Origin: an uncultured Clostridia bacterium
Lineage (GTDB): Bacteria > Bacillota > Clostridia > Christensenellales > Borkfalkiaceae
Reading direction: 5' to 3'
Length of the DNA stretch: 38,880 nucleotides
Assembly (NCBI GenBank): GCA_947626305.1
Contig: CANQRP010000005.1
Coordinates: forward strand, 1 to 38,880
The notes beneath the pieces were generated by a model. It saw only the letters and a program-made list of their open reading frames with translations, searched no databases and was not told the DNA's origin. Below, piece by piece: positions 1-38,880 of this stretch. Positions within the stretch are counted from its first letter, which is position 1. Every line of letters starts with the position of its first letter. The translations under genes were made by a program, and so were the position numbers.

Positions 1-185
1 GCACAATTCTTTTCCTTCTGTCATACCGCCCCGCCCGCACGTTCTATGTTGTCGAAGGGCGGCACGAGCGGCATAGCCGCGAAGTACGGGGTTTTGGCGG
101 TCCCTGTTTTAACGCTGCGGTAGAGATGTTTCCATGCGCTGCGCTTAGTCGACATGACAATAAGAAAGCCTCTCCCAACCGATTA
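1..185 (+). repeat. Dispersed intergenic repeat, family A copy 1
   Basis: This non-coding stretch carries the family A core at 21-68, which matches 31638-31685 in 46 of 48 positions and also matches the reverse complement of 21996-22043. A second shared block (GGTAGAGATGT followed by a TCGACATGACA segment, about 119-160) recurs at about 4804-4850. No open reading frame here has a ribosome binding site. The element ends just before the leader of the gene at 225. Confidence 0.75.
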
Positions 186-224
186 GGGGAGGGAGCGTAT
201 TACCACGGACTCAACGAGGTATCT

Positions 225-491
225 ATGAAAAACAAAAAGACAACGGTATACGAAGATCGCGAAGAAAAAAAGCGCAAGTATCTGGAAGAGCACACCGTGC
301 TCTGCCCCAATTGCGGCGCGGAGGTGCTCGACCATATGACGGAGTGCCCGCGCTGTAAACATCCCTTAAAGCCGAAGGGCTATACCCCCCTCACCGACAA
401 ACAGATCAAAAAGATCAAGATCGTTACTTTTTCGGTCGGCATGGTCATCGCGATCGCGGTCCTCGTCTGCTGGTACCTCTTCTGGAAATGA
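225..491 (+). CDS. Small zinc-ribbon protein with one C-terminal membrane helix
   Basis: The product is 88 residues. I chose the ATG at 225 because GAGGT at 216-220 sits at a good distance; the frame stays open upstream only through repeat sequence. The first 25 residues are highly charged. A CPNC...CPRC pair (about residues 26-47) forms a zinc-ribbon-like knuckle, and a hydrophobic helix near the C-terminus (about 65-86) ends in WYLFWK. This suggests a small membrane-anchored zinc-ribbon protein with the ribbon facing the cytoplasm. No specific function is recognisable. It stands alone between a repeat and a strong terminator. Confidence 0.7.
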   Translation: MKNKKTTVYEDREEKKRKYLEEHTVLCPNCGAEVLDHMTECPRCKHPLKPKGYTPLTDKQIKKIKIVTFSVGMVIAIAVLVCWYLFWK

Positions 492-500
492 TCGTTGCGT

Positions 501-530
501 CGCTCTACTCCCGGTAGAGCGATTTTTTTT
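501..530 (+). terminator. Intrinsic terminator
   Basis: An 8-bp stem (CGCTCTAC at 501-508 with GTAGAGCG at 514-521) and a 5-nt loop are followed by eight T residues at 523-530. It ends the small zinc-ribbon gene. Confidence 0.9.
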
Positions 531-653
531 CGGAGTAGAGAGGCACTTCCCGGGGAGAGAAACCGGGTTTGCGGGAGGAGAGACGCCTTCCGAACAAGTA
601 GGTAGCATTTCGGCGGAAAAACGGGTATACTGGTAACGTCCGGAGGAACACTT

Positions 654-1319
654 ATGGAAATCACATCCTGCAAGAGAGGCTTTCGTTCGTTTTATACCCG
701 CGGAGAGGAGATCTTCAATGCCGTATCGCACATCGTGGGCGGCGCGCTCGGGCTTGCGATCTTCGCGCTCGGGATTGGGTTTGCCTATCCGTCGGGGGCG
801 GCGATGGCGGCAATGGCGGTATTCGGCGTGTGCGTCATCATTCTTTACACGATGAGCGCGCTTTATCACTTTCTCCCCGACGGCAGGGCGAAGGGCGTAT
901 TCCGCATCTTCGACCACTGCACCATCTTTCTGCTCATCGCAGGCACGTACACCCCCGTCTGCGTGATTGCGCTCGGGCTCACCCCGATCGGGATCGGCGT
1001 CCTCGTCGGCGAATGGGTCTGCGCCGCGGGCGGGATCACGATGAACGCCATCGCCATGAAGAACAAAGTCATCAAGGGACTTTCGATGGCGCTCTATTTC
1101 GTCATGGGCTGGGCGGCGCTTGCCGTACTTCCCGCCGTGCTCGGAAGCGTCCCCGCCGTCGGGCTCTGGCTGCTGCTCGCGGGCGGCATCGCCTATACCG
1201 GGGGCATCGTATTCTTCGCCTTCGGCAAACGGGTGCGATATTTTCATTCCGTCTGGCATCTGTTCGATTTGGCGGGCACCCTGTTGCAATTTCTCGGCAT
1301 TCTTTTTTTTCTCCCTTGA
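654..1319 (+). CDS. Hemolysin III / PAQR family membrane protein
   Basis: The 221-residue product has seven hydrophobic segments and the conserved polar sites of the HlyIII/TrhA (PAQR-related) family: an early EEIFNAVSH segment, SALYH near residue 70, FRIFDHCTIF near residue 85, and HSVWHLFD close to the C-terminus. The His and Asp residues in these sites are the likely metal ligands in the family. Bacterial members are linked to membrane homeostasis; the hemolysin name is historical. The ATG at 654 follows GGAGG at 642-646. A weak -10 (TATACT, 626-631) lies upstream without a convincing -35. The stop codon lies inside the promoter of the next operon. Confidence 0.9.
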   Translation: MEITSCKRGFRSFYTRGEEIFNAVSHIVGGALGLAIFALGIGFAYPSGAAMAAMAVFGVCVIILYTMSALYHFLPDGRAKGVFRIFDHCTIFLLIAGTYTPVCVIALGLTPIGIGVLVGEWVCAAGGITMNAIAMKNKVIKGLSMALYFVMGWAALAVLPAVLGSVPAVGLWLLLAGGIAYTGGIVFFAFGKRVRYFHSVWHLFDLAGTLLQFLGILFFLP

Positions 1320-1344
1320 CAGCGCGGGAAAATGCGTTTATAAT
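1316..1344 (+). promoter_or_regulatory. Consensus sigma-A promoter for the flavoprotein-hydrogenase operon
   Basis: TTGACA (1316-1321), a 17-bp spacer and TATAAT (1339-1344) match the consensus exactly. The -35 overlaps the stop codon of the hemolysin III gene. Transcription should start near 1351, immediately next to the GGAGG at 1352-1356, so the leader is only about 14 nt. Confidence 0.9.
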
Positions 1345-1364
1345 AGAACGCGGAGGTGGAAAGT

Positions 1365-1985
1365 ATGAAAGTATTGATGATCAACGGCAGTCCGAACGAA
1401 AAAGGGTGCACCTTTACGGCGCTTACGGAGATCGCGAACACCCTCAAAGAGGAGGGGGTGGAGAGCGAAATATTCTGGCTCGGCAAACAGCCTGTTTCGG
1501 GCTGTATCGCCTGCGGGCATTGCAGAGAGCACGGCACTTGCGTTTTCAAAGATAAAGTCAACGAAGTGCTTGCCCGCCTCGACGGGTTCGACGCGCTCAT
1601 CGTGGGCTCGCCCGTCTATTATGCGGGTCCGAGCGGGCAGATCACGTCGTTTTTGGACCGTCTGTTCTACGTCGGCGGCAAAAGAATGGCGGGGAAGCCG
1701 GGCGCGGCGGTCGTCAGCTGCCGCAGAGGGGGCGCGAGCGCGGCGTTCGACCGCCTGAACAAGTACTTTATGATGAACCGTATGCCCGTCGTTTCCTCCC
1801 AATATTGGAACCAGGTCCACGGCAACACGCCCGAGGAAGTGAGAGAGGACGGCGAGGGTCTGCAAACCATGCGCACGCTCGCCCGCGAAACGGCGTGGCT
1901 GCTCAAAAATATCGAAGCGGGAAAGAATGCGGGCGTACAAAGACCCGTCGACGAACCGCGCATCCGCACCAATTTCATCCGTTAA
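1365..1985 (+). CDS. Iron-sulfur flavoprotein-like NAD(P)H-dependent FMN reductase
   Basis: The 206-residue product has a flavodoxin-like fold: KVLMINGSP at the N-terminus (FMN phosphate loop) and GSPVYYAGPSG near residue 88. Between them, C47, C50, C53 and C59 form a CX2CX2CX5C pattern. This compact motif binds a 4Fe-4S cluster in iron-sulfur flavoproteins and is also common in clostridial flavodoxin-family reductases, so cluster binding is likely but not certain. The ATG at 1365 has GGAGG 8 nt upstream; an in-frame GTG at 1356 lies within that site and is rejected. It is the first gene of an operon running through a kinase and an [FeFe] hydrogenase, which suggests electron transfer with ferredoxin, hydrogenase or NAD(P)H. 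Confidence 0.85.
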   Translation: MKVLMINGSPNEKGCTFTALTEIANTLKEEGVESEIFWLGKQPVSGCIACGHCREHGTCVFKDKVNEVLARLDGFDALIVGSPVYYAGPSGQITSFLDRLFYVGGKRMAGKPGAAVVSCRRGGASAAFDRLNKYFMMNRMPVVSSQYWNQVHGNTPEEVREDGEGLQTMRTLARETAWLLKNIEAGKNAGVQRPVDEPRIRTNFIR

Positions 1986-2001
1986 ACCGCGGGAGTGGGA
2001 T

Positions 2002-2733
2002 ATGGAGATCATCGCAAAGCGAAAGGATAAAGTCATCTGCCGCGACGGGGACAAGCTCATCAAGATGTTCGACGAGAGCTACTCGAAGTCGGACATTCTC
2101 AACGAGGCGATCAATCAGGCGCGGGTCGCCGAAACGGGGCTCAGGATCCCCCTGTTCCGCGAGGTGACGGTCATAGACGGCAAGTCGGCGATCGTCATGG
2201 ATTATATCGAGGGCGAGACCCTCGCTTCTCTCATGCAAAAATTCCCCGAAAAACGTGGGGAATTTTTGCATCTATTCGTCTCCATCCAGCGGGATGTGCA
2301 TTCCCGCAAGCATCTCTTGCTCACGAAGTATATCGACAAGCTCAAAATGAAGATCCTGAGCTCCGAGCTCGACGCTTCCACCCGCTACGATCTCTCCATG
2401 CGCCTCAACGGCATGCGCCGCCATACGCACGTGCTGCACGGCGACTTTTTGCCGAGCAACATCATCCTCGCAAGCGACGGTCCTTATATTTTGGACTGGT
2501 CGCACGCGAGCCAGGGGAATGCTACGGCGGACGCGGTGAAGAGCTACCTTCTGTTCCGCCTCGCGGGTGCGGACGGTTTCGCGGAAGACTATCTCGAAGA
2601 ATTCATCGCACGGGCGAATGTGGAGCGGGAGTACGCCATGGAATGGGTGCCGCTCATCGCGGCGGCGCAACTCGCGCGCGCGACCGATCCCGTGAAAAAA
2701 GCAAAACTTCTGCAATGGACGGTCGAGGGGTGA
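2002..2733 (+). CDS. Phosphotransferase-like small-molecule kinase (APH/choline-kinase fold)
   Basis: The 243-residue protein keeps the hallmarks of the aminoglycoside/choline kinase-like fold: VMDYIEGETLASLM as the hinge region (near residue 77), HGDFLPSNIIL as the catalytic loop with Asp and Asn (near residue 150), and YILDWSHA as the DFG-equivalent metal site. The substrate cannot be read from sequence; small alcohols, sugars or lipid-linked sugars are all possible. The ATG at 2002 follows GGGAG at 1991-1995, 16 bp after the flavoprotein stop. The stop codon is 2 bp before the hydrogenase start, implying translational coupling. The gene contains a perfect 15-bp inverted repeat at 2233-2271, listed separately. 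Confidence 0.8.
   Translation: MEIIAKRKDKVICRDGDKLIKMFDESYSKSDILNEAINQARVAETGLRIPLFREVTVIDGKSAIVMDYIEGETLASLMQKFPEKRGEFLHLFVSIQRDVHSRKHLLLTKYIDKLKMKILSSELDASTRYDLSMRLNGMRRHTHVLHGDFLPSNIILASDGPYILDWSHASQGNATADAVKSYLLFRLAGADGFAEDYLEEFIARANVEREYAMEWVPLIAAAQLARATDPVKKAKLLQWTVEG
2233..2271 (+). repeat. Perfect 15-bp inverted repeat inside the kinase gene
   Basis: ATGCAAAAATTCCCC (2233-2247) pairs with GGGGAATTTTTGCAT (2257-2271) across a 9-nt loop. It is fully coding, in the stretch MQKFPEKRGEFLH. In RNA, the GGGG arm followed by AATTTTT could act as an intragenic pause or attenuator. Confidence 0.9.
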
Positions 2734-2735
2734 AT

Positions 2736-4160
2736 ATGCACAAATTCGACACAAAGGTACAACTGCTCAAATACAAAGTGCTCAAAGAGGTCGCGCGGCT
2801 CTCCTGGACGGACGATCTGTTGGAGAATGTCACCGAGATCCCCAAGATGATCGCCCCCGGGAAAATTCCCACCATGCGTTGCTGCGTCTACAAAGAGCGC
2901 GCCATTCTGAGCGAACGGGTCAAACTCGCCATCGGCGGGAACAGACACAATCGCAAGGTGATACAAGTCATCGACATCGCCTGTGAAGACTGCCCCACGG
3001 GCGGCTATGAGGTGACGAGTGCCTGCCGCGGCTGTCTTGCCCACCGCTGCGAGGAGGCATGCCGCCGCGACGCCATTTCCTTCGACCATCGGCAGAAGGC
3101 GTACATCGACAAGACAAAGTGTGTGGAGTGCGGCGCCTGCGCCAAAGCATGCCCCTATTCCGCCATCCAGAATTACAAACGCCCGTGCGAGCAGAGTTGC
3201 AAAGTCAAGGCGATCTCGGTGGGCAGCGAAAAGGAGGCGGTCATCGACTACGAAAAGTGCATCGCCTGCGGCGCGTGCGTGTACGCCTGTCCCTTCGGTG
3301 CCATTACCGACCGCTCCTACATATTGGACGTGATAGATCTGCTCTTAAAGAGCGAACGGAATACGAAATACAAAGTTTACGCCCTCGTTGCACCGTCCAT
3401 CGCGGGGCAGTTTGCCTACGCAAAGCTCGGGCAGGTGATCACGGCGATCAAGGAGCTCGGCTTCTGCGGCGTTGTCGAGGTCGCGCTCGGCGCGGATGCG
3501 GTCGCAAGGAGCGAGGCGGAGGAGCTCGAAGAAAAGGGCTTTCTCACCTCTTCCTGCTGTCCCGCGTTCGTGTCCTATCTCGAAAAGAATTTTCCCAATC
3601 TGAAAGATAAAATTTCTCACGGACTCTCCCCTGCGGGAACGCTTGCCCGCATGCTCAAAGAGCGGGAGGAGAACTGCAAAACGGTGTTCATCGGTCCCTG
3701 CACGGCAAAAAAGACGGAATTTCAACGCGAGGAATACCGCGGGCTGTTGGACAGCGTGATCACCTTCGAGGAATTGCAGGCGCTCATCGACAGCCGCGAT
3801 ATTCCCGTCTCGGAACTGCCGGAGACGGCGCTTGCCGACGCTTCGCCCTTCGGCAGGGGGTTTGCCCGTTCGGGCGGCGTGGCGGAGGCGGTCGCACAGG
3901 CGCTTGCGGAGCGGGGGAGCACGGTTGCCTTCGAACCGGTCTTGTGCAGCGGGCTCGAGGAGTGCCGCTCCGCGCTCCTGAAAGCAAATAAGGGAGTGCT
4001 TCAAGGCAACTTTATCGAAGGAATGGTGTGCGCGGGCGGTTGCATCGGCGGTGCGGGCTGTCTTACCCACGGCGAGCGGGGGAAGAGCGATGTGGAACGC
4101 TATGCGGACGAGGCGGTCTATGCGGAGATCGCGGCGGCGACGGACGCCTTCGGAAAATGA
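2736..4160 (+). CDS. Monomeric [FeFe] hydrogenase, group B type
   Basis: This 474-residue enzyme should interconvert protons and H2 with ferredoxin-type electron carriers in the cytoplasm. An N-terminal Cys-rich region (about 83-109) is followed by two ferredoxin motifs, CVECGACAKACP (129-140) and CIACGACVYACP (175-186). The H-cluster motifs are TSSCCPAF (271-278, with C274 as proton-relay Cys and C275 as ligand), IGPCTAKKTE (C322), and EGMVCAGGCIGGAG (C432 and C436). Length and motif spelling fit the monomeric group B (FeFe_hydrog_B1-like) family rather than the classical group A enzymes. The ATG at 2736 has GAGGGG 5 nt upstream. No HydE, HydF or HydG maturase genes lie in this window. The 3' end overlaps the next gene. 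Confidence 0.93.
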   Translation: MHKFDTKVQLLKYKVLKEVARLSWTDDLLENVTEIPKMIAPGKIPTMRCCVYKERAILSERVKLAIGGNRHNRKVIQVIDIACEDCPTGGYEVTSACRGCLAHRCEEACRRDAISFDHRQKAYIDKTKCVECGACAKACPYSAIQNYKRPCEQSCKVKAISVGSEKEAVIDYEKCIACGACVYACPFGAITDRSYILDVIDLLLKSERNTKYKVYALVAPSIAGQFAYAKLGQVITAIKELGFCGVVEVALGADAVARSEAEELEEKGFLTSSCCPAFVSYLEKNFPNLKDKISHGLSPAGTLARMLKEREENCKTVFIGPCTAKKTEFQREEYRGLLDSVITFEELQALIDSRDIPVSELPETALADASPFGRGFARSGGVAEAVAQALAERGSTVAFEPVLCSGLEECRSALLKANKGVLQGNFIEGMVCAGGCIGGAGCLTHGERGKSDVERYADEAVYAEIAAATDAFGK

Positions 4161-4804
4161 CCCTCGTCATCGTCGATCTCGGCGGAACGCCGTCCGGACT
4201 CATACGGAGTGCGCTCGATCGGATCCCCTCCCCGCGGCGGGAGGAGATCTGTCGTTTGAAAGGGGAACTTGCGCGGGCGCAGCGGGTCGTCGGCGAGGCG
4301 CTCGTGCGGCGGTTTGCGCTTGAATTCGGCTTGACCTGCCCTACGGTCCTGCGCAAAGAGAAGAGGAAACCCTATCTTGCGGAGGCGCCCGGGCTTTGCT
4401 TCAATCTCTCCCACTCGGGGGAAGCGGTCGTGTTCGCGGCGGCGGGATCGCCCGTCGGCGCAGACGTCGAAAAGGTCGTGCCGCGGGATTTTTCCACGGT
4501 CGCGGCGCGCTGTTTTTCTTCGGCGGAACAAAAAAAAATCGCCCGTTCCGAGGCGCCGCTCATAGAATTTTATCGCCTCTGGACGAGGCGGGAAAGCATT
4601 GTAAAACGCCGCGGCGAGGGGAGCGTTCGGGGCGTCAACGTGAGCGGAGAACGGGTGCGCTCTTTTGCCCTGTCCGAGGGGAAGCTCATTCCCTTTGGAG
4701 CGGGGGCGCCGCAATATGTTCTCTCCGTCTGCCTGTCTCCGGGAGAAAAAGGAGACCTGTCGGTGCGGTTTTGTTCGGCGGACGAGGTGTTGGAGAATTT
4801 TTAA
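4157..4804 (+). CDS. 4'-phosphopantetheinyl transferase superfamily protein (Sfp type)
   Basis: The 215-residue product would transfer phosphopantetheine from CoA to a carrier protein serine. Family motifs are visible: CFNLSHSGEAVV (about 82), VGADVEKV with the metal-binding Asp and Glu (about 100), and FYRLWTRRESIVKRRGEG (about 138), matching the WxxKE-type signature except for Arg replacing the usual Lys before Glu. The start codon overlaps the hydrogenase stop (ATGA at 4157-4160), so the two are translationally coupled. No acyl or peptidyl carrier protein gene is present nearby, so its partner is unknown. The downstream neighbour is convergent and separated by a family A repeat. Confidence 0.88.
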   Translation: MTLVIVDLGGTPSGLIRSALDRIPSPRREEICRLKGELARAQRVVGEALVRRFALEFGLTCPTVLRKEKRKPYLAEAPGLCFNLSHSGEAVVFAAAGSPVGADVEKVVPRDFSTVAARCFSSAEQKKIARSEAPLIEFYRLWTRRESIVKRRGEGSVRGVNVSGERVRSFALSEGKLIPFGAGAPQYVLSVCLSPGEKGDLSVRFCSADEVLENF

Positions 4805-5080
4805 GGTAGAGATGTCTCGACTACGGCTAACGCCTTCGCTCGACATGACATTTTGGAAAGGCGTTCCGCCCCGCCCGCGTCATTCCGAGCCGTACAAGCA
4901 ATAACGAAGTTCGAACGGTACTCTCCGAGGGAATCTTGCTACGTTCAAGTACGTTCAAAACCAAGCCCAAACGCAACAAGATGCCTTCACGGACTGTGTA
5001 AAGACATTACGGCTACTTCGCCTACGGCTCGTGCCGCGCTTAGAGAATCAGAATTGCGCGGGGCAGCATGACATTATTAC
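4805..5080 (+). repeat. Dispersed intergenic repeat, family A copy 2
   Basis: This stretch lies between two convergent genes. The block at about 4880-4942, ending in CGAGGGAATCTTGCTACG, recurs at 31722-31762 and, inverted, at 21921-21960. A second block (ACGCAACAAGATGCCTTC, about 4970-4988) recurs at about 31787-31804. The left end shares a GGTAGAGATGT...CGACATGACA segment with copy 1. I see no credible gene in it and no canonical terminator. Confidence 0.75.
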
Positions 5081-5083
5081 CTT

Positions 5084-5728
5084 TCACCAAATGAATTTTG
5101 CGTCGGCGCTCTCGCCGTTGTCGATGAGAATGTCCTGCGCCGTCATCGAGCGGTTGACAACGGAAATAAAATACGTCCATTCGGCGATCTCTTCGGGGGT
5201 CGCCCATTTTTTTAACGGAGTGAGCGCCATGATCTGCGCCCACAGGTTTTTGTCTTCCATCACACGGCGGTTGAGCGCCGTCGTTACGCCGCCGGGAGAG
5301 AGACTGTTTGCGGTCGCGCCCCACTCCGCCACGCGGAGGGCAACGTTTTTCATATAGGAGACAAGTCCTCCTTTGCTCGCCGCGTACTCGGGGAATTCCG
5401 CCCCCGTCGTCGCGCTCGCCGAGGCGATGAACACCACGCTTCGGATACGCGGTTGAATGCCGTATTTTTCCGTCACGCGGATGGCGCCTTTCAGGTTGAC
5501 TTCGATGTCCTTCCCGCTGTCCTGCACGCCCGCGTTGTTGATGAGGATCTCCACATTTTCGATATCGGGCAGCGCTCCCGTCACGTCGCAGACGAAGTGG
5601 GTGTAGTTCGTTTCGGCAAAGGAGGCGGGGAGCAGGTCGAGCCCTACGACTTCATGCCCCATGCCGAGGAATTTTTTCGCGATCGCGCAGCCGATGCCGC
5701 CGCTCGCGCCCGTAACGAGAATTTTCAT
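5084..5728 (-). CDS. Short-chain dehydrogenase/reductase (SDR)
   Basis: The 214-residue protein has the classical SDR features: TGASGGIG cofactor loop (residues 7-14), D55-region CDVTG, ILINNAGVQ, a catalytic Ser in IASASATTG, and YAASK as the Tyr-x-x-x-Lys pair. A PGGV segment follows, as usual. The acidic residue after the second strand (GLDLLP) favours NAD(H) over NADP(H). The substrate is not evident. The minus-strand ATG at 5728 has AAAGGAG about 8 nt upstream. It lies 70 bp downstream of the transporter gene on the same strand and may be co-transcribed with it. It converges on the hydrogenase operon. Confidence 0.9.
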   Translation of the reverse strand: MKILVTGASGGIGCAIAKKFLGMGHEVVGLDLLPASFAETNYTHFVCDVTGALPDIENVEILINNAGVQDSGKDIEVNLKGAIRVTEKYGIQPRIRSVVFIASASATTGAEFPEYAASKGGLVSYMKNVALRVAEWGATANSLSPGGVTTALNRRVMEDKNLWAQIMALTPLKKWATPEEIAEWTYFISVVNRSMTAQDILIDNGESADAKFIW

Positions 5729-5798
5729 TCGTTTTCTCCTTTTGCATTCGTGTTAAATTCTCCACGCGCCGCTGACGAAGTAGCATAGTCGGGACATC

Positions 5799-6548
5799 TC
5801 ATCCTTGTTTTTTTGCTACGTAGTCGAAATATTCCCTGCCGACGCCCCGTTTTTTCCATACGTCGCAGATCTTGTAGCCGATGGGGGAGAAGACCGCCTC
5901 GATGAGAAGCTCCGCCACCATCCCCGTAGCCGCACAGGTAATGCACTGCACCGCCGTCCAGCCGAAGAAGAAATAGCTCACGAGGAAGGCGAAGATGAGG
6001 TTGTCGCAGAACTGCCCCAGCGCCGTGGAGAGGTAGGTGCGACAGGCATAGGCGAAAAAGCCGTTCGGGTTTTTCTTGAAGAGCTTGCCGACTCCCCAAT
6101 TGGAAAAGTTATTGACGACCGCCGAGGCGAGAAAGGCGACCGTGGAGCCGAGGAGCACATACCACGTTCCGCCGAAGGTCGAATCGAGCGCCGAATTGAC
6201 GACGGGCTGTTCCCCGAAATCGAAAAACGCACCCCAGGTGCCCGGAATGAGACTTGCGAGCCATAGGATGAGGCAGGCAAGCAGATTGATGACGATCGCA
6301 ACTGCGGAGACGACCGTCGCCGCCTTGGGCCCGTAGTGCTTGGTCAGCACGTCCATGCAGAGGAACGCCACCCACGAGACGATGATGCCGCAGTCGAGGG
6401 CGAGCCAGTCGAGGGGAATGTCGAGGCTCTTGTTCGCGAGCAGATTCATTGCGAAAACGGAGAGCAAAAAGAGGGAAAAAGCGAGCGGGGAAAGAGAGCG
6501 CAGCAAAATGCCGCATTCGGAAAAAAAGTCCGAAATCTTGTGTTTCAT
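5799..6548 (-). CDS. VUT family transporter, probable queuosine precursor uptake
   Basis: The 249-residue membrane protein has about six hydrophobic segments and fits the VUT/YhhQ family (Pfam Vut_1), whose members import queuosine precursors such as preQ0 or preQ1. Typical elements are the charged motif DVLTKHYGPKAA (about residue 66) and the later TALGQFCDNLIFAF segment. The N-terminus is chosen at 6548 because AAGGAG lies just upstream; the frame remains open for a further 138 codons without support. A promoter at 6643-6671 gives an 88-nt leader. Substrate is inferred from the family; no other queuosine gene is in the window. Confidence 0.8.
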   Translation of the reverse strand: MKHKISDFFSECGILLRSLSPLAFSLFLLSVFAMNLLANKSLDIPLDWLALDCGIIVSWVAFLCMDVLTKHYGPKAATVVSAVAIVINLLACLILWLASLIPGTWGAFFDFGEQPVVNSALDSTFGGTWYVLLGSTVAFLASAVVNNFSNWGVGKLFKKNPNGFFAYACRTYLSTALGQFCDNLIFAFLVSYFFFGWTAVQCITCAATGMVAELLIEAVFSPIGYKICDVWKKRGVGREYFDYVAKKQG

Positions 6549-6642
6549 AACAACTCCTTGTTTTTTATTGCACGAAGGTGCCTTTCCTTGCGGAACGCGG
6601 CGCAGATGGTTTGGCAAGGCGAACATCTCACCGCAGAGCTCC

Positions 6643-6671
6643 ATTATAGCGCAAAACGCAGCGCAAGTAAA
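6643..6671 (-). promoter_or_regulatory. Promoter for the VUT transporter gene
   Basis: On the minus strand TTTACT (6671-6666), a 17-bp spacer and TATAAT (6648-6643) form a good sigma-A promoter. Transcription should start near 6636, giving a leader of about 88 nt with a short GCAC/GTGC hairpin and an A-rich tail before the ribosome binding site. Confidence 0.8.
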
Positions 6672-6754
6672 GCGAAAACCGCGGTGTTTTTTCCGCAAAG
6701 CGATATCATGGCGAAAATATAAGCAACTCTTAACCTTTTCGAGCCCTCCGTTCC

Positions 6755-6783
6755 TTGACTTTTTCGACAAAATGTTATATACT
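6755..6783 (+). promoter_or_regulatory. Promoter for the giant lipoprotein gene
   Basis: TTGACT (6755-6760), a 17-bp spacer and TATACT (6778-6783) precede the gene. GGGAGG at 6815-6820 is the ribosome binding site for the ATG at 6826. Confidence 0.85.
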
Positions 6784-6825
6784 GACACAAATTTCCGTCC
6801 TATGGACGGAACACGGGAGGTAATC

Positions 6826-9800
6826 ATGAAAAAAGCACGGTTTTTCGTCGCACTTTTGTGTACGGTGCTTTGTTTCGGACTTCTGTCCTTTGCCGGCGCA
6901 TGCAAGTCGGGCGAGGACGGAAAAACGGCAACGCTCACGCTCTCGGCGGGCGAGGGCGGCACGCTGAAAAAAACGACTTACGAAATAGAGGTCGGCACCT
7001 CGATCGCAGAGCTCCTCAAAGGGATCGCGCCCGTTCCCGAGGAAGGGCTCACCTTCGCGGGTTGGTACAACGGGCAGAACCTTCTCGGCGAGGAGACCAT
7101 GCCCGCGGAGGGGTATTCCCTCACGGCGAAATATAACGCAACTTACACCGTGGAACTCTATCTCGAAGACGCGGAAGGCGCCTACGGTACGCCGGAGCGC
7201 ATTACGGGGAGCGCCCTTTACGGTGACGCGTTTACCTATACTCCCGCCCGCGAGCACTATCTGCCCGACGGGAGCAGGGAAAACAGACTCTCCTCGGAAA
7301 AACTCGGCAAAAACGAGACGTTCACCGCCTATCTCAAACGGGAGACATACGGCGTTCACTACTATGTCAACGGACCGCAGGAGGGATTCGGCGGCGTCCT
7401 GTTCCCCGCCACCGTCCGCTACGGCAATTCGCTCGCCCTGCCGGACGCGGAGGGGTTCACCCATCCCGATTGGTATCGTTTTGCTGGTTGGGCGACCTCG
7501 GCAGACGGTCCGCTCGCCTATCGGGCGGGAGAGACGGTCACTCCCGCGGGAGAAATGTTCCTCTACGCCGTTTGGGAAGAAGCGTTTTACGACCGCTTCG
7601 GCGGCGGAGATTTCCTCTTCTTCCCGCAGACGGAGCCGAACGTTGTCATTCTCCTGCGTGCGGGAGAGGAGCACCGCGGCAGTTGCGAAGGGGATACGTT
7701 CACCTTTGAAAACGACGGAAAAGAGGTGCTCAAAGGCAAGGTAAACCGCGCTGCGGGGACCTTTGTGTACTATCGCGAAGCGCTGAAAGACGTCGTATAC
7801 AAACATGCGGACGCCTATCGGGACGAACTGCATCAAGACGGCGCGACCCTCACATTCGACGGCTACGGCAGCGCCGATTACACGCTCGGCGGCACGACAA
7901 CGACGGGGGAGATCTCCTACGACCTCGACTCGATGCTCTACTCCTTTACGGCGGGCGACCTCAGGTTCAGCTTCCTTCTCACCGATCTTTCGGTAGGGGA
8001 TGAGAGCGAGCGGGTCTTCCTCTGCCCGGGTGCCGAAGCGGCGGCGGAATTCTATCCCTGCTTTGTGTTCTATTACGAGGAGGGAGAGAACAGATGGGAT
8101 GTGCAGGCATATTCTCCTCTGCTCTATTCCTTCGACGGCATGGGCACCGTGCTCGTGTATGCCATCTCCGCGACGCAGGATACCTACGCTCTCTACTATA
8201 TCGGGACCTATCTTCCCACGGACGACGGCATCCTCGAGATCATGCTTCTGGACGCAGAGGGCAATGTGCGCAACGTCCGCGGAAAACTTATCGAATATAA
8301 CGGTCAGCCCGTTTACCTCGAAGAGGACGGCTATGCCGGCACCTATTCGGCGGAGACGGGGGAAGAACTCACGCTCGACGGGTTCAGCGGCACCGAACAG
8401 AGCGCGGTCCTCACCGCGGCGGACGGTACGCGGAAGGAGGGGATGTATGTGCTCGAATCCTCCCCGCTCGGGACCTATCTTCGCTTTGCGGTAACGGGCG
8501 AGAAGGTCGCCACCTACCGTTTGGATCGGGAGGGAAAGCATTTCGAACTGCTCGGCGGCGAAGACTATGCGGAATATTATGTGTACTACGGCGCTTCGGG
8601 CGCCTCGCCGCTCGGCAATGCAACGCTCATCCTCGGCGAAGACAACACGGCGCTCTATTACCCCTCCGCGCAGGAGAGCGTAAGCGGAACGGTGACGAAA
8701 ACGGATGGGAAGGAGGGCTTCTTCCTGTTCACCGCAACGGACCGCTCCGTGATCTTCGAATTCGAGCTGTTCAGCGGCTTCTTCCCCTCGGGCATCTATA
8801 CCGAGTATTATCACTATTTCAAGCGCTACCCCACCCTTGCGTCCTCGGACGTCGAAAGTTACGAAACGGAGGACGGGGCTACCCTGTTGGTGCAGGAGGA
8901 CGGCGACGGCTTCGGCGACGCGATCTACACCGTCGGCACGCTTTCCCGCCTCGGCAGCTATATGCTCGCATCGGACGGGACGTTCTCCGGCATCGGCTTT
9001 GATTTTATCGAATTCATCGACATCAACACCGGCGATACCTTCTACTTCAAAGTGACGGGCGAAGGGAAGATCTCGCTCTTCGGGGGCGAGTCCGGATACT
9101 ATGCCCTCTACGACGGCGGAACGGTGGACCGCAGCTCCTTCCTGCTCCTGTTCTCGGACGACACGCCCGTTGCTTATTACAGCACGGAAGAGGGAGCGGT
9201 CACGGGCAGCTACACCTATTCGGCGACGACGGAGGAGGTTGTGCTGACCCATTCCGGAGGAAAACTTTCCTTCCTGCTCGTGACGGCGGAGGACGGCACG
9301 GCTTGCTTTGTGTGCCACACCGATCTTTGGAGCGGAACAAAAACTTTGAAAAGCGAAGACGGCAAGACGCTGCTCCTCGACGGCTACGGATTTGCCGACT
9401 ACGACGGGATCGGGATGCAGTACTATCTCTACGGAAGGCTGAACGAGGAGAACGCCTACCGCATCTATGCGTATGCCACGGCGGAAGAGGGGGTATACGA
9501 GGGATACTTCGATCTCTATCTCGGCAGCGATACCTTTACCGTCTGCGGCTATGAAGCGGGGCAGTACTATGCCGACGACACTTCGGGCGACGTCCTCTTC
9601 CTCGACGGCTACGGCAAGGTCGTCCGTTACAACATCGACCGCCGCGAGAGCGACGGAACCTCGCTCACCCCGCTCGAAGAGGGCGAATATGTCTTTGAAA
9701 ATACGGAGGAGGAGATCCTTCGCGTCACCCTCGGAGAGAGGAACTTCCGCATCCACATCTGGGGGAGTTACGACGGCGAGGACGTCTCCCTCTACTACAC

Positions 9801-12777
9801 CGTGGAATTCACGGCGGCGGGCACCTATGTGAGCGACGAATGGGAATATCTCTCCCTCGACTCCTACGGAGAAGCGCTCTTTACCGACCGGTACGGCGCC
9901 TCCTATGAGGGCAGTTATACGAAGATCTCGGAGCACGCCGTGAGCTTTACCGCAAGCGCATTCGACGAGGCACAGATCTTCGTACTCGGAGAGGAGAACA
10001 CCTTTACCCATCCCACGCAGGGCATGGTCGTCGACGGAGACACCCTCGTCAAATACCTCGGCGGCAGTGAAAGGGAGGTCCGCATTCCGTCCGGGGTGAA
10101 GAAGATCGCACCTCTCGCCTTCTCCCGTTTGGTTTACGGCGCCCTGTATGAGGGCGCGGCGATCGTCTCCGTCGATCTGAACGATACGGAGGAGATCGGT
10201 TCATACGCCTTCGACGGATGCGCCTTTCTGACGACGGTCAAGGGCGGGCATGTGAAAACGGTCGGCGCGTTCGCCTTCTACGCCTGCATCGAGCTCCGAA
10301 CGCTCGAGCTGCCCGTCGTATCGGAGATCGGCGAATTGGCATTCCACCTCTGCGAATCTCTCGGGAAAGTGGAACTTGCGCAGGCGAAAATTCTCTACTC
10401 CTCTGCGTTCAGCGGATGCTCCGGACTCGTTACGGTCGTGCTTCCCGCCGCCGAAAAACTGTACGAAGGCGTGTTCTACGACTGTCATGCGTTGAGATCG
10501 GTCACGCTCGGCGAGCACCTCGTCCAGCTCGGCACTCCCGAAGAGTCCGTTGCGGGCGTGTTTGCAAGGAGCAGTGCGCCGGCGCAGTCCTCGCTCAAAG
10601 TGACCTTGCTCGGGAGCACGGTCCCCGCGGTCGGTGCCGACCTCTTCGAAGGGGTGGAGACCTACACCGTCGTCGTGCCCGACATCTCCGCCGTCAAGCA
10701 ATTCTATCTCAGCGACGGCTGGGGCGCATACGATCGGAACCTCGGCTGCGAGAGCGGCTTCGACGGCACCTACTACCGTTACAGTTTTTCCGTCTCCGCG
10801 ATCGTTCTGAACGGCGTGATGAGGAGGGTCTATGGCAGTCTCGATCTGCACGGCGCATACGAAGTGCGGAACAACATCCTGTATCTTTTGCAGTACGACG
10901 CCTCCGCGGAGGGGCATTATCGGGAAAAGGCAATCGGCGTCTTCACCGAAGACGGAGCGCTCCTCTATAATGCATGGGGATACGAAATGGTGGAGGAGAA
11001 TTATAAGGACTTCGACAGGTACGTCAAAGCGGGAAAGGAAGTTACGATCAATCTGACCTACCCCGAGGACGCGGGCACCCTCGTCTTCACGCCCGCGGAG
11101 TACACCTCCTTCGCCGTGGGCGCCGTTTACGAAGTTCCCGGCGTCTGGACGAAGAGCGGGACGCCGAAAGAAGTCACCGTCTGTCTCTCTTACGACAGCT
11201 ACTTCTCCTCCACCCTCTACTTCCTTTCGGAGGGCGATCGCTACGGCATCTCCTCCGTCTCCTCGAGTGGAGACTCGTTGACCGCCTCTCTGGATGAGCC
11301 CGTCTTCAACCCCGTTGTCCGTGCTTACGCAGCGGACGACACGAGCCTCTTCGTCCTCTCGCAGAACGACCGCGACGGGACCGAATACACCGCATCGTTC
11401 GTGCTTGCGGGCATTGTCGACGATGACGGGCGAGCGATCAACGTAAAGCAGGCGCCCGTTACAAAGGATGCGGACGGTACGTTCACCACTGTAGACTCCC
11501 ATGTGTATGCGGGGTACAGCTATCGCATCACCTTCACGATCACGGGAGAGGAGAGCTTTACCTACTCCTTTGTGCGCGAACGGCGGATCGTCATCGATGC
11601 GGAGGACGGCTCGGCGCAGGTCATCCTCTCCCAAAGCGCCGCGGGCGAGGTGACGAGCGCTACCCTCTATGTGAGCGGCAGAGAGATCGGCAACGACATG
11701 GAGAACAAGGTCTATACCCAAGAGGACAACGTCTATTACTGGTTGGTTTACGAATATAACTACGCGGGCGAGTTCACTCTCACCCTCACGGGCGAGGGAG
11801 AAAACCTCACGGGGACTCTCGCCTGCGGCACGGTCGTCAAGGGATTCCTCGACGGCGTGTACGTCATCGCGTTCTTCCGCGGCGAGACCCGCACGGCGCT
11901 CTATATGCGTGGCGCGGACGAAGTGTACGGCAAGGTGGAGGACTCTTCCGTCACCGAGGAAGAGGGCTATTACACCGTCACATTCGAGGGGAACAAGTAC
12001 TACGTCACCTTCGACCTCGGGAGCAAATCGCTTACCATCGTCTTTGCGGACAGGACCTACCAAAGCGCCGATTGGGATGATGTGAAAGGGACTGTGCGCA
12101 TGGAACGGGATCCCGACGGCTCGATCAAGAGCATGACGCTCACCGTAGACGGGAAGGCGTATACAAATTACACCGAACATGGGGAAGAATACGATAAATA
12201 TTACATCTTTGCGGAGGGCGGGACCTTCTATTATGTGACGCTCGGTTCGAGCAGCTGTTCCATTTATCCGCTCGAAGAAAAAACGTATACCCATACGGCA
12301 ACGAATTTTGTGATCACTCTTCTCATCCGCGAAAACGGAACGATCGTGAGCGTTGTCTCCGCCACGTTCGGCGGCGAAGACGCAATGGAAAAAGTAGTTT
12401 ACGAATCCCGCACCATCGGCGGCGAAGATTATCTGCTCATCGTTTTGACGACGGAGGAGGGCGAAAAGCGTTATCTTGCGACAAGCGCAACCACCGCGAT
12501 CGACCTGCTCACCGAACAGGTCGTCGCCTCCGCGGATGGGAAATACCGCGTCACCGTGACCGTTACCGAAAGCGGAATCATTTACAAAGCCACGAAGTTC
12601 GAGATCGACAGCGGTACGGGACTCGAAGAGGTCCCGATCGACTGGTGCGGTTCCGCGCACAGTGAAGACGATGACCGCAACTACGAGATCGATGTGGGTT
12701 CCGACTTCTACTATTTCAACATTTCCAAACAGGGCGGCGAATGGACGCTGACCCTTGTGGAAATTATGCAGTGGTAA
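6826..12777 (+). CDS. Giant repeat lipoprotein (1983 aa) with InlB-like and BspA-type LRR regions
   Basis: An N-terminal lipoprotein signal peptide ends at FAGAC, with the Cys as the lipidation site. InlB/Listeria-Bacteroides-type beta modules follow (FAGWYNGQNLL near residue 78; FAGWATSADG near 220). The next ~800 residues contain degenerate beta-rich units marked by a recurring LxLDGYG motif (near residues 342, 516, 850, 925 and 1010). Residues about 1085-1240 hold five or six BspA-type leucine-rich repeats (for example IGSYAFDGCAFLTTV and VGAFAFYACIELRTL). The C-terminal 700 residues are Thr/Tyr/Glu-rich beta repeats without a membrane anchor. It is probably displayed at the cell surface through the lipid. 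An adhesion or substrate-binding role is inference. No enzymatic motif is seen. It ends at a strong bidirectional terminator. Confidence 0.88.
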   Translation: MKKARFFVALLCTVLCFGLLSFAGACKSGEDGKTATLTLSAGEGGTLKKTTYEIEVGTSIAELLKGIAPVPEEGLTFAGWYNGQNLLGEETMPAEGYSLTAKYNATYTVELYLEDAEGAYGTPERITGSALYGDAFTYTPAREHYLPDGSRENRLSSEKLGKNETFTAYLKRETYGVHYYVNGPQEGFGGVLFPATVRYGNSLALPDAEGFTHPDWYRFAGWATSADGPLAYRAGETVTPAGEMFLYAVWEEAFYDRFGGGDFLFFPQTEPNVVILLRAGEEHRGSCEGDTFTFENDGKEVLKGKVNRAAGTFVYYREALKDVVYKHADAYRDELHQDGATLTFDGYGSADYTLGGTTTTGEISYDLDSMLYSFTAGDLRFSFLLTDLSVGDESERVFLCPGAEAAAEFYPCFVFYYEEGENRWDVQAYSPLLYSFDGMGTVLVYAISATQDTYALYYIGTYLPTDDGILEIMLLDAEGNVRNVRGKLIEYNGQPVYLEEDGYAGTYSAETGEELTLDGFSGTEQSAVLTAADGTRKEGMYVLESSPLGTYLRFAVTGEKVATYRLDREGKHFELLGGEDYAEYYVYYGASGASPLGNATLILGEDNTALYYPSAQESVSGTVTKTDGKEGFFLFTATDRSVIFEFELFSGFFPSGIYTEYYHYFKRYPTLASSDVESYETEDGATLLVQEDGDGFGDAIYTVGTLSRLGSYMLASDGTFSGIGFDFIEFIDINTGDTFYFKVTGEGKISLFGGESGYYALYDGGTVDRSSFLLLFSDDTPVAYYSTEEGAVTGSYTYSATTEEVVLTHSGGKLSFLLVTAEDGTACFVCHTDLWSGTKTLKSEDGKTLLLDGYGFADYDGIGMQYYLYGRLNEENAYRIYAYATAEEGVYEGYFDLYLGSDTFTVCGYEAGQYYADDTSGDVLFLDGYGKVVRYNIDRRESDGTSLTPLEEGEYVFENTEEEILRVTLGERNFRIHIWGSYDGEDVSLYYTVEFTAAGTYVSDEWEYLSLDSYGEALFTDRYGASYEGSYTKISEHAVSFTASAFDEAQIFVLGEENTFTHPTQGMVVDGDTLVKYLGGSEREVRIPSGVKKIAPLAFSRLVYGALYEGAAIVSVDLNDTEEIGSYAFDGCAFLTTVKGGHVKTVGAFAFYACIELRTLELPVVSEIGELAFHLCESLGKVELAQAKILYSSAFSGCSGLVTVVLPAAEKLYEGVFYDCHALRSVTLGEHLVQLGTPEESVAGVFARSSAPAQSSLKVTLLGSTVPAVGADLFEGVETYTVVVPDISAVKQFYLSDGWGAYDRNLGCESGFDGTYYRYSFSVSAIVLNGVMRRVYGSLDLHGAYEVRNNILYLLQYDASAEGHYREKAIGVFTEDGALLYNAWGYEMVEENYKDFDRYVKAGKEVTINLTYPEDAGTLVFTPAEYTSFAVGAVYEVPGVWTKSGTPKEVTVCLSYDSYFSSTLYFLSEGDRYGISSVSSSGDSLTASLDEPVFNPVVRAYAADDTSLFVLSQNDRDGTEYTASFVLAGIVDDDGRAINVKQAPVTKDADGTFTTVDSHVYAGYSYRITFTITGEESFTYSFVRERRIVIDAEDGSAQVILSQSAAGEVTSATLYVSGREIGNDMENKVYTQEDNVYYWLVYEYNYAGEFTLTLTGEGENLTGTLACGTVVKGFLDGVYVIAFFRGETRTALYMRGADEVYGKVEDSSVTEEEGYYTVTFEGNKYYVTFDLGSKSLTIVFADRTYQSADWDDVKGTVRMERDPDGSIKSMTLTVDGKAYTNYTEHGEEYDKYYIFAEGGTFYYVTLGSSSCSIYPLEEKTYTHTATNFVITLLIRENGTIVSVVSATFGGEDAMEKVVYESRTIGGEDYLLIVLTTEEGEKRYLATSATTAIDLLTEQVVASADGKYRVTVTVTESGIIYKATKFEIDSGTGLEEVPIDWCGSAHSEDDDRNYEIDVGSDFYYFNISKQGGEWTLTLVEIMQW

Positions 12778-12788
12778 ACCCTTCGGTA

Positions 12789-12826
12789 AAAGGCGCTCCC
12801 GTTGCGACCGCAACGGGAGCGCCTTT
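12789..12826. terminator. Bidirectional terminator
   Basis: A 14-bp perfect stem (GGCGCTCCCGTTGC at 12792-12805 with its complement at 12810-12823) and a GACC loop are flanked by AAA and TTT. It separates the giant lipoprotein gene from the convergent ligD. Confidence 0.9.
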
Positions 12827-12827
12827 C

Positions 12828-15170
12828 CTATTCTTTCAAACTCTGTTTCTTTTTGATTTCGAAGAAATCCGCCCACGGGTCGGGTTTTTCGAGCCGTTTG
12901 AGAGCGGTTTTCAAGGTGATCCCGCTCGGGGCGACGCGGGAAAGCTCCTCCCACGCAATGGGCATGGAGACGGGCGCGCCCGCCCTTGCGCGGAGAGAAT
13001 AGGGGGCTGCGCTCGTCGCGGACGGGCTGTTCCGCTGCCAGTCGAGAAAAATTTTCCCCGTCCGCGCCTTTTTGGAGATGCTCGCGGTGAACTCGTCCGG
13101 ATAGCGTTCCTCCATGAGCAGGGCGACCCGCTTTGCGAATTGTTTGAAGCGTTCGGCGTCCGTGCCGCGGCGGAAGGGGACCGCGATGTGGTATCCCTTG
13201 CCGCCGCTCGTTTTGAGGAAGGAGAGGAGCCCGAGCGCTTCGAGCGTCCGTTTGAGCGCCAAAGCGCCTTTCCGCACCCGTGCAAGGCTGAGTCCCTCGT
13301 CGGGGTCCAGGTCGAACACCATGATGTCCGGCTCGGACCCCTTTTCGGCGCCCTGCACGTGGAATTCCACCGCGTTGTTCTGTACGAGCGATAAAATGCC
13401 CCTTGCCGTGCGGACAAACGGCTCTCCGTCCGATCTTCCCACGCCCGCAAGTTCTCTGTCGAGGCGGCGGCGGAAAAAGCTCTCTCCCGCGATCCCCGCG
13501 GGGCAGCAGACGAGGCTCAACCCCCTGTTTTTGAGGTAGGGGAGCATGCGGGGCGCCGCTTTTGCGTAGTATTCGGCGACCTGAAGTTTGGTAAAATGTT
13601 CCTCCGGGTACATGATCTTTTCGGGGTGCGAGATCTTCACCCCGAGCACTGTATTTTCCGTTTTTGCGGAACGGGGTCGGTTTTTTTGCGGAGCGCCGTC
13701 GGAGAGGACCTCCTTTGCCGCCTTGTCCTCGCGGAAGCCCAAAAAACTCGCCTGCCGCAGCCGTCCCGCCGCGGTGATCTCGGCGAATTCCACTTGCACG
13801 ACTGTTTTCGGCTCCAAAAAGACCGTCTCCTTTCCCGCCTCCTTCACGGGGGAAGAAAAAGGCGATGTTTTCCGCTCGAGCGGGCGGAATTTTTTCGGCA
13901 GCTCGGTGCGGTCCCGCGCGGAAAAGCCCGTTCCCACACTTCCCGCAAAGACGAGCGCTCCGTCCTCGTAAGCGCCCACGAGCAGCGCGCGCAGCCCGCC
14001 CGTCTCCGACTTCGTATAACCGCCCACCGCAAATTCCCGCGTATTGCGGAATTTGAGTTTCAGCCAGTCGCCGTTTTTGCCCGGGGAGTAGGGGGAATCC
14101 GCGCGCTTGGCAACGATCCCCTCCCATCCCTCGGCGGCGAGGCGTTCGCATTCCGCCTTCGTCATGCGCTCGGTATGACTGCTGTAAACGAGCCCCGGCG
14201 GCGTTTGCACGAGGAGCTCTTGCAACTTTTGCTTGCGCTCCCAAAGCGGGCGCTCCCGCAACGTCTCCCCGTCGAGGGCGAGCAGGTCGAAAAGTACATA
14301 ACAAAGTCCGCCGTCCCGCGGTCCGTACGCTTGCAGCGCACCGAAATCAGGCAGTCCGCCCTTGCCGGCAACGGTCATTTCGCCGTCGAGGACGGCGGTC
14401 CGCCCCTTGAGCATTGCCGTCACTCTCTCCGCGGCGAGGGGGAATTTGTCGGTGCAGTCGCAGCCGTTTCGCGTTTTGAGCGTCGTCTTGCCGCCCTGTG
14501 AGAAGGCGAGCACGCGATTGCCGTCATATTTGAGTTCGAACAGCCACCCCTTGCCCGCGGGGAGGGGATCCGTGAGCCGAGCGAGCATCGGTCGTACCGC
14601 GGAGAAGGGAAGCGCTTGCCCCGCCGAGATCTCCTCCATCGTCTTGCCCGAGCGCACCCCGCGGGAATATCGGGCGATCCCCGCCGTCTTGCGGGCAAAG
14701 GCGTCCTTCTCTTTGATGAGCAGCCAAGGCTCCCCGCGCTCCCCGTCCGCCATTCTGACGAGCGCCCAATCGCCTTTGAGGCGTTCTCCGAACAGGCGGA
14801 ATTTGAAGGAGCCCGTCTGAAGCCCCTCGGCGGGGTCGCCCCGCGGCGCCCATGTTCCCTCGTCCCAGAGCATCACCGTACCGCCGCCGTACTCCCCTTG
14901 CGGAATGACTCCTTCAAAGGTCATGTAGTCCGTCGGGTGGTCTTCCACCCGCATTGCGAGGCGCTTGTCGGAAGGGGAGAGGGAGGGACCCTTCGGCACC
15001 GCCCAACTCAACGCGACGCCCTTCCATTCAAGGCGCAGATCGTAGTGATCGGCGCGCGCGAGGTGGTGCTGTACGCAGAATCCGTACCCGCCGTTTTCAA
15101 CTTTGCCGAACGGCTCCGGCGTCACCGCAAAATTGCGTTTCTTCCGATAGGTCGCGAGTTTTTGTGCCAT
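12828..15170 (-). CDS. ligD: ATP-dependent DNA ligase LigD (phosphoesterase-ligase-polymerase)
   Basis: This 780-residue non-homologous end-joining enzyme has three modules. The first is a 3'-phosphoesterase with H36, H42, D44 and R46 in the HHLARADHYDLRLEW stretch. The second is an ATP-dependent ligase with nucleotidyl-accepting K214 in ELKYDGNR and later EGIVAKR. The third is an archaeo-eukaryotic primase-type polymerase with D620 and D622 in VFDLDPDEG. The order PE-ligase-polymerase is the Pseudomonas-type arrangement. The start at 15170 begins MAQKLATYRKKR; no clear ribosome binding site precedes it, and the frame stays open upstream to 15278 without support and would run into ku. It is divergent from ku. 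Confidence 0.93.
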   Translation of the reverse strand: MAQKLATYRKKRNFAVTPEPFGKVENGGYGFCVQHHLARADHYDLRLEWKGVALSWAVPKGPSLSPSDKRLAMRVEDHPTDYMTFEGVIPQGEYGGGTVMLWDEGTWAPRGDPAEGLQTGSFKFRLFGERLKGDWALVRMADGERGEPWLLIKEKDAFARKTAGIARYSRGVRSGKTMEEISAGQALPFSAVRPMLARLTDPLPAGKGWLFELKYDGNRVLAFSQGGKTTLKTRNGCDCTDKFPLAAERVTAMLKGRTAVLDGEMTVAGKGGLPDFGALQAYGPRDGGLCYVLFDLLALDGETLRERPLWERKQKLQELLVQTPPGLVYSSHTERMTKAECERLAAEGWEGIVAKRADSPYSPGKNGDWLKLKFRNTREFAVGGYTKSETGGLRALLVGAYEDGALVFAGSVGTGFSARDRTELPKKFRPLERKTSPFSSPVKEAGKETVFLEPKTVVQVEFAEITAAGRLRQASFLGFREDKAAKEVLSDGAPQKNRPRSAKTENTVLGVKISHPEKIMYPEEHFTKLQVAEYYAKAAPRMLPYLKNRGLSLVCCPAGIAGESFFRRRLDRELAGVGRSDGEPFVRTARGILSLVQNNAVEFHVQGAEKGSEPDIMVFDLDPDEGLSLARVRKGALALKRTLEALGLLSFLKTSGGKGYHIAVPFRRGTDAERFKQFAKRVALLMEERYPDEFTASISKKARTGKIFLDWQRNSPSATSAAPYSLRARAGAPVSMPIAWEELSRVAPSGITLKTALKRLEKPDPWADFFEIKKKQSLKE

Positions 15171-15263
15171 ACCGACAGTTTGCGGCAACCGCCGCGTTTT
15201 TATGGGCGCGGCGGGAATATTGCAGGCGCATCGGGGCAATAATCGGAAAAAAAGAGGGAGATC

Positions 15264-16076
15264 ATGGCGGTCGTTCAAAAGGGGGCGATCTCGTTCGGGC
15301 TCGTATATATTCCCGTCGGTCTATATACGGCGACGCAGGACAACGACATCGCATTCAATCAACTGCACAAGGCGGATAAATCGCGCATCCGCTACAAAAA
15401 GGTATGCGCCCACTGCGGAAAGGAAGTGGAAGCCAAAGACATCGTGCGCGGCTTCGAATATGCGAAAGACAGGTACGTGATCGTCACGGACGAAGAGATC
15501 GAGCGGCTCAAAACGGAAAAGGACCGCACCATCACCATCCTGAGCTTCACCGGGCTCGACGAGATCAGCCCCGTATATTACGACAGGGCGTATCACGTCG
15601 TGCCGCAAAAGGGGGGAGGCAAAGCGCTCGAACTGCTGCGGCAGGCGATGCTGCGCACACAGCGCGCCGCGCTCGGCAGAACGGTGCTCGGCAACAGCGA
15701 GCGGCTGCTCGTCATTCTTCCCCGTCGGGACGGGATGCTCTTGCAGACCCTGCTCTATCGGGACGACATCAAGGATATCCCCGTCGATTACGACCGTCCG
15801 CAGGTCTCGCAGGGGGAACTCGACATGGCGGAGCAGCTCATCCGCGGAATGGAGGAACCCTTTCAGCCCGAGAAATACCGCGATGAATTTCAGGAGAAGC
15901 TCAAAGCGCTCATCGCGGACAAGATCGCGGGGAAGCAGGTCGCGGTGCCGAAGGAGGAAAAGGCGGGCGCCGTGCTCGACCTCATGGAAGCATTGAAGGC
16001 GAGCGTGAAGAATGTGGGCGCGAAGAAGAGCCCCGCGGCGAAAAGACCGCGCACGGAGCGAAAAAAAGAGGCATAG
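15264..16076 (+). CDS. ku: Ku-family DNA end-binding protein
   Basis: The 270-residue product is a bacterial Ku homodimer subunit that binds double-strand break ends and recruits LigD. The N-terminus KGAISFGLVYIPVGLY is the family hallmark. A KVCAHCGKEV segment follows near residue 47. The Ku core runs to about residue 235, and the C-terminal tail is Lys/Arg/Ala-rich, as in other bacterial Ku proteins that contact DNA and ligase. The ATG at 15264 has GAGGGAG at 15254-15260. The gene is divergent from ligD with a 93-bp gap. The pair forms a self-contained two-gene repair unit. Confidence 0.95.
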   Translation: MAVVQKGAISFGLVYIPVGLYTATQDNDIAFNQLHKADKSRIRYKKVCAHCGKEVEAKDIVRGFEYAKDRYVIVTDEEIERLKTEKDRTITILSFTGLDEISPVYYDRAYHVVPQKGGGKALELLRQAMLRTQRAALGRTVLGNSERLLVILPRRDGMLLQTLLYRDDIKDIPVDYDRPQVSQGELDMAEQLIRGMEEPFQPEKYRDEFQEKLKALIADKIAGKQVAVPKEEKAGAVLDLMEALKASVKNVGAKKSPAAKRPRTERKKEA

Positions 16077-16129
16077 CGTTCCGCCGGGAACGGAGCTTCG
16101 GAGCAAGGCGCCGCGGCGAAAAAATTTTC

Positions 16130-16161
16130 CCGACCCGTCTTGACAAAGGGGAGCGGGTCGG
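16130..16161 (+). promoter_or_regulatory. Inverted repeat embracing the tnaA -35 (candidate operator)
   Basis: CCGACCCG (16130-16137) and CGGGTCGG (16154-16161) are perfect 8-bp arms, 24 bp apart start to start. They enclose the -35 hexamer and end next to the -10. The layout suits a dimeric regulator blocking or assisting polymerase. Confidence 0.5.
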
Positions 16162-16168
16162 TTATAAT
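16140..16168 (+). promoter_or_regulatory. Consensus promoter for tryptophanase
   Basis: TTGACA (16140-16145), a 17-bp spacer and TATAAT (16163-16168) match the consensus exactly. The transcript should begin near 16175, leaving about 33 nt before the ATG. There is no room for a TnaC-type leader peptide. Confidence 0.9.
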
Positions 16169-16207
16169 GATTCCGAAAGAAAAATCTGTTTTGTATAAGG
16201 AGTTTGC

Positions 16208-17587
16208 ATGAAATCCATTTATTTCCCCGAACCTTTCCGTATCAAGAGCGTGGAACCCCTCAGGATCCTCACCCGTCGGGAGAGAGAACAGAAGATCGCG
16301 GAGGCGGGTTATAACGTGTTTTCCCTCGCCGCGCAAGATGTGTATATCGACCTTCTCACCGACAGCGGAACGGGCGCCATGAGTTCCGACCAGTGGGCGG
16401 GCGTGATGCTCGGCGACGAATCTTATGCGGGGGCGGACTGCTATTACCGCGTACAGGAAAGCGCGAAAGAAATTTTCGGGCTTCCCTATATCCAGCTTGT
16501 CCATCAGGGCAGGGCGGCGGAGAAGGTGCTTCTTCCCATCCTCTTGCAGGGGAAAAAGTATGCCATCGCCAACATGCACTTCGATACGACGAGAGCGCAC
16601 GTGGAGCTCGCGGGCGCCCGCGCCATCGACTGCACCGTGCCCGAAGCGCTCGATACGACGAAGCGTTTCGATTTCAAGGGCAATATGGACCTTGCGAAGC
16701 TCGAACAGTACATCCATGAGCTCGGTGCGGAGAACATCGGCGTCGTCATCATGACGATCACAAACAATTCCGCGGGCGGTCAGCCCGTGTCGGTCGCCAA
16801 CATCCGTGCCGCCCGCGACATCGCGCATAGATACGGCATCAAATTCATGATCGACGCGGCGCGCTATGCCGAAAATTCCTATTTCGTGAAACAGCGGGAA
16901 ACCGAATTCAAAAACAGCACCATCCGCGAGATCGTCAAGGCGACGTTCGAGGGAGCGGATTGCTTCACGATGAGCGCAAAAAAGGATGCGATCGTCAACA
17001 TGGGCGGGCTCATCGGTTGCCGCGACAAGGCGATCTTCGAACTCGTGAAGCAGCGCTGTATTTCGTTCGAGGGCTTTATTACATACGGCGGCATGTCCGG
17101 GAGAGACATCGAAGCGCTCGCCCGCGGGCTTGCAGAGGGCATCGACGAAAATTATCTCCGTTACCGCATCGGGCAGATGGAATATCTTGCGGCGCGGTTG
17201 GACGAGGCGGGCATCGCCTACCAGAGCCCCGTCGGCGGGCACGCGGTGTTTGTGGACGCGAGAAAACTTCTGCCGCACATTCCGTACGACCGATTCCCCG
17301 CGCAGGCGCTTGCGATCGAGCTGTACAAAGAGGCGGGCATCCGCGCCTGCGACATCGGTTCGTTCATGCTCGGCAACGACCCCGATACGGGCAAACAGCT
17401 CAAAGCGGACTTCGAATTCACCCGTCTTGCCATTCCGCGCAGGGTGTACACGCAGAGCCATCTCGACGTCATCGCAGACGCTCTCATCAACATCAAGGAG
17501 CGCGCGGGCTCCGTCAAAGGGTATAAAATCGTGGAGGAGCCGCCCATTTTGCGGCACTTTACGGCAAAACTCGTCCCGCTCGAATAA
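16208..17587 (+). CDS. tnaA: Tryptophanase (tryptophan indole-lyase)
   Basis: This 459-residue PLP enzyme of the beta-eliminating lyase family should split tryptophan into indole, pyruvate and ammonia. Visible motifs are [12 protein letters not shown] (49-59), HQGRAAE (99-105), and SAKKD with the PLP lysine at K259. The close relative tyrosine phenol-lyase has Thr in the NMYFTTTR context and Arg in ERG; here the corresponding residues are D126 (NMHFDTTR) and I383 (CDIGSF), as in tryptophanase. The C-terminus keeps LRHFTAKL. The ATG at 16208 has AAGGAG at 16197-16202. No tryptophan permease gene lies nearby. The promoter overlaps an inverted repeat. Confidence 0.9.
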
Positions 17588-17597
17588 CCGACTCAAC

Positions 17598-17638
17598 AAA
17601 TGCCGCCCCGCTGCAAACTTGCAGCGGGGCGGCATTTT
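17598..17638. terminator. Bidirectional terminator after tnaA
   Basis: ATGCCGCCCCGCTGCAA (17600-17616) pairs with its complement at 17619-17635, with flanking A and T runs extending the stem. It ends tnaA on the plus strand and the Xre gene on the minus strand. Confidence 0.9.
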
Positions 17639-17667
17639 ATCGGAGCGTTTTAATATTCTTCTCTGCC
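17637..17667. repeat. 31-bp sequence identical to 19791-19821 (copy 1)
   Basis: The 31 bases read from TTATCGGAGCG to TCTTCTCTGCC. They cover 13 nt of 3' flank plus the stop and last codons of the Xre gene (GREEY end). The same 31 bases occur at the end of the second Xre gene, although the two proteins are only moderately similar elsewhere. Confidence 0.95.
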
Positions 17668-17856
17668 AAGCAGAAAATCTACCGACACATCGAAAAGGTC
17701 GGCGAGTTTAACGAGGTTTTCGAGGGTCGGTTCCGCAGTTCCGTTTTCATAGCGGATATACGAAGGCTGTGAAATGCCGAGTTTTTCCGCAACATTTTGC
17801 TGGGTCAGTCCGCACATCTTCCGCATTTCTTTCAATTTTTCTTGAAAAACGATCAT
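17650..17856 (-). CDS. Xre-family transcriptional regulator (cassette 1)
   Basis: The 68-residue protein is a single HTH_3 domain. GLTQQNVAEKLGIS and QPSYIRYENGTAEP form the helix-turn-helix, followed by LVKLADLFDVSVDFLLGREEY. The start MIVFQEKL is preceded by a purine-rich AAGAAG and by a minus-strand TATACT (17875-17870). It is divergent from the lipoprotein gene at 17933, and the intervening 76 bp holds two ATAGC-N5-GCTAT palindromes. One of these overlaps its own -10. An autoregulated repressor of the lipoprotein gene is the natural inference. Its last codons are identical at DNA level to those of the second Xre gene. Confidence 0.9.
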   Translation of the reverse strand: MIVFQEKLKEMRKMCGLTQQNVAEKLGISQPSYIRYENGTAEPTLENLVKLADLFDVSVDFLLGREEY

Positions 17857-17863
17857 CTTCTTC

Positions 17864-17892
17864 TTGACAAGTATAGCCTGTTGCTATATAAT
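17864..17892 (+). promoter_or_regulatory. Promoter of the cassette 1 lipoprotein gene
   Basis: TTGACA (17864-17869), a 17-bp spacer and TATAAT (17887-17892). Operator site 1 occupies the spacer up to the first base of the -10, so repressor binding would exclude polymerase. Confidence 0.9.
17873..17887. promoter_or_regulatory. Operator site 1, ATAGC-N5-GCTAT
   Basis: A palindrome (extended TATAGC...GCTATA, 17872-17888) lies between the -35 and -10 of the plus-strand promoter and over the putative -10 of the Xre gene. Its centre is 31 bp from that of site 2. Confidence 0.8.
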
Positions 17893-17903
17893 ATTTTCAA
17901 AAT

Positions 17904-17918
17904 ATAGCGTCACGCTAT
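17904..17918. promoter_or_regulatory. Operator site 2, ATAGC-N5-GCTAT
   Basis: A second copy of the same palindrome has central bases GTCAC and lies around the expected transcription start of the lipoprotein gene. The 31-bp centre spacing from site 1 is close to three helical turns, so two dimers could bind on one DNA face. Confidence 0.8.
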
Positions 17919-17932
17919 TATCGGAGAATACT

Positions 17933-19603
17933 ATGAAGAAGCACTTTATCGCAAAAATCAGCGTATTTCTTGCAAGCGTTATGCTTGTATGTGCCGCGCT
18001 CACAGGATGTGATTTTTTCGGCATGCAATTCGGCGCCTCGAAGGAGTACACCATTCAATATTCGGATGATGCCGGAGTGCACACGCTGACGGTAACGGAA
18101 GGGGAGCCGTACTCCCTGAAAAGCGTTCCGAGCAGGTATGGCTATGAGTTTTTGGGACTCTTTGATGCGCAGACGGGCGGCACGCAATATGTCGGAGCAA
18201 ACGGCGCTTCCCTTGCCCCTTACGCGGACAAGGGGAACAAGGTGCTCTTCCCGCATTTCAAGCCGATCGACTATACCGTGATCTTGGACTATGGCGAAGC
18301 GGAGGTAACGGGCGAGCGCTCTATTACGGTCGCCTACGATGAAGATCTTCCCGAACTTCCGAAGAACCTTACACTCGAGCACAATGATTTCACGGGGTGG
18401 TACACCGAGGCGGACGGGAAAGGCACGCAAATCGCCGATGCCTACGGCAATCTGCCCGTTGTCTCCACGCTGAATAAAGAAAATTTCACATTGGACGATA
18501 GCAGGCGTGTCTATCTCTATGCCGGTTTCGCGCTTAAAACTTACACCGTTACCTTCTATTTCGACGAAGGAATGGATTGCGAGCAAGTAAGGGTCCCTTA
18601 TAATACCCCCATTCGCCAAATCATGCTGAAAACGCGGAACGCGGAAAAGAAAGCGGGGTTAACTTGGAGCAAGAGCCGTGGCGGAGAGATATTCGACGGC
18701 AACGTCACAGACGATCTTACTCTATATGTAAAAGAATGGGCACCCGTTATCGAGTTCAACGGAAACGGCACCGACGTTGCGCCGATCGTGGCGAAGGCGG
18801 GAACGAAGATTTCCCTCCCGACGCCGGAAAAGCCGCTTGCAATGTTTTTGCGTTGGGAAACCGAAAACGGAGAGGTGTTCACTTCTACGAAAATGCCCGC
18901 CGCAAGCATAACGCTCCATGCGGTGTGGCAAGGAAAAATCGAATTTGATGAAAACGGCGGCTCCGATGTAAACGACATTTCCAAGCCTGCGGGGGAGAGC
19001 ATTACGCTTCCTACGCCCGAAAAAGAGGGTTATGTTTTTGCCGGTTGGTACGCGGCGGGGAAAGAACAATACACGCAGACGAAAATGCCCTCAGAGGGAA
19101 TTGCCTTAAAAGCGGGATGGTATAAAGAGAGAACGGAAACGATCGTCGTTATCGAAAACGATCTCAGCAAAAAAGTTGAAGACGGCAGTATGAATGGGAC
19201 GCATTCGCTTAAAGAAAGCCAAAGGAAAAAGATCGATCTGTCTGCTTATATAGGCACGATCCCGTCCGGCGGACTTTCCATCTCATATCATCTGAGATTC
19301 AAATGGGGGAATACTTATCAACATTACGCGGCAACGGCGCAAGTGGCACTATACGACGGGAAAGAATTCAGCTCTGTTTATGAAATAGGGAGCAAAAGCC
19401 TTTCTCATGGCACGGGCGAAGAGAATTATTGCTCCGATTCTTTGAGCGGAGAATGCACAATTCAAAATAACGCTCTTTATTTCTACTATTCCGGTACAGG
19501 GAAAGGACAGATAACTTTGAGTGGAGGGTATGGATACAATGTGGCGTTTTATGATGTGACTTTTGAATTTATCTATCCCGACATGACGCATTTGTATCTT
19601 TGA
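17933..19603 (+). CDS. Lipoprotein with InlB/Listeria-Bacteroides repeats (cassette 1 effector)
   Basis: The 556-residue protein has a lipoprotein signal peptide ending in AALTGC (Cys about residue 25). Several beta-grasp-like repeat modules follow, marked by GW-type motifs: FTGWYTEADGKG (about 157), FLRWETENGE (about 304), and FAGWYAAGKEQY (about 367). Each ends in a ...LHAVW or LKAGW strand. The last 160 residues form a different domain, rich in Ser, Tyr and Gly (SLKESQRKKIDLSAYIG, then YFYYSGTGKGQITL). It is surface-anchored by lipid and its ligand is unknown. The ATG at 17933 follows GGAG at 17923-17926. Paired Xre operators indicate tight repression; a hairpin terminator follows. Confidence 0.88.
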   Translation: MKKHFIAKISVFLASVMLVCAALTGCDFFGMQFGASKEYTIQYSDDAGVHTLTVTEGEPYSLKSVPSRYGYEFLGLFDAQTGGTQYVGANGASLAPYADKGNKVLFPHFKPIDYTVILDYGEAEVTGERSITVAYDEDLPELPKNLTLEHNDFTGWYTEADGKGTQIADAYGNLPVVSTLNKENFTLDDSRRVYLYAGFALKTYTVTFYFDEGMDCEQVRVPYNTPIRQIMLKTRNAEKKAGLTWSKSRGGEIFDGNVTDDLTLYVKEWAPVIEFNGNGTDVAPIVAKAGTKISLPTPEKPLAMFLRWETENGEVFTSTKMPAASITLHAVWQGKIEFDENGGSDVNDISKPAGESITLPTPEKEGYVFAGWYAAGKEQYTQTKMPSEGIALKAGWYKERTETIVVIENDLSKKVEDGSMNGTHSLKESQRKKIDLSAYIGTIPSGGLSISYHLRFKWGNTYQHYAATAQVALYDGKEFSSVYEIGSKSLSHGTGEENYCSDSLSGECTIQNNALYFYYSGTGKGQITLSGGYGYNVAFYDVTFEFIYPDMTHLYL

Positions 19604-19606
19604 ATC

Positions 19607-19644
19607 AAAGTCCGCAACGTGAAGCGATCGCGTTGCGGACTTTT
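19607..19644 (+). terminator. Intrinsic terminator of cassette 1
   Basis: AAAGTCCGCAACG (19607-19619) pairs with CGTTGCGGACTTT (19631-19643), with an 11-nt loop and a short T run. Confidence 0.85.
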
Positions 19645-19759
19645 GACAACTTGGACGACTCGTTCACGGGCGGCAAGTAACAAACGCACAACTGCCGGGT
19701 CGCCATATGTGCGGCTTGCGCGCCGTCGGTATGATGAGGGCTAATAGCCGGAGAAACCG

Positions 19760-19783
19760 AAAAACCACCGGCTATGCCGGTGG
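19760..19783 (-). terminator. Terminator of the cassette 2 Xre gene
   Basis: CCACCGGC (19765-19772) pairs with GCCGGTGG (19776-19783) around a TAT loop. On the minus strand the stem is followed by five T residues (19764-19760). Between 19645 and 19759 I see no gene. Confidence 0.8.
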
Positions 19784-19790
19784 ATATTTG

Positions 19791-19821
19791 TTATCGGAGC
19801 GTTTTAATATTCTTCTCTGCC
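19791..19821. repeat. 31-bp sequence identical to 17637-17667 (copy 2)
   Basis: This is the exact second copy of the 31-bp sequence that covers the 3' flank, stop codon and last codons of the Xre gene. It begins 7 nt after the terminator stem in this cassette. Confidence 0.95.
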
Positions 19822-20019
19822 CACTAATTCATCGAGGGAAATGCGGTAAAAGTCCGCAAGCGTTACCAGGTCTCTTATGGAGGGGAGATTGGCACCCGCT
19901 TCCCATCTGGAGATCATACATTGATTGATGCCCGTCTTGTGTGAGAGTGCCAACTGTGTCAGGTTTGCGGTCTCTCTCCAATATTTTAAGCTGGCTGCCA
20001 GTTTTTCATGAAAATTCAT
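19804..20019 (-). CDS. Xre-family transcriptional regulator (cassette 2)
   Basis: The 71-residue HTH_3 protein has NLTQLALSHKTGINQCMISR as its recognition unit and ends SLDELVGREEY, like the cassette 1 regulator. I place the start at MNFHEKLAAS (20019) because it aligns with MIVFQEKL of the paralogue. An upstream in-frame ATG at 20043 would sit at or before the likely transcription start, since TAGAAT (20052-20047) looks like its -10. No strong ribosome binding site precedes either start. It is divergent from the DUF4236 gene across a pair of TATGCGAATTCGCATA-type operators and probably represses both directions. Confidence 0.85.
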   Translation of the reverse strand: MNFHEKLAASLKYWRETANLTQLALSHKTGINQCMISRWEAGANLPSIRDLVTLADFYRISLDELVGREEY

Positions 20020-20045
20020 AATTTGCCGTAATTCTATTGACATTT

Positions 20046-20061
20046 TATTCTAATTCGCATA
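20046..20061. promoter_or_regulatory. Operator site 1 of cassette 2 (imperfect)
   Basis: TATTCTAATTCGCATA differs at two positions from the perfect palindrome at 20075-20090 and covers the putative -10 (TAGAAT) of the Xre gene. Centre spacing to site 2 is 29 bp. Confidence 0.7.
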
Positions 20062-20074
20062 AAATATGTGGTGA

Positions 20075-20090
20075 TATGCGAATTCGCATA
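20075..20090. promoter_or_regulatory. Operator site 2 of cassette 2 (perfect palindrome)
   Basis: TATGCGAATTCGCATA is a perfect 16-bp palindrome about 20 bp upstream of the DUF4236 start codon. The 11-mer AATTCGCATAA occurs at both 20052 and 20081. The -10 of the plus-strand gene is probably within or next to it (CATAAT at 20087-20092). Confidence 0.8.
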
Positions 20091-20109
20091 ATCAACAAAG
20101 GAGGTGTCT

Positions 20110-21219
20110 ATGGGTCTGCGTTTTCGCAAGAGCTTCAATTTGGGAGGATTTCGCATCAATTTGAGCAAATCGGGGATAGGATATAGCTTTGGAGTAAGGG
20201 GTTTTCGTTTTACGAAAAAAGCGGGAGGCGGAACCCGAACGACTTTGCATGTTCCTCAAACGGGGCTTTCTTATGTAAAGGACAGCAAGAAACCCGAACG
20301 AGCGAGCGGGTCGGATACGGTACATACGACAAAAGATAATAAACGGACGGCACCCGAGTTTTATGAGGAAGAGATCGTCGGCAGCACATCCAATGAAATG
20401 ATAGACAAACTGAACCGTGCAGATAAGTTGAGTTCGATTTTTAAGGTGTGCCGAATTGTTTTTCCGATTTTGGCGGTTGCCTTTTTTGCCGTTACGTTTT
20501 CGATCATTCATAATGGAAACGTGATGACGCTTGTCTCCGAAGGGGTGGAAAAGCAGGTGGACGGTACGCCATTTGCAATCGTTTTTGGGCTCCTCGGGGC
20601 GTTTTCGCTCGGGGCGGCTCTGTTTTTCGCATTGCAAAAAACAGACCTCGCACTGCAATATGATTTAGCCGAAGAGGCATGCAAAAAAAGTTATGAAAAT
20701 TTATCGGCGGGGCTGTCTGCATTGCGGGAAAATGAAAAACTATGGGAACTTCTTGCGGATGGAAATTCTGCGGAGACGATTTCCGAAATAGCAAAAGAAG
20801 AGATAAAATTCATAGCATTGGAAACTTACATCAAAACGAATCTGAGCATTTTCGAAATGCAAATTTATCATAAAAAGCTTTTGTTTTTGCCCGATCTTTT
20901 GGCTGTCAAACAACAAAGCGGTTGGGTAGGAGTAAAGTATTCGGAGATTTCCATGACCGAACAGGAAGTTTTATCGGATGAAACAGATGCCCCGAAGGAT
21001 GCGACGGTCGTCTCAAAAAGGTGGCTTTATCACAATAAGGACGGTAGCCGCGACATGCGACACAGAGAGAATAATCATTTGATTTATACGTGTAAATACA
21101 ATGGTATCTATATCGCATCCGCCGGTGGACTTGAAGTCAATCTTCTCTGTTCCTGTATGGAGAAAAGCAACGAATTTTATACGGCGCTCAACGGATATAT
21201 CAAAAGTATGAGCGAATAA
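20110..21219 (+). CDS. DUF4236-domain membrane protein (cassette 2 effector)
   Basis: The 369-residue protein begins with a DUF4236 domain: MGLRFRKSFNLGGFRINLSK followed by GIGYSFGVRGFRFT and a TGLSY element near residue 55. Two hydrophobic segments (about 118-140 and 155-178) form a membrane hairpin. The rest is a soluble C-terminal part of about 190 residues with coiled-coil-like helices and then a beta-rich end. The DUF4236 function is unknown. The ATG at 20110 follows AAAGGAGG (20097-20104); an in-frame GTG at 20104 is inside that site and is rejected. The gene is visibly more AT-rich than its neighbours, suggesting a different origin. Confidence 0.85.
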   Translation: MGLRFRKSFNLGGFRINLSKSGIGYSFGVRGFRFTKKAGGGTRTTLHVPQTGLSYVKDSKKPERASGSDTVHTTKDNKRTAPEFYEEEIVGSTSNEMIDKLNRADKLSSIFKVCRIVFPILAVAFFAVTFSIIHNGNVMTLVSEGVEKQVDGTPFAIVFGLLGAFSLGAALFFALQKTDLALQYDLAEEACKKSYENLSAGLSALRENEKLWELLADGNSAETISEIAKEEIKFIALETYIKTNLSIFEMQIYHKKLLFLPDLLAVKQQSGWVGVKYSEISMTEQEVLSDETDAPKDATVVSKRWLYHNKDGSRDMRHRENNHLIYTCKYNGIYIASAGGLEVNLLCSCMEKSNEFYTALNGYIKSMSE

Positions 21220-21222
21220 AAA

Positions 21223-21268
21223 TCTTGCCGCGGGGCGGCGCCGATTCGGCGCCGCCCCGCGGCAAAAA
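21223..21268. terminator. Bidirectional terminator of cassette 2
   Basis: A 19-bp GC-rich perfect stem (21225-21243 with 21247-21265) and a 3-nt loop are followed by AAAAA. It serves both the DUF4236 gene and the convergent DUF4363 gene. Confidence 0.9.
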
Positions 21269-21269
21269 T

Positions 21270-21647
21270 TCAAAAAATATTTTCCACGGCGGGTTTGTAG
21301 GTGTCGGGAAGGCACTTGGCGAGATGAATGAGGATCTCGAGCTTCGCGAGCGCAAGAGAATAGTCTTCTTCGGCGATGAGCCGCACCGTCTCGGACATAT
21401 AGTCGTCCACGCGCGAAATGTCGTTGTGGGGGATCCACACATGCAATTTTTCCTTGCGGTTTTCCCACGAGAGCTGCACGGCTTTTGCGTCTTCGCCGTT
21501 GGCGGTGTTGTCGTCCGCCTTTTGATAGAGCGCGAAAAGTTCCTCACGGAATTCTCCGAACTGCGTATTTACAAAGCGCCATTCAAACAGTCCCGCGCCG
21601 AGGAGCAGCAGCACCGCCACCCCGATCGCCGTTAAAGATTTGACCAT
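21270..21647 (-). CDS. DUF4363-family small membrane-anchored protein
   Basis: The 125-residue protein has one N-terminal hydrophobic helix (SLTAIGVAVLLLLGAGLF) and a helical, charged extracytoplasmic part with a conserved-looking WENRKEKLHVWIPHNDIS segment. It resembles DUF4363 proteins, which in clostridia are often encoded next to DUF421 (YetF-like) proteins, as here. The function is unknown. The start at 21647 has no good ribosome binding site, and a repeat begins only about 8 bp upstream of it. The ancestral linkage to the DUF421 gene therefore seems interrupted by repeat insertion. Confidence 0.7.
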   Translation of the reverse strand: MVKSLTAIGVAVLLLLGAGLFEWRFVNTQFGEFREELFALYQKADDNTANGEDAKAVQLSWENRKEKLHVWIPHNDISRVDDYMSETVRLIAEEDYSLALAKLEILIHLAKCLPDTYKPAVENIF

Positions 21648-21654
21648 ATGTAAG

Positions 21655-21870
21655 GTTCACGAAAAATCTTGCTGCGCAATCTTTTTCCGTGAGGAAACTT
21701 GCTTTGTGCATCAACGAAGTCACTCTCTCATTCGCTCGGCATGGACAACAAGCCGTAAGAGTGCGGCAAATGTTGTCGCGCAGCGCAAAAGCGTGGTTTT
21801 GCTCGCGCAAGAGATTTTATTCACGAAAAATCTTTTGCTTGCGCAAAATCTTTTTCCGTGAGAGGGTCGC
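21655..21870 (+). repeat. Dispersed hairpin-array repeat, family B copy 1
   Basis: Three imperfect hairpins follow each other. The first (21658-21691) has CACG-AAAAA/TTTTTCCGTG arms around TTGC-TGC-GCAA. The second (about 21775-21810) pairs GCAAAA with TTTTGC. The third (about 21825-21862) pairs CACGAAAAATC with a TTTTTCCGTG arm. The block 21779-21810 is identical, inverted, to 28640-28671, and differs by one base from 31305-31336. No gene is apparent. Confidence 0.8.
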
Positions 21871-21920
21871 CCGATTCTTTTCCCTATTGTCATACCGCCC
21901 CGCGGGCGTACGCACTTGGG

Positions 21921-22043
21921 CGTAGCAAGATTCCCTCGGAGAGTACCAATTCGGACTTCGTTCTTTCCGTTTCGCCTACTTCGTCGCTGGCGCTCCTCGT
22001 GCCGCCCTTCGGCAACATAGAACGTGCGGGCGGGGCGGAATGA
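21921..22043 (-). repeat. Dispersed intergenic repeat, family A copy 4 (inverted)
   Basis: The reverse complement of 21996-22043 is identical over 48 nt to 31638-31685. The similarity continues at lower identity through to the CGAGGGAATCTTGCTACG motif (inverted at 21921-21938). Together with family B copy 1 it fills the gap between the DUF421 and DUF4363 genes. Confidence 0.85.
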
Positions 22044-22064
22044 CGCGGTGGGGGTGTGATGGAG

Positions 22065-22772
22065 TCACCAAACTTTGTGTTCGGGGTAGTCGACGTGCAG
22101 GGTCCCGAACTTCCTTCCCTTCACCTGCAAATAGAGTTTTCCGTTGCCGTCGGCGGTCAAAACGAGTACTCGTTTTACACTTTGCACCTTCTGCTCTTTC
22201 AGAACGCCATCGAAAAACTCCTTGGTAAGTCCCGTAAGTTCCAGATTTTTTTCATCGTAATTGCCGTTGTCGATGATGACGAGCGGCAAAGAATCCTGCA
22301 TCTGTTCATAGTCCCGTTTGGGGAGAGCGGAAAAAGTGCCGTTCGCCTCGTACAGGGCGTAATCCACGCAGTCGAGAGAAAAATAGCCCGCCGAACGCAA
22401 ACTTTCGATGAGGTCGGAGACGTCTAAATTGTTGCGCTTGAGCTGATAGTCGTCGATGCCGTTTTTGTTGATCACTACGGAAGGCTTTCCGCTGATAAAA
22501 CTCTTCCACGGCTTCACTTTGAGGTCGAAAAGGGTCATGATCTCGTGCAGGATGTAGATCGTCACGACGGAGACGATCCCGTATAAAAGAGGAATGGAGG
22601 CGTCCGCCATGGGGATGCAGGCAAGTTCCGCGATGAGCAGGGTGATGACGAGCTCGAACGGCTGCATTTCGCCGATCTGCCGCTTGCCCATGAGCCGCAT
22701 AATGACGAGGAGAACGACGAAAATGACCGCCGTACGGATCATGACGAGTACCATGTTGATAGTTTTGTTCAT
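22065..22772 (-). CDS. DUF421-domain (YetF/YcaP-like) membrane protein
   Basis: The 235-residue protein has three N-terminal membrane helices, including the family motif RLMGKRQIGEMQPFELVITL (about 26-45). A cytoplasmic domain follows, with GKPSVVINKNGI and LESLRSAGYFSLDCVDYAL-like segments typical of DUF421/YetF. The role is not firmly established; relatives are linked to stress or spore physiology in Bacillus. The ATG at 22772 lacks a ribosome binding site. The best promoter (22784-22813) places the transcript start about 5 nt upstream, so the mRNA may be nearly leaderless. Its promoter interleaves with that of the folT riboswitch. Confidence 0.87.
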   Translation of the reverse strand: MNKTINMVLVMIRTAVIFVVLLVIMRLMGKRQIGEMQPFELVITLLIAELACIPMADASIPLLYGIVSVVTIYILHEIMTLFDLKVKPWKSFISGKPSVVINKNGIDDYQLKRNNLDVSDLIESLRSAGYFSLDCVDYALYEANGTFSALPKRDYEQMQDSLPLVIIDNGNYDEKNLELTGLTKEFFDGVLKEQKVQSVKRVLVLTADGNGKLYLQVKGRKFGTLHVDYPEHKVW

Positions 22773-22783
22773 TCGGAAAAATG

Positions 22784-22813
22784 TATGTAAAACCGTTGCG
22801 TTTTTTTGCGCAA
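22784..22813 (-). promoter_or_regulatory. Putative promoter of the DUF421 gene
   Basis: On the minus strand TTGCGC (22813-22808), an 18-bp spacer and TACATA (22789-22784). It overlaps the divergent folT promoter. The predicted start is near 22777. Confidence 0.55.
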
Positions 22814-22824
22814 TGTGCTATGAT
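22796..22824 (+). promoter_or_regulatory. Promoter of the THF riboswitch-folT transcript
   Basis: TTGCGT (22796-22801), a 17-bp spacer and TATGAT (22819-22824). The predicted start near 22831 coincides with the 5' end of the aptamer, which supports the call. Confidence 0.75.
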
Positions 22825-22830
22825 GACTCC

Positions 22831-22945
22831 TGAAGAGTAGCCAAGGCGCGTTAAGTGTTGCGAAACGGGACGTTGTTCGCAAACGAAAGGGCGAAGAAAT
22901 CTTTCTCTCCGAGCCCTGCGGTGCCGCGGCGCGTCCGCTCGTCGG
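22831..22945 (+). promoter_or_regulatory. Tetrahydrofolate (THF) riboswitch aptamer
   Basis: Conserved THF-aptamer segments appear in order. GAGTAG is at 22835-22840 and GCGTTAAGTG at 22848-22857. A 7-bp helix TTGCGAA/TTCGCAA (22858-22864 and 22876-22882) follows, with GGGA in its loop. ACGAA comes next, then a GGGC/GCCC helix (22889-22892 and 22913-22916), then GGTG (22920-22923) and a final GTCCGCTC (22933-22940). This matches the known folT-associated THF class remembered from family examples. P1 pairing looks weak by eye. The next gene is a folate-type ECF S component, as expected. Confidence 0.85.
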
Positions 22946-23025
22946 CGCAAACTACGCTTTGAGCCCTTCGCGCTATGGCGCAAAGGGCAAATGCGCTCCG
23001 TTGCGCCCTCTCTTCGCAAAAAACC

Positions 23026-23106
23026 TTTTGAAAAAAGATTTTTTGCGAGTTTATGGTATTTTGAAATACCGACGACGGACCTCCTCAGACAGGGAGGTTA
23101 TTTTTT
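23026..23106 (+). promoter_or_regulatory. Riboswitch expression platform with ribosome-site hairpin
   Basis: Three hairpins precede folT: CGCAAAAAA/TTTTTTGCG (about 23025-23048), GGTATTT/AAATACC (23055-23070), and ACCTCC/GGAGGT (23079-23084 and 23093-23098). The last buries the GGGAGG ribosome site and is followed by TTATTTTTT, so it could act as sequestor, terminator or both. Between the aptamer and this point (22946-23025) I see only further hairpin-forming GC-rich sequence. Confidence 0.65.
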
Positions 23107-23754
23107 ATGCAGGAAGTTACGACAAGACCCCTTTGGCAGCGCGCACTCTTTTCCCCGCTCATTCTGGAAAAATCGATTGCGCAAAAGATCGCCTACATCG
23201 GTATCGTCACGGCGCTTTGCATCGTTGTGAACACCTTCGAGATCAAGTTTTTGTCGGTGCAGTACTCCTTCACGCTGTTTATGTCCGTGCTTGCGGGCAT
23301 CCTCATCGGACCCATATTCGGTGCGGCGGCGGTATTGCTCGGCGACGGCATCGGCTACATCATCGGCGGCATGGGGTTTCCCTACTATTGGTGGGTGGCG
23401 CTCTCGGTCGCCGTGATGGCGATCGTCGCGGGGCTTGTGATGAAGCTCCCTCTCAAAATGCGCGGCAGCGTCTACGTAAAACTCACCCTCATCGTTGTCA
23501 TCACCTTTGCCGTCTGTTCGGTGGGGATCAACACCACGGGCATGTACTATCTCGGTCTGCCCCTCTACACCGACAGGAATGTGCTCGACGCCGCCATGAA
23601 ATACTTCGGTGGCACCCTCAACTTCGGCACCTATTTCGTCATCCGTTTCTTCATTCTTTTGCAGATCCTCAACAGCGTCGTCAACTATGCCCTGTTGTTT
23701 GTCGTGGTGCCGCTGCTCAAAGCGATCAAGCCGCTCAAACTCAAAATCGAGTGA
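23107..23754 (+). CDS. folT: Folate ECF transporter substrate-binding subunit FolT
   Basis: The 215-residue integral membrane protein has about six hydrophobic segments and belongs to the ECF S-component group. IAYIGIVTALCIVVNTFEIK starts the first helix, and GPIFGAAAVLLGDGIGYIIG is the conserved loop-helix region near residue 78. It would bind folate or a related pterin and work with shared energising subunits (EcfA, EcfA', EcfT) encoded elsewhere. Specificity for folate is inferred mainly from the THF riboswitch in its leader plus family resemblance. The ATG at 23107 uses the GGGAGG at 23092-23097 inside a hairpin. It appears monocistronic: a new promoter follows at 23781. Confidence 0.88.
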   Translation: MQEVTTRPLWQRALFSPLILEKSIAQKIAYIGIVTALCIVVNTFEIKFLSVQYSFTLFMSVLAGILIGPIFGAAAVLLGDGIGYIIGGMGFPYYWWVALSVAVMAIVAGLVMKLPLKMRGSVYVKLTLIVVITFAVCSVGINTTGMYYLGLPLYTDRNVLDAAMKYFGGTLNFGTYFVIRFFILLQILNSVVNYALLFVVVPLLKAIKPLKLKIE

Positions 23755-23780
23755 AATTTCCCAAAGCCGACCCATAGCGG

Positions 23781-23810
23781 TTGACTTTTCTTTTGCGGAC
23801 GTGTTATAAT
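23781..23810 (+). promoter_or_regulatory. Promoter of the lgt operon
   Basis: TTGACT (23781-23786), an 18-bp spacer and TATAAT (23805-23810), with the predicted start near 23817 and the ATG at 23839. Confidence 0.85.
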
Positions 23811-23838
23811 GAAAAGACCATAACGCAGAGGACTCTTT

Positions 23839-24945
23839 ATGACGTCGCTTTTCCTTGCAAGCAATCCCCTGTTCGGGGCGAACAGCCGCGGGATCATCCT
23901 GTTCGGCTTTGAAATTTACTATTATGCGCTCTGTATCGTGGCGGGCATCATCGTTGCCACCTCGCTTTCCGCGCTGCTCATGAAACGGCGGAACATGTCC
24001 TCCGATTTTATCTTCACGCTGTTCGTGTTCTGCATTCCCGTGGCGCTTTTGTGCACGCGCCTCTTCTATTGTATCACGCAGCCGCTTCCCTTCAACGAAT
24101 GGTTTAGCTGGCAAAGTATCCGTCAGGGCGGGCTCTCCATCGTGGGAGGTGCGCTCGGCGGCGTCGGCACGGGGTTTGTCGTGTGCAAGGTCAAAAAGAT
24201 CAGCTTTTTGCGGGCGGCGGACTGCGTCGTCATCACCATTCTCATCGCGCAGGCGATCGGCAGATGGGGCAATTATTTCAATCAAGAGGTGTACGGCGGG
24301 CTCGTAACGGACCCCGCGCTGCAATGGTTCCCGTTCGCGGTGCACATCGGCAACGAGTGGCACTATGCCTTCTTCTTCTATGAGAGCGTCATCAACACCG
24401 GCGGATTCGCCCTGCTCTACACCTTCGCGTGGAAATGGGCGAAAAAACCCAACGGACTGTTCGTCTGCTCTTACTTTGTGTGGTACGGCACGGTGCGCTC
24501 GGTCATGGAGCCATTGCGCGATCCCAAGTATATCCTGAGCGGCGGCGGTGTGCCGTGGTCGCTCGTCTTTTCCATCCTCATGATCGTGGGGGGAGCGATC
24601 GGCATCGGGCTCTTGCTCTTCTTCAACTACCGCAAGGAGGGCGCCCTCATCGGCAGCAAAAACGGCGACCCCTGCGGCATCACGGAGTTTATTCCCGCCT
24701 ATAAGGACGAGGTGCCCTATTTCAGCAAGATCAACATGCTCGGCGCGAACTATCCGCCCATGCCCGAGGAGGAGACCACCCGCTATAAGCGGCAGCGGTT
24801 TGCGGCAAAAGTGAAGGGGTGGTTCACACGGGACAAGGCAGAGCCCGAAGAGCAGACCGAACGACCCGAACGATCCGAACGATCCGAACAAGCGGAACGA
24901 CCCGAACAGCCCGGGAACGGGCAAACGGAGGATGAGAAGAAATGA
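23839..24945 (+). CDS. lgt: Prolipoprotein diacylglyceryl transferase
   Basis: The 368-residue membrane enzyme transfers diacylglycerol from phosphatidylglycerol to the lipobox cysteine. The family signature appears as IGRWGNYFNQEVYG (about 139-152), preceded by IRQGGLSIVGGALGG, and a later YGTVRSVMEPLR carries the conserved Arg and Glu. About seven hydrophobic segments are seen. The protein is longer than usual: after the last helix there is a cytoplasmic tail of roughly 100 residues, ending in a 9-bp-period repeat that encodes E-R-P/E-R-S triplets. It is the first gene of a tightly overlapping operon containing lspA, the next enzyme of lipoprotein maturation. Its stop overlaps the pncB start (ATGA). 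Confidence 0.95.
   Translation: MTSLFLASNPLFGANSRGIILFGFEIYYYALCIVAGIIVATSLSALLMKRRNMSSDFIFTLFVFCIPVALLCTRLFYCITQPLPFNEWFSWQSIRQGGLSIVGGALGGVGTGFVVCKVKKISFLRAADCVVITILIAQAIGRWGNYFNQEVYGGLVTDPALQWFPFAVHIGNEWHYAFFFYESVINTGGFALLYTFAWKWAKKPNGLFVCSYFVWYGTVRSVMEPLRDPKYILSGGGVPWSLVFSILMIVGGAIGIGLLLFFNYRKEGALIGSKNGDPCGITEFIPAYKDEVPYFSKINMLGANYPPMPEEETTRYKRQRFAAKVKGWFTRDKAEPEEQTERPERSERSEQAERPEQPGNGQTEDEKK
24855..24910 (+). repeat. 9-bp tandem repeat in the lgt tail
   Basis: Six imperfect units of the type CGAACGACC or CGAACGATC encode alternating Glu-Arg-Pro/Ser triplets. The period is a multiple of three, so slippage would change tail length without a frameshift. Confidence 0.8.
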
Positions 24946-26369
24946 GAAATCTGACTCTTTTGACCGATCTGTATCAGCTGACGATGGGGCAGGGCTATTT
25001 TGCCGAGGGCAAGCACGAACAGCTCGCCGCGTTCGACATCTTTTTCCGTCCCAACAAACTCATCACCTATTCGGTCGCCGCGGGCATGGAACAGGCGGCG
25101 GAGTATCTTGAAAATTTGCACTTTTCGGAGGAGGACATCGCCTATCTCCGCTCTCTCGGCATTTTTCGGGAAGAGTTCCTCGCCTATCTCAAAGACCTCC
25201 GTTTTACGGGGGATGTCACTGCGGTGCGCGAGGGGGAGATCGTCTTTCCCTACGAGCCCATTCTCACCGTAAAAGCGCCCATGATCGAGGCGCAACTCGT
25301 CGAAACGGCGCTCCTCACCTTTGTCAATCACCAGACGCTCATCGCGAGCAAGGCGGCGAAGATTTGCCGTGCGGCGGGCGGCGGCGTCATGGAATTCGGG
25401 CTCAGGCGGGCGCAGGGTGCGGACGCGGGCATCTACGGCGCGCGCGCCGCGATGATCGGCGGCTGTGTGGGCACCTCCAACGTATATGCGGGCAAGCTCT
25501 TCCACGTTCCCGTGTCGGGGACCATGGCGCACAGCTGGGTGATGAATTTTCCCTCCGAGCTCGAAGCCTTCCGCGCCTATGCAAGGAGTTTTCCGAACGG
25601 TTGCCTCCTGCTCGTGGATACCTACGATACGCTCAAAAGCGGCGTTCCCAATGCGATCAAAGTCTTTCGGGAACTGCGTCAAAGCGGCTATGAACCCAAG
25701 GGCATCCGCCTCGATTCGGGGGATCTTGCCTACCTTTCCAAGGAAGCGCGGAAGATGCTCGACAAAGCGGGCTTTCCCGATGCCATCATCTGTGCCTCGG
25801 GCGATCTCGACGAATATTCGGTGACATCTCTCAAACAGCAAGGGGCAAAGATCGACAGTTGGGGCATCGGCACCAAGCTCATCACAAGCGCGGATATGCC
25901 CGCGCTCGGCGGGGTATACAAGCTCTGCGCGGTGTTCGAAGACGGAAAGGAGATCCCCAAGATCAAACTCTCGGATACAACGGAGAAGATCACCAACCCC
26001 GGCATGAAGGAGGTGTACCGCCTCTACGACGGGAAGACGGACAAGGCAATCGCCGATTTGATCACAAGGCAGGGTGAGAGGATCGACGAGACCGCGCCCC
26101 TTGAGATCTTCCACCCCGTGGAGACGTGGAAGCGCATGACGCTGACCGATTTCCGCGTGCGGGACCTGCGCGTTCCGCTCATCAAAGGCGGCAAACGGGT
26201 GGACCCTCCCAAGCCGCTTCAAGAGATCAACGCCTATTTCAATGCCGAATACGGCAGGTTCTGGGAGGAGTATACCCGTCTCGACGTGCCGCATATCTAT
26301 AAAGTGGACCTTTCCCGATCGCTCTACGAATTGAAGTCGGAGCTCGTGCGCGGATATAAAGGAGAGTAA
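24942..26369 (+). CDS. pncB: Nicotinate phosphoribosyltransferase
   Basis: The 475-residue enzyme converts nicotinate and PRPP to nicotinate mononucleotide in NAD salvage. Characteristic segments are LLTDLYQLTMGQGYF at the N-terminus, FGLRRAQGADAG (about 148), VSGTMAHSWVM with the active-site His (about 186), LVDTYDTLKSG (about 217), and GIRLDSGDLAYLS (about 247). A phosphate-binding ICASGDLDEY and a GIGTKLITS loop follow. Length fits the bacterial enzyme. The start overlaps the lgt stop by four bases and the next gene starts 2 bp downstream, so it sits mid-operon between lipoprotein maturation genes with no obvious functional link. Confidence 0.94.
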   Translation: MRNLTLLTDLYQLTMGQGYFAEGKHEQLAAFDIFFRPNKLITYSVAAGMEQAAEYLENLHFSEEDIAYLRSLGIFREEFLAYLKDLRFTGDVTAVREGEIVFPYEPILTVKAPMIEAQLVETALLTFVNHQTLIASKAAKICRAAGGGVMEFGLRRAQGADAGIYGARAAMIGGCVGTSNVYAGKLFHVPVSGTMAHSWVMNFPSELEAFRAYARSFPNGCLLLVDTYDTLKSGVPNAIKVFRELRQSGYEPKGIRLDSGDLAYLSKEARKMLDKAGFPDAIICASGDLDEYSVTSLKQQGAKIDSWGIGTKLITSADMPALGGVYKLCAVFEDGKEIPKIKLSDTTEKITNPGMKEVYRLYDGKTDKAIADLITRQGERIDETAPLEIFHPVETWKRMTLTDFRVRDLRVPLIKGGKRVDPPKPLQEINAYFNAEYGRFWEEYTRLDVPHIYKVDLSRSLYELKSELVRGYKGE

Positions 26370-26371
26370 CA

Positions 26372-26869
26372 ATGTTCAAACGATACAAGGAGAAAGAGGT
26401 GCAGGCGCTCGTTGCCCGTCTCAAAGCGGAGTATGAGGGCGTGGTGCGCAATTTGCGTGAGGAGCAGGAGGAGCTCAAAGAGGAAAACAGACTCCTTCGT
26501 GCGCGGCTGTCCGTGCTCGAATCCCAGCGGAGCGAAGTCTCCGTGGCGCTCATGCGCGCCGTTAAGGAGGGAGAGCGCATCAAGGAGGAGAGCGCCGAAG
26601 AGGCGGAGGGAGAGAAGAAGGAACTGTTGCTTCTCGCCGAAAAGTGCCGCATCCTTTCGGAACGGCTGCTGCAAAAATATCCGGACGAAGAGGACTGTGC
26701 CGAGTTCAAAACCTTTACGGACGCGCTCCGTTCCCATCTCGGCGAGGAACCGGAGGAAGACGAGGAGGAAGCGACGGGATTTAATTTGGACGACGTGCTC
26801 AACCCCAAAGAACCGCTCGACCTCGGCAATCTGTGCAAAGAACTCGGGCTCATGGAGGAAGATTCATGA
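26372..26869 (+). CDS. Coiled-coil protein of unknown function
   Basis: The 165-residue protein is strongly charged. Residues 1-65 form a long heptad-like coiled coil (KEKEVQALVARLKAEYEGVV... with leucines at regular spacing), residues 66-110 are helical and Glu/Lys-rich, and the acidic C-terminus contains EEPEEDEEEATG and a final LDLGNLCKELGLMEED amphipathic helix. There is no signal peptide or membrane segment. It is somewhat reminiscent of DivIVA-type coiled coils, but I cannot support that assignment. The ATG at 26372 has AAAGGAG upstream, and the stop overlaps lspA (ATGA). Its position between pncB and lspA suggests an envelope or division-related role at most. Confidence 0.75.
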   Translation: MFKRYKEKEVQALVARLKAEYEGVVRNLREEQEELKEENRLLRARLSVLESQRSEVSVALMRAVKEGERIKEESAEEAEGEKKELLLLAEKCRILSERLLQKYPDEEDCAEFKTFTDALRSHLGEEPEEDEEEATGFNLDDVLNPKEPLDLGNLCKELGLMEEDS

Positions 26870-27417
26870 TCTCGGCGATCGTCGGCGGGCTCATCATGCT
26901 CGTATTGCTCGCGCTCGACCTCATTCTGAAGGCGTGGGCATATGCCTATCGGGTGAGTCAGCCGAGTTATTTTCTCGGATTCATCCGCATCAACTATCTC
27001 CCCGGCGGCAATCGGGGGATCGCATGGGGGATGTTTGGCGAGACTGAAGTCGCCATGAAGATCATCACCGCGCTCACGATCGTTATGATTTTGGCGATCG
27101 GCGTGCTCTATTTTACCGTATTCAGAAAAAACACCGCGGGGAAGCTGTGTTTGGCGGTCATTGAAGCGGGCGCCATTGGCAACCTCGTCGATCGGCTCTG
27201 CCTCGGTTACGTGCGCGACTTTGTGGACGTCTCTCCCATCGGCTTCAACATTTGCAACTTTGCTGATTTCTACATCACCTTCGGCGCGGTGGCGCTCCTC
27301 ATCGTCATCCTGTTTGTGGGGAAAGATGCGGTCGTCCCACTCGGGAAATATCGCCGACAGGTGCGGGAAGAGCAGGAACAAGCGCGATCCGAAGAGGAAA
27401 CGCAGAATGGAAAGTAA
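26866..27417 (+). CDS. lspA: Lipoprotein signal peptidase (signal peptidase II)
   Basis: The 183-residue aspartyl protease cleaves signal peptides of diacylated prolipoproteins in the membrane. Four hydrophobic segments are seen. Conserved sites are INYLPGGNRGIAWGMF (about 43; family N-x-G-x-a-F/W region), GAIGNLVDRLCLGYVRDFVD with the first catalytic Asp (about 102), and FNICNFADFYI with the second catalytic Asp (about 127). A charged tail of about 25 residues follows the last helix. The start overlaps the upstream coiled-coil gene (ATGA at 26866-26869) and the end overlaps the next gene by 11 bp. Together with lgt it makes this a lipoprotein-maturation operon. Confidence 0.95.
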   Translation: MISAIVGGLIMLVLLALDLILKAWAYAYRVSQPSYFLGFIRINYLPGGNRGIAWGMFGETEVAMKIITALTIVMILAIGVLYFTVFRKNTAGKLCLAVIEAGAIGNLVDRLCLGYVRDFVDVSPIGFNICNFADFYITFGAVALLIVILFVGKDAVVPLGKYRRQVREEQEQARSEEETQNGK

Positions 27418-28312
27418 GCAATTCGTCGCGGAAGGTTCTTTCCGCGTCGATGTTTTTTTGAGCGAAAAATCGGGGCTTACACGCTCCGCCGTGAAAAAAC
27501 TCGCCGACGAAGGCAGAGTGTTTTTGGACGGTAGACCCGTCAAGGCGGGGGAGATGATGAAGGCGGGGCAAACGGTCTTAGCGGAGATCCCCGACCCCAT
27601 TCCCATCGCGGCAAAGCCCGAGGACATTCCCATCGAAATTTTGTATGAGGACGACGATCTTGCCGTCGTCAACAAGGCGCAGGGGATGACGGTCCACGCG
27701 GGCGCGGGCAACTACGAGGGCACGCTCGTCAACGCGCTTCTGTACCGCCTGAAAAATCTGAGCGGGATCAACGGGGAGCTGCGTCCGGGCATCGTGCACA
27801 GGATCGATAAAGATACTTCCGGGCTCCTCGTCGTTGCCAAAAACGACAGCGCTCACTTGTCGCTCTCCGCGCAAATTCAAAACAAAACTTGCCGAAGGGA
27901 ATATCTTGCCCTTCTCGAAGGGGTGGTAAAGGAGCCAATGGGGCGCATTGTAACGCAGATCGGGCGGGACCCCAAGGACAGGTTGAAAATGGCGGTGCTG
28001 CCCGCAGGGCAGGGGCGGTACGCCGAAACGGAGTACTTCGTCGAAGAGCGTTTCGCAAAGAATACCCTCGTGCGGTTCGCCTTAAAAACGGGCAGGACCC
28101 ACCAGATACGGGTGCATGCAAAGTATTTGGGGCACCCCGTGGTGGGGGACAGGCTTTACGGATATAAAAATCAACGGTTTACGTTGGAGGGTCAACTTCT
28201 GCACGCTTACAAGTTGGAACTTACCCATCCCACGACGGGCGAGCGCATGACCTTCACCGCGCCTTTGCCCGACTATTTCACCCGCATACTCGAAATCGTA
28301 CAACGCGATTGA
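27407..28312 (+). CDS. RluA-family pseudouridine synthase (RluD-like)
   Basis: The 301-residue enzyme isomerises uridine in rRNA. An N-terminal S4 RNA-binding domain (about 12-60, LTRSAVKKLADEGRVFLDGR) precedes the catalytic domain. The catalytic motif is GIVHRIDKDTSGLLVVAKN, with Asp at about residue 132 in HRIDKDTSG, as in the RluD group. KTGRTHQIRVHAKYLGHPVVG appears near residue 224 (quoted only in part as the conserved RTHQIRVH core). The start at 27407 overlaps lspA by 11 bp, with GAGG about 9 nt upstream. Adjacency of lspA and an rluD-like gene is a common Bacillota arrangement. It is the last gene of the operon; repeats follow. Confidence 0.93.
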   Translation: MESKQFVAEGSFRVDVFLSEKSGLTRSAVKKLADEGRVFLDGRPVKAGEMMKAGQTVLAEIPDPIPIAAKPEDIPIEILYEDDDLAVVNKAQGMTVHAGAGNYEGTLVNALLYRLKNLSGINGELRPGIVHRIDKDTSGLLVVAKNDSAHLSLSAQIQNKTCRREYLALLEGVVKEPMGRIVTQIGRDPKDRLKMAVLPAGQGRYAETEYFVEERFAKNTLVRFALKTGRTHQIRVHAKYLGHPVVGDRLYGYKNQRFTLEGQLLHAYKLELTHPTTGERMTFTAPLPDYFTRILEIVQRD

Positions 28313-28620
28313 AAGAACGACCGAGGGGATACGCTCGGCTGCGCCTCGGTATGACAGTGGAAGCATGGTGCCCCCTCCCCTACCCCTCCCCCGCGCGAAT
28401 GCGCGGGGGAGGGCAAGAAAGGCGCCTCCTTAGGAGGTGGAACAGCGCGTTCTACCAACAGTTGATAACTGTTGGTGCACTGTGACATGAGTGAGCGCAT
28501 TTGCCGCGCGAACGATGACCGAATGCGGGGTTCTGCCCGCATGAGACCTGTCACCGTAGGTGACTGAGGTGGTGATGATTCGGAAGCAAAGGACACCACC
28601 CCCCTACCCCCCTCCTTGGA
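28313..28620. repeat. Hairpin-ladder intergenic repeats, families C and D
   Basis: No gene is visible. Successive near-perfect hairpins are CCCTCCCCCGCGC with its complement (28384-28396 and 28401-28413, GAAT loop), ACCAACAGTT/AACTGTTGGT (28454-28463 and 28467-28476), and GTCACC-GTA-GGTGAC (about 28549-28563). The inverted block at about 28541-28575 matches 31890-31930 (family C). The motif CTCGGCTGCGCCTCGGTATG (28334-28353) recurs as a near copy at 28777-28795 (family D). The first GC-rich hairpin could terminate the upstream operon. Confidence 0.7.
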
Positions 28621-28639
28621 GGGGGCATTCCTCAATTAC

Positions 28640-28730
28640 TTGCGCGAGCAAAACCACGCTTTTGCGCTGCGTGACAACATTTGCCGCACACTTACGGCTT
28701 GTTGTATATGCCGAGCGAATGAGCAACGCG
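28640..28730 (-). repeat. Dispersed repeat, family B copy 2 (inverted, partial)
   Basis: The reverse complement matches the middle of copy 1. 28640-28671 equals inverted 21779-21810 over 32 nt, and similarity continues through the GCGGCAAATGTTGT and GGCTTGTTGT-type segments. The outer hairpins of the array are missing here. Confidence 0.85.
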
Positions 28731-28759
28731 AAGGGGGAGTGAATCCCCTTGGGTGTGCA

Positions 28760-28880
28760 TCGACCACGGAAATACACTCGGCTTCGCCTCGGTATGACAG
28801 CATCACCACCCCCCTATCCCTCTCCTCAGGAGGGGGGCACGTAGTGCCGAAAGGGGGGTTCCTCGGTCAGACAATGGGAA
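28760..28880. repeat. Intergenic repeat remnants (family D and C-rich block)
   Basis: A second copy of the CTCGGC...CTCGGTATGACAG motif (28777-28800) is followed by CACCACCCCCCTATCCC and a CCTCTCCTCAGGAGGGG hairpin. Similar C-rich blocks sit at about 28370-28390 and 28600-28620. No gene is visible. Confidence 0.6.
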
Positions 28881-28938
28881 CGTACAGGCGGTTTTTTGAC
28901 GGAAAAACGGCTTTTTCCCTTTTCCGCCCCTGTTTTTC

Positions 28939-28967
28939 TTTACAAAAAGCGGATTTTTTCTTATAAT
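28939..28967 (+). promoter_or_regulatory. Promoter of der, predicting a leaderless mRNA
   Basis: TTTACA (28939-28944), a 17-bp spacer and TATAAT (28962-28967). The expected start (about 28974) is only 2-4 nt before the ATG at 28977, and no ribosome binding site exists. Confidence 0.8.
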
Positions 28968-28976
28968 AAAATCGTT

Positions 28977-30287
28977 ATGATACCGTTAATTGCGATCGTC
29001 GGCAGACCGAACGTCGGCAAAAGCACCTTTTTCAACAAAGTCGCGGGGCGGAAAATTTCCATTACGGAAGACAGACCGGGCGTCACGCGCGACCGGATCT
29101 ACGTCACCGCCGAGTGGCGGGGCAAGCCGTTTACGCTCGTCGATACGGGCGGCATCGAACTCAAAAGCGAAGATGTGATGTGGAAACAGATCGCTCTCCA
29201 AGCGCAGCTCGCCGTTGAAACCGCAGATGTTATCCTCTTCTTTACGGACGGCAGAGAGGGACTCACGAGCTCCGATTACGATGTGGCGGATTACCTTCGC
29301 CGCAGCAAAAAGCCCGTGATCCTCGTCGTCAACAAGATCGACGATTATTCCCCCGACAAGGTGTTCGAATTTTATTCTCTCGGGCTAGGAGAGCCGTTTG
29401 CCGTGTCCTCGGAGCATTCCCGCGGCATCGGCGATGTGCTCGATAAAGCGGTGGAGTGGTTCGAAAAAGGGGAAACCGCCGAGGACGACCGTTTGAAGAT
29501 CGCCGTGGTGGGCAAGCCGAACGCGGGCAAGAGTTCGCTCGTCAACAAAATTCTGGGGCAGGAACGCACCATCGTCACCGACATCGCGGGGACCACGCGG
29601 GACGCGATCGATACCCCCTTTACGCGCGGAGAGAAGAAATATACCATCATCGATACGGCGGGCATCCGCCGAAAGCGCTCCGTCGAAGACGATGTGGAGT
29701 ACTATTCGGTGCTCCGCGCCTTCGACGCCATCCGCCGCGCGGACGTGGTGCTCCTCGTCGTCGATTGCAGCGTCGGACTCACCGAGCAGGATGTACGGAT
29801 CATCGGGCAGGTCCACGAAGAGGGCAAACCCTCCGTCATCGTCATGAATAAGTGGGATACCATCGAAAAAGATACCCATACCATTCAAAAGTTTGAAGAA
29901 AAACTCAAAGAGGACCTCAAATTCATGGACTATTACAAGTCCGTATACATTTCGGCAAAGACGGGGCAACGGGTGGAAAAGTTGCTCGACCTCGCCGAAG
30001 AGGTCTATGCCCATGCGAGTTTCCGTGTGCCGACGGGCGCGCTCAACGACCTGTTGATGGACGCCATGCGCGTCTCCGAGCCGCCGAGCTACCTTGGCAG
30101 GCGGATGAAGCTCTACTATGCTTCGCAGGCGTCGGTCCGACCGCCGCTCTTCGTGCTCATGGTCAACGACGAAAAGCTGTTGCACTTCTCCTATGCGCGG
30201 TATCTCGAAAACGTCATTCGCGAAGCGTACGATTTTTCGGGTACGCCCATCCGCATCAAAGTGCGCAGCAACAAGGAGGAAACGTGA
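28977..30287 (+). CDS. der: GTPase Der (EngA), ribosome assembly factor
   Basis: The 436-residue protein has two tandem GTPase domains and a C-terminal KH-like domain, the unique Der layout, and is needed for 50S subunit assembly. The first domain has GRPNVGKST (9-17), VDTGG and NKIDD; the second has GKPNAGKSS, IDTAGIRRK and NKWD. The ATG at 28977 begins MIPLIAIVG; the frame is open 27 codons upstream, but those codons lie within the promoter and have no ribosome site. The mRNA is probably leaderless. The stop overlaps the plsY start by one base (TGATG), the usual der-plsY coupling. Confidence 0.96.
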   Translation: MIPLIAIVGRPNVGKSTFFNKVAGRKISITEDRPGVTRDRIYVTAEWRGKPFTLVDTGGIELKSEDVMWKQIALQAQLAVETADVILFFTDGREGLTSSDYDVADYLRRSKKPVILVVNKIDDYSPDKVFEFYSLGLGEPFAVSSEHSRGIGDVLDKAVEWFEKGETAEDDRLKIAVVGKPNAGKSSLVNKILGQERTIVTDIAGTTRDAIDTPFTRGEKKYTIIDTAGIRRKRSVEDDVEYYSVLRAFDAIRRADVVLLVVDCSVGLTEQDVRIIGQVHEEGKPSVIVMNKWDTIEKDTHTIQKFEEKLKEDLKFMDYYKSVYISAKTGQRVEKLLDLAEEVYAHASFRVPTGALNDLLMDAMRVSEPPSYLGRRMKLYYASQASVRPPLFVLMVNDEKLLHFSYARYLENVIREAYDFSGTPIRIKVRSNKEET

Positions 30288-31177
30288 TGCCGCTCCTCTC
30301 CGCAGCCATGACGGGCGCGCTGTCCGCTTCCGCAGTTAGAACAGGCGCGCTGTCCGCCCCCTCTGTCATCTCGAGCGCGCTGCCTGCCCCCTCTGTCATC
30401 TCGAGCGCAGGCGCAGCCGCAGTCGCAGCCGCAGTCGAGAGATCTCTCGCCTTTTCCGAGCTATGGTATTGGTTCCTTCTCATGGCGGTAGTGTGCTATT
30501 TCATCGGCTGTTTCAACTTTGCCGTGCTTATCGCGCGGTTCAAACACAAGGATGTGCACAAGATCGGCAGCGGGAACCCGGGCACGATGAACATTTCCCG
30601 CGAGTTCGGGTTGAAAGTGGGGCTTGTGAACTTTCTGCTCGACGCCTGCAAGGGGGGGATCCCTGCGCTCATCAGCTATTTCGTTTTCCGCAGCTATGTG
30701 TTTGCGGGCACCAACGTCGTGATCTCCGACTTTACACGCTATTTCTGCGGCGTCTGCGTCATCATCGGGCACATCTGGCCCGTGACGATGAAATTCAAAG
30801 GCGGAAAGGGCATTGCTTCCACCTTGGGGTTGTTTTGGTTTTGTATTTCCTGCGAAACATGGTGGTACTTTTTCATCATGTTTGCGCTGTTGCTCTTCGG
30901 TGTTGTGGGGTACATCGCCTATACCGAGTGGGGGAGCATGGGCTCGCTGCTCGGCGTAACGGGGTTTTCCGTTTGGCAGGGGCTGATGTTCTTTTTCCGC
31001 TACGAGGCGGAGATCGCAAACGGCTGGGTGATCGCCTGCTTTATGATGCTTCTCGCGCTGAATGTTCTCACGTGGTTTGCGCACCGCAAGAACCTCGTGC
31101 GGCTCTACGCGGGCGAGGAACACCGCACCTCGGTGCGAAAGCTCTCCCACGGCAAGAGAGGGATGAAAAATATGTAA
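30287..31177 (+). CDS. plsY: Glycerol-3-phosphate acyltransferase PlsY with repeat-derived N-terminal extension
   Basis: The 296-residue membrane enzyme acylates glycerol-3-phosphate from acyl-phosphate, the first step of phospholipid synthesis. Conserved sites are GSGNPGTMNISREFG (about 95), a GHIWPVTMKFKGGKGIAS stretch (about 160-177), and the family helices. The normal PlsY start corresponds to about residue 60 (YWFLLMAVVCYFIGCFNFAV). The extra N-terminus is low-complexity Ala/Ser/Val sequence built of 10-residue units (TGALSASAVR, TGALSAPSVI, SSALPAPSVI). Only the ATG at 30287 has a ribosome site (GGAGGA, 30275-30280); the internal Met has none. So the extension is probably translated. 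The gene is coupled to der. A gpsA gene, often next in this cluster, is absent. Confidence 0.9.
   Translation: MPLLSAAMTGALSASAVRTGALSAPSVISSALPAPSVISSAGAAAVAAAVERSLAFSELWYWFLLMAVVCYFIGCFNFAVLIARFKHKDVHKIGSGNPGTMNISREFGLKVGLVNFLLDACKGGIPALISYFVFRSYVFAGTNVVISDFTRYFCGVCVIIGHIWPVTMKFKGGKGIASTLGLFWFCISCETWWYFFIMFALLLFGVVGYIAYTEWGSMGSLLGVTGFSVWQGLMFFFRYEAEIANGWVIACFMMLLALNVLTWFAHRKNLVRLYAGEEHRTSVRKLSHGKRGMKNM
30311..30440 (+). repeat. In-frame 30-bp tandem repeats at the 5' end of plsY
   Basis: GCGCGCTG recurs at 30315, 30345 and 30375 (period 30 bp). The block CCCCCTCTGTCATCTCGAG occurs twice (about 30357-30375 and 30387-30405). The downstream end, CAGTCGAGAGATC (30432-30443), is complementary in part to ATCTCGA, giving an interspersed-repeat-like inverted structure. 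Confidence 0.85.
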
Positions 31178-31183
31178 AGCGTT

Positions 31184-31420
31184 TCGCGGAAAATCTTGCT
31201 GCGCAATCTTTTCCGCGAGGAAATGAGCTTTTACGTTTTAACTCAGTTGTCCTCTCGGTCGCGTTGTCGGGCACTAAGGCAAAAGTAATTGCCGAATTGG
31301 GTCGCGCAGCGCAAAAGCGCGGTTTTGCTCGCGCAAGGAATTTTATCCGCGAAAAATCTTTTGCTTTGGCAAAAGCTTTTTCCGTGAGGAAATGAGCTTT
31401 TACGTTTTAACTTTCTCATC
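31184..31420 (+). repeat. Dispersed hairpin-array repeat, family B copy 3
   Basis: It starts 7 nt after the plsY stop. The first hairpin (31184-31218) is TCGCGGAAAA-TC-TTGC-TGC-GCAA-TC-TTTTCCGCGA. The middle block (31305-31336) matches copies 1 and 2, and a last hairpin ends near 31386. A 27-nt direct repeat (31217-31243 and 31386-31412, beginning GAGGAAATGAGC) is inside it. Sequence continues as related AT-richer remnants to about 31520. No gene is visible. Confidence 0.8.
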
Positions 31421-31529
31421 CTCTTGTTCGCGTTGTCTGGCAAGAAGTTGCAAGTGTGCAACAGATTGAGTGCGCTTATGGAAAAGTGTGATTTTCCAAC
31501 GCGCAGTGATTGTGGGAACATCTTTTCTT

Positions 31530-31630
31530 GCCGTCACCCGCTGTGCGGGGGAAGGGTAGGGAAGGGGGTCCTGCCCCTGTTTACGGGGGCGGGTGGCGCC
31601 GAAGGCGTCAGGTGGGGGTGCCATTCCAAT
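31530..31630. repeat. C/G-rich hairpin repeat block (family C-like)
   Basis: The run CCGCTGTGCGGGGGAAGGG, then GCCCCTGTTTACGGGGGC and GGCGCCGAAGGCGTC, contains several short hairpins and resembles the block at 28370-28440. I see no gene here. Confidence 0.55.
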
Positions 31631-31637
31631 CTTTGCG

Positions 31638-31860
31638 TCATTCCGCCCCGCCCGCACGTTCTATGTTGCCGAAGGGCGGCACGAGGAGCGTCAGCGCCGA
31701 AGTAGCCGCAGCGGAAAGAACGAAGTTCGAAATGGCAATTCTCCGAGGGAATCTTGTTACGTCGAGGCGCGATAGAACAAACCCAAACGCAACAAGATGC
31801 CTTCGCGGACTTGCTTACGGGACTGCGTAAATGGAATGCGGCTCAGCATGACGCTTTGAG
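31638..31860 (+). repeat. Dispersed intergenic repeat, family A copy 3
   Basis: This is the most complete copy. Its first 48 nt (31638-31685) are identical to inverted 21996-22043 and near-identical to 21-68. The middle (31686-31762) matches copy 4, and 31780-31825 matches copy 2 (ACGCAACAAGATGCCTTC). No credible coding sequence. Confidence 0.85.
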
Positions 31861-31884
31861 AAGTCACATGACGCGAGGTGGGTG

Positions 31885-31945
31885 TGGTGAATGCCACCAC
31901 CTCAGTCACCTTCGGTGACAGCTCCTCCTCGGGAGGAGCCATCGG
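31885..31945 (+). repeat. Family C repeat ending in a terminator-like hairpin
   Basis: CACCACCTCAGTCACC, then a GTCACC-TTC-GGTGAC hairpin and GCTCCTCCTCGGGAGGAGC (stem). The first part matches inverted 28541-28575. It ends about 40 bp before the DUF368 gene. Confidence 0.7.
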
Positions 31946-31983
31946 CAGTCATTTTCCGCAACCGGTCGCAATAATCATAAAAC

Positions 31984-32895
31984 ATGGAAGAAACGCAAAA
32001 ACAACAGAATCAGCTCGTTCGCTTTCTCCTCGACATTCTGCGTGGGGTGGCGATCGGAGTGGCGTTCATCATCCCGGGTTTTTCGGGCGGGTCGGTCGCG
32101 GCGATCCTCGGCGTGTACGAAAAACTCGTCGGGGCGATCGCCGACTTTTTCAAACACTTCAAGTCGAGCTTTCTCACCCTGCTTCCCATTGTTTTGGGAA
32201 TGCTCCTCGGCATTGCCGCGCTCATTCTGCCCATCCAATGGGGGCTGAAACACTACCCCATGCCCACCGTTACGCTGTTCGTGGGGCTGGCGCTCGGCGG
32301 GCTTCCCTCCGTTGTCGATAAAATGAAGGGACCTGAGAGACCCTCGTGGAAACATCTCCTTGCCTGTGCGCTCCCGCTTGCCTTAGCGGCGTCGCTCTGT
32401 TTTCTTCCCCTCGGGCGGGAAGTCGACCTCTTTCACCTCGACTTCGGCGGGTATCTCCTGCTCGTGCTCGTCGGGATCGCGGGTTCGGCGGCGCTCGTCG
32501 TGCCGGGCATCTCGGGCTCCATGCTCCTGCTCATCTTCGGCTATTATAACCCCGTGGTGCGGCTCATCACCGAGCATCTGTTGCACGGGCAGCAGGTGGG
32601 AATTTGCCTTCTCGTGCTCGCCTGTCTTGCGGTGGGGCTCGTCATCGGCTTCTTCGGCATCTCCGTGGTGATGAAATTTCTCTTGAACAAATTCCCCCGC
32701 GGCACTTATTTTGCGATCTTCGGATTCATCATCGGCAGTGTTCCCGCGGTGTACGCGTCGGTCATTCGCGAAACGGGTCGCATTTTGTTCTCGAACCCGT
32801 GGTATTGGGTCGTTGCCGCCCTGTTGCTTTTCGTCGGCTTCGCGCTTTCCTTTTCTCTCGTTTTTTGGCAGAAAAAAGCGCGGCAAAAATCATAG
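31984..32895 (+). CDS. popT: DUF368 family protein, probable polyprenyl-phosphate transporter
   Basis: The 303-residue protein has eight or more hydrophobic segments and two inverted copies of a PG(F/I)SG motif: IIPGFSGGSVAAILGVY (about 29) and VVPGISGSMLLLIFGYY (about 170). This is the DUF368 signature. DUF368 proteins (PopT) have been reported to recycle undecaprenyl phosphate across the membrane for cell-wall synthesis; the assignment here rests on the family. The ATG at 31984 has no ribosome binding site, and a poor -10-like AATAAT (31970-31975) lies just upstream, so a leaderless or very short leader is possible. RidA follows closely and may be co-transcribed. Confidence 0.88.
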   Translation: MEETQKQQNQLVRFLLDILRGVAIGVAFIIPGFSGGSVAAILGVYEKLVGAIADFFKHFKSSFLTLLPIVLGMLLGIAALILPIQWGLKHYPMPTVTLFVGLALGGLPSVVDKMKGPERPSWKHLLACALPLALAASLCFLPLGREVDLFHLDFGGYLLLVLVGIAGSAALVVPGISGSMLLLIFGYYNPVVRLITEHLLHGQQVGICLLVLACLAVGLVIGFFGISVVMKFLLNKFPRGTYFAIFGFIIGSVPAVYASVIRETGRILFSNPWYWVVAALLLFVGFALSFSLVFWQKKARQKS

Positions 32896-32908
32896 AGGAG
32901 AGAGACAT

Positions 32909-33280
32909 ATGCAAACGGTTTACACAAACAAAGCGCCTGCGGCGATCGGACCGTATTCCCAGGCGAAGATCGCGGGCGGGCTGCTGTTTACTTCGGGACA
33001 GATCCCCGTCGACCCCGTGAGCGGGGAAGTTGTTGCGGGCGGCATCGAGGCGCAGACGGAGAGGGTCTGCAAAAATCTCGCAGCGGTATTGGAGGAAGCG
33101 GGCACGTGCTTTGCAAAAGTCGTAAAGACCACCTGCTTTTTGGCGGACATGGGGGACTTTGCGGCGTTCAACGGCGTGTACGCGAAGTATTTTTCCGAGA
33201 AGCCGGCGCGCTCCTGCGTGGCGGTAAAGGCGCTCCCGAAAGGGGTGCTTGCGGAGATCGAATTGATCGCGGAATTATAA
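32909..33280 (+). CDS. ridA: RidA family enamine/imine deaminase
   Basis: The 123-residue protein matches the RidA (YjgF/YER057c/UK114) family, which hydrolyses reactive 2-aminoacrylate and related imines released by PLP enzymes. Visible features are IGPYSQAKIAGGLLFTSGQI at the N-terminus, a central KVVKTTCFLADMGDFAAFN, and the active-site Arg in KPARSCVAVKALPKG with a final ELIAEL containing the conserved Glu. Length is typical. The ATG at 32909 follows GAGGAGAGA. The gene lies 13 bp after DUF368 and ends at two consecutive hairpin terminators. Confidence 0.95.
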   Translation: MQTVYTNKAPAAIGPYSQAKIAGGLLFTSGQIPVDPVSGEVVAGGIEAQTERVCKNLAAVLEEAGTCFAKVVKTTCFLADMGDFAAFNGVYAKYFSEKPARSCVAVKALPKGVLAEIELIAEL

Positions 33281-33285
33281 GAAAA

Positions 33286-33367
33286 TGCGCCGCCCGCGCC
33301 GCAAGAATTGCGGCGCGGGCGGCGCAGTCCGTAAAAGCGAAAAAAGGCGGAGCATTCCGCCTTTTTT
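33286..33367. terminator. Tandem hairpins, second one a bidirectional terminator
   Basis: Hairpin one is a 19-bp perfect stem (33286-33304 with 33308-33326, GAA loop) lacking a T run. Hairpin two, AAAAAAGGCGGA (33340-33351) with TCCGCCTTTTTT (33356-33367) and loop GCAT, is a symmetric terminator serving ridA and the minus-strand fusion gene. Confidence 0.9.
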
Positions 33368-33380
33368 GTCTGTCTTCCGC

Positions 33381-35960
33381 TTATTTCAGAAAGAGGCGCA
33401 CGAGCCGTTCCCAAATTTTCTTGTACGGCTGATAGCGCATCGGCAAGTCGAACCACGTCTTTTTGTCCACGATGCTCTTGTTGTGCGAAAAGCAGTCGAA
33501 CCCGTCTTTGCCGTGGTAGCTGCCCATGCCGCTCTCTCCCACTCCGCCGAACCCCATGTTCGAGGTGGCAAGGTGGATCACGACGTCGTTCACGCACCCG
33601 CCGCCGAAGGCAATGCGGGAGGTGAAGGTGCGAATTTGTTGCTTATCCGAGGAGAAGAGGTAGCACGCGAGCGGAGAATTTCCCGCATTGATCTTTGCGA
33701 TCACCGCTTCGTCGTCCTCATAGAGGAGCACGGGCAGCAGAGGTCCGAAAATTTCCTCTTGCATCACGGCGTCCTCATACGACACGTTCCGCAAGACCGT
33801 AGGCTCTATGCGGAGCGTCATTTCGTCCCTCTTTCCGCCGCAGTAAATTTTCTCGCCGTCCATGAGCGCGGAGAGGCGCGCAAAGTGTTTTTCATTGACG
33901 ATCTTTCCGTAATCGGGATTTTTCAGCGGCTCCTTCCCGAACTGTTTTTCGATCTGTTTTTTGAGTTCCGGAAGCAATTTATACGCGATGTCTCTGTGGG
34001 CGAGGATGTAGTCGGGCGCAACGCAGGTCTGCCCGCAGTTGAGGAATTTTCCGAACACAATGCGCTTTGCCGCAAGGGGGATGTCGGCGCTCTTTGCCAC
34101 GATGCAGGGGGATTTCCCGCCGAGTTCCAACGTGACGGGAATGAGTTTTTCCGCCGCCCGCCGCATGACCTCCTTGCCGACCGCCATGCTTCCCGTAAAG
34201 AAAATTTTGTCGAAGGCAAGGTCGAGGAGCCGAGCATTCTCTGCCCGCCCGCCGAGCACCACATAGACGAGTTCGGGCGGAAAGGTCTCTTCCATGATTT
34301 TTTTGAGAAGGGCACCCGTCGCGGGGGAATATGCCGAGGGTTTCAGGATGACGGTATTCCCCGCGGCGAGCGCGTCCGCGAGAGGCTCGGCGGTGAGAAG
34401 GAAGGGGTAGTTCCACGGGCTCATGACGAGCACATTGCCGTAGGGCGACGGTTTGACATAACTCCGCGCGGGGAATTGCGCCAGAGGCGTCTTTACACGT
34501 CGCTCGCGCGAAAAGCGTTTCAGATGTTTGAGCTGATAGGTGATCTCGGAGAGGGTAAGCCCCGTCTCGCACATATAGCTCTCCGCGTTCCCCTTGCCGA
34601 GGTCGGCTTTGAGTGCGGCGTGAATTTCCGCTTCGTGCGCCGAAATCGCCGCTTTGAGCTTGCGGAGCGCGCGGACCCTGCTTTTTACGGGGAGGGTGAG
34701 CCCGCTCGCGAAGTAGTCTTGCTGTAATTTCAGCGTTTCTTCGGCGGAACCGCCGTACTGCGTGCGGGCGGCGCGGAAGAGTTCCGCAAGGGCGTCGGCA
34801 TCCATGAGCCTCGGCACGGGGTAAAGGGGATTTGCCTCCCTGTCCGCATTTTTCGCGAGACGGGGAATATCCTTTTCCCACACTTCAAGGGAGGAGGGAA
34901 TGCCCATTTCGGCGTTCAGCGTCTCCACCCATTTTATCATTTCCTCCGCGCAGCGCGCATCCTCTTTTTCGTTGCACACGCCGCTTTTGCGGGCGAGCGA
35001 GGCGAGCCTTTTCCGGCAGGACTTGCCGTAGCGTCTGAGCACGATGGGGAGGAGGGTGGCGTTCGTTCTGCCGTGGGGGTAGTTATAGGCTCCGCCGAGC
35101 GCGTGTGCCGCGGCGTGCACGTAGCCGACGTACGATACGGTAAAAGCAAGCCCCGCTTCGAAGGCGGCGAGCTGCATGTCCTTGCGGGCAGCCATGTCCT
35201 CGCCGTTCCGGTAGGCGGTAAGCAGAGAATGATTGATGCGCTTTACGGCGCTTATGGAAAGTTTTCTCGTACGGCGGGTGGTCGAACACCCGATGTATGT
35301 CTCCATCGCATGAGTGAGGGCGTCGAGCCCCGTCTCCGCCGTGGGCGCAGGCGGCAGGGTCTTCGTCATCACGGGGTCCAGAAGGGCGTACTTCGGTGCG
35401 AGGCAGAAGGAGAGGATCGTAAACTTGAAATGAGTCTTGTCGTCGGTGACGACCGCGGCGATCGTCGCTTCGCTGCCCGTTCCGGAAGTCGTCGGCACGG
35501 CGAGGAAGAAGGGCTGTCTTCCCATCACTTTGAGAATGCCCTTCATTTGCAACAGGCTCTTTTTCGGCTTTATCAGCCGCGCGCACACTCCCTTGGCGCA
35601 GTCGATGGGGGAGCCGCCCCCTACGGCGACGAGGAGATCGCACTGCTTTTCGCGATAGCGCGCGAGCGCGCTCTCGATCGCCGAAACGGTGGGATTTGCG
35701 GGGGTCTCGTCGAAGATTTCGCAGGCAATGTTCTGCGCCGCGAACGCCTCTTCGAGCGGCTTGGTCAACCCGCAGGCGTTTACCCCCTTATCCGTCACGA
35801 TGAGCGCACGTTTGCCCTTGGTCTTTGCAAGCGCCGCCGCTTCCCGACAGCTGCCGATCAGTTGCGGGGTGCGGTAGGGCATGAGCGGGATCGCAATGCG
35901 GAATACCGTCTGAAAGAGTCTGCACCATACGGCACGGAAAAAATTCATCCGAGATTTCAT
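33381..35960 (-). CDS. Iron-containing alcohol dehydrogenase fused to class 3-like aldehyde dehydrogenase
   Basis: The 859-residue protein joins two complete oxidoreductases. Residues 25-405 are a Fe-ADH domain: GGGSPIDCAKG (114-124), TTSGTGSEAT (157-166), and metal ligands D213, H217 (GLDALTHAME), H282 (YVHAAAHALGG) and H296 (PHGRTN). Residues 410-859 are an ALDH of the ALDH3 kind: SPWNYPF (N517), FFTGS, LELGGKSP (E612) and NCGQTCVAPDY with catalytic C646. The order is the reverse of AdhE, whose acylating ALDH is N-terminal, and this ALDH is of the acid-forming type by family. It could oxidise an alcohol to an acid with channelling, or dismutate aldehyde. The ATG at 35960 has AGAGGT upstream. 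Confidence 0.92.
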   Translation of the reverse strand: MKSRMNFFRAVWCRLFQTVFRIAIPLMPYRTPQLIGSCREAAALAKTKGKRALIVTDKGVNACGLTKPLEEAFAAQNIACEIFDETPANPTVSAIESALARYREKQCDLLVAVGGGSPIDCAKGVCARLIKPKKSLLQMKGILKVMGRQPFFLAVPTTSGTGSEATIAAVVTDDKTHFKFTILSFCLAPKYALLDPVMTKTLPPAPTAETGLDALTHAMETYIGCSTTRRTRKLSISAVKRINHSLLTAYRNGEDMAARKDMQLAAFEAGLAFTVSYVGYVHAAAHALGGAYNYPHGRTNATLLPIVLRRYGKSCRKRLASLARKSGVCNEKEDARCAEEMIKWVETLNAEMGIPSSLEVWEKDIPRLAKNADREANPLYPVPRLMDADALAELFRAARTQYGGSAEETLKLQQDYFASGLTLPVKSRVRALRKLKAAISAHEAEIHAALKADLGKGNAESYMCETGLTLSEITYQLKHLKRFSRERRVKTPLAQFPARSYVKPSPYGNVLVMSPWNYPFLLTAEPLADALAAGNTVILKPSAYSPATGALLKKIMEETFPPELVYVVLGGRAENARLLDLAFDKIFFTGSMAVGKEVMRRAAEKLIPVTLELGGKSPCIVAKSADIPLAAKRIVFGKFLNCGQTCVAPDYILAHRDIAYKLLPELKKQIEKQFGKEPLKNPDYGKIVNEKHFARLSALMDGEKIYCGGKRDEMTLRIEPTVLRNVSYEDAVMQEEIFGPLLPVLLYEDDEAVIAKINAGNSPLACYLFSSDKQQIRTFTSRIAFGGGCVNDVVIHLATSNMGFGGVGESGMGSYHGKDGFDCFSHNKSIVDKKTWFDLPMRYQPYKKIWERLVRLFLK

Positions 35961-35984
35961 AATTTACCTCTTTTTTATGAGGAT

Positions 35985-36013
35985 ATTATAGGACGCACGG
36001 CGGCGAAAGTCAA
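35985..36013 (-). promoter_or_regulatory. Promoter of the ADH-ALDH fusion gene
   Basis: On the minus strand TTGACT (36013-36008), a 17-bp spacer and TATAAT (35990-35985). Transcript start near 35978, 18 nt before the start codon. Confidence 0.9.
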
Positions 36014-36060
36014 CCGATTTAATTCATTTTGTGAACAGAAAACCTTCTTTTTTGTAAATT

Positions 36061-36140
36061 GAGCAAAATGCGGGTCGGGCGCAAAATCGGGCATTTGAGA
36101 GCAAAATATGAAAATTTTTGCCGATTTCGGCGAAAAATGA
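36061..36140. other. AT-rich divergent control region with iterated GCAAAAT and an inverted repeat
   Basis: The 347-bp gap between the fusion gene and the RpiR-type gene holds no gene. Three direct GCAAAAT repeats start at 36063, 36081 and 36101 (about two helical turns apart). An inverted repeat, ATTTTTGCCGA with TCGGC-G-AAAAAT (36114-36138), follows. These are candidate regulator sites; nothing else stands out between 36140 and 36220. Confidence 0.45.
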
Positions 36141-36220
36141 AAAAATTTATCCTCTTTTTTCTCCAATGTTTGAAGCGATTTTGCAAAAAAAAGGAAACTT
36201 ATGCAATAAATCGAGAATGC

Positions 36221-36249
36221 TTGACAAAGGAATTCAGACATCTTACAAT
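36221..36249 (+). promoter_or_regulatory. Promoter of the RpiR-type regulator gene
   Basis: TTGACA (36221-36226), a 17-bp spacer and TACAAT (36244-36249), giving a leader of about 52 nt. Confidence 0.85.
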
Positions 36250-36307
36250 GGAGGCAAATTTTGTCCGCAACCGAAAAAAAGAATGCGGGAGCATATGGAG
36301 GTTTGAT

Positions 36308-37141
36308 ATGCCGGATAGCATCGGGGGCAGACCGATCACTGTTCGCAGGGAAGATCTGACAAAAAGTCAAAAGAAGTTGCTCGACTTCTTCACTAAAACC
36401 GATCGTCAGGGTCTCGCTTTAATGACCATTACCGATCTTGCCAACGAAGCGGGGGTCGCCGAGTCGACCGTGTTGCGCTTTTGCCGTGTACTCGGCTACA
36501 ACGGATACCATGAATTCCGTCTCAACCTCGCCCAGGGGGACTCCGGGCTCGAAGCGCGCATAAGGAGCGAGGGGCTGGAATACGCGGAGAGCATTGCGGA
36601 CGCATACGAAACGGCAATGATCAATTGCCGCAAGATACTCACGCGCGAACGGTTGCAGGCGGTGTACAACATGATCTTCGAAGCCGAGGCGGTATGCTGC
36701 TTCGGTCTGGGATACTCCTATCTTGCGGCGCTGGAAATGCACAACCGTCTCATGACGATGGGGATCCTCACTTATTGCGAGCAGGATCCGCATTTGCAAA
36801 ACGTGCTCATTTCTTCGCGCAGCGAAAAGGACTTGCTCATCATTTTCAGTGTGTCGGGCAGCACCAAGGATACGGTGGAGGCGGCGGAACTTGCGCGCGC
36901 CTGCGGCATGAAGGTGCTCGTCATCACCTGCGGCGAAAAGTCTCCGCTTACGCAGTTTGCGGACCTCGTGCTCGCCGTTCCGCCCGTGGGAAAGGGGTCC
37001 CGCCCCGGGGACATGACGGGGAAGGTCTCACAGCTGTTTTTGGCGGATGTGATCTGTACGGGCATCCATCTGTCCGACAAATCCCGGTTCGACGGTTTTG
37101 TGGCGCGCAGCAGCCGCGCTACCGTAAGTAAACTCATCTGA
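36308..37141 (+). CDS. MurR/RpiR family transcriptional regulator
   Basis: The 277-residue protein has an N-terminal HTH_6 domain (about 15-80; MTITDLANEAGVAESTVLRF is the helix-turn-helix) and a C-terminal SIS sugar-phosphate-binding domain (about 115-255; FGLGYSYLAALEMHNRLM and IIFSVSGSTKDTVEAAELAR). Such regulators sense phosphosugars. I chose the ATG at 36308 because GGAGG lies at 36297-36301; the frame stays open 83 codons upstream, through the promoter. It is divergent from the ADH-ALDH fusion, which makes that gene a candidate target, although RpiR proteins usually control sugar catabolism. A strong terminator follows. Confidence 0.92.
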   Translation: MPDSIGGRPITVRREDLTKSQKKLLDFFTKTDRQGLALMTITDLANEAGVAESTVLRFCRVLGYNGYHEFRLNLAQGDSGLEARIRSEGLEYAESIADAYETAMINCRKILTRERLQAVYNMIFEAEAVCCFGLGYSYLAALEMHNRLMTMGILTYCEQDPHLQNVLISSRSEKDLLIIFSVSGSTKDTVEAAELARACGMKVLVITCGEKSPLTQFADLVLAVPPVGKGSRPGDMTGKVSQLFLADVICTGIHLSDKSRFDGFVARSSRATVSKLI

Positions 37142-37150
37142 CGGATTCCC

Positions 37151-37178
37151 CGCCCCGCGAAAAGCGGGGCGTTTTTTT
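37151..37178 (+). terminator. Intrinsic terminator
   Basis: CGCCCCGC (37151-37158) pairs with GCGGGGCG (37164-37171), loop GAAAA, then seven T residues (37172-37178). Confidence 0.95.
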
Positions 37179-37189
37179 CGGGAAGGGAC

Positions 37190-37218
37190 TTGCGCAATTT
37201 GCGTCGCTGTGATATAAT
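37190..37218 (+). promoter_or_regulatory. Promoter of rubrerythrin
   Basis: TTGCGC (37190-37195), a 17-bp spacer and TATAAT (37213-37218), followed by AAAAGGAG before the ATG at 37247. Confidence 0.75.
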
Positions 37219-37246
37219 AAATAAAAAACGAAAAGGAGAACAAACG

Positions 37247-37789
37247 ATGGCTGAAAACAAATATGCGGGCACGCAGACCGAAAAGAACTTGCAGGCGGCG
37301 TTTGCGGGGGAATCGCAGGCGCGCAACAAGTACACGTACTTTGCCTCCGTTGCCAAAAAAGAGGGGTACGAACAGATCTCCGCACTGTTTTCCAAGACGG
37401 CGGACAACGAAAAGGAACATGCAAAACTTTGGTTGAAGGAGCTCTGCGGCATCGGAGACACCGCCACCAACCTCAACGAGGCGGCGGACGGCGAGAACTA
37501 TGAGTGGACGGATATGTACGAGGGCTTTGCCAAGACCGCGGAAGAGGAGGGCTTCCCCGCGCTTGCGGCAAAATTCCGCATGGTAGCCGCGATCGAGAAG
37601 CATCACGAAGAGCGGTACCGCGCATTGCTCCACAACCTCGAAACGGCACAGGTGTTCGAGCGGAGCGAAGTAAAAGTTTGGGAATGCCGCAACTGCGGGC
37701 ATATCATCGTCGGCACCAAGGCGCCCGAGATCTGTCCCGTGTGCGCGCATCTGCAGAGCTACTTCGAAATTTCCGCACAGAACTATTGA
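37247..37789 (+). CDS. rbr: Rubrerythrin
   Basis: The 180-residue protein reduces hydrogen peroxide in the cytoplasm of anaerobes. The N-terminal ferritin-like diiron domain (about 1-140) has helix motifs [36 protein letters not shown] and [10 protein letters not shown], supplying the Glu and His ligands. The C-terminal rubredoxin-like domain has CRNCG and CPVCA Cys pairs for one Fe. Length is slightly under the classical type but complete. The ATG at 37247 has AGGAG 8 nt upstream. It is monocistronic, between its own promoter and a bidirectional terminator. It indicates an oxygen-sensitive anaerobic lifestyle. Confidence 0.96.
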
Positions 37790-37858
37790 GCCTTCGGGCG
37801 TGCTGCCCCCCTGCATCGCGGAACGCCCCCGATAAAACCCGATCGAAAGTAAAATAAA

Positions 37859-37896
37859 ATGCGCCCCAAAAGTCCGAGACTTTTGGGGCGCATGGT
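37859..37896. terminator. Bidirectional terminator
   Basis: ATGCGCCCCAAAAGTC (37859-37874) pairs with its complement (37878-37893) around a CGA loop. It separates rubrerythrin from the convergent surface-protein gene. Confidence 0.85.
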
Positions 37897-37908
37897 TTTC
37901 GTCGGGAT

Positions 37909-38880
37909 TTACTTACGGCGCTTGCTCACAACGATCGCCGTCGGGATGCAGATCGCCGCCGCACCGCAAACGGTGAGCACCGCGATCAGGATCCACATTC
38001 CGCCCGCCGGTTCCGTCTCGCCGAGGCTTGCGGCGGAGTCGACCGCGAGTTCATGACCCGAAAGCGCAGTGCCGCCCGTGACGGAGGGAACTTCCTCGGC
38101 GTCGGTGCGGTTCGTAAGGTCGGGAACGAAATTCGTCTTGGGAGCTTCGGGTTCCGCGGGCATTTCGGAAAGTTCGGGGACCTCGGGTTCCGCGGGCACT
38201 TCGGGGAGTTTGGGAGCGGGAAGTTCGGTTCTGTTTTCCTCCGATTCCCCGCACACGGTGCAGGAGCGGGAGGAGATCTCATAGCCCTCTTCGGTCCTCG
38301 TCTCCCATTCGCTCCATGCGTGGAGCGCGGGGTCGGCGGGAAGCATCTCGCTCTCGAGGAGTTCGCCGCAGACGGAGCAATAGGTGTTCACTACGCCGTT
38401 TGTGATGCAGTCGGGCGCAACTTCCGTCAAGGGCTCCGCGGCGATATGTCCCTTCGCTTCTTCGAAGACTTCCTTTACGGTGTCGCCGCAGACGGAGCAG
38501 ACGCTCTCGGAGTAGCCCTGTTCGGTGCAGGTCGCTTCATGCTCGGTGACAACGTAGCTGTGCCCGAGTGCGGGAACGGAAACGGTCTCTTTGCATTCGC
38601 CGCAGACCGAGCAGACGACGGACTTTCTGCCCTCTTTCGTGCAGGTGGGGGCTTCGTCGAGTTGTTCGCCCCACACATGTCCGAGTGCGTCGAGGCTGCC
38701 TTCGGTCTCTACCGTGCCGCAGGTGTTGCAGGTCTTTACGGTATAGACCGCGCCGTTGCAACCCTTCTGCGTCTTTACGTCGAAATCGTGTCCCTTTGCT
38801 TCGGAGAGGACTTTTCTCACGGTGTCGCCGCAGACGGAGCAGACGCTCTCGGAGTAGCCCTGTTCGGTGCAGGTCGCCTC
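37909..38880 (-). CDS. Cys-repeat surface protein, 5' end outside the window
   Basis: The reading frame runs off the right edge (323 residues visible, no real start; an in-frame GTG at 38820 lies inside a repeat). It holds repeated modules of the form GH...ATCTxxGyxxxxCSVCG, each with a CxxC pair: TCTEQGYSESVCSVCGDTV appears twice, 114 residues apart, with variants in between (TCTKEGRKSVVCSVCGE, CITNGVVNTYCSVCGE). A Pro/Glu-rich linker (PAEPEVPELSEMPAEPEAP) leads to a single membrane helix and KRRK end, so the repeats are outside the cell with a C-terminal membrane anchor rather than LPXTG. The function is unknown. Similar Cys-pair repeats are common in large clostridial surface proteins. Confidence 0.85.
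   Translation of the reverse strand, partial: EATCTEQGYSESVCSVCGDTVRKVLSEAKGHDFDVKTQKGCNGAVYTVKTCNTCGTVETEGSLDALGHVWGEQLDEAPTCTKEGRKSVVCSVCGECKETVSVPALGHSYVVTEHEATCTEQGYSESVCSVCGDTVKEVFEEAKGHIAAEPLTEVAPDCITNGVVNTYCSVCGELLESEMLPADPALHAWSEWETRTEEGYEISSRSCTVCGESEENRTELPAPKLPEVPAEPEVPELSEMPAEPEAPKTNFVPDLTNRTDAEEVPSVTGGTALSGHELAVDSAASLGETEPAGGMWILIAVLTVCGAAAICIPTAIVVSKRRK

Follow-up and report, generated by a model that had tools for sequence, protein, structure and literature searches.

The window, by which we mean the whole 38,880-nucleotide stretch of DNA analysed here from an uncultured Clostridia bacterium of the gut, encodes a protein in which an iron-type alcohol dehydrogenase (Fe-ADH) is followed, in the same chain, by a class 3 aldehyde dehydrogenase (ALDH). 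We propose, with a probability of roughly 0.6, that this module clears hydrophobic lipid-derived (probably fatty) aldehydes by converting them to alcohol and acid. In particular, the window protein probably disposes of fatty aldehydes like those released from plasmalogen lipids, because certain relatives have it joined to a membrane domain that is lysoplasmalogenase-like. Among the matches listed from a library of open-access full text, none was a paper on fusions of Fe-ADH with ALDH or of YhhN with ADH.

A complete Fe-ADH is fused to a complete class 3 ALDH

The original prediction of a complete N-terminal Fe-ADH and a complete ALDH behind it holds, as do the three ALDH residues that it named (N517, E612 and C646). 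Pfam matches to Fe-ADH (PF00465, residues 36-196, 141.9 bits), ADH_Fe_C (PF25137, residues 207-398, 144.7 bits) and Aldedh (residues 422-830, 303.1 bits) are all far over their curated cut-offs. The ALDH fold has its catalytic Cys, Glu and Asn all present, and N517, E612, C646 and E736 are invariant in 15 of 15 aligned fused proteins. Equally invariant in these 15 proteins are D213, H217, H282 and H296 of the ADH half, an Asp-His-His-His set that we take, by the FucO family, to be the metal ligands; D57 presumably has an NAD role by the same family. The coordinates of these and other features are given in Table 1.

Table 1. Features of the fusion gene, its protein and its surroundings in the window.
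Feature	Position	Strand	Remarks
Fe-ADH / class 3 ALDH fusion CDS	33381..35960	-	intact ORF, ATG start, 859 aa
Predicted N-terminal helix, residues 7-26	35883..35942	-	amphipathic; pLDDT ~50-64; before ADH
Fe-ADH domain, residues 36-398	34767..35855	-	Pfam; D213, H217, H282, H296; D57
Junction, residues 399-421	34698..34766	-	ALDH-structure matches start at about residue 403-405
Class 3 ALDH domain, residues 422-830 (Pfam range)	33471..34697	-	N517, E612, C646, E736
C-terminal tail, residues 831-859	33384..33470	-	basic amphipathic segment at end; pLDDT <50
Promoter-like site TTGACT-17-TATAAT	35985..36013	-	11/12 consensus matches, upstream of ATG
GAGG, ribosome-binding-like	35967..35970	-	6 nt 5' of ATG, from sequence
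Terminator-like hairpin, 19 pairs	33286..33326	-	downstream of fusion gene
Second terminator-like hairpin	33340..33367	. (reported on +)	between fusion gene and converging RidA gene
RpiR-family regulator ORF (HTH_6 + SIS)	36059..37141	+	divergent from fusion gene

By the Pfam cut-offs together with the Asp-His-His-His set, the ADH half can be assigned to the group III iron-containing alcohol dehydrogenases. Known members of this group (FucO, 1,3-propanediol oxidoreductase, Zymomonas Adh2 and Bacillus methanol dehydrogenase) are not joined to an ALDH, and they lack the N-terminal extension of about 20 residues, containing a predicted helix, that the fusion protein carries. The other aligned fused proteins share this helix segment, apart from L169, which was trimmed in that part of the alignment. 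The helix might touch the membrane; its hydrophobic moment reaches about 0.55, and other parts of the protein score higher. At the opposite end, the tail presumably corresponds, by position only, to the gatekeeper region of the human fatty aldehyde dehydrogenase FALDH. (FALDH itself carries a C-terminal membrane anchor.) The predicted models of the window protein and of a triple fusion described below are of moderate or poor confidence; that of the window protein is too weak over residues 786-859 to judge a channel between the two active sites.

The ALDH half is closest to class 3 aldehyde dehydrogenases

Consistent with the class 3 assignment made earlier from the sequence, the best relatives of the ALDH half in the PDB are S. 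aureus AldH, ALDH3A1 and human FALDH. The closest solved relatives, at 39-44% identity, include S. aureus AldH, human FALDH (4qgk, 40%) and ALDH3A1 in a structure with octanal (8bb8). AldH and the entries named ALDH3, FALDH or class 3 score between 308 and 427 bits, steroid ALDH comes next at 244 bits, and other classes reach at most 168 bits. By these scores the ALDH half is nearer to class 3 than to the other ALDH classes. Note that S. aureus AldH (6k0z, 6k10), like the other enzymes of class 3, is a single-domain protein, unlike the fusion in the window.

We entertained the idea that the protein is a broad, general aldehyde-detoxifying enzyme or an aromatic-aldehyde enzyme with no tie to lipids, the fusion merely joining two general dehydrogenases. 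The top NCBIfam model for the ALDH is indeed that of benzaldehyde dehydrogenase MdlD (394 bits, under its cut-off of 550), and a benzaldehyde dehydrogenase structure, 5ucd, is among the structural matches. Nevertheless, AldH, ALDH3A1 and FALDH (360-427 bits) outscore 5ucd (311 bits), and at 18 loci the ADH partner carries a fused domain that is lysoplasmalogenase-like. With the occurrence of the ALDH without this ADH at other loci and the absence of a detected YhhN domain in the window's genome, both described below, speaking in its favour, we consider this general role rather unlikely.

Residue 543 of the ALDH half is Ala (KPSA), whereas the aligned class 3 relatives 6k0z and 8bb8 have the Glu of KPSE. 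This ribose-binding Glu is a cofactor feature and does not define the class. Ala543 may favour NADP, which would mismatch an NAD-type ADH, so that a simple, closed recycling of NAD within the protein is less assured.

The fusion protein is not a reversed AdhE

AdhE likewise combines an ALDH and an Fe-ADH in one chain of similar length. In AdhE, however, an acylating ALDH precedes the Fe-ADH, whereas in the window protein the Fe-ADH comes first, as the original prediction had it and as the Pfam matches bear out, and the ALDH is of class 3. Three findings led us to reject a reversed AdhE: this ALDH class, a score of 238.5 bits against the AdhE model NF010378 (cut-off 951), and a true AdhE encoded at another locus of the same genome (L003, 1362 bits). 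For annotators, this is a reason not to label such fusion proteins AdhE.

The closest relatives of the ADH half are methanol dehydrogenase, Zymomonas Adh2, 1,3-propanediol oxidoreductase and FucO, which would fit a fermentation enzyme acting on small aldehydes or alcohols such as lactaldehyde, propionaldehyde or ethanol, a functional mirror of AdhE that does without CoA. The class 3 character of the ALDH half and the low AdhE score argue against such a role, as does the AdhE that the genome already has. Moreover, the scanned neighbours of the gene (a polyprenyl-phosphate transporter, RidA, the RpiR regulator and rubrerythrin) are not those of a fermentation operon. We therefore regard a fermentative function as improbable.

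The gene looks like a single-gene transcription unit, given the promoter-like site and GAGG before it, the two terminator-like hairpins after it and the converging RidA gene; the promoter-like site and GAGG also support the ATG start. (The promoter and hairpins are consensus matches whose numbers in the region are near the level of shuffled sequence, with 2 promoter-like sites against a shuffle mean of 1.4 and 7 terminator-like sites against 5.0.) The divergent RpiR-family regulator could have a regulatory tie to the fusion gene. As a conserved regulator of the module it was rejected, since an RpiR homologue adjoins the module at only one (L080) of the 79 loci searched. A MarR-like ORF precedes L088, L090 and L045, in each case over a Pfam cut-off, and L164, where it is under the cut-off; none of the former three is over an NCBIfam cut-off.

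Fused and separate forms of the module in relatives

We classified 83 loci (53 plus 30), of which 62 bear an ADH over threshold. At 30 of these 62 the ADH and ALDH are separate adjacent genes, and at 8, including the window and the distant L169, they form an ADH-ALDH fusion. Seven have a triple fusion in which a YhhN domain precedes the ADH and ALDH, 10 have a YhhN-ADH fusion with the ALDH as a separate gene, and one has YhhN-ADH with no ALDH nearby. The remainder comprises five loci with the ADH alone and L119, where the fusion is interrupted by a contig end. By the same thresholds, 21 of the 83 loci have the ALDH only. (L043 and L115, whose ADH pieces are under the score threshold, were entered as ALDH alone.) Thus, a domain like the YhhN/TMEM86 lysoplasmalogenases precedes the ADH in-frame at 18 of the 62 ADH-bearing loci, and the other 44 are without a fused YhhN. 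The window protein itself has no YhhN domain by Pfam. Note that loci from different collections may repeat a species, that L035 with L036 and L039 with L044 are near-copies, and that L170 and L171 belong to one genome.

Where the ADH and ALDH are split, the ADH is upstream of the ALDH on the same strand in 40 of 40 pairs, and in 33 of the 40 the matched ALDH domain starts less than 26 nt past the ADH stop; because split pairs were collected for the closeness of both matches, only strand and order are informative here. Among the single-frame fusions, 13 of the 14 other aligned proteins share 53-80% identity with the window protein (L169 shares 34%). Of the proteins found in named records, that of L037 comes closest; it is 80% identical and belongs to a rabbit-gut ('Lapin') Clostridia MAG. 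An assembly error, one of the circumstances that could have undone the original prediction, or a chance joining was rejected on this evidence, since other genomes also have the ADH and ALDH in a single frame, one of these fusions being 80% identical and from a separate MAG. In wider searches at 1e-100, the window protein had matches in 65 of the family's 201 genomes and a triple fusion in 95 of the 391 of the class, many of them to ALDH alone in both cases.

A tree of 54 concatenated rows was built by a quick method (L043, L119 and L151, with broken or cut genes, were excluded). The window clusters with L037, L080, L081 and L082 and with the triple fusions L083 and L084 (SH-aLRT 96), and this group is nested in a larger set in which YhhN-ADH fusions abound. 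The ADH-ALDH fusion changes three times on the tree without the long-branched L169 and four times with it, and YhhN-ADH changes eight times, counts that do not separate gain from loss. A single clade of the 14 fused rows (L169 excluded), a group defined after the tree was seen, was rejected (p-AU 7.7e-42). The simplest reading of these findings is recurrent fusion of a tandem ADH/ALDH pair, and YhhN was likely lost in the window's clade.

Some relatives carry a lysoplasmalogenase-like membrane domain

The original interpretation stands as regards domain order, ALDH class and the reality of the fusion; what it missed is the YhhN fusions in relatives. Of seven in-frame upstream extensions tested, six match Pfam YhhN (PF07947) with 68.5-85.3 bits, compared to a cut-off of 25.6, and in a search of the family 15 of 48 YhhN matches are in one frame with this ADH (hand count). 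The long upstream frame of L005 (genome G175), considered as an extra N-terminal domain, was rejected: it has no Pfam YhhN match, and the opposite strand encodes an RpiR homologue.

Eight residues of TMEM86A/B (K, G, D, H, G, S, D and Y) have been mutagenized, and all those tested are described as crucial but for G81 of TMEM86A, which is G87 of TMEM86B (PMC11994398). In the triple fusion of L088, the counterparts of these residues are K32, G73, D74, H96, G176, S183, D184 and Y207, as mapped by motif and by equal spacing within the G-D-to-H and G-S-D-to-Y blocks (TMEM86 itself is not in the alignment). All eight are invariant in the seven triple fusions, and the same eight are kept in four added YhhN-ADH domains, as read from the alignment. 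The K of the fused domains is three residues further off than in TMEM86A; in E. coli YhhN, an Asn takes the place of the second Asp and the K position is unaligned. Residues 2-223 of the L088 fusion contain eight predicted membrane helices (block pLDDT 63-87), an even number that would place both ends of the YhhN domain on the same side of the membrane. The soluble part of the same model (pLDDT 61.5, pTM 0.36) is too weak to judge a channel, and a sequence search found no solved relative of the YhhN domain.

YhhN enzymes release a fatty aldehyde from lysoplasmalogen, and their laboratory assay is coupled to an added alcohol dehydrogenase, as described in PMC9052158 and PMC11994398; the former suggests a cytosolic exit for the products. 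The YhhN-ADH fusions are thus similar, by analogy, to the ADH-coupled assay. The fusion of YhhN in relatives points to long-chain lipid-derived aldehydes as the substrate. A search of the window's genome gave no match to YhhN (this assembly, of which the window is contig 5, has 127 contigs and 1.54 Mb and is estimated to be 74% complete), and none was found in the genomes G165, G170, G175 and G190 with ADH-ALDH relatives, which argues that the ADH-ALDH form works without an attached lysoplasmalogenase. In another such genome, G159, YhhN is present as a separate gene.

Since YhhN is immediately followed by the ADH in these fusions, reduction could come first, as would be expected of purposeful fatty alcohol synthesis (for ether or storage lipids, for example) with the ALDH serving as an overflow. 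According to a passage of the review PMC9702350, however, bacterial plasmalogen synthesis used long-chain aldehydes and not long-chain alcohols, and we consider this possibility very improbable.

Plasmalogen-synthesis genes in genomes with the module

In the window's genome, a PlsA-like gene overlaps with the ORF downstream of it, an arrangement like that of the plsA-plsR operon described in PMC12838417; this ORF, a candidate PlsR partner, has a DUF2229 match only, under cut-off. At the level of the family, a PlsA-like DUF2229 gene is present in 34 of 35 genomes with the ADH (1e-100) as against 74 of 166 others, a comparison made from lists compiled by hand and uncorrected for phylogeny. (G108, with its fusion interrupted where the contig ends, entered this test among the genomes with ALDH alone.) In the genus of the window (g1), 28 of 29 genomes have a PlsA-like gene. 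At the level of the class there is no enrichment, with the gene in 12 of 20 genomes with the ADH and in 249 of 391 overall (hand comparison), and DUF2229 is not specific: of 14 control genomes, those of Thermus composti and Deinobacterium chartae have matches. We dropped plasmalogen synthesis as proof of function, since the association at family level is gone at class level. No PlsA-like gene was found in the two YhhN-ADH genomes G483 and G500. Such genomes might use lipids from outside, by analogy with M. tuberculosis, which makes no plasmalogens and for which the use of outside lipids has been proposed (PMC9052158).

A candidate route for aldehyde clearance

In the clearance that we favour, the N-terminal Fe-ADH would interconvert aldehyde and alcohol, probably with NAD(H), and the C-terminal class 3 ALDH would use C646, in ordinary ALDH chemistry, to oxidize aldehyde to carboxylic acid. 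As a tethered pair, the two could turn a toxic aldehyde into alcohol plus acid, or could take an alcohol, by way of a held aldehyde, to the acid. Aldehyde dismutation and alcohol-to-acid conversion are both conceivable for the fusion, and the candidate modes are a closed dismutase, an alcohol-to-acid line and two independent arms. In some relatives, a covalently attached source of aldehyde would be the YhhN domain, cleaving lysoplasmalogen and passing the fatty aldehyde to the cytosolic enzymes. Since neither the window protein nor, as far as was found, its genome has YhhN, the aldehyde for the window protein would come from elsewhere, for example from plasmalogen breakdown or from leakage during plasmalogen synthesis.

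The mammalian fatty alcohol:NAD oxidoreductase complex, described in PMC10028308, likewise pairs a class 3 ALDH, FALDH (ALDH3A2), with an alcohol-oxidizing partner. Its partners are separate proteins, whereas the ADH of the window is an iron-type bacterial enzyme in the same chain as the ALDH. By analogy, the window protein may work like this complex, and it could be, but need not be, a FALDH itself.

That anaerobic bacteria contain plasmalogens has been known for sixty years, and genes for the synthesis of these lipids were found recently. A term search of the text of PMC9702350, the review cited above, found none of the words lysoplasmalogenase, turnover, catabolism or degradation. A recurrent fusion of a lysoplasmalogenase-like domain with aldehyde enzymes offers a concrete candidate for the fate of the fatty aldehyde, and the window protein, as a compact fused enzyme, is directly assayable. 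Our more tentative proposal, to which we give somewhat less than an even chance, is that gut and rumen Clostridia have placed the entire disposal of the plasmalogen vinyl-ether chain on one polypeptide, in which an eight-helix lysoplasmalogenase would free the fatty aldehyde and an Fe-ADH and a class 3 ALDH would yield alcohol and acid. The window protein would then be the soluble end of this polypeptide after loss of the membrane domain, clearing aldehyde from other sources such as leakage from synthesis. If this is true, these bacteria would have a dedicated route of plasmalogen turnover with a built-in aldehyde dismutase.

Genes beside the alcohol dehydrogenase (ADH)-aldehyde dehydrogenase (ALDH) module

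On the basis of domain and family profile matches, a gene near the Fe-ADH/ALDH fusion was assigned as a PopT-like polyprenyl-phosphate transporter of the VCA0040-like family. Homologues of this transporter were found at 8 of the 79 relative loci searched: L037 and L082, L083 and L084, which carry triple fusions with an N-terminal YhhN domain (all four group with the window protein in the tree), and L094, L110, L111 and L112. A PlsY-type glycerol-3-phosphate acyltransferase is encoded ~2 kb away from the fusion.

In four relatives, including the triple-fusion locus L088, a MarR-like ORF is located 5' of the module; that of L164 scores under the Pfam cut-off, and those of L090 and L164 overlap the start of the next gene by a few bases. 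At L044 the gene immediately 5' of the ADH-ALDH pair belongs to the choloylglycine hydrolase/acyl-amide hydrolase family. A pair of the same kind lies on L040, a 5,984-base contig from a MAG labelled Treponema, which may reflect transfer or mis-binning.

Coordinates of features in the window and at related loci
Feature	Locus	Position	Strand	Remarks
2145-aa ORF	window	6340-12777	+	BspA-type leucine-rich and Listeria-Bacteroides repeats
Ku-type DNA end-binding protein	window	15264-16076	+	178 bits
THF riboswitch	window	22831-22941	+	Rfam RF01831, 60.8 bits
ECF transporter S component	window	23107-23754		downstream of riboswitch
PlsY-type acyltransferase	window	30284-31177	+	
PopT-like transporter	window	31984-32895	+	
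CxxCG-like repeat protein	window	37909-38820	-	proline-rich stretch; C-terminal hydrophobic segment
MarR-like ORF	L088	1950-2399		
MarR-like ORF	L090	1436-1972		
MarR-like ORF	L045	4608-5150		
MarR-like ORF	L164	2452-2931		
Choloylglycine/acyl-amide hydrolase	L044	4743-5981		
Contig with ADH + ALDH pair	L040	1-5984		
ADH-ALDH fusion	L169	2623-5277		

Other features of the window

Two long open frames (1078 and 1367 aa) lie opposite the 2145-aa ORF, and a Pfam search with them returned no match, as did one with the CxxCG-like repeat protein. The region of the latter ORF contains 92-nt direct repeats of 89% identity (38447-38538 and 38789-38880). The Ku-type protein is encoded in a gut anaerobe with a small genome.

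A distant ADH-ALDH fusion

A second fusion, at L169, shares 34% identity with the window protein. Its host (genome G380) belongs to a different family of the same class, its branch in the tree is very long, and it perhaps arose as a separate fusion.
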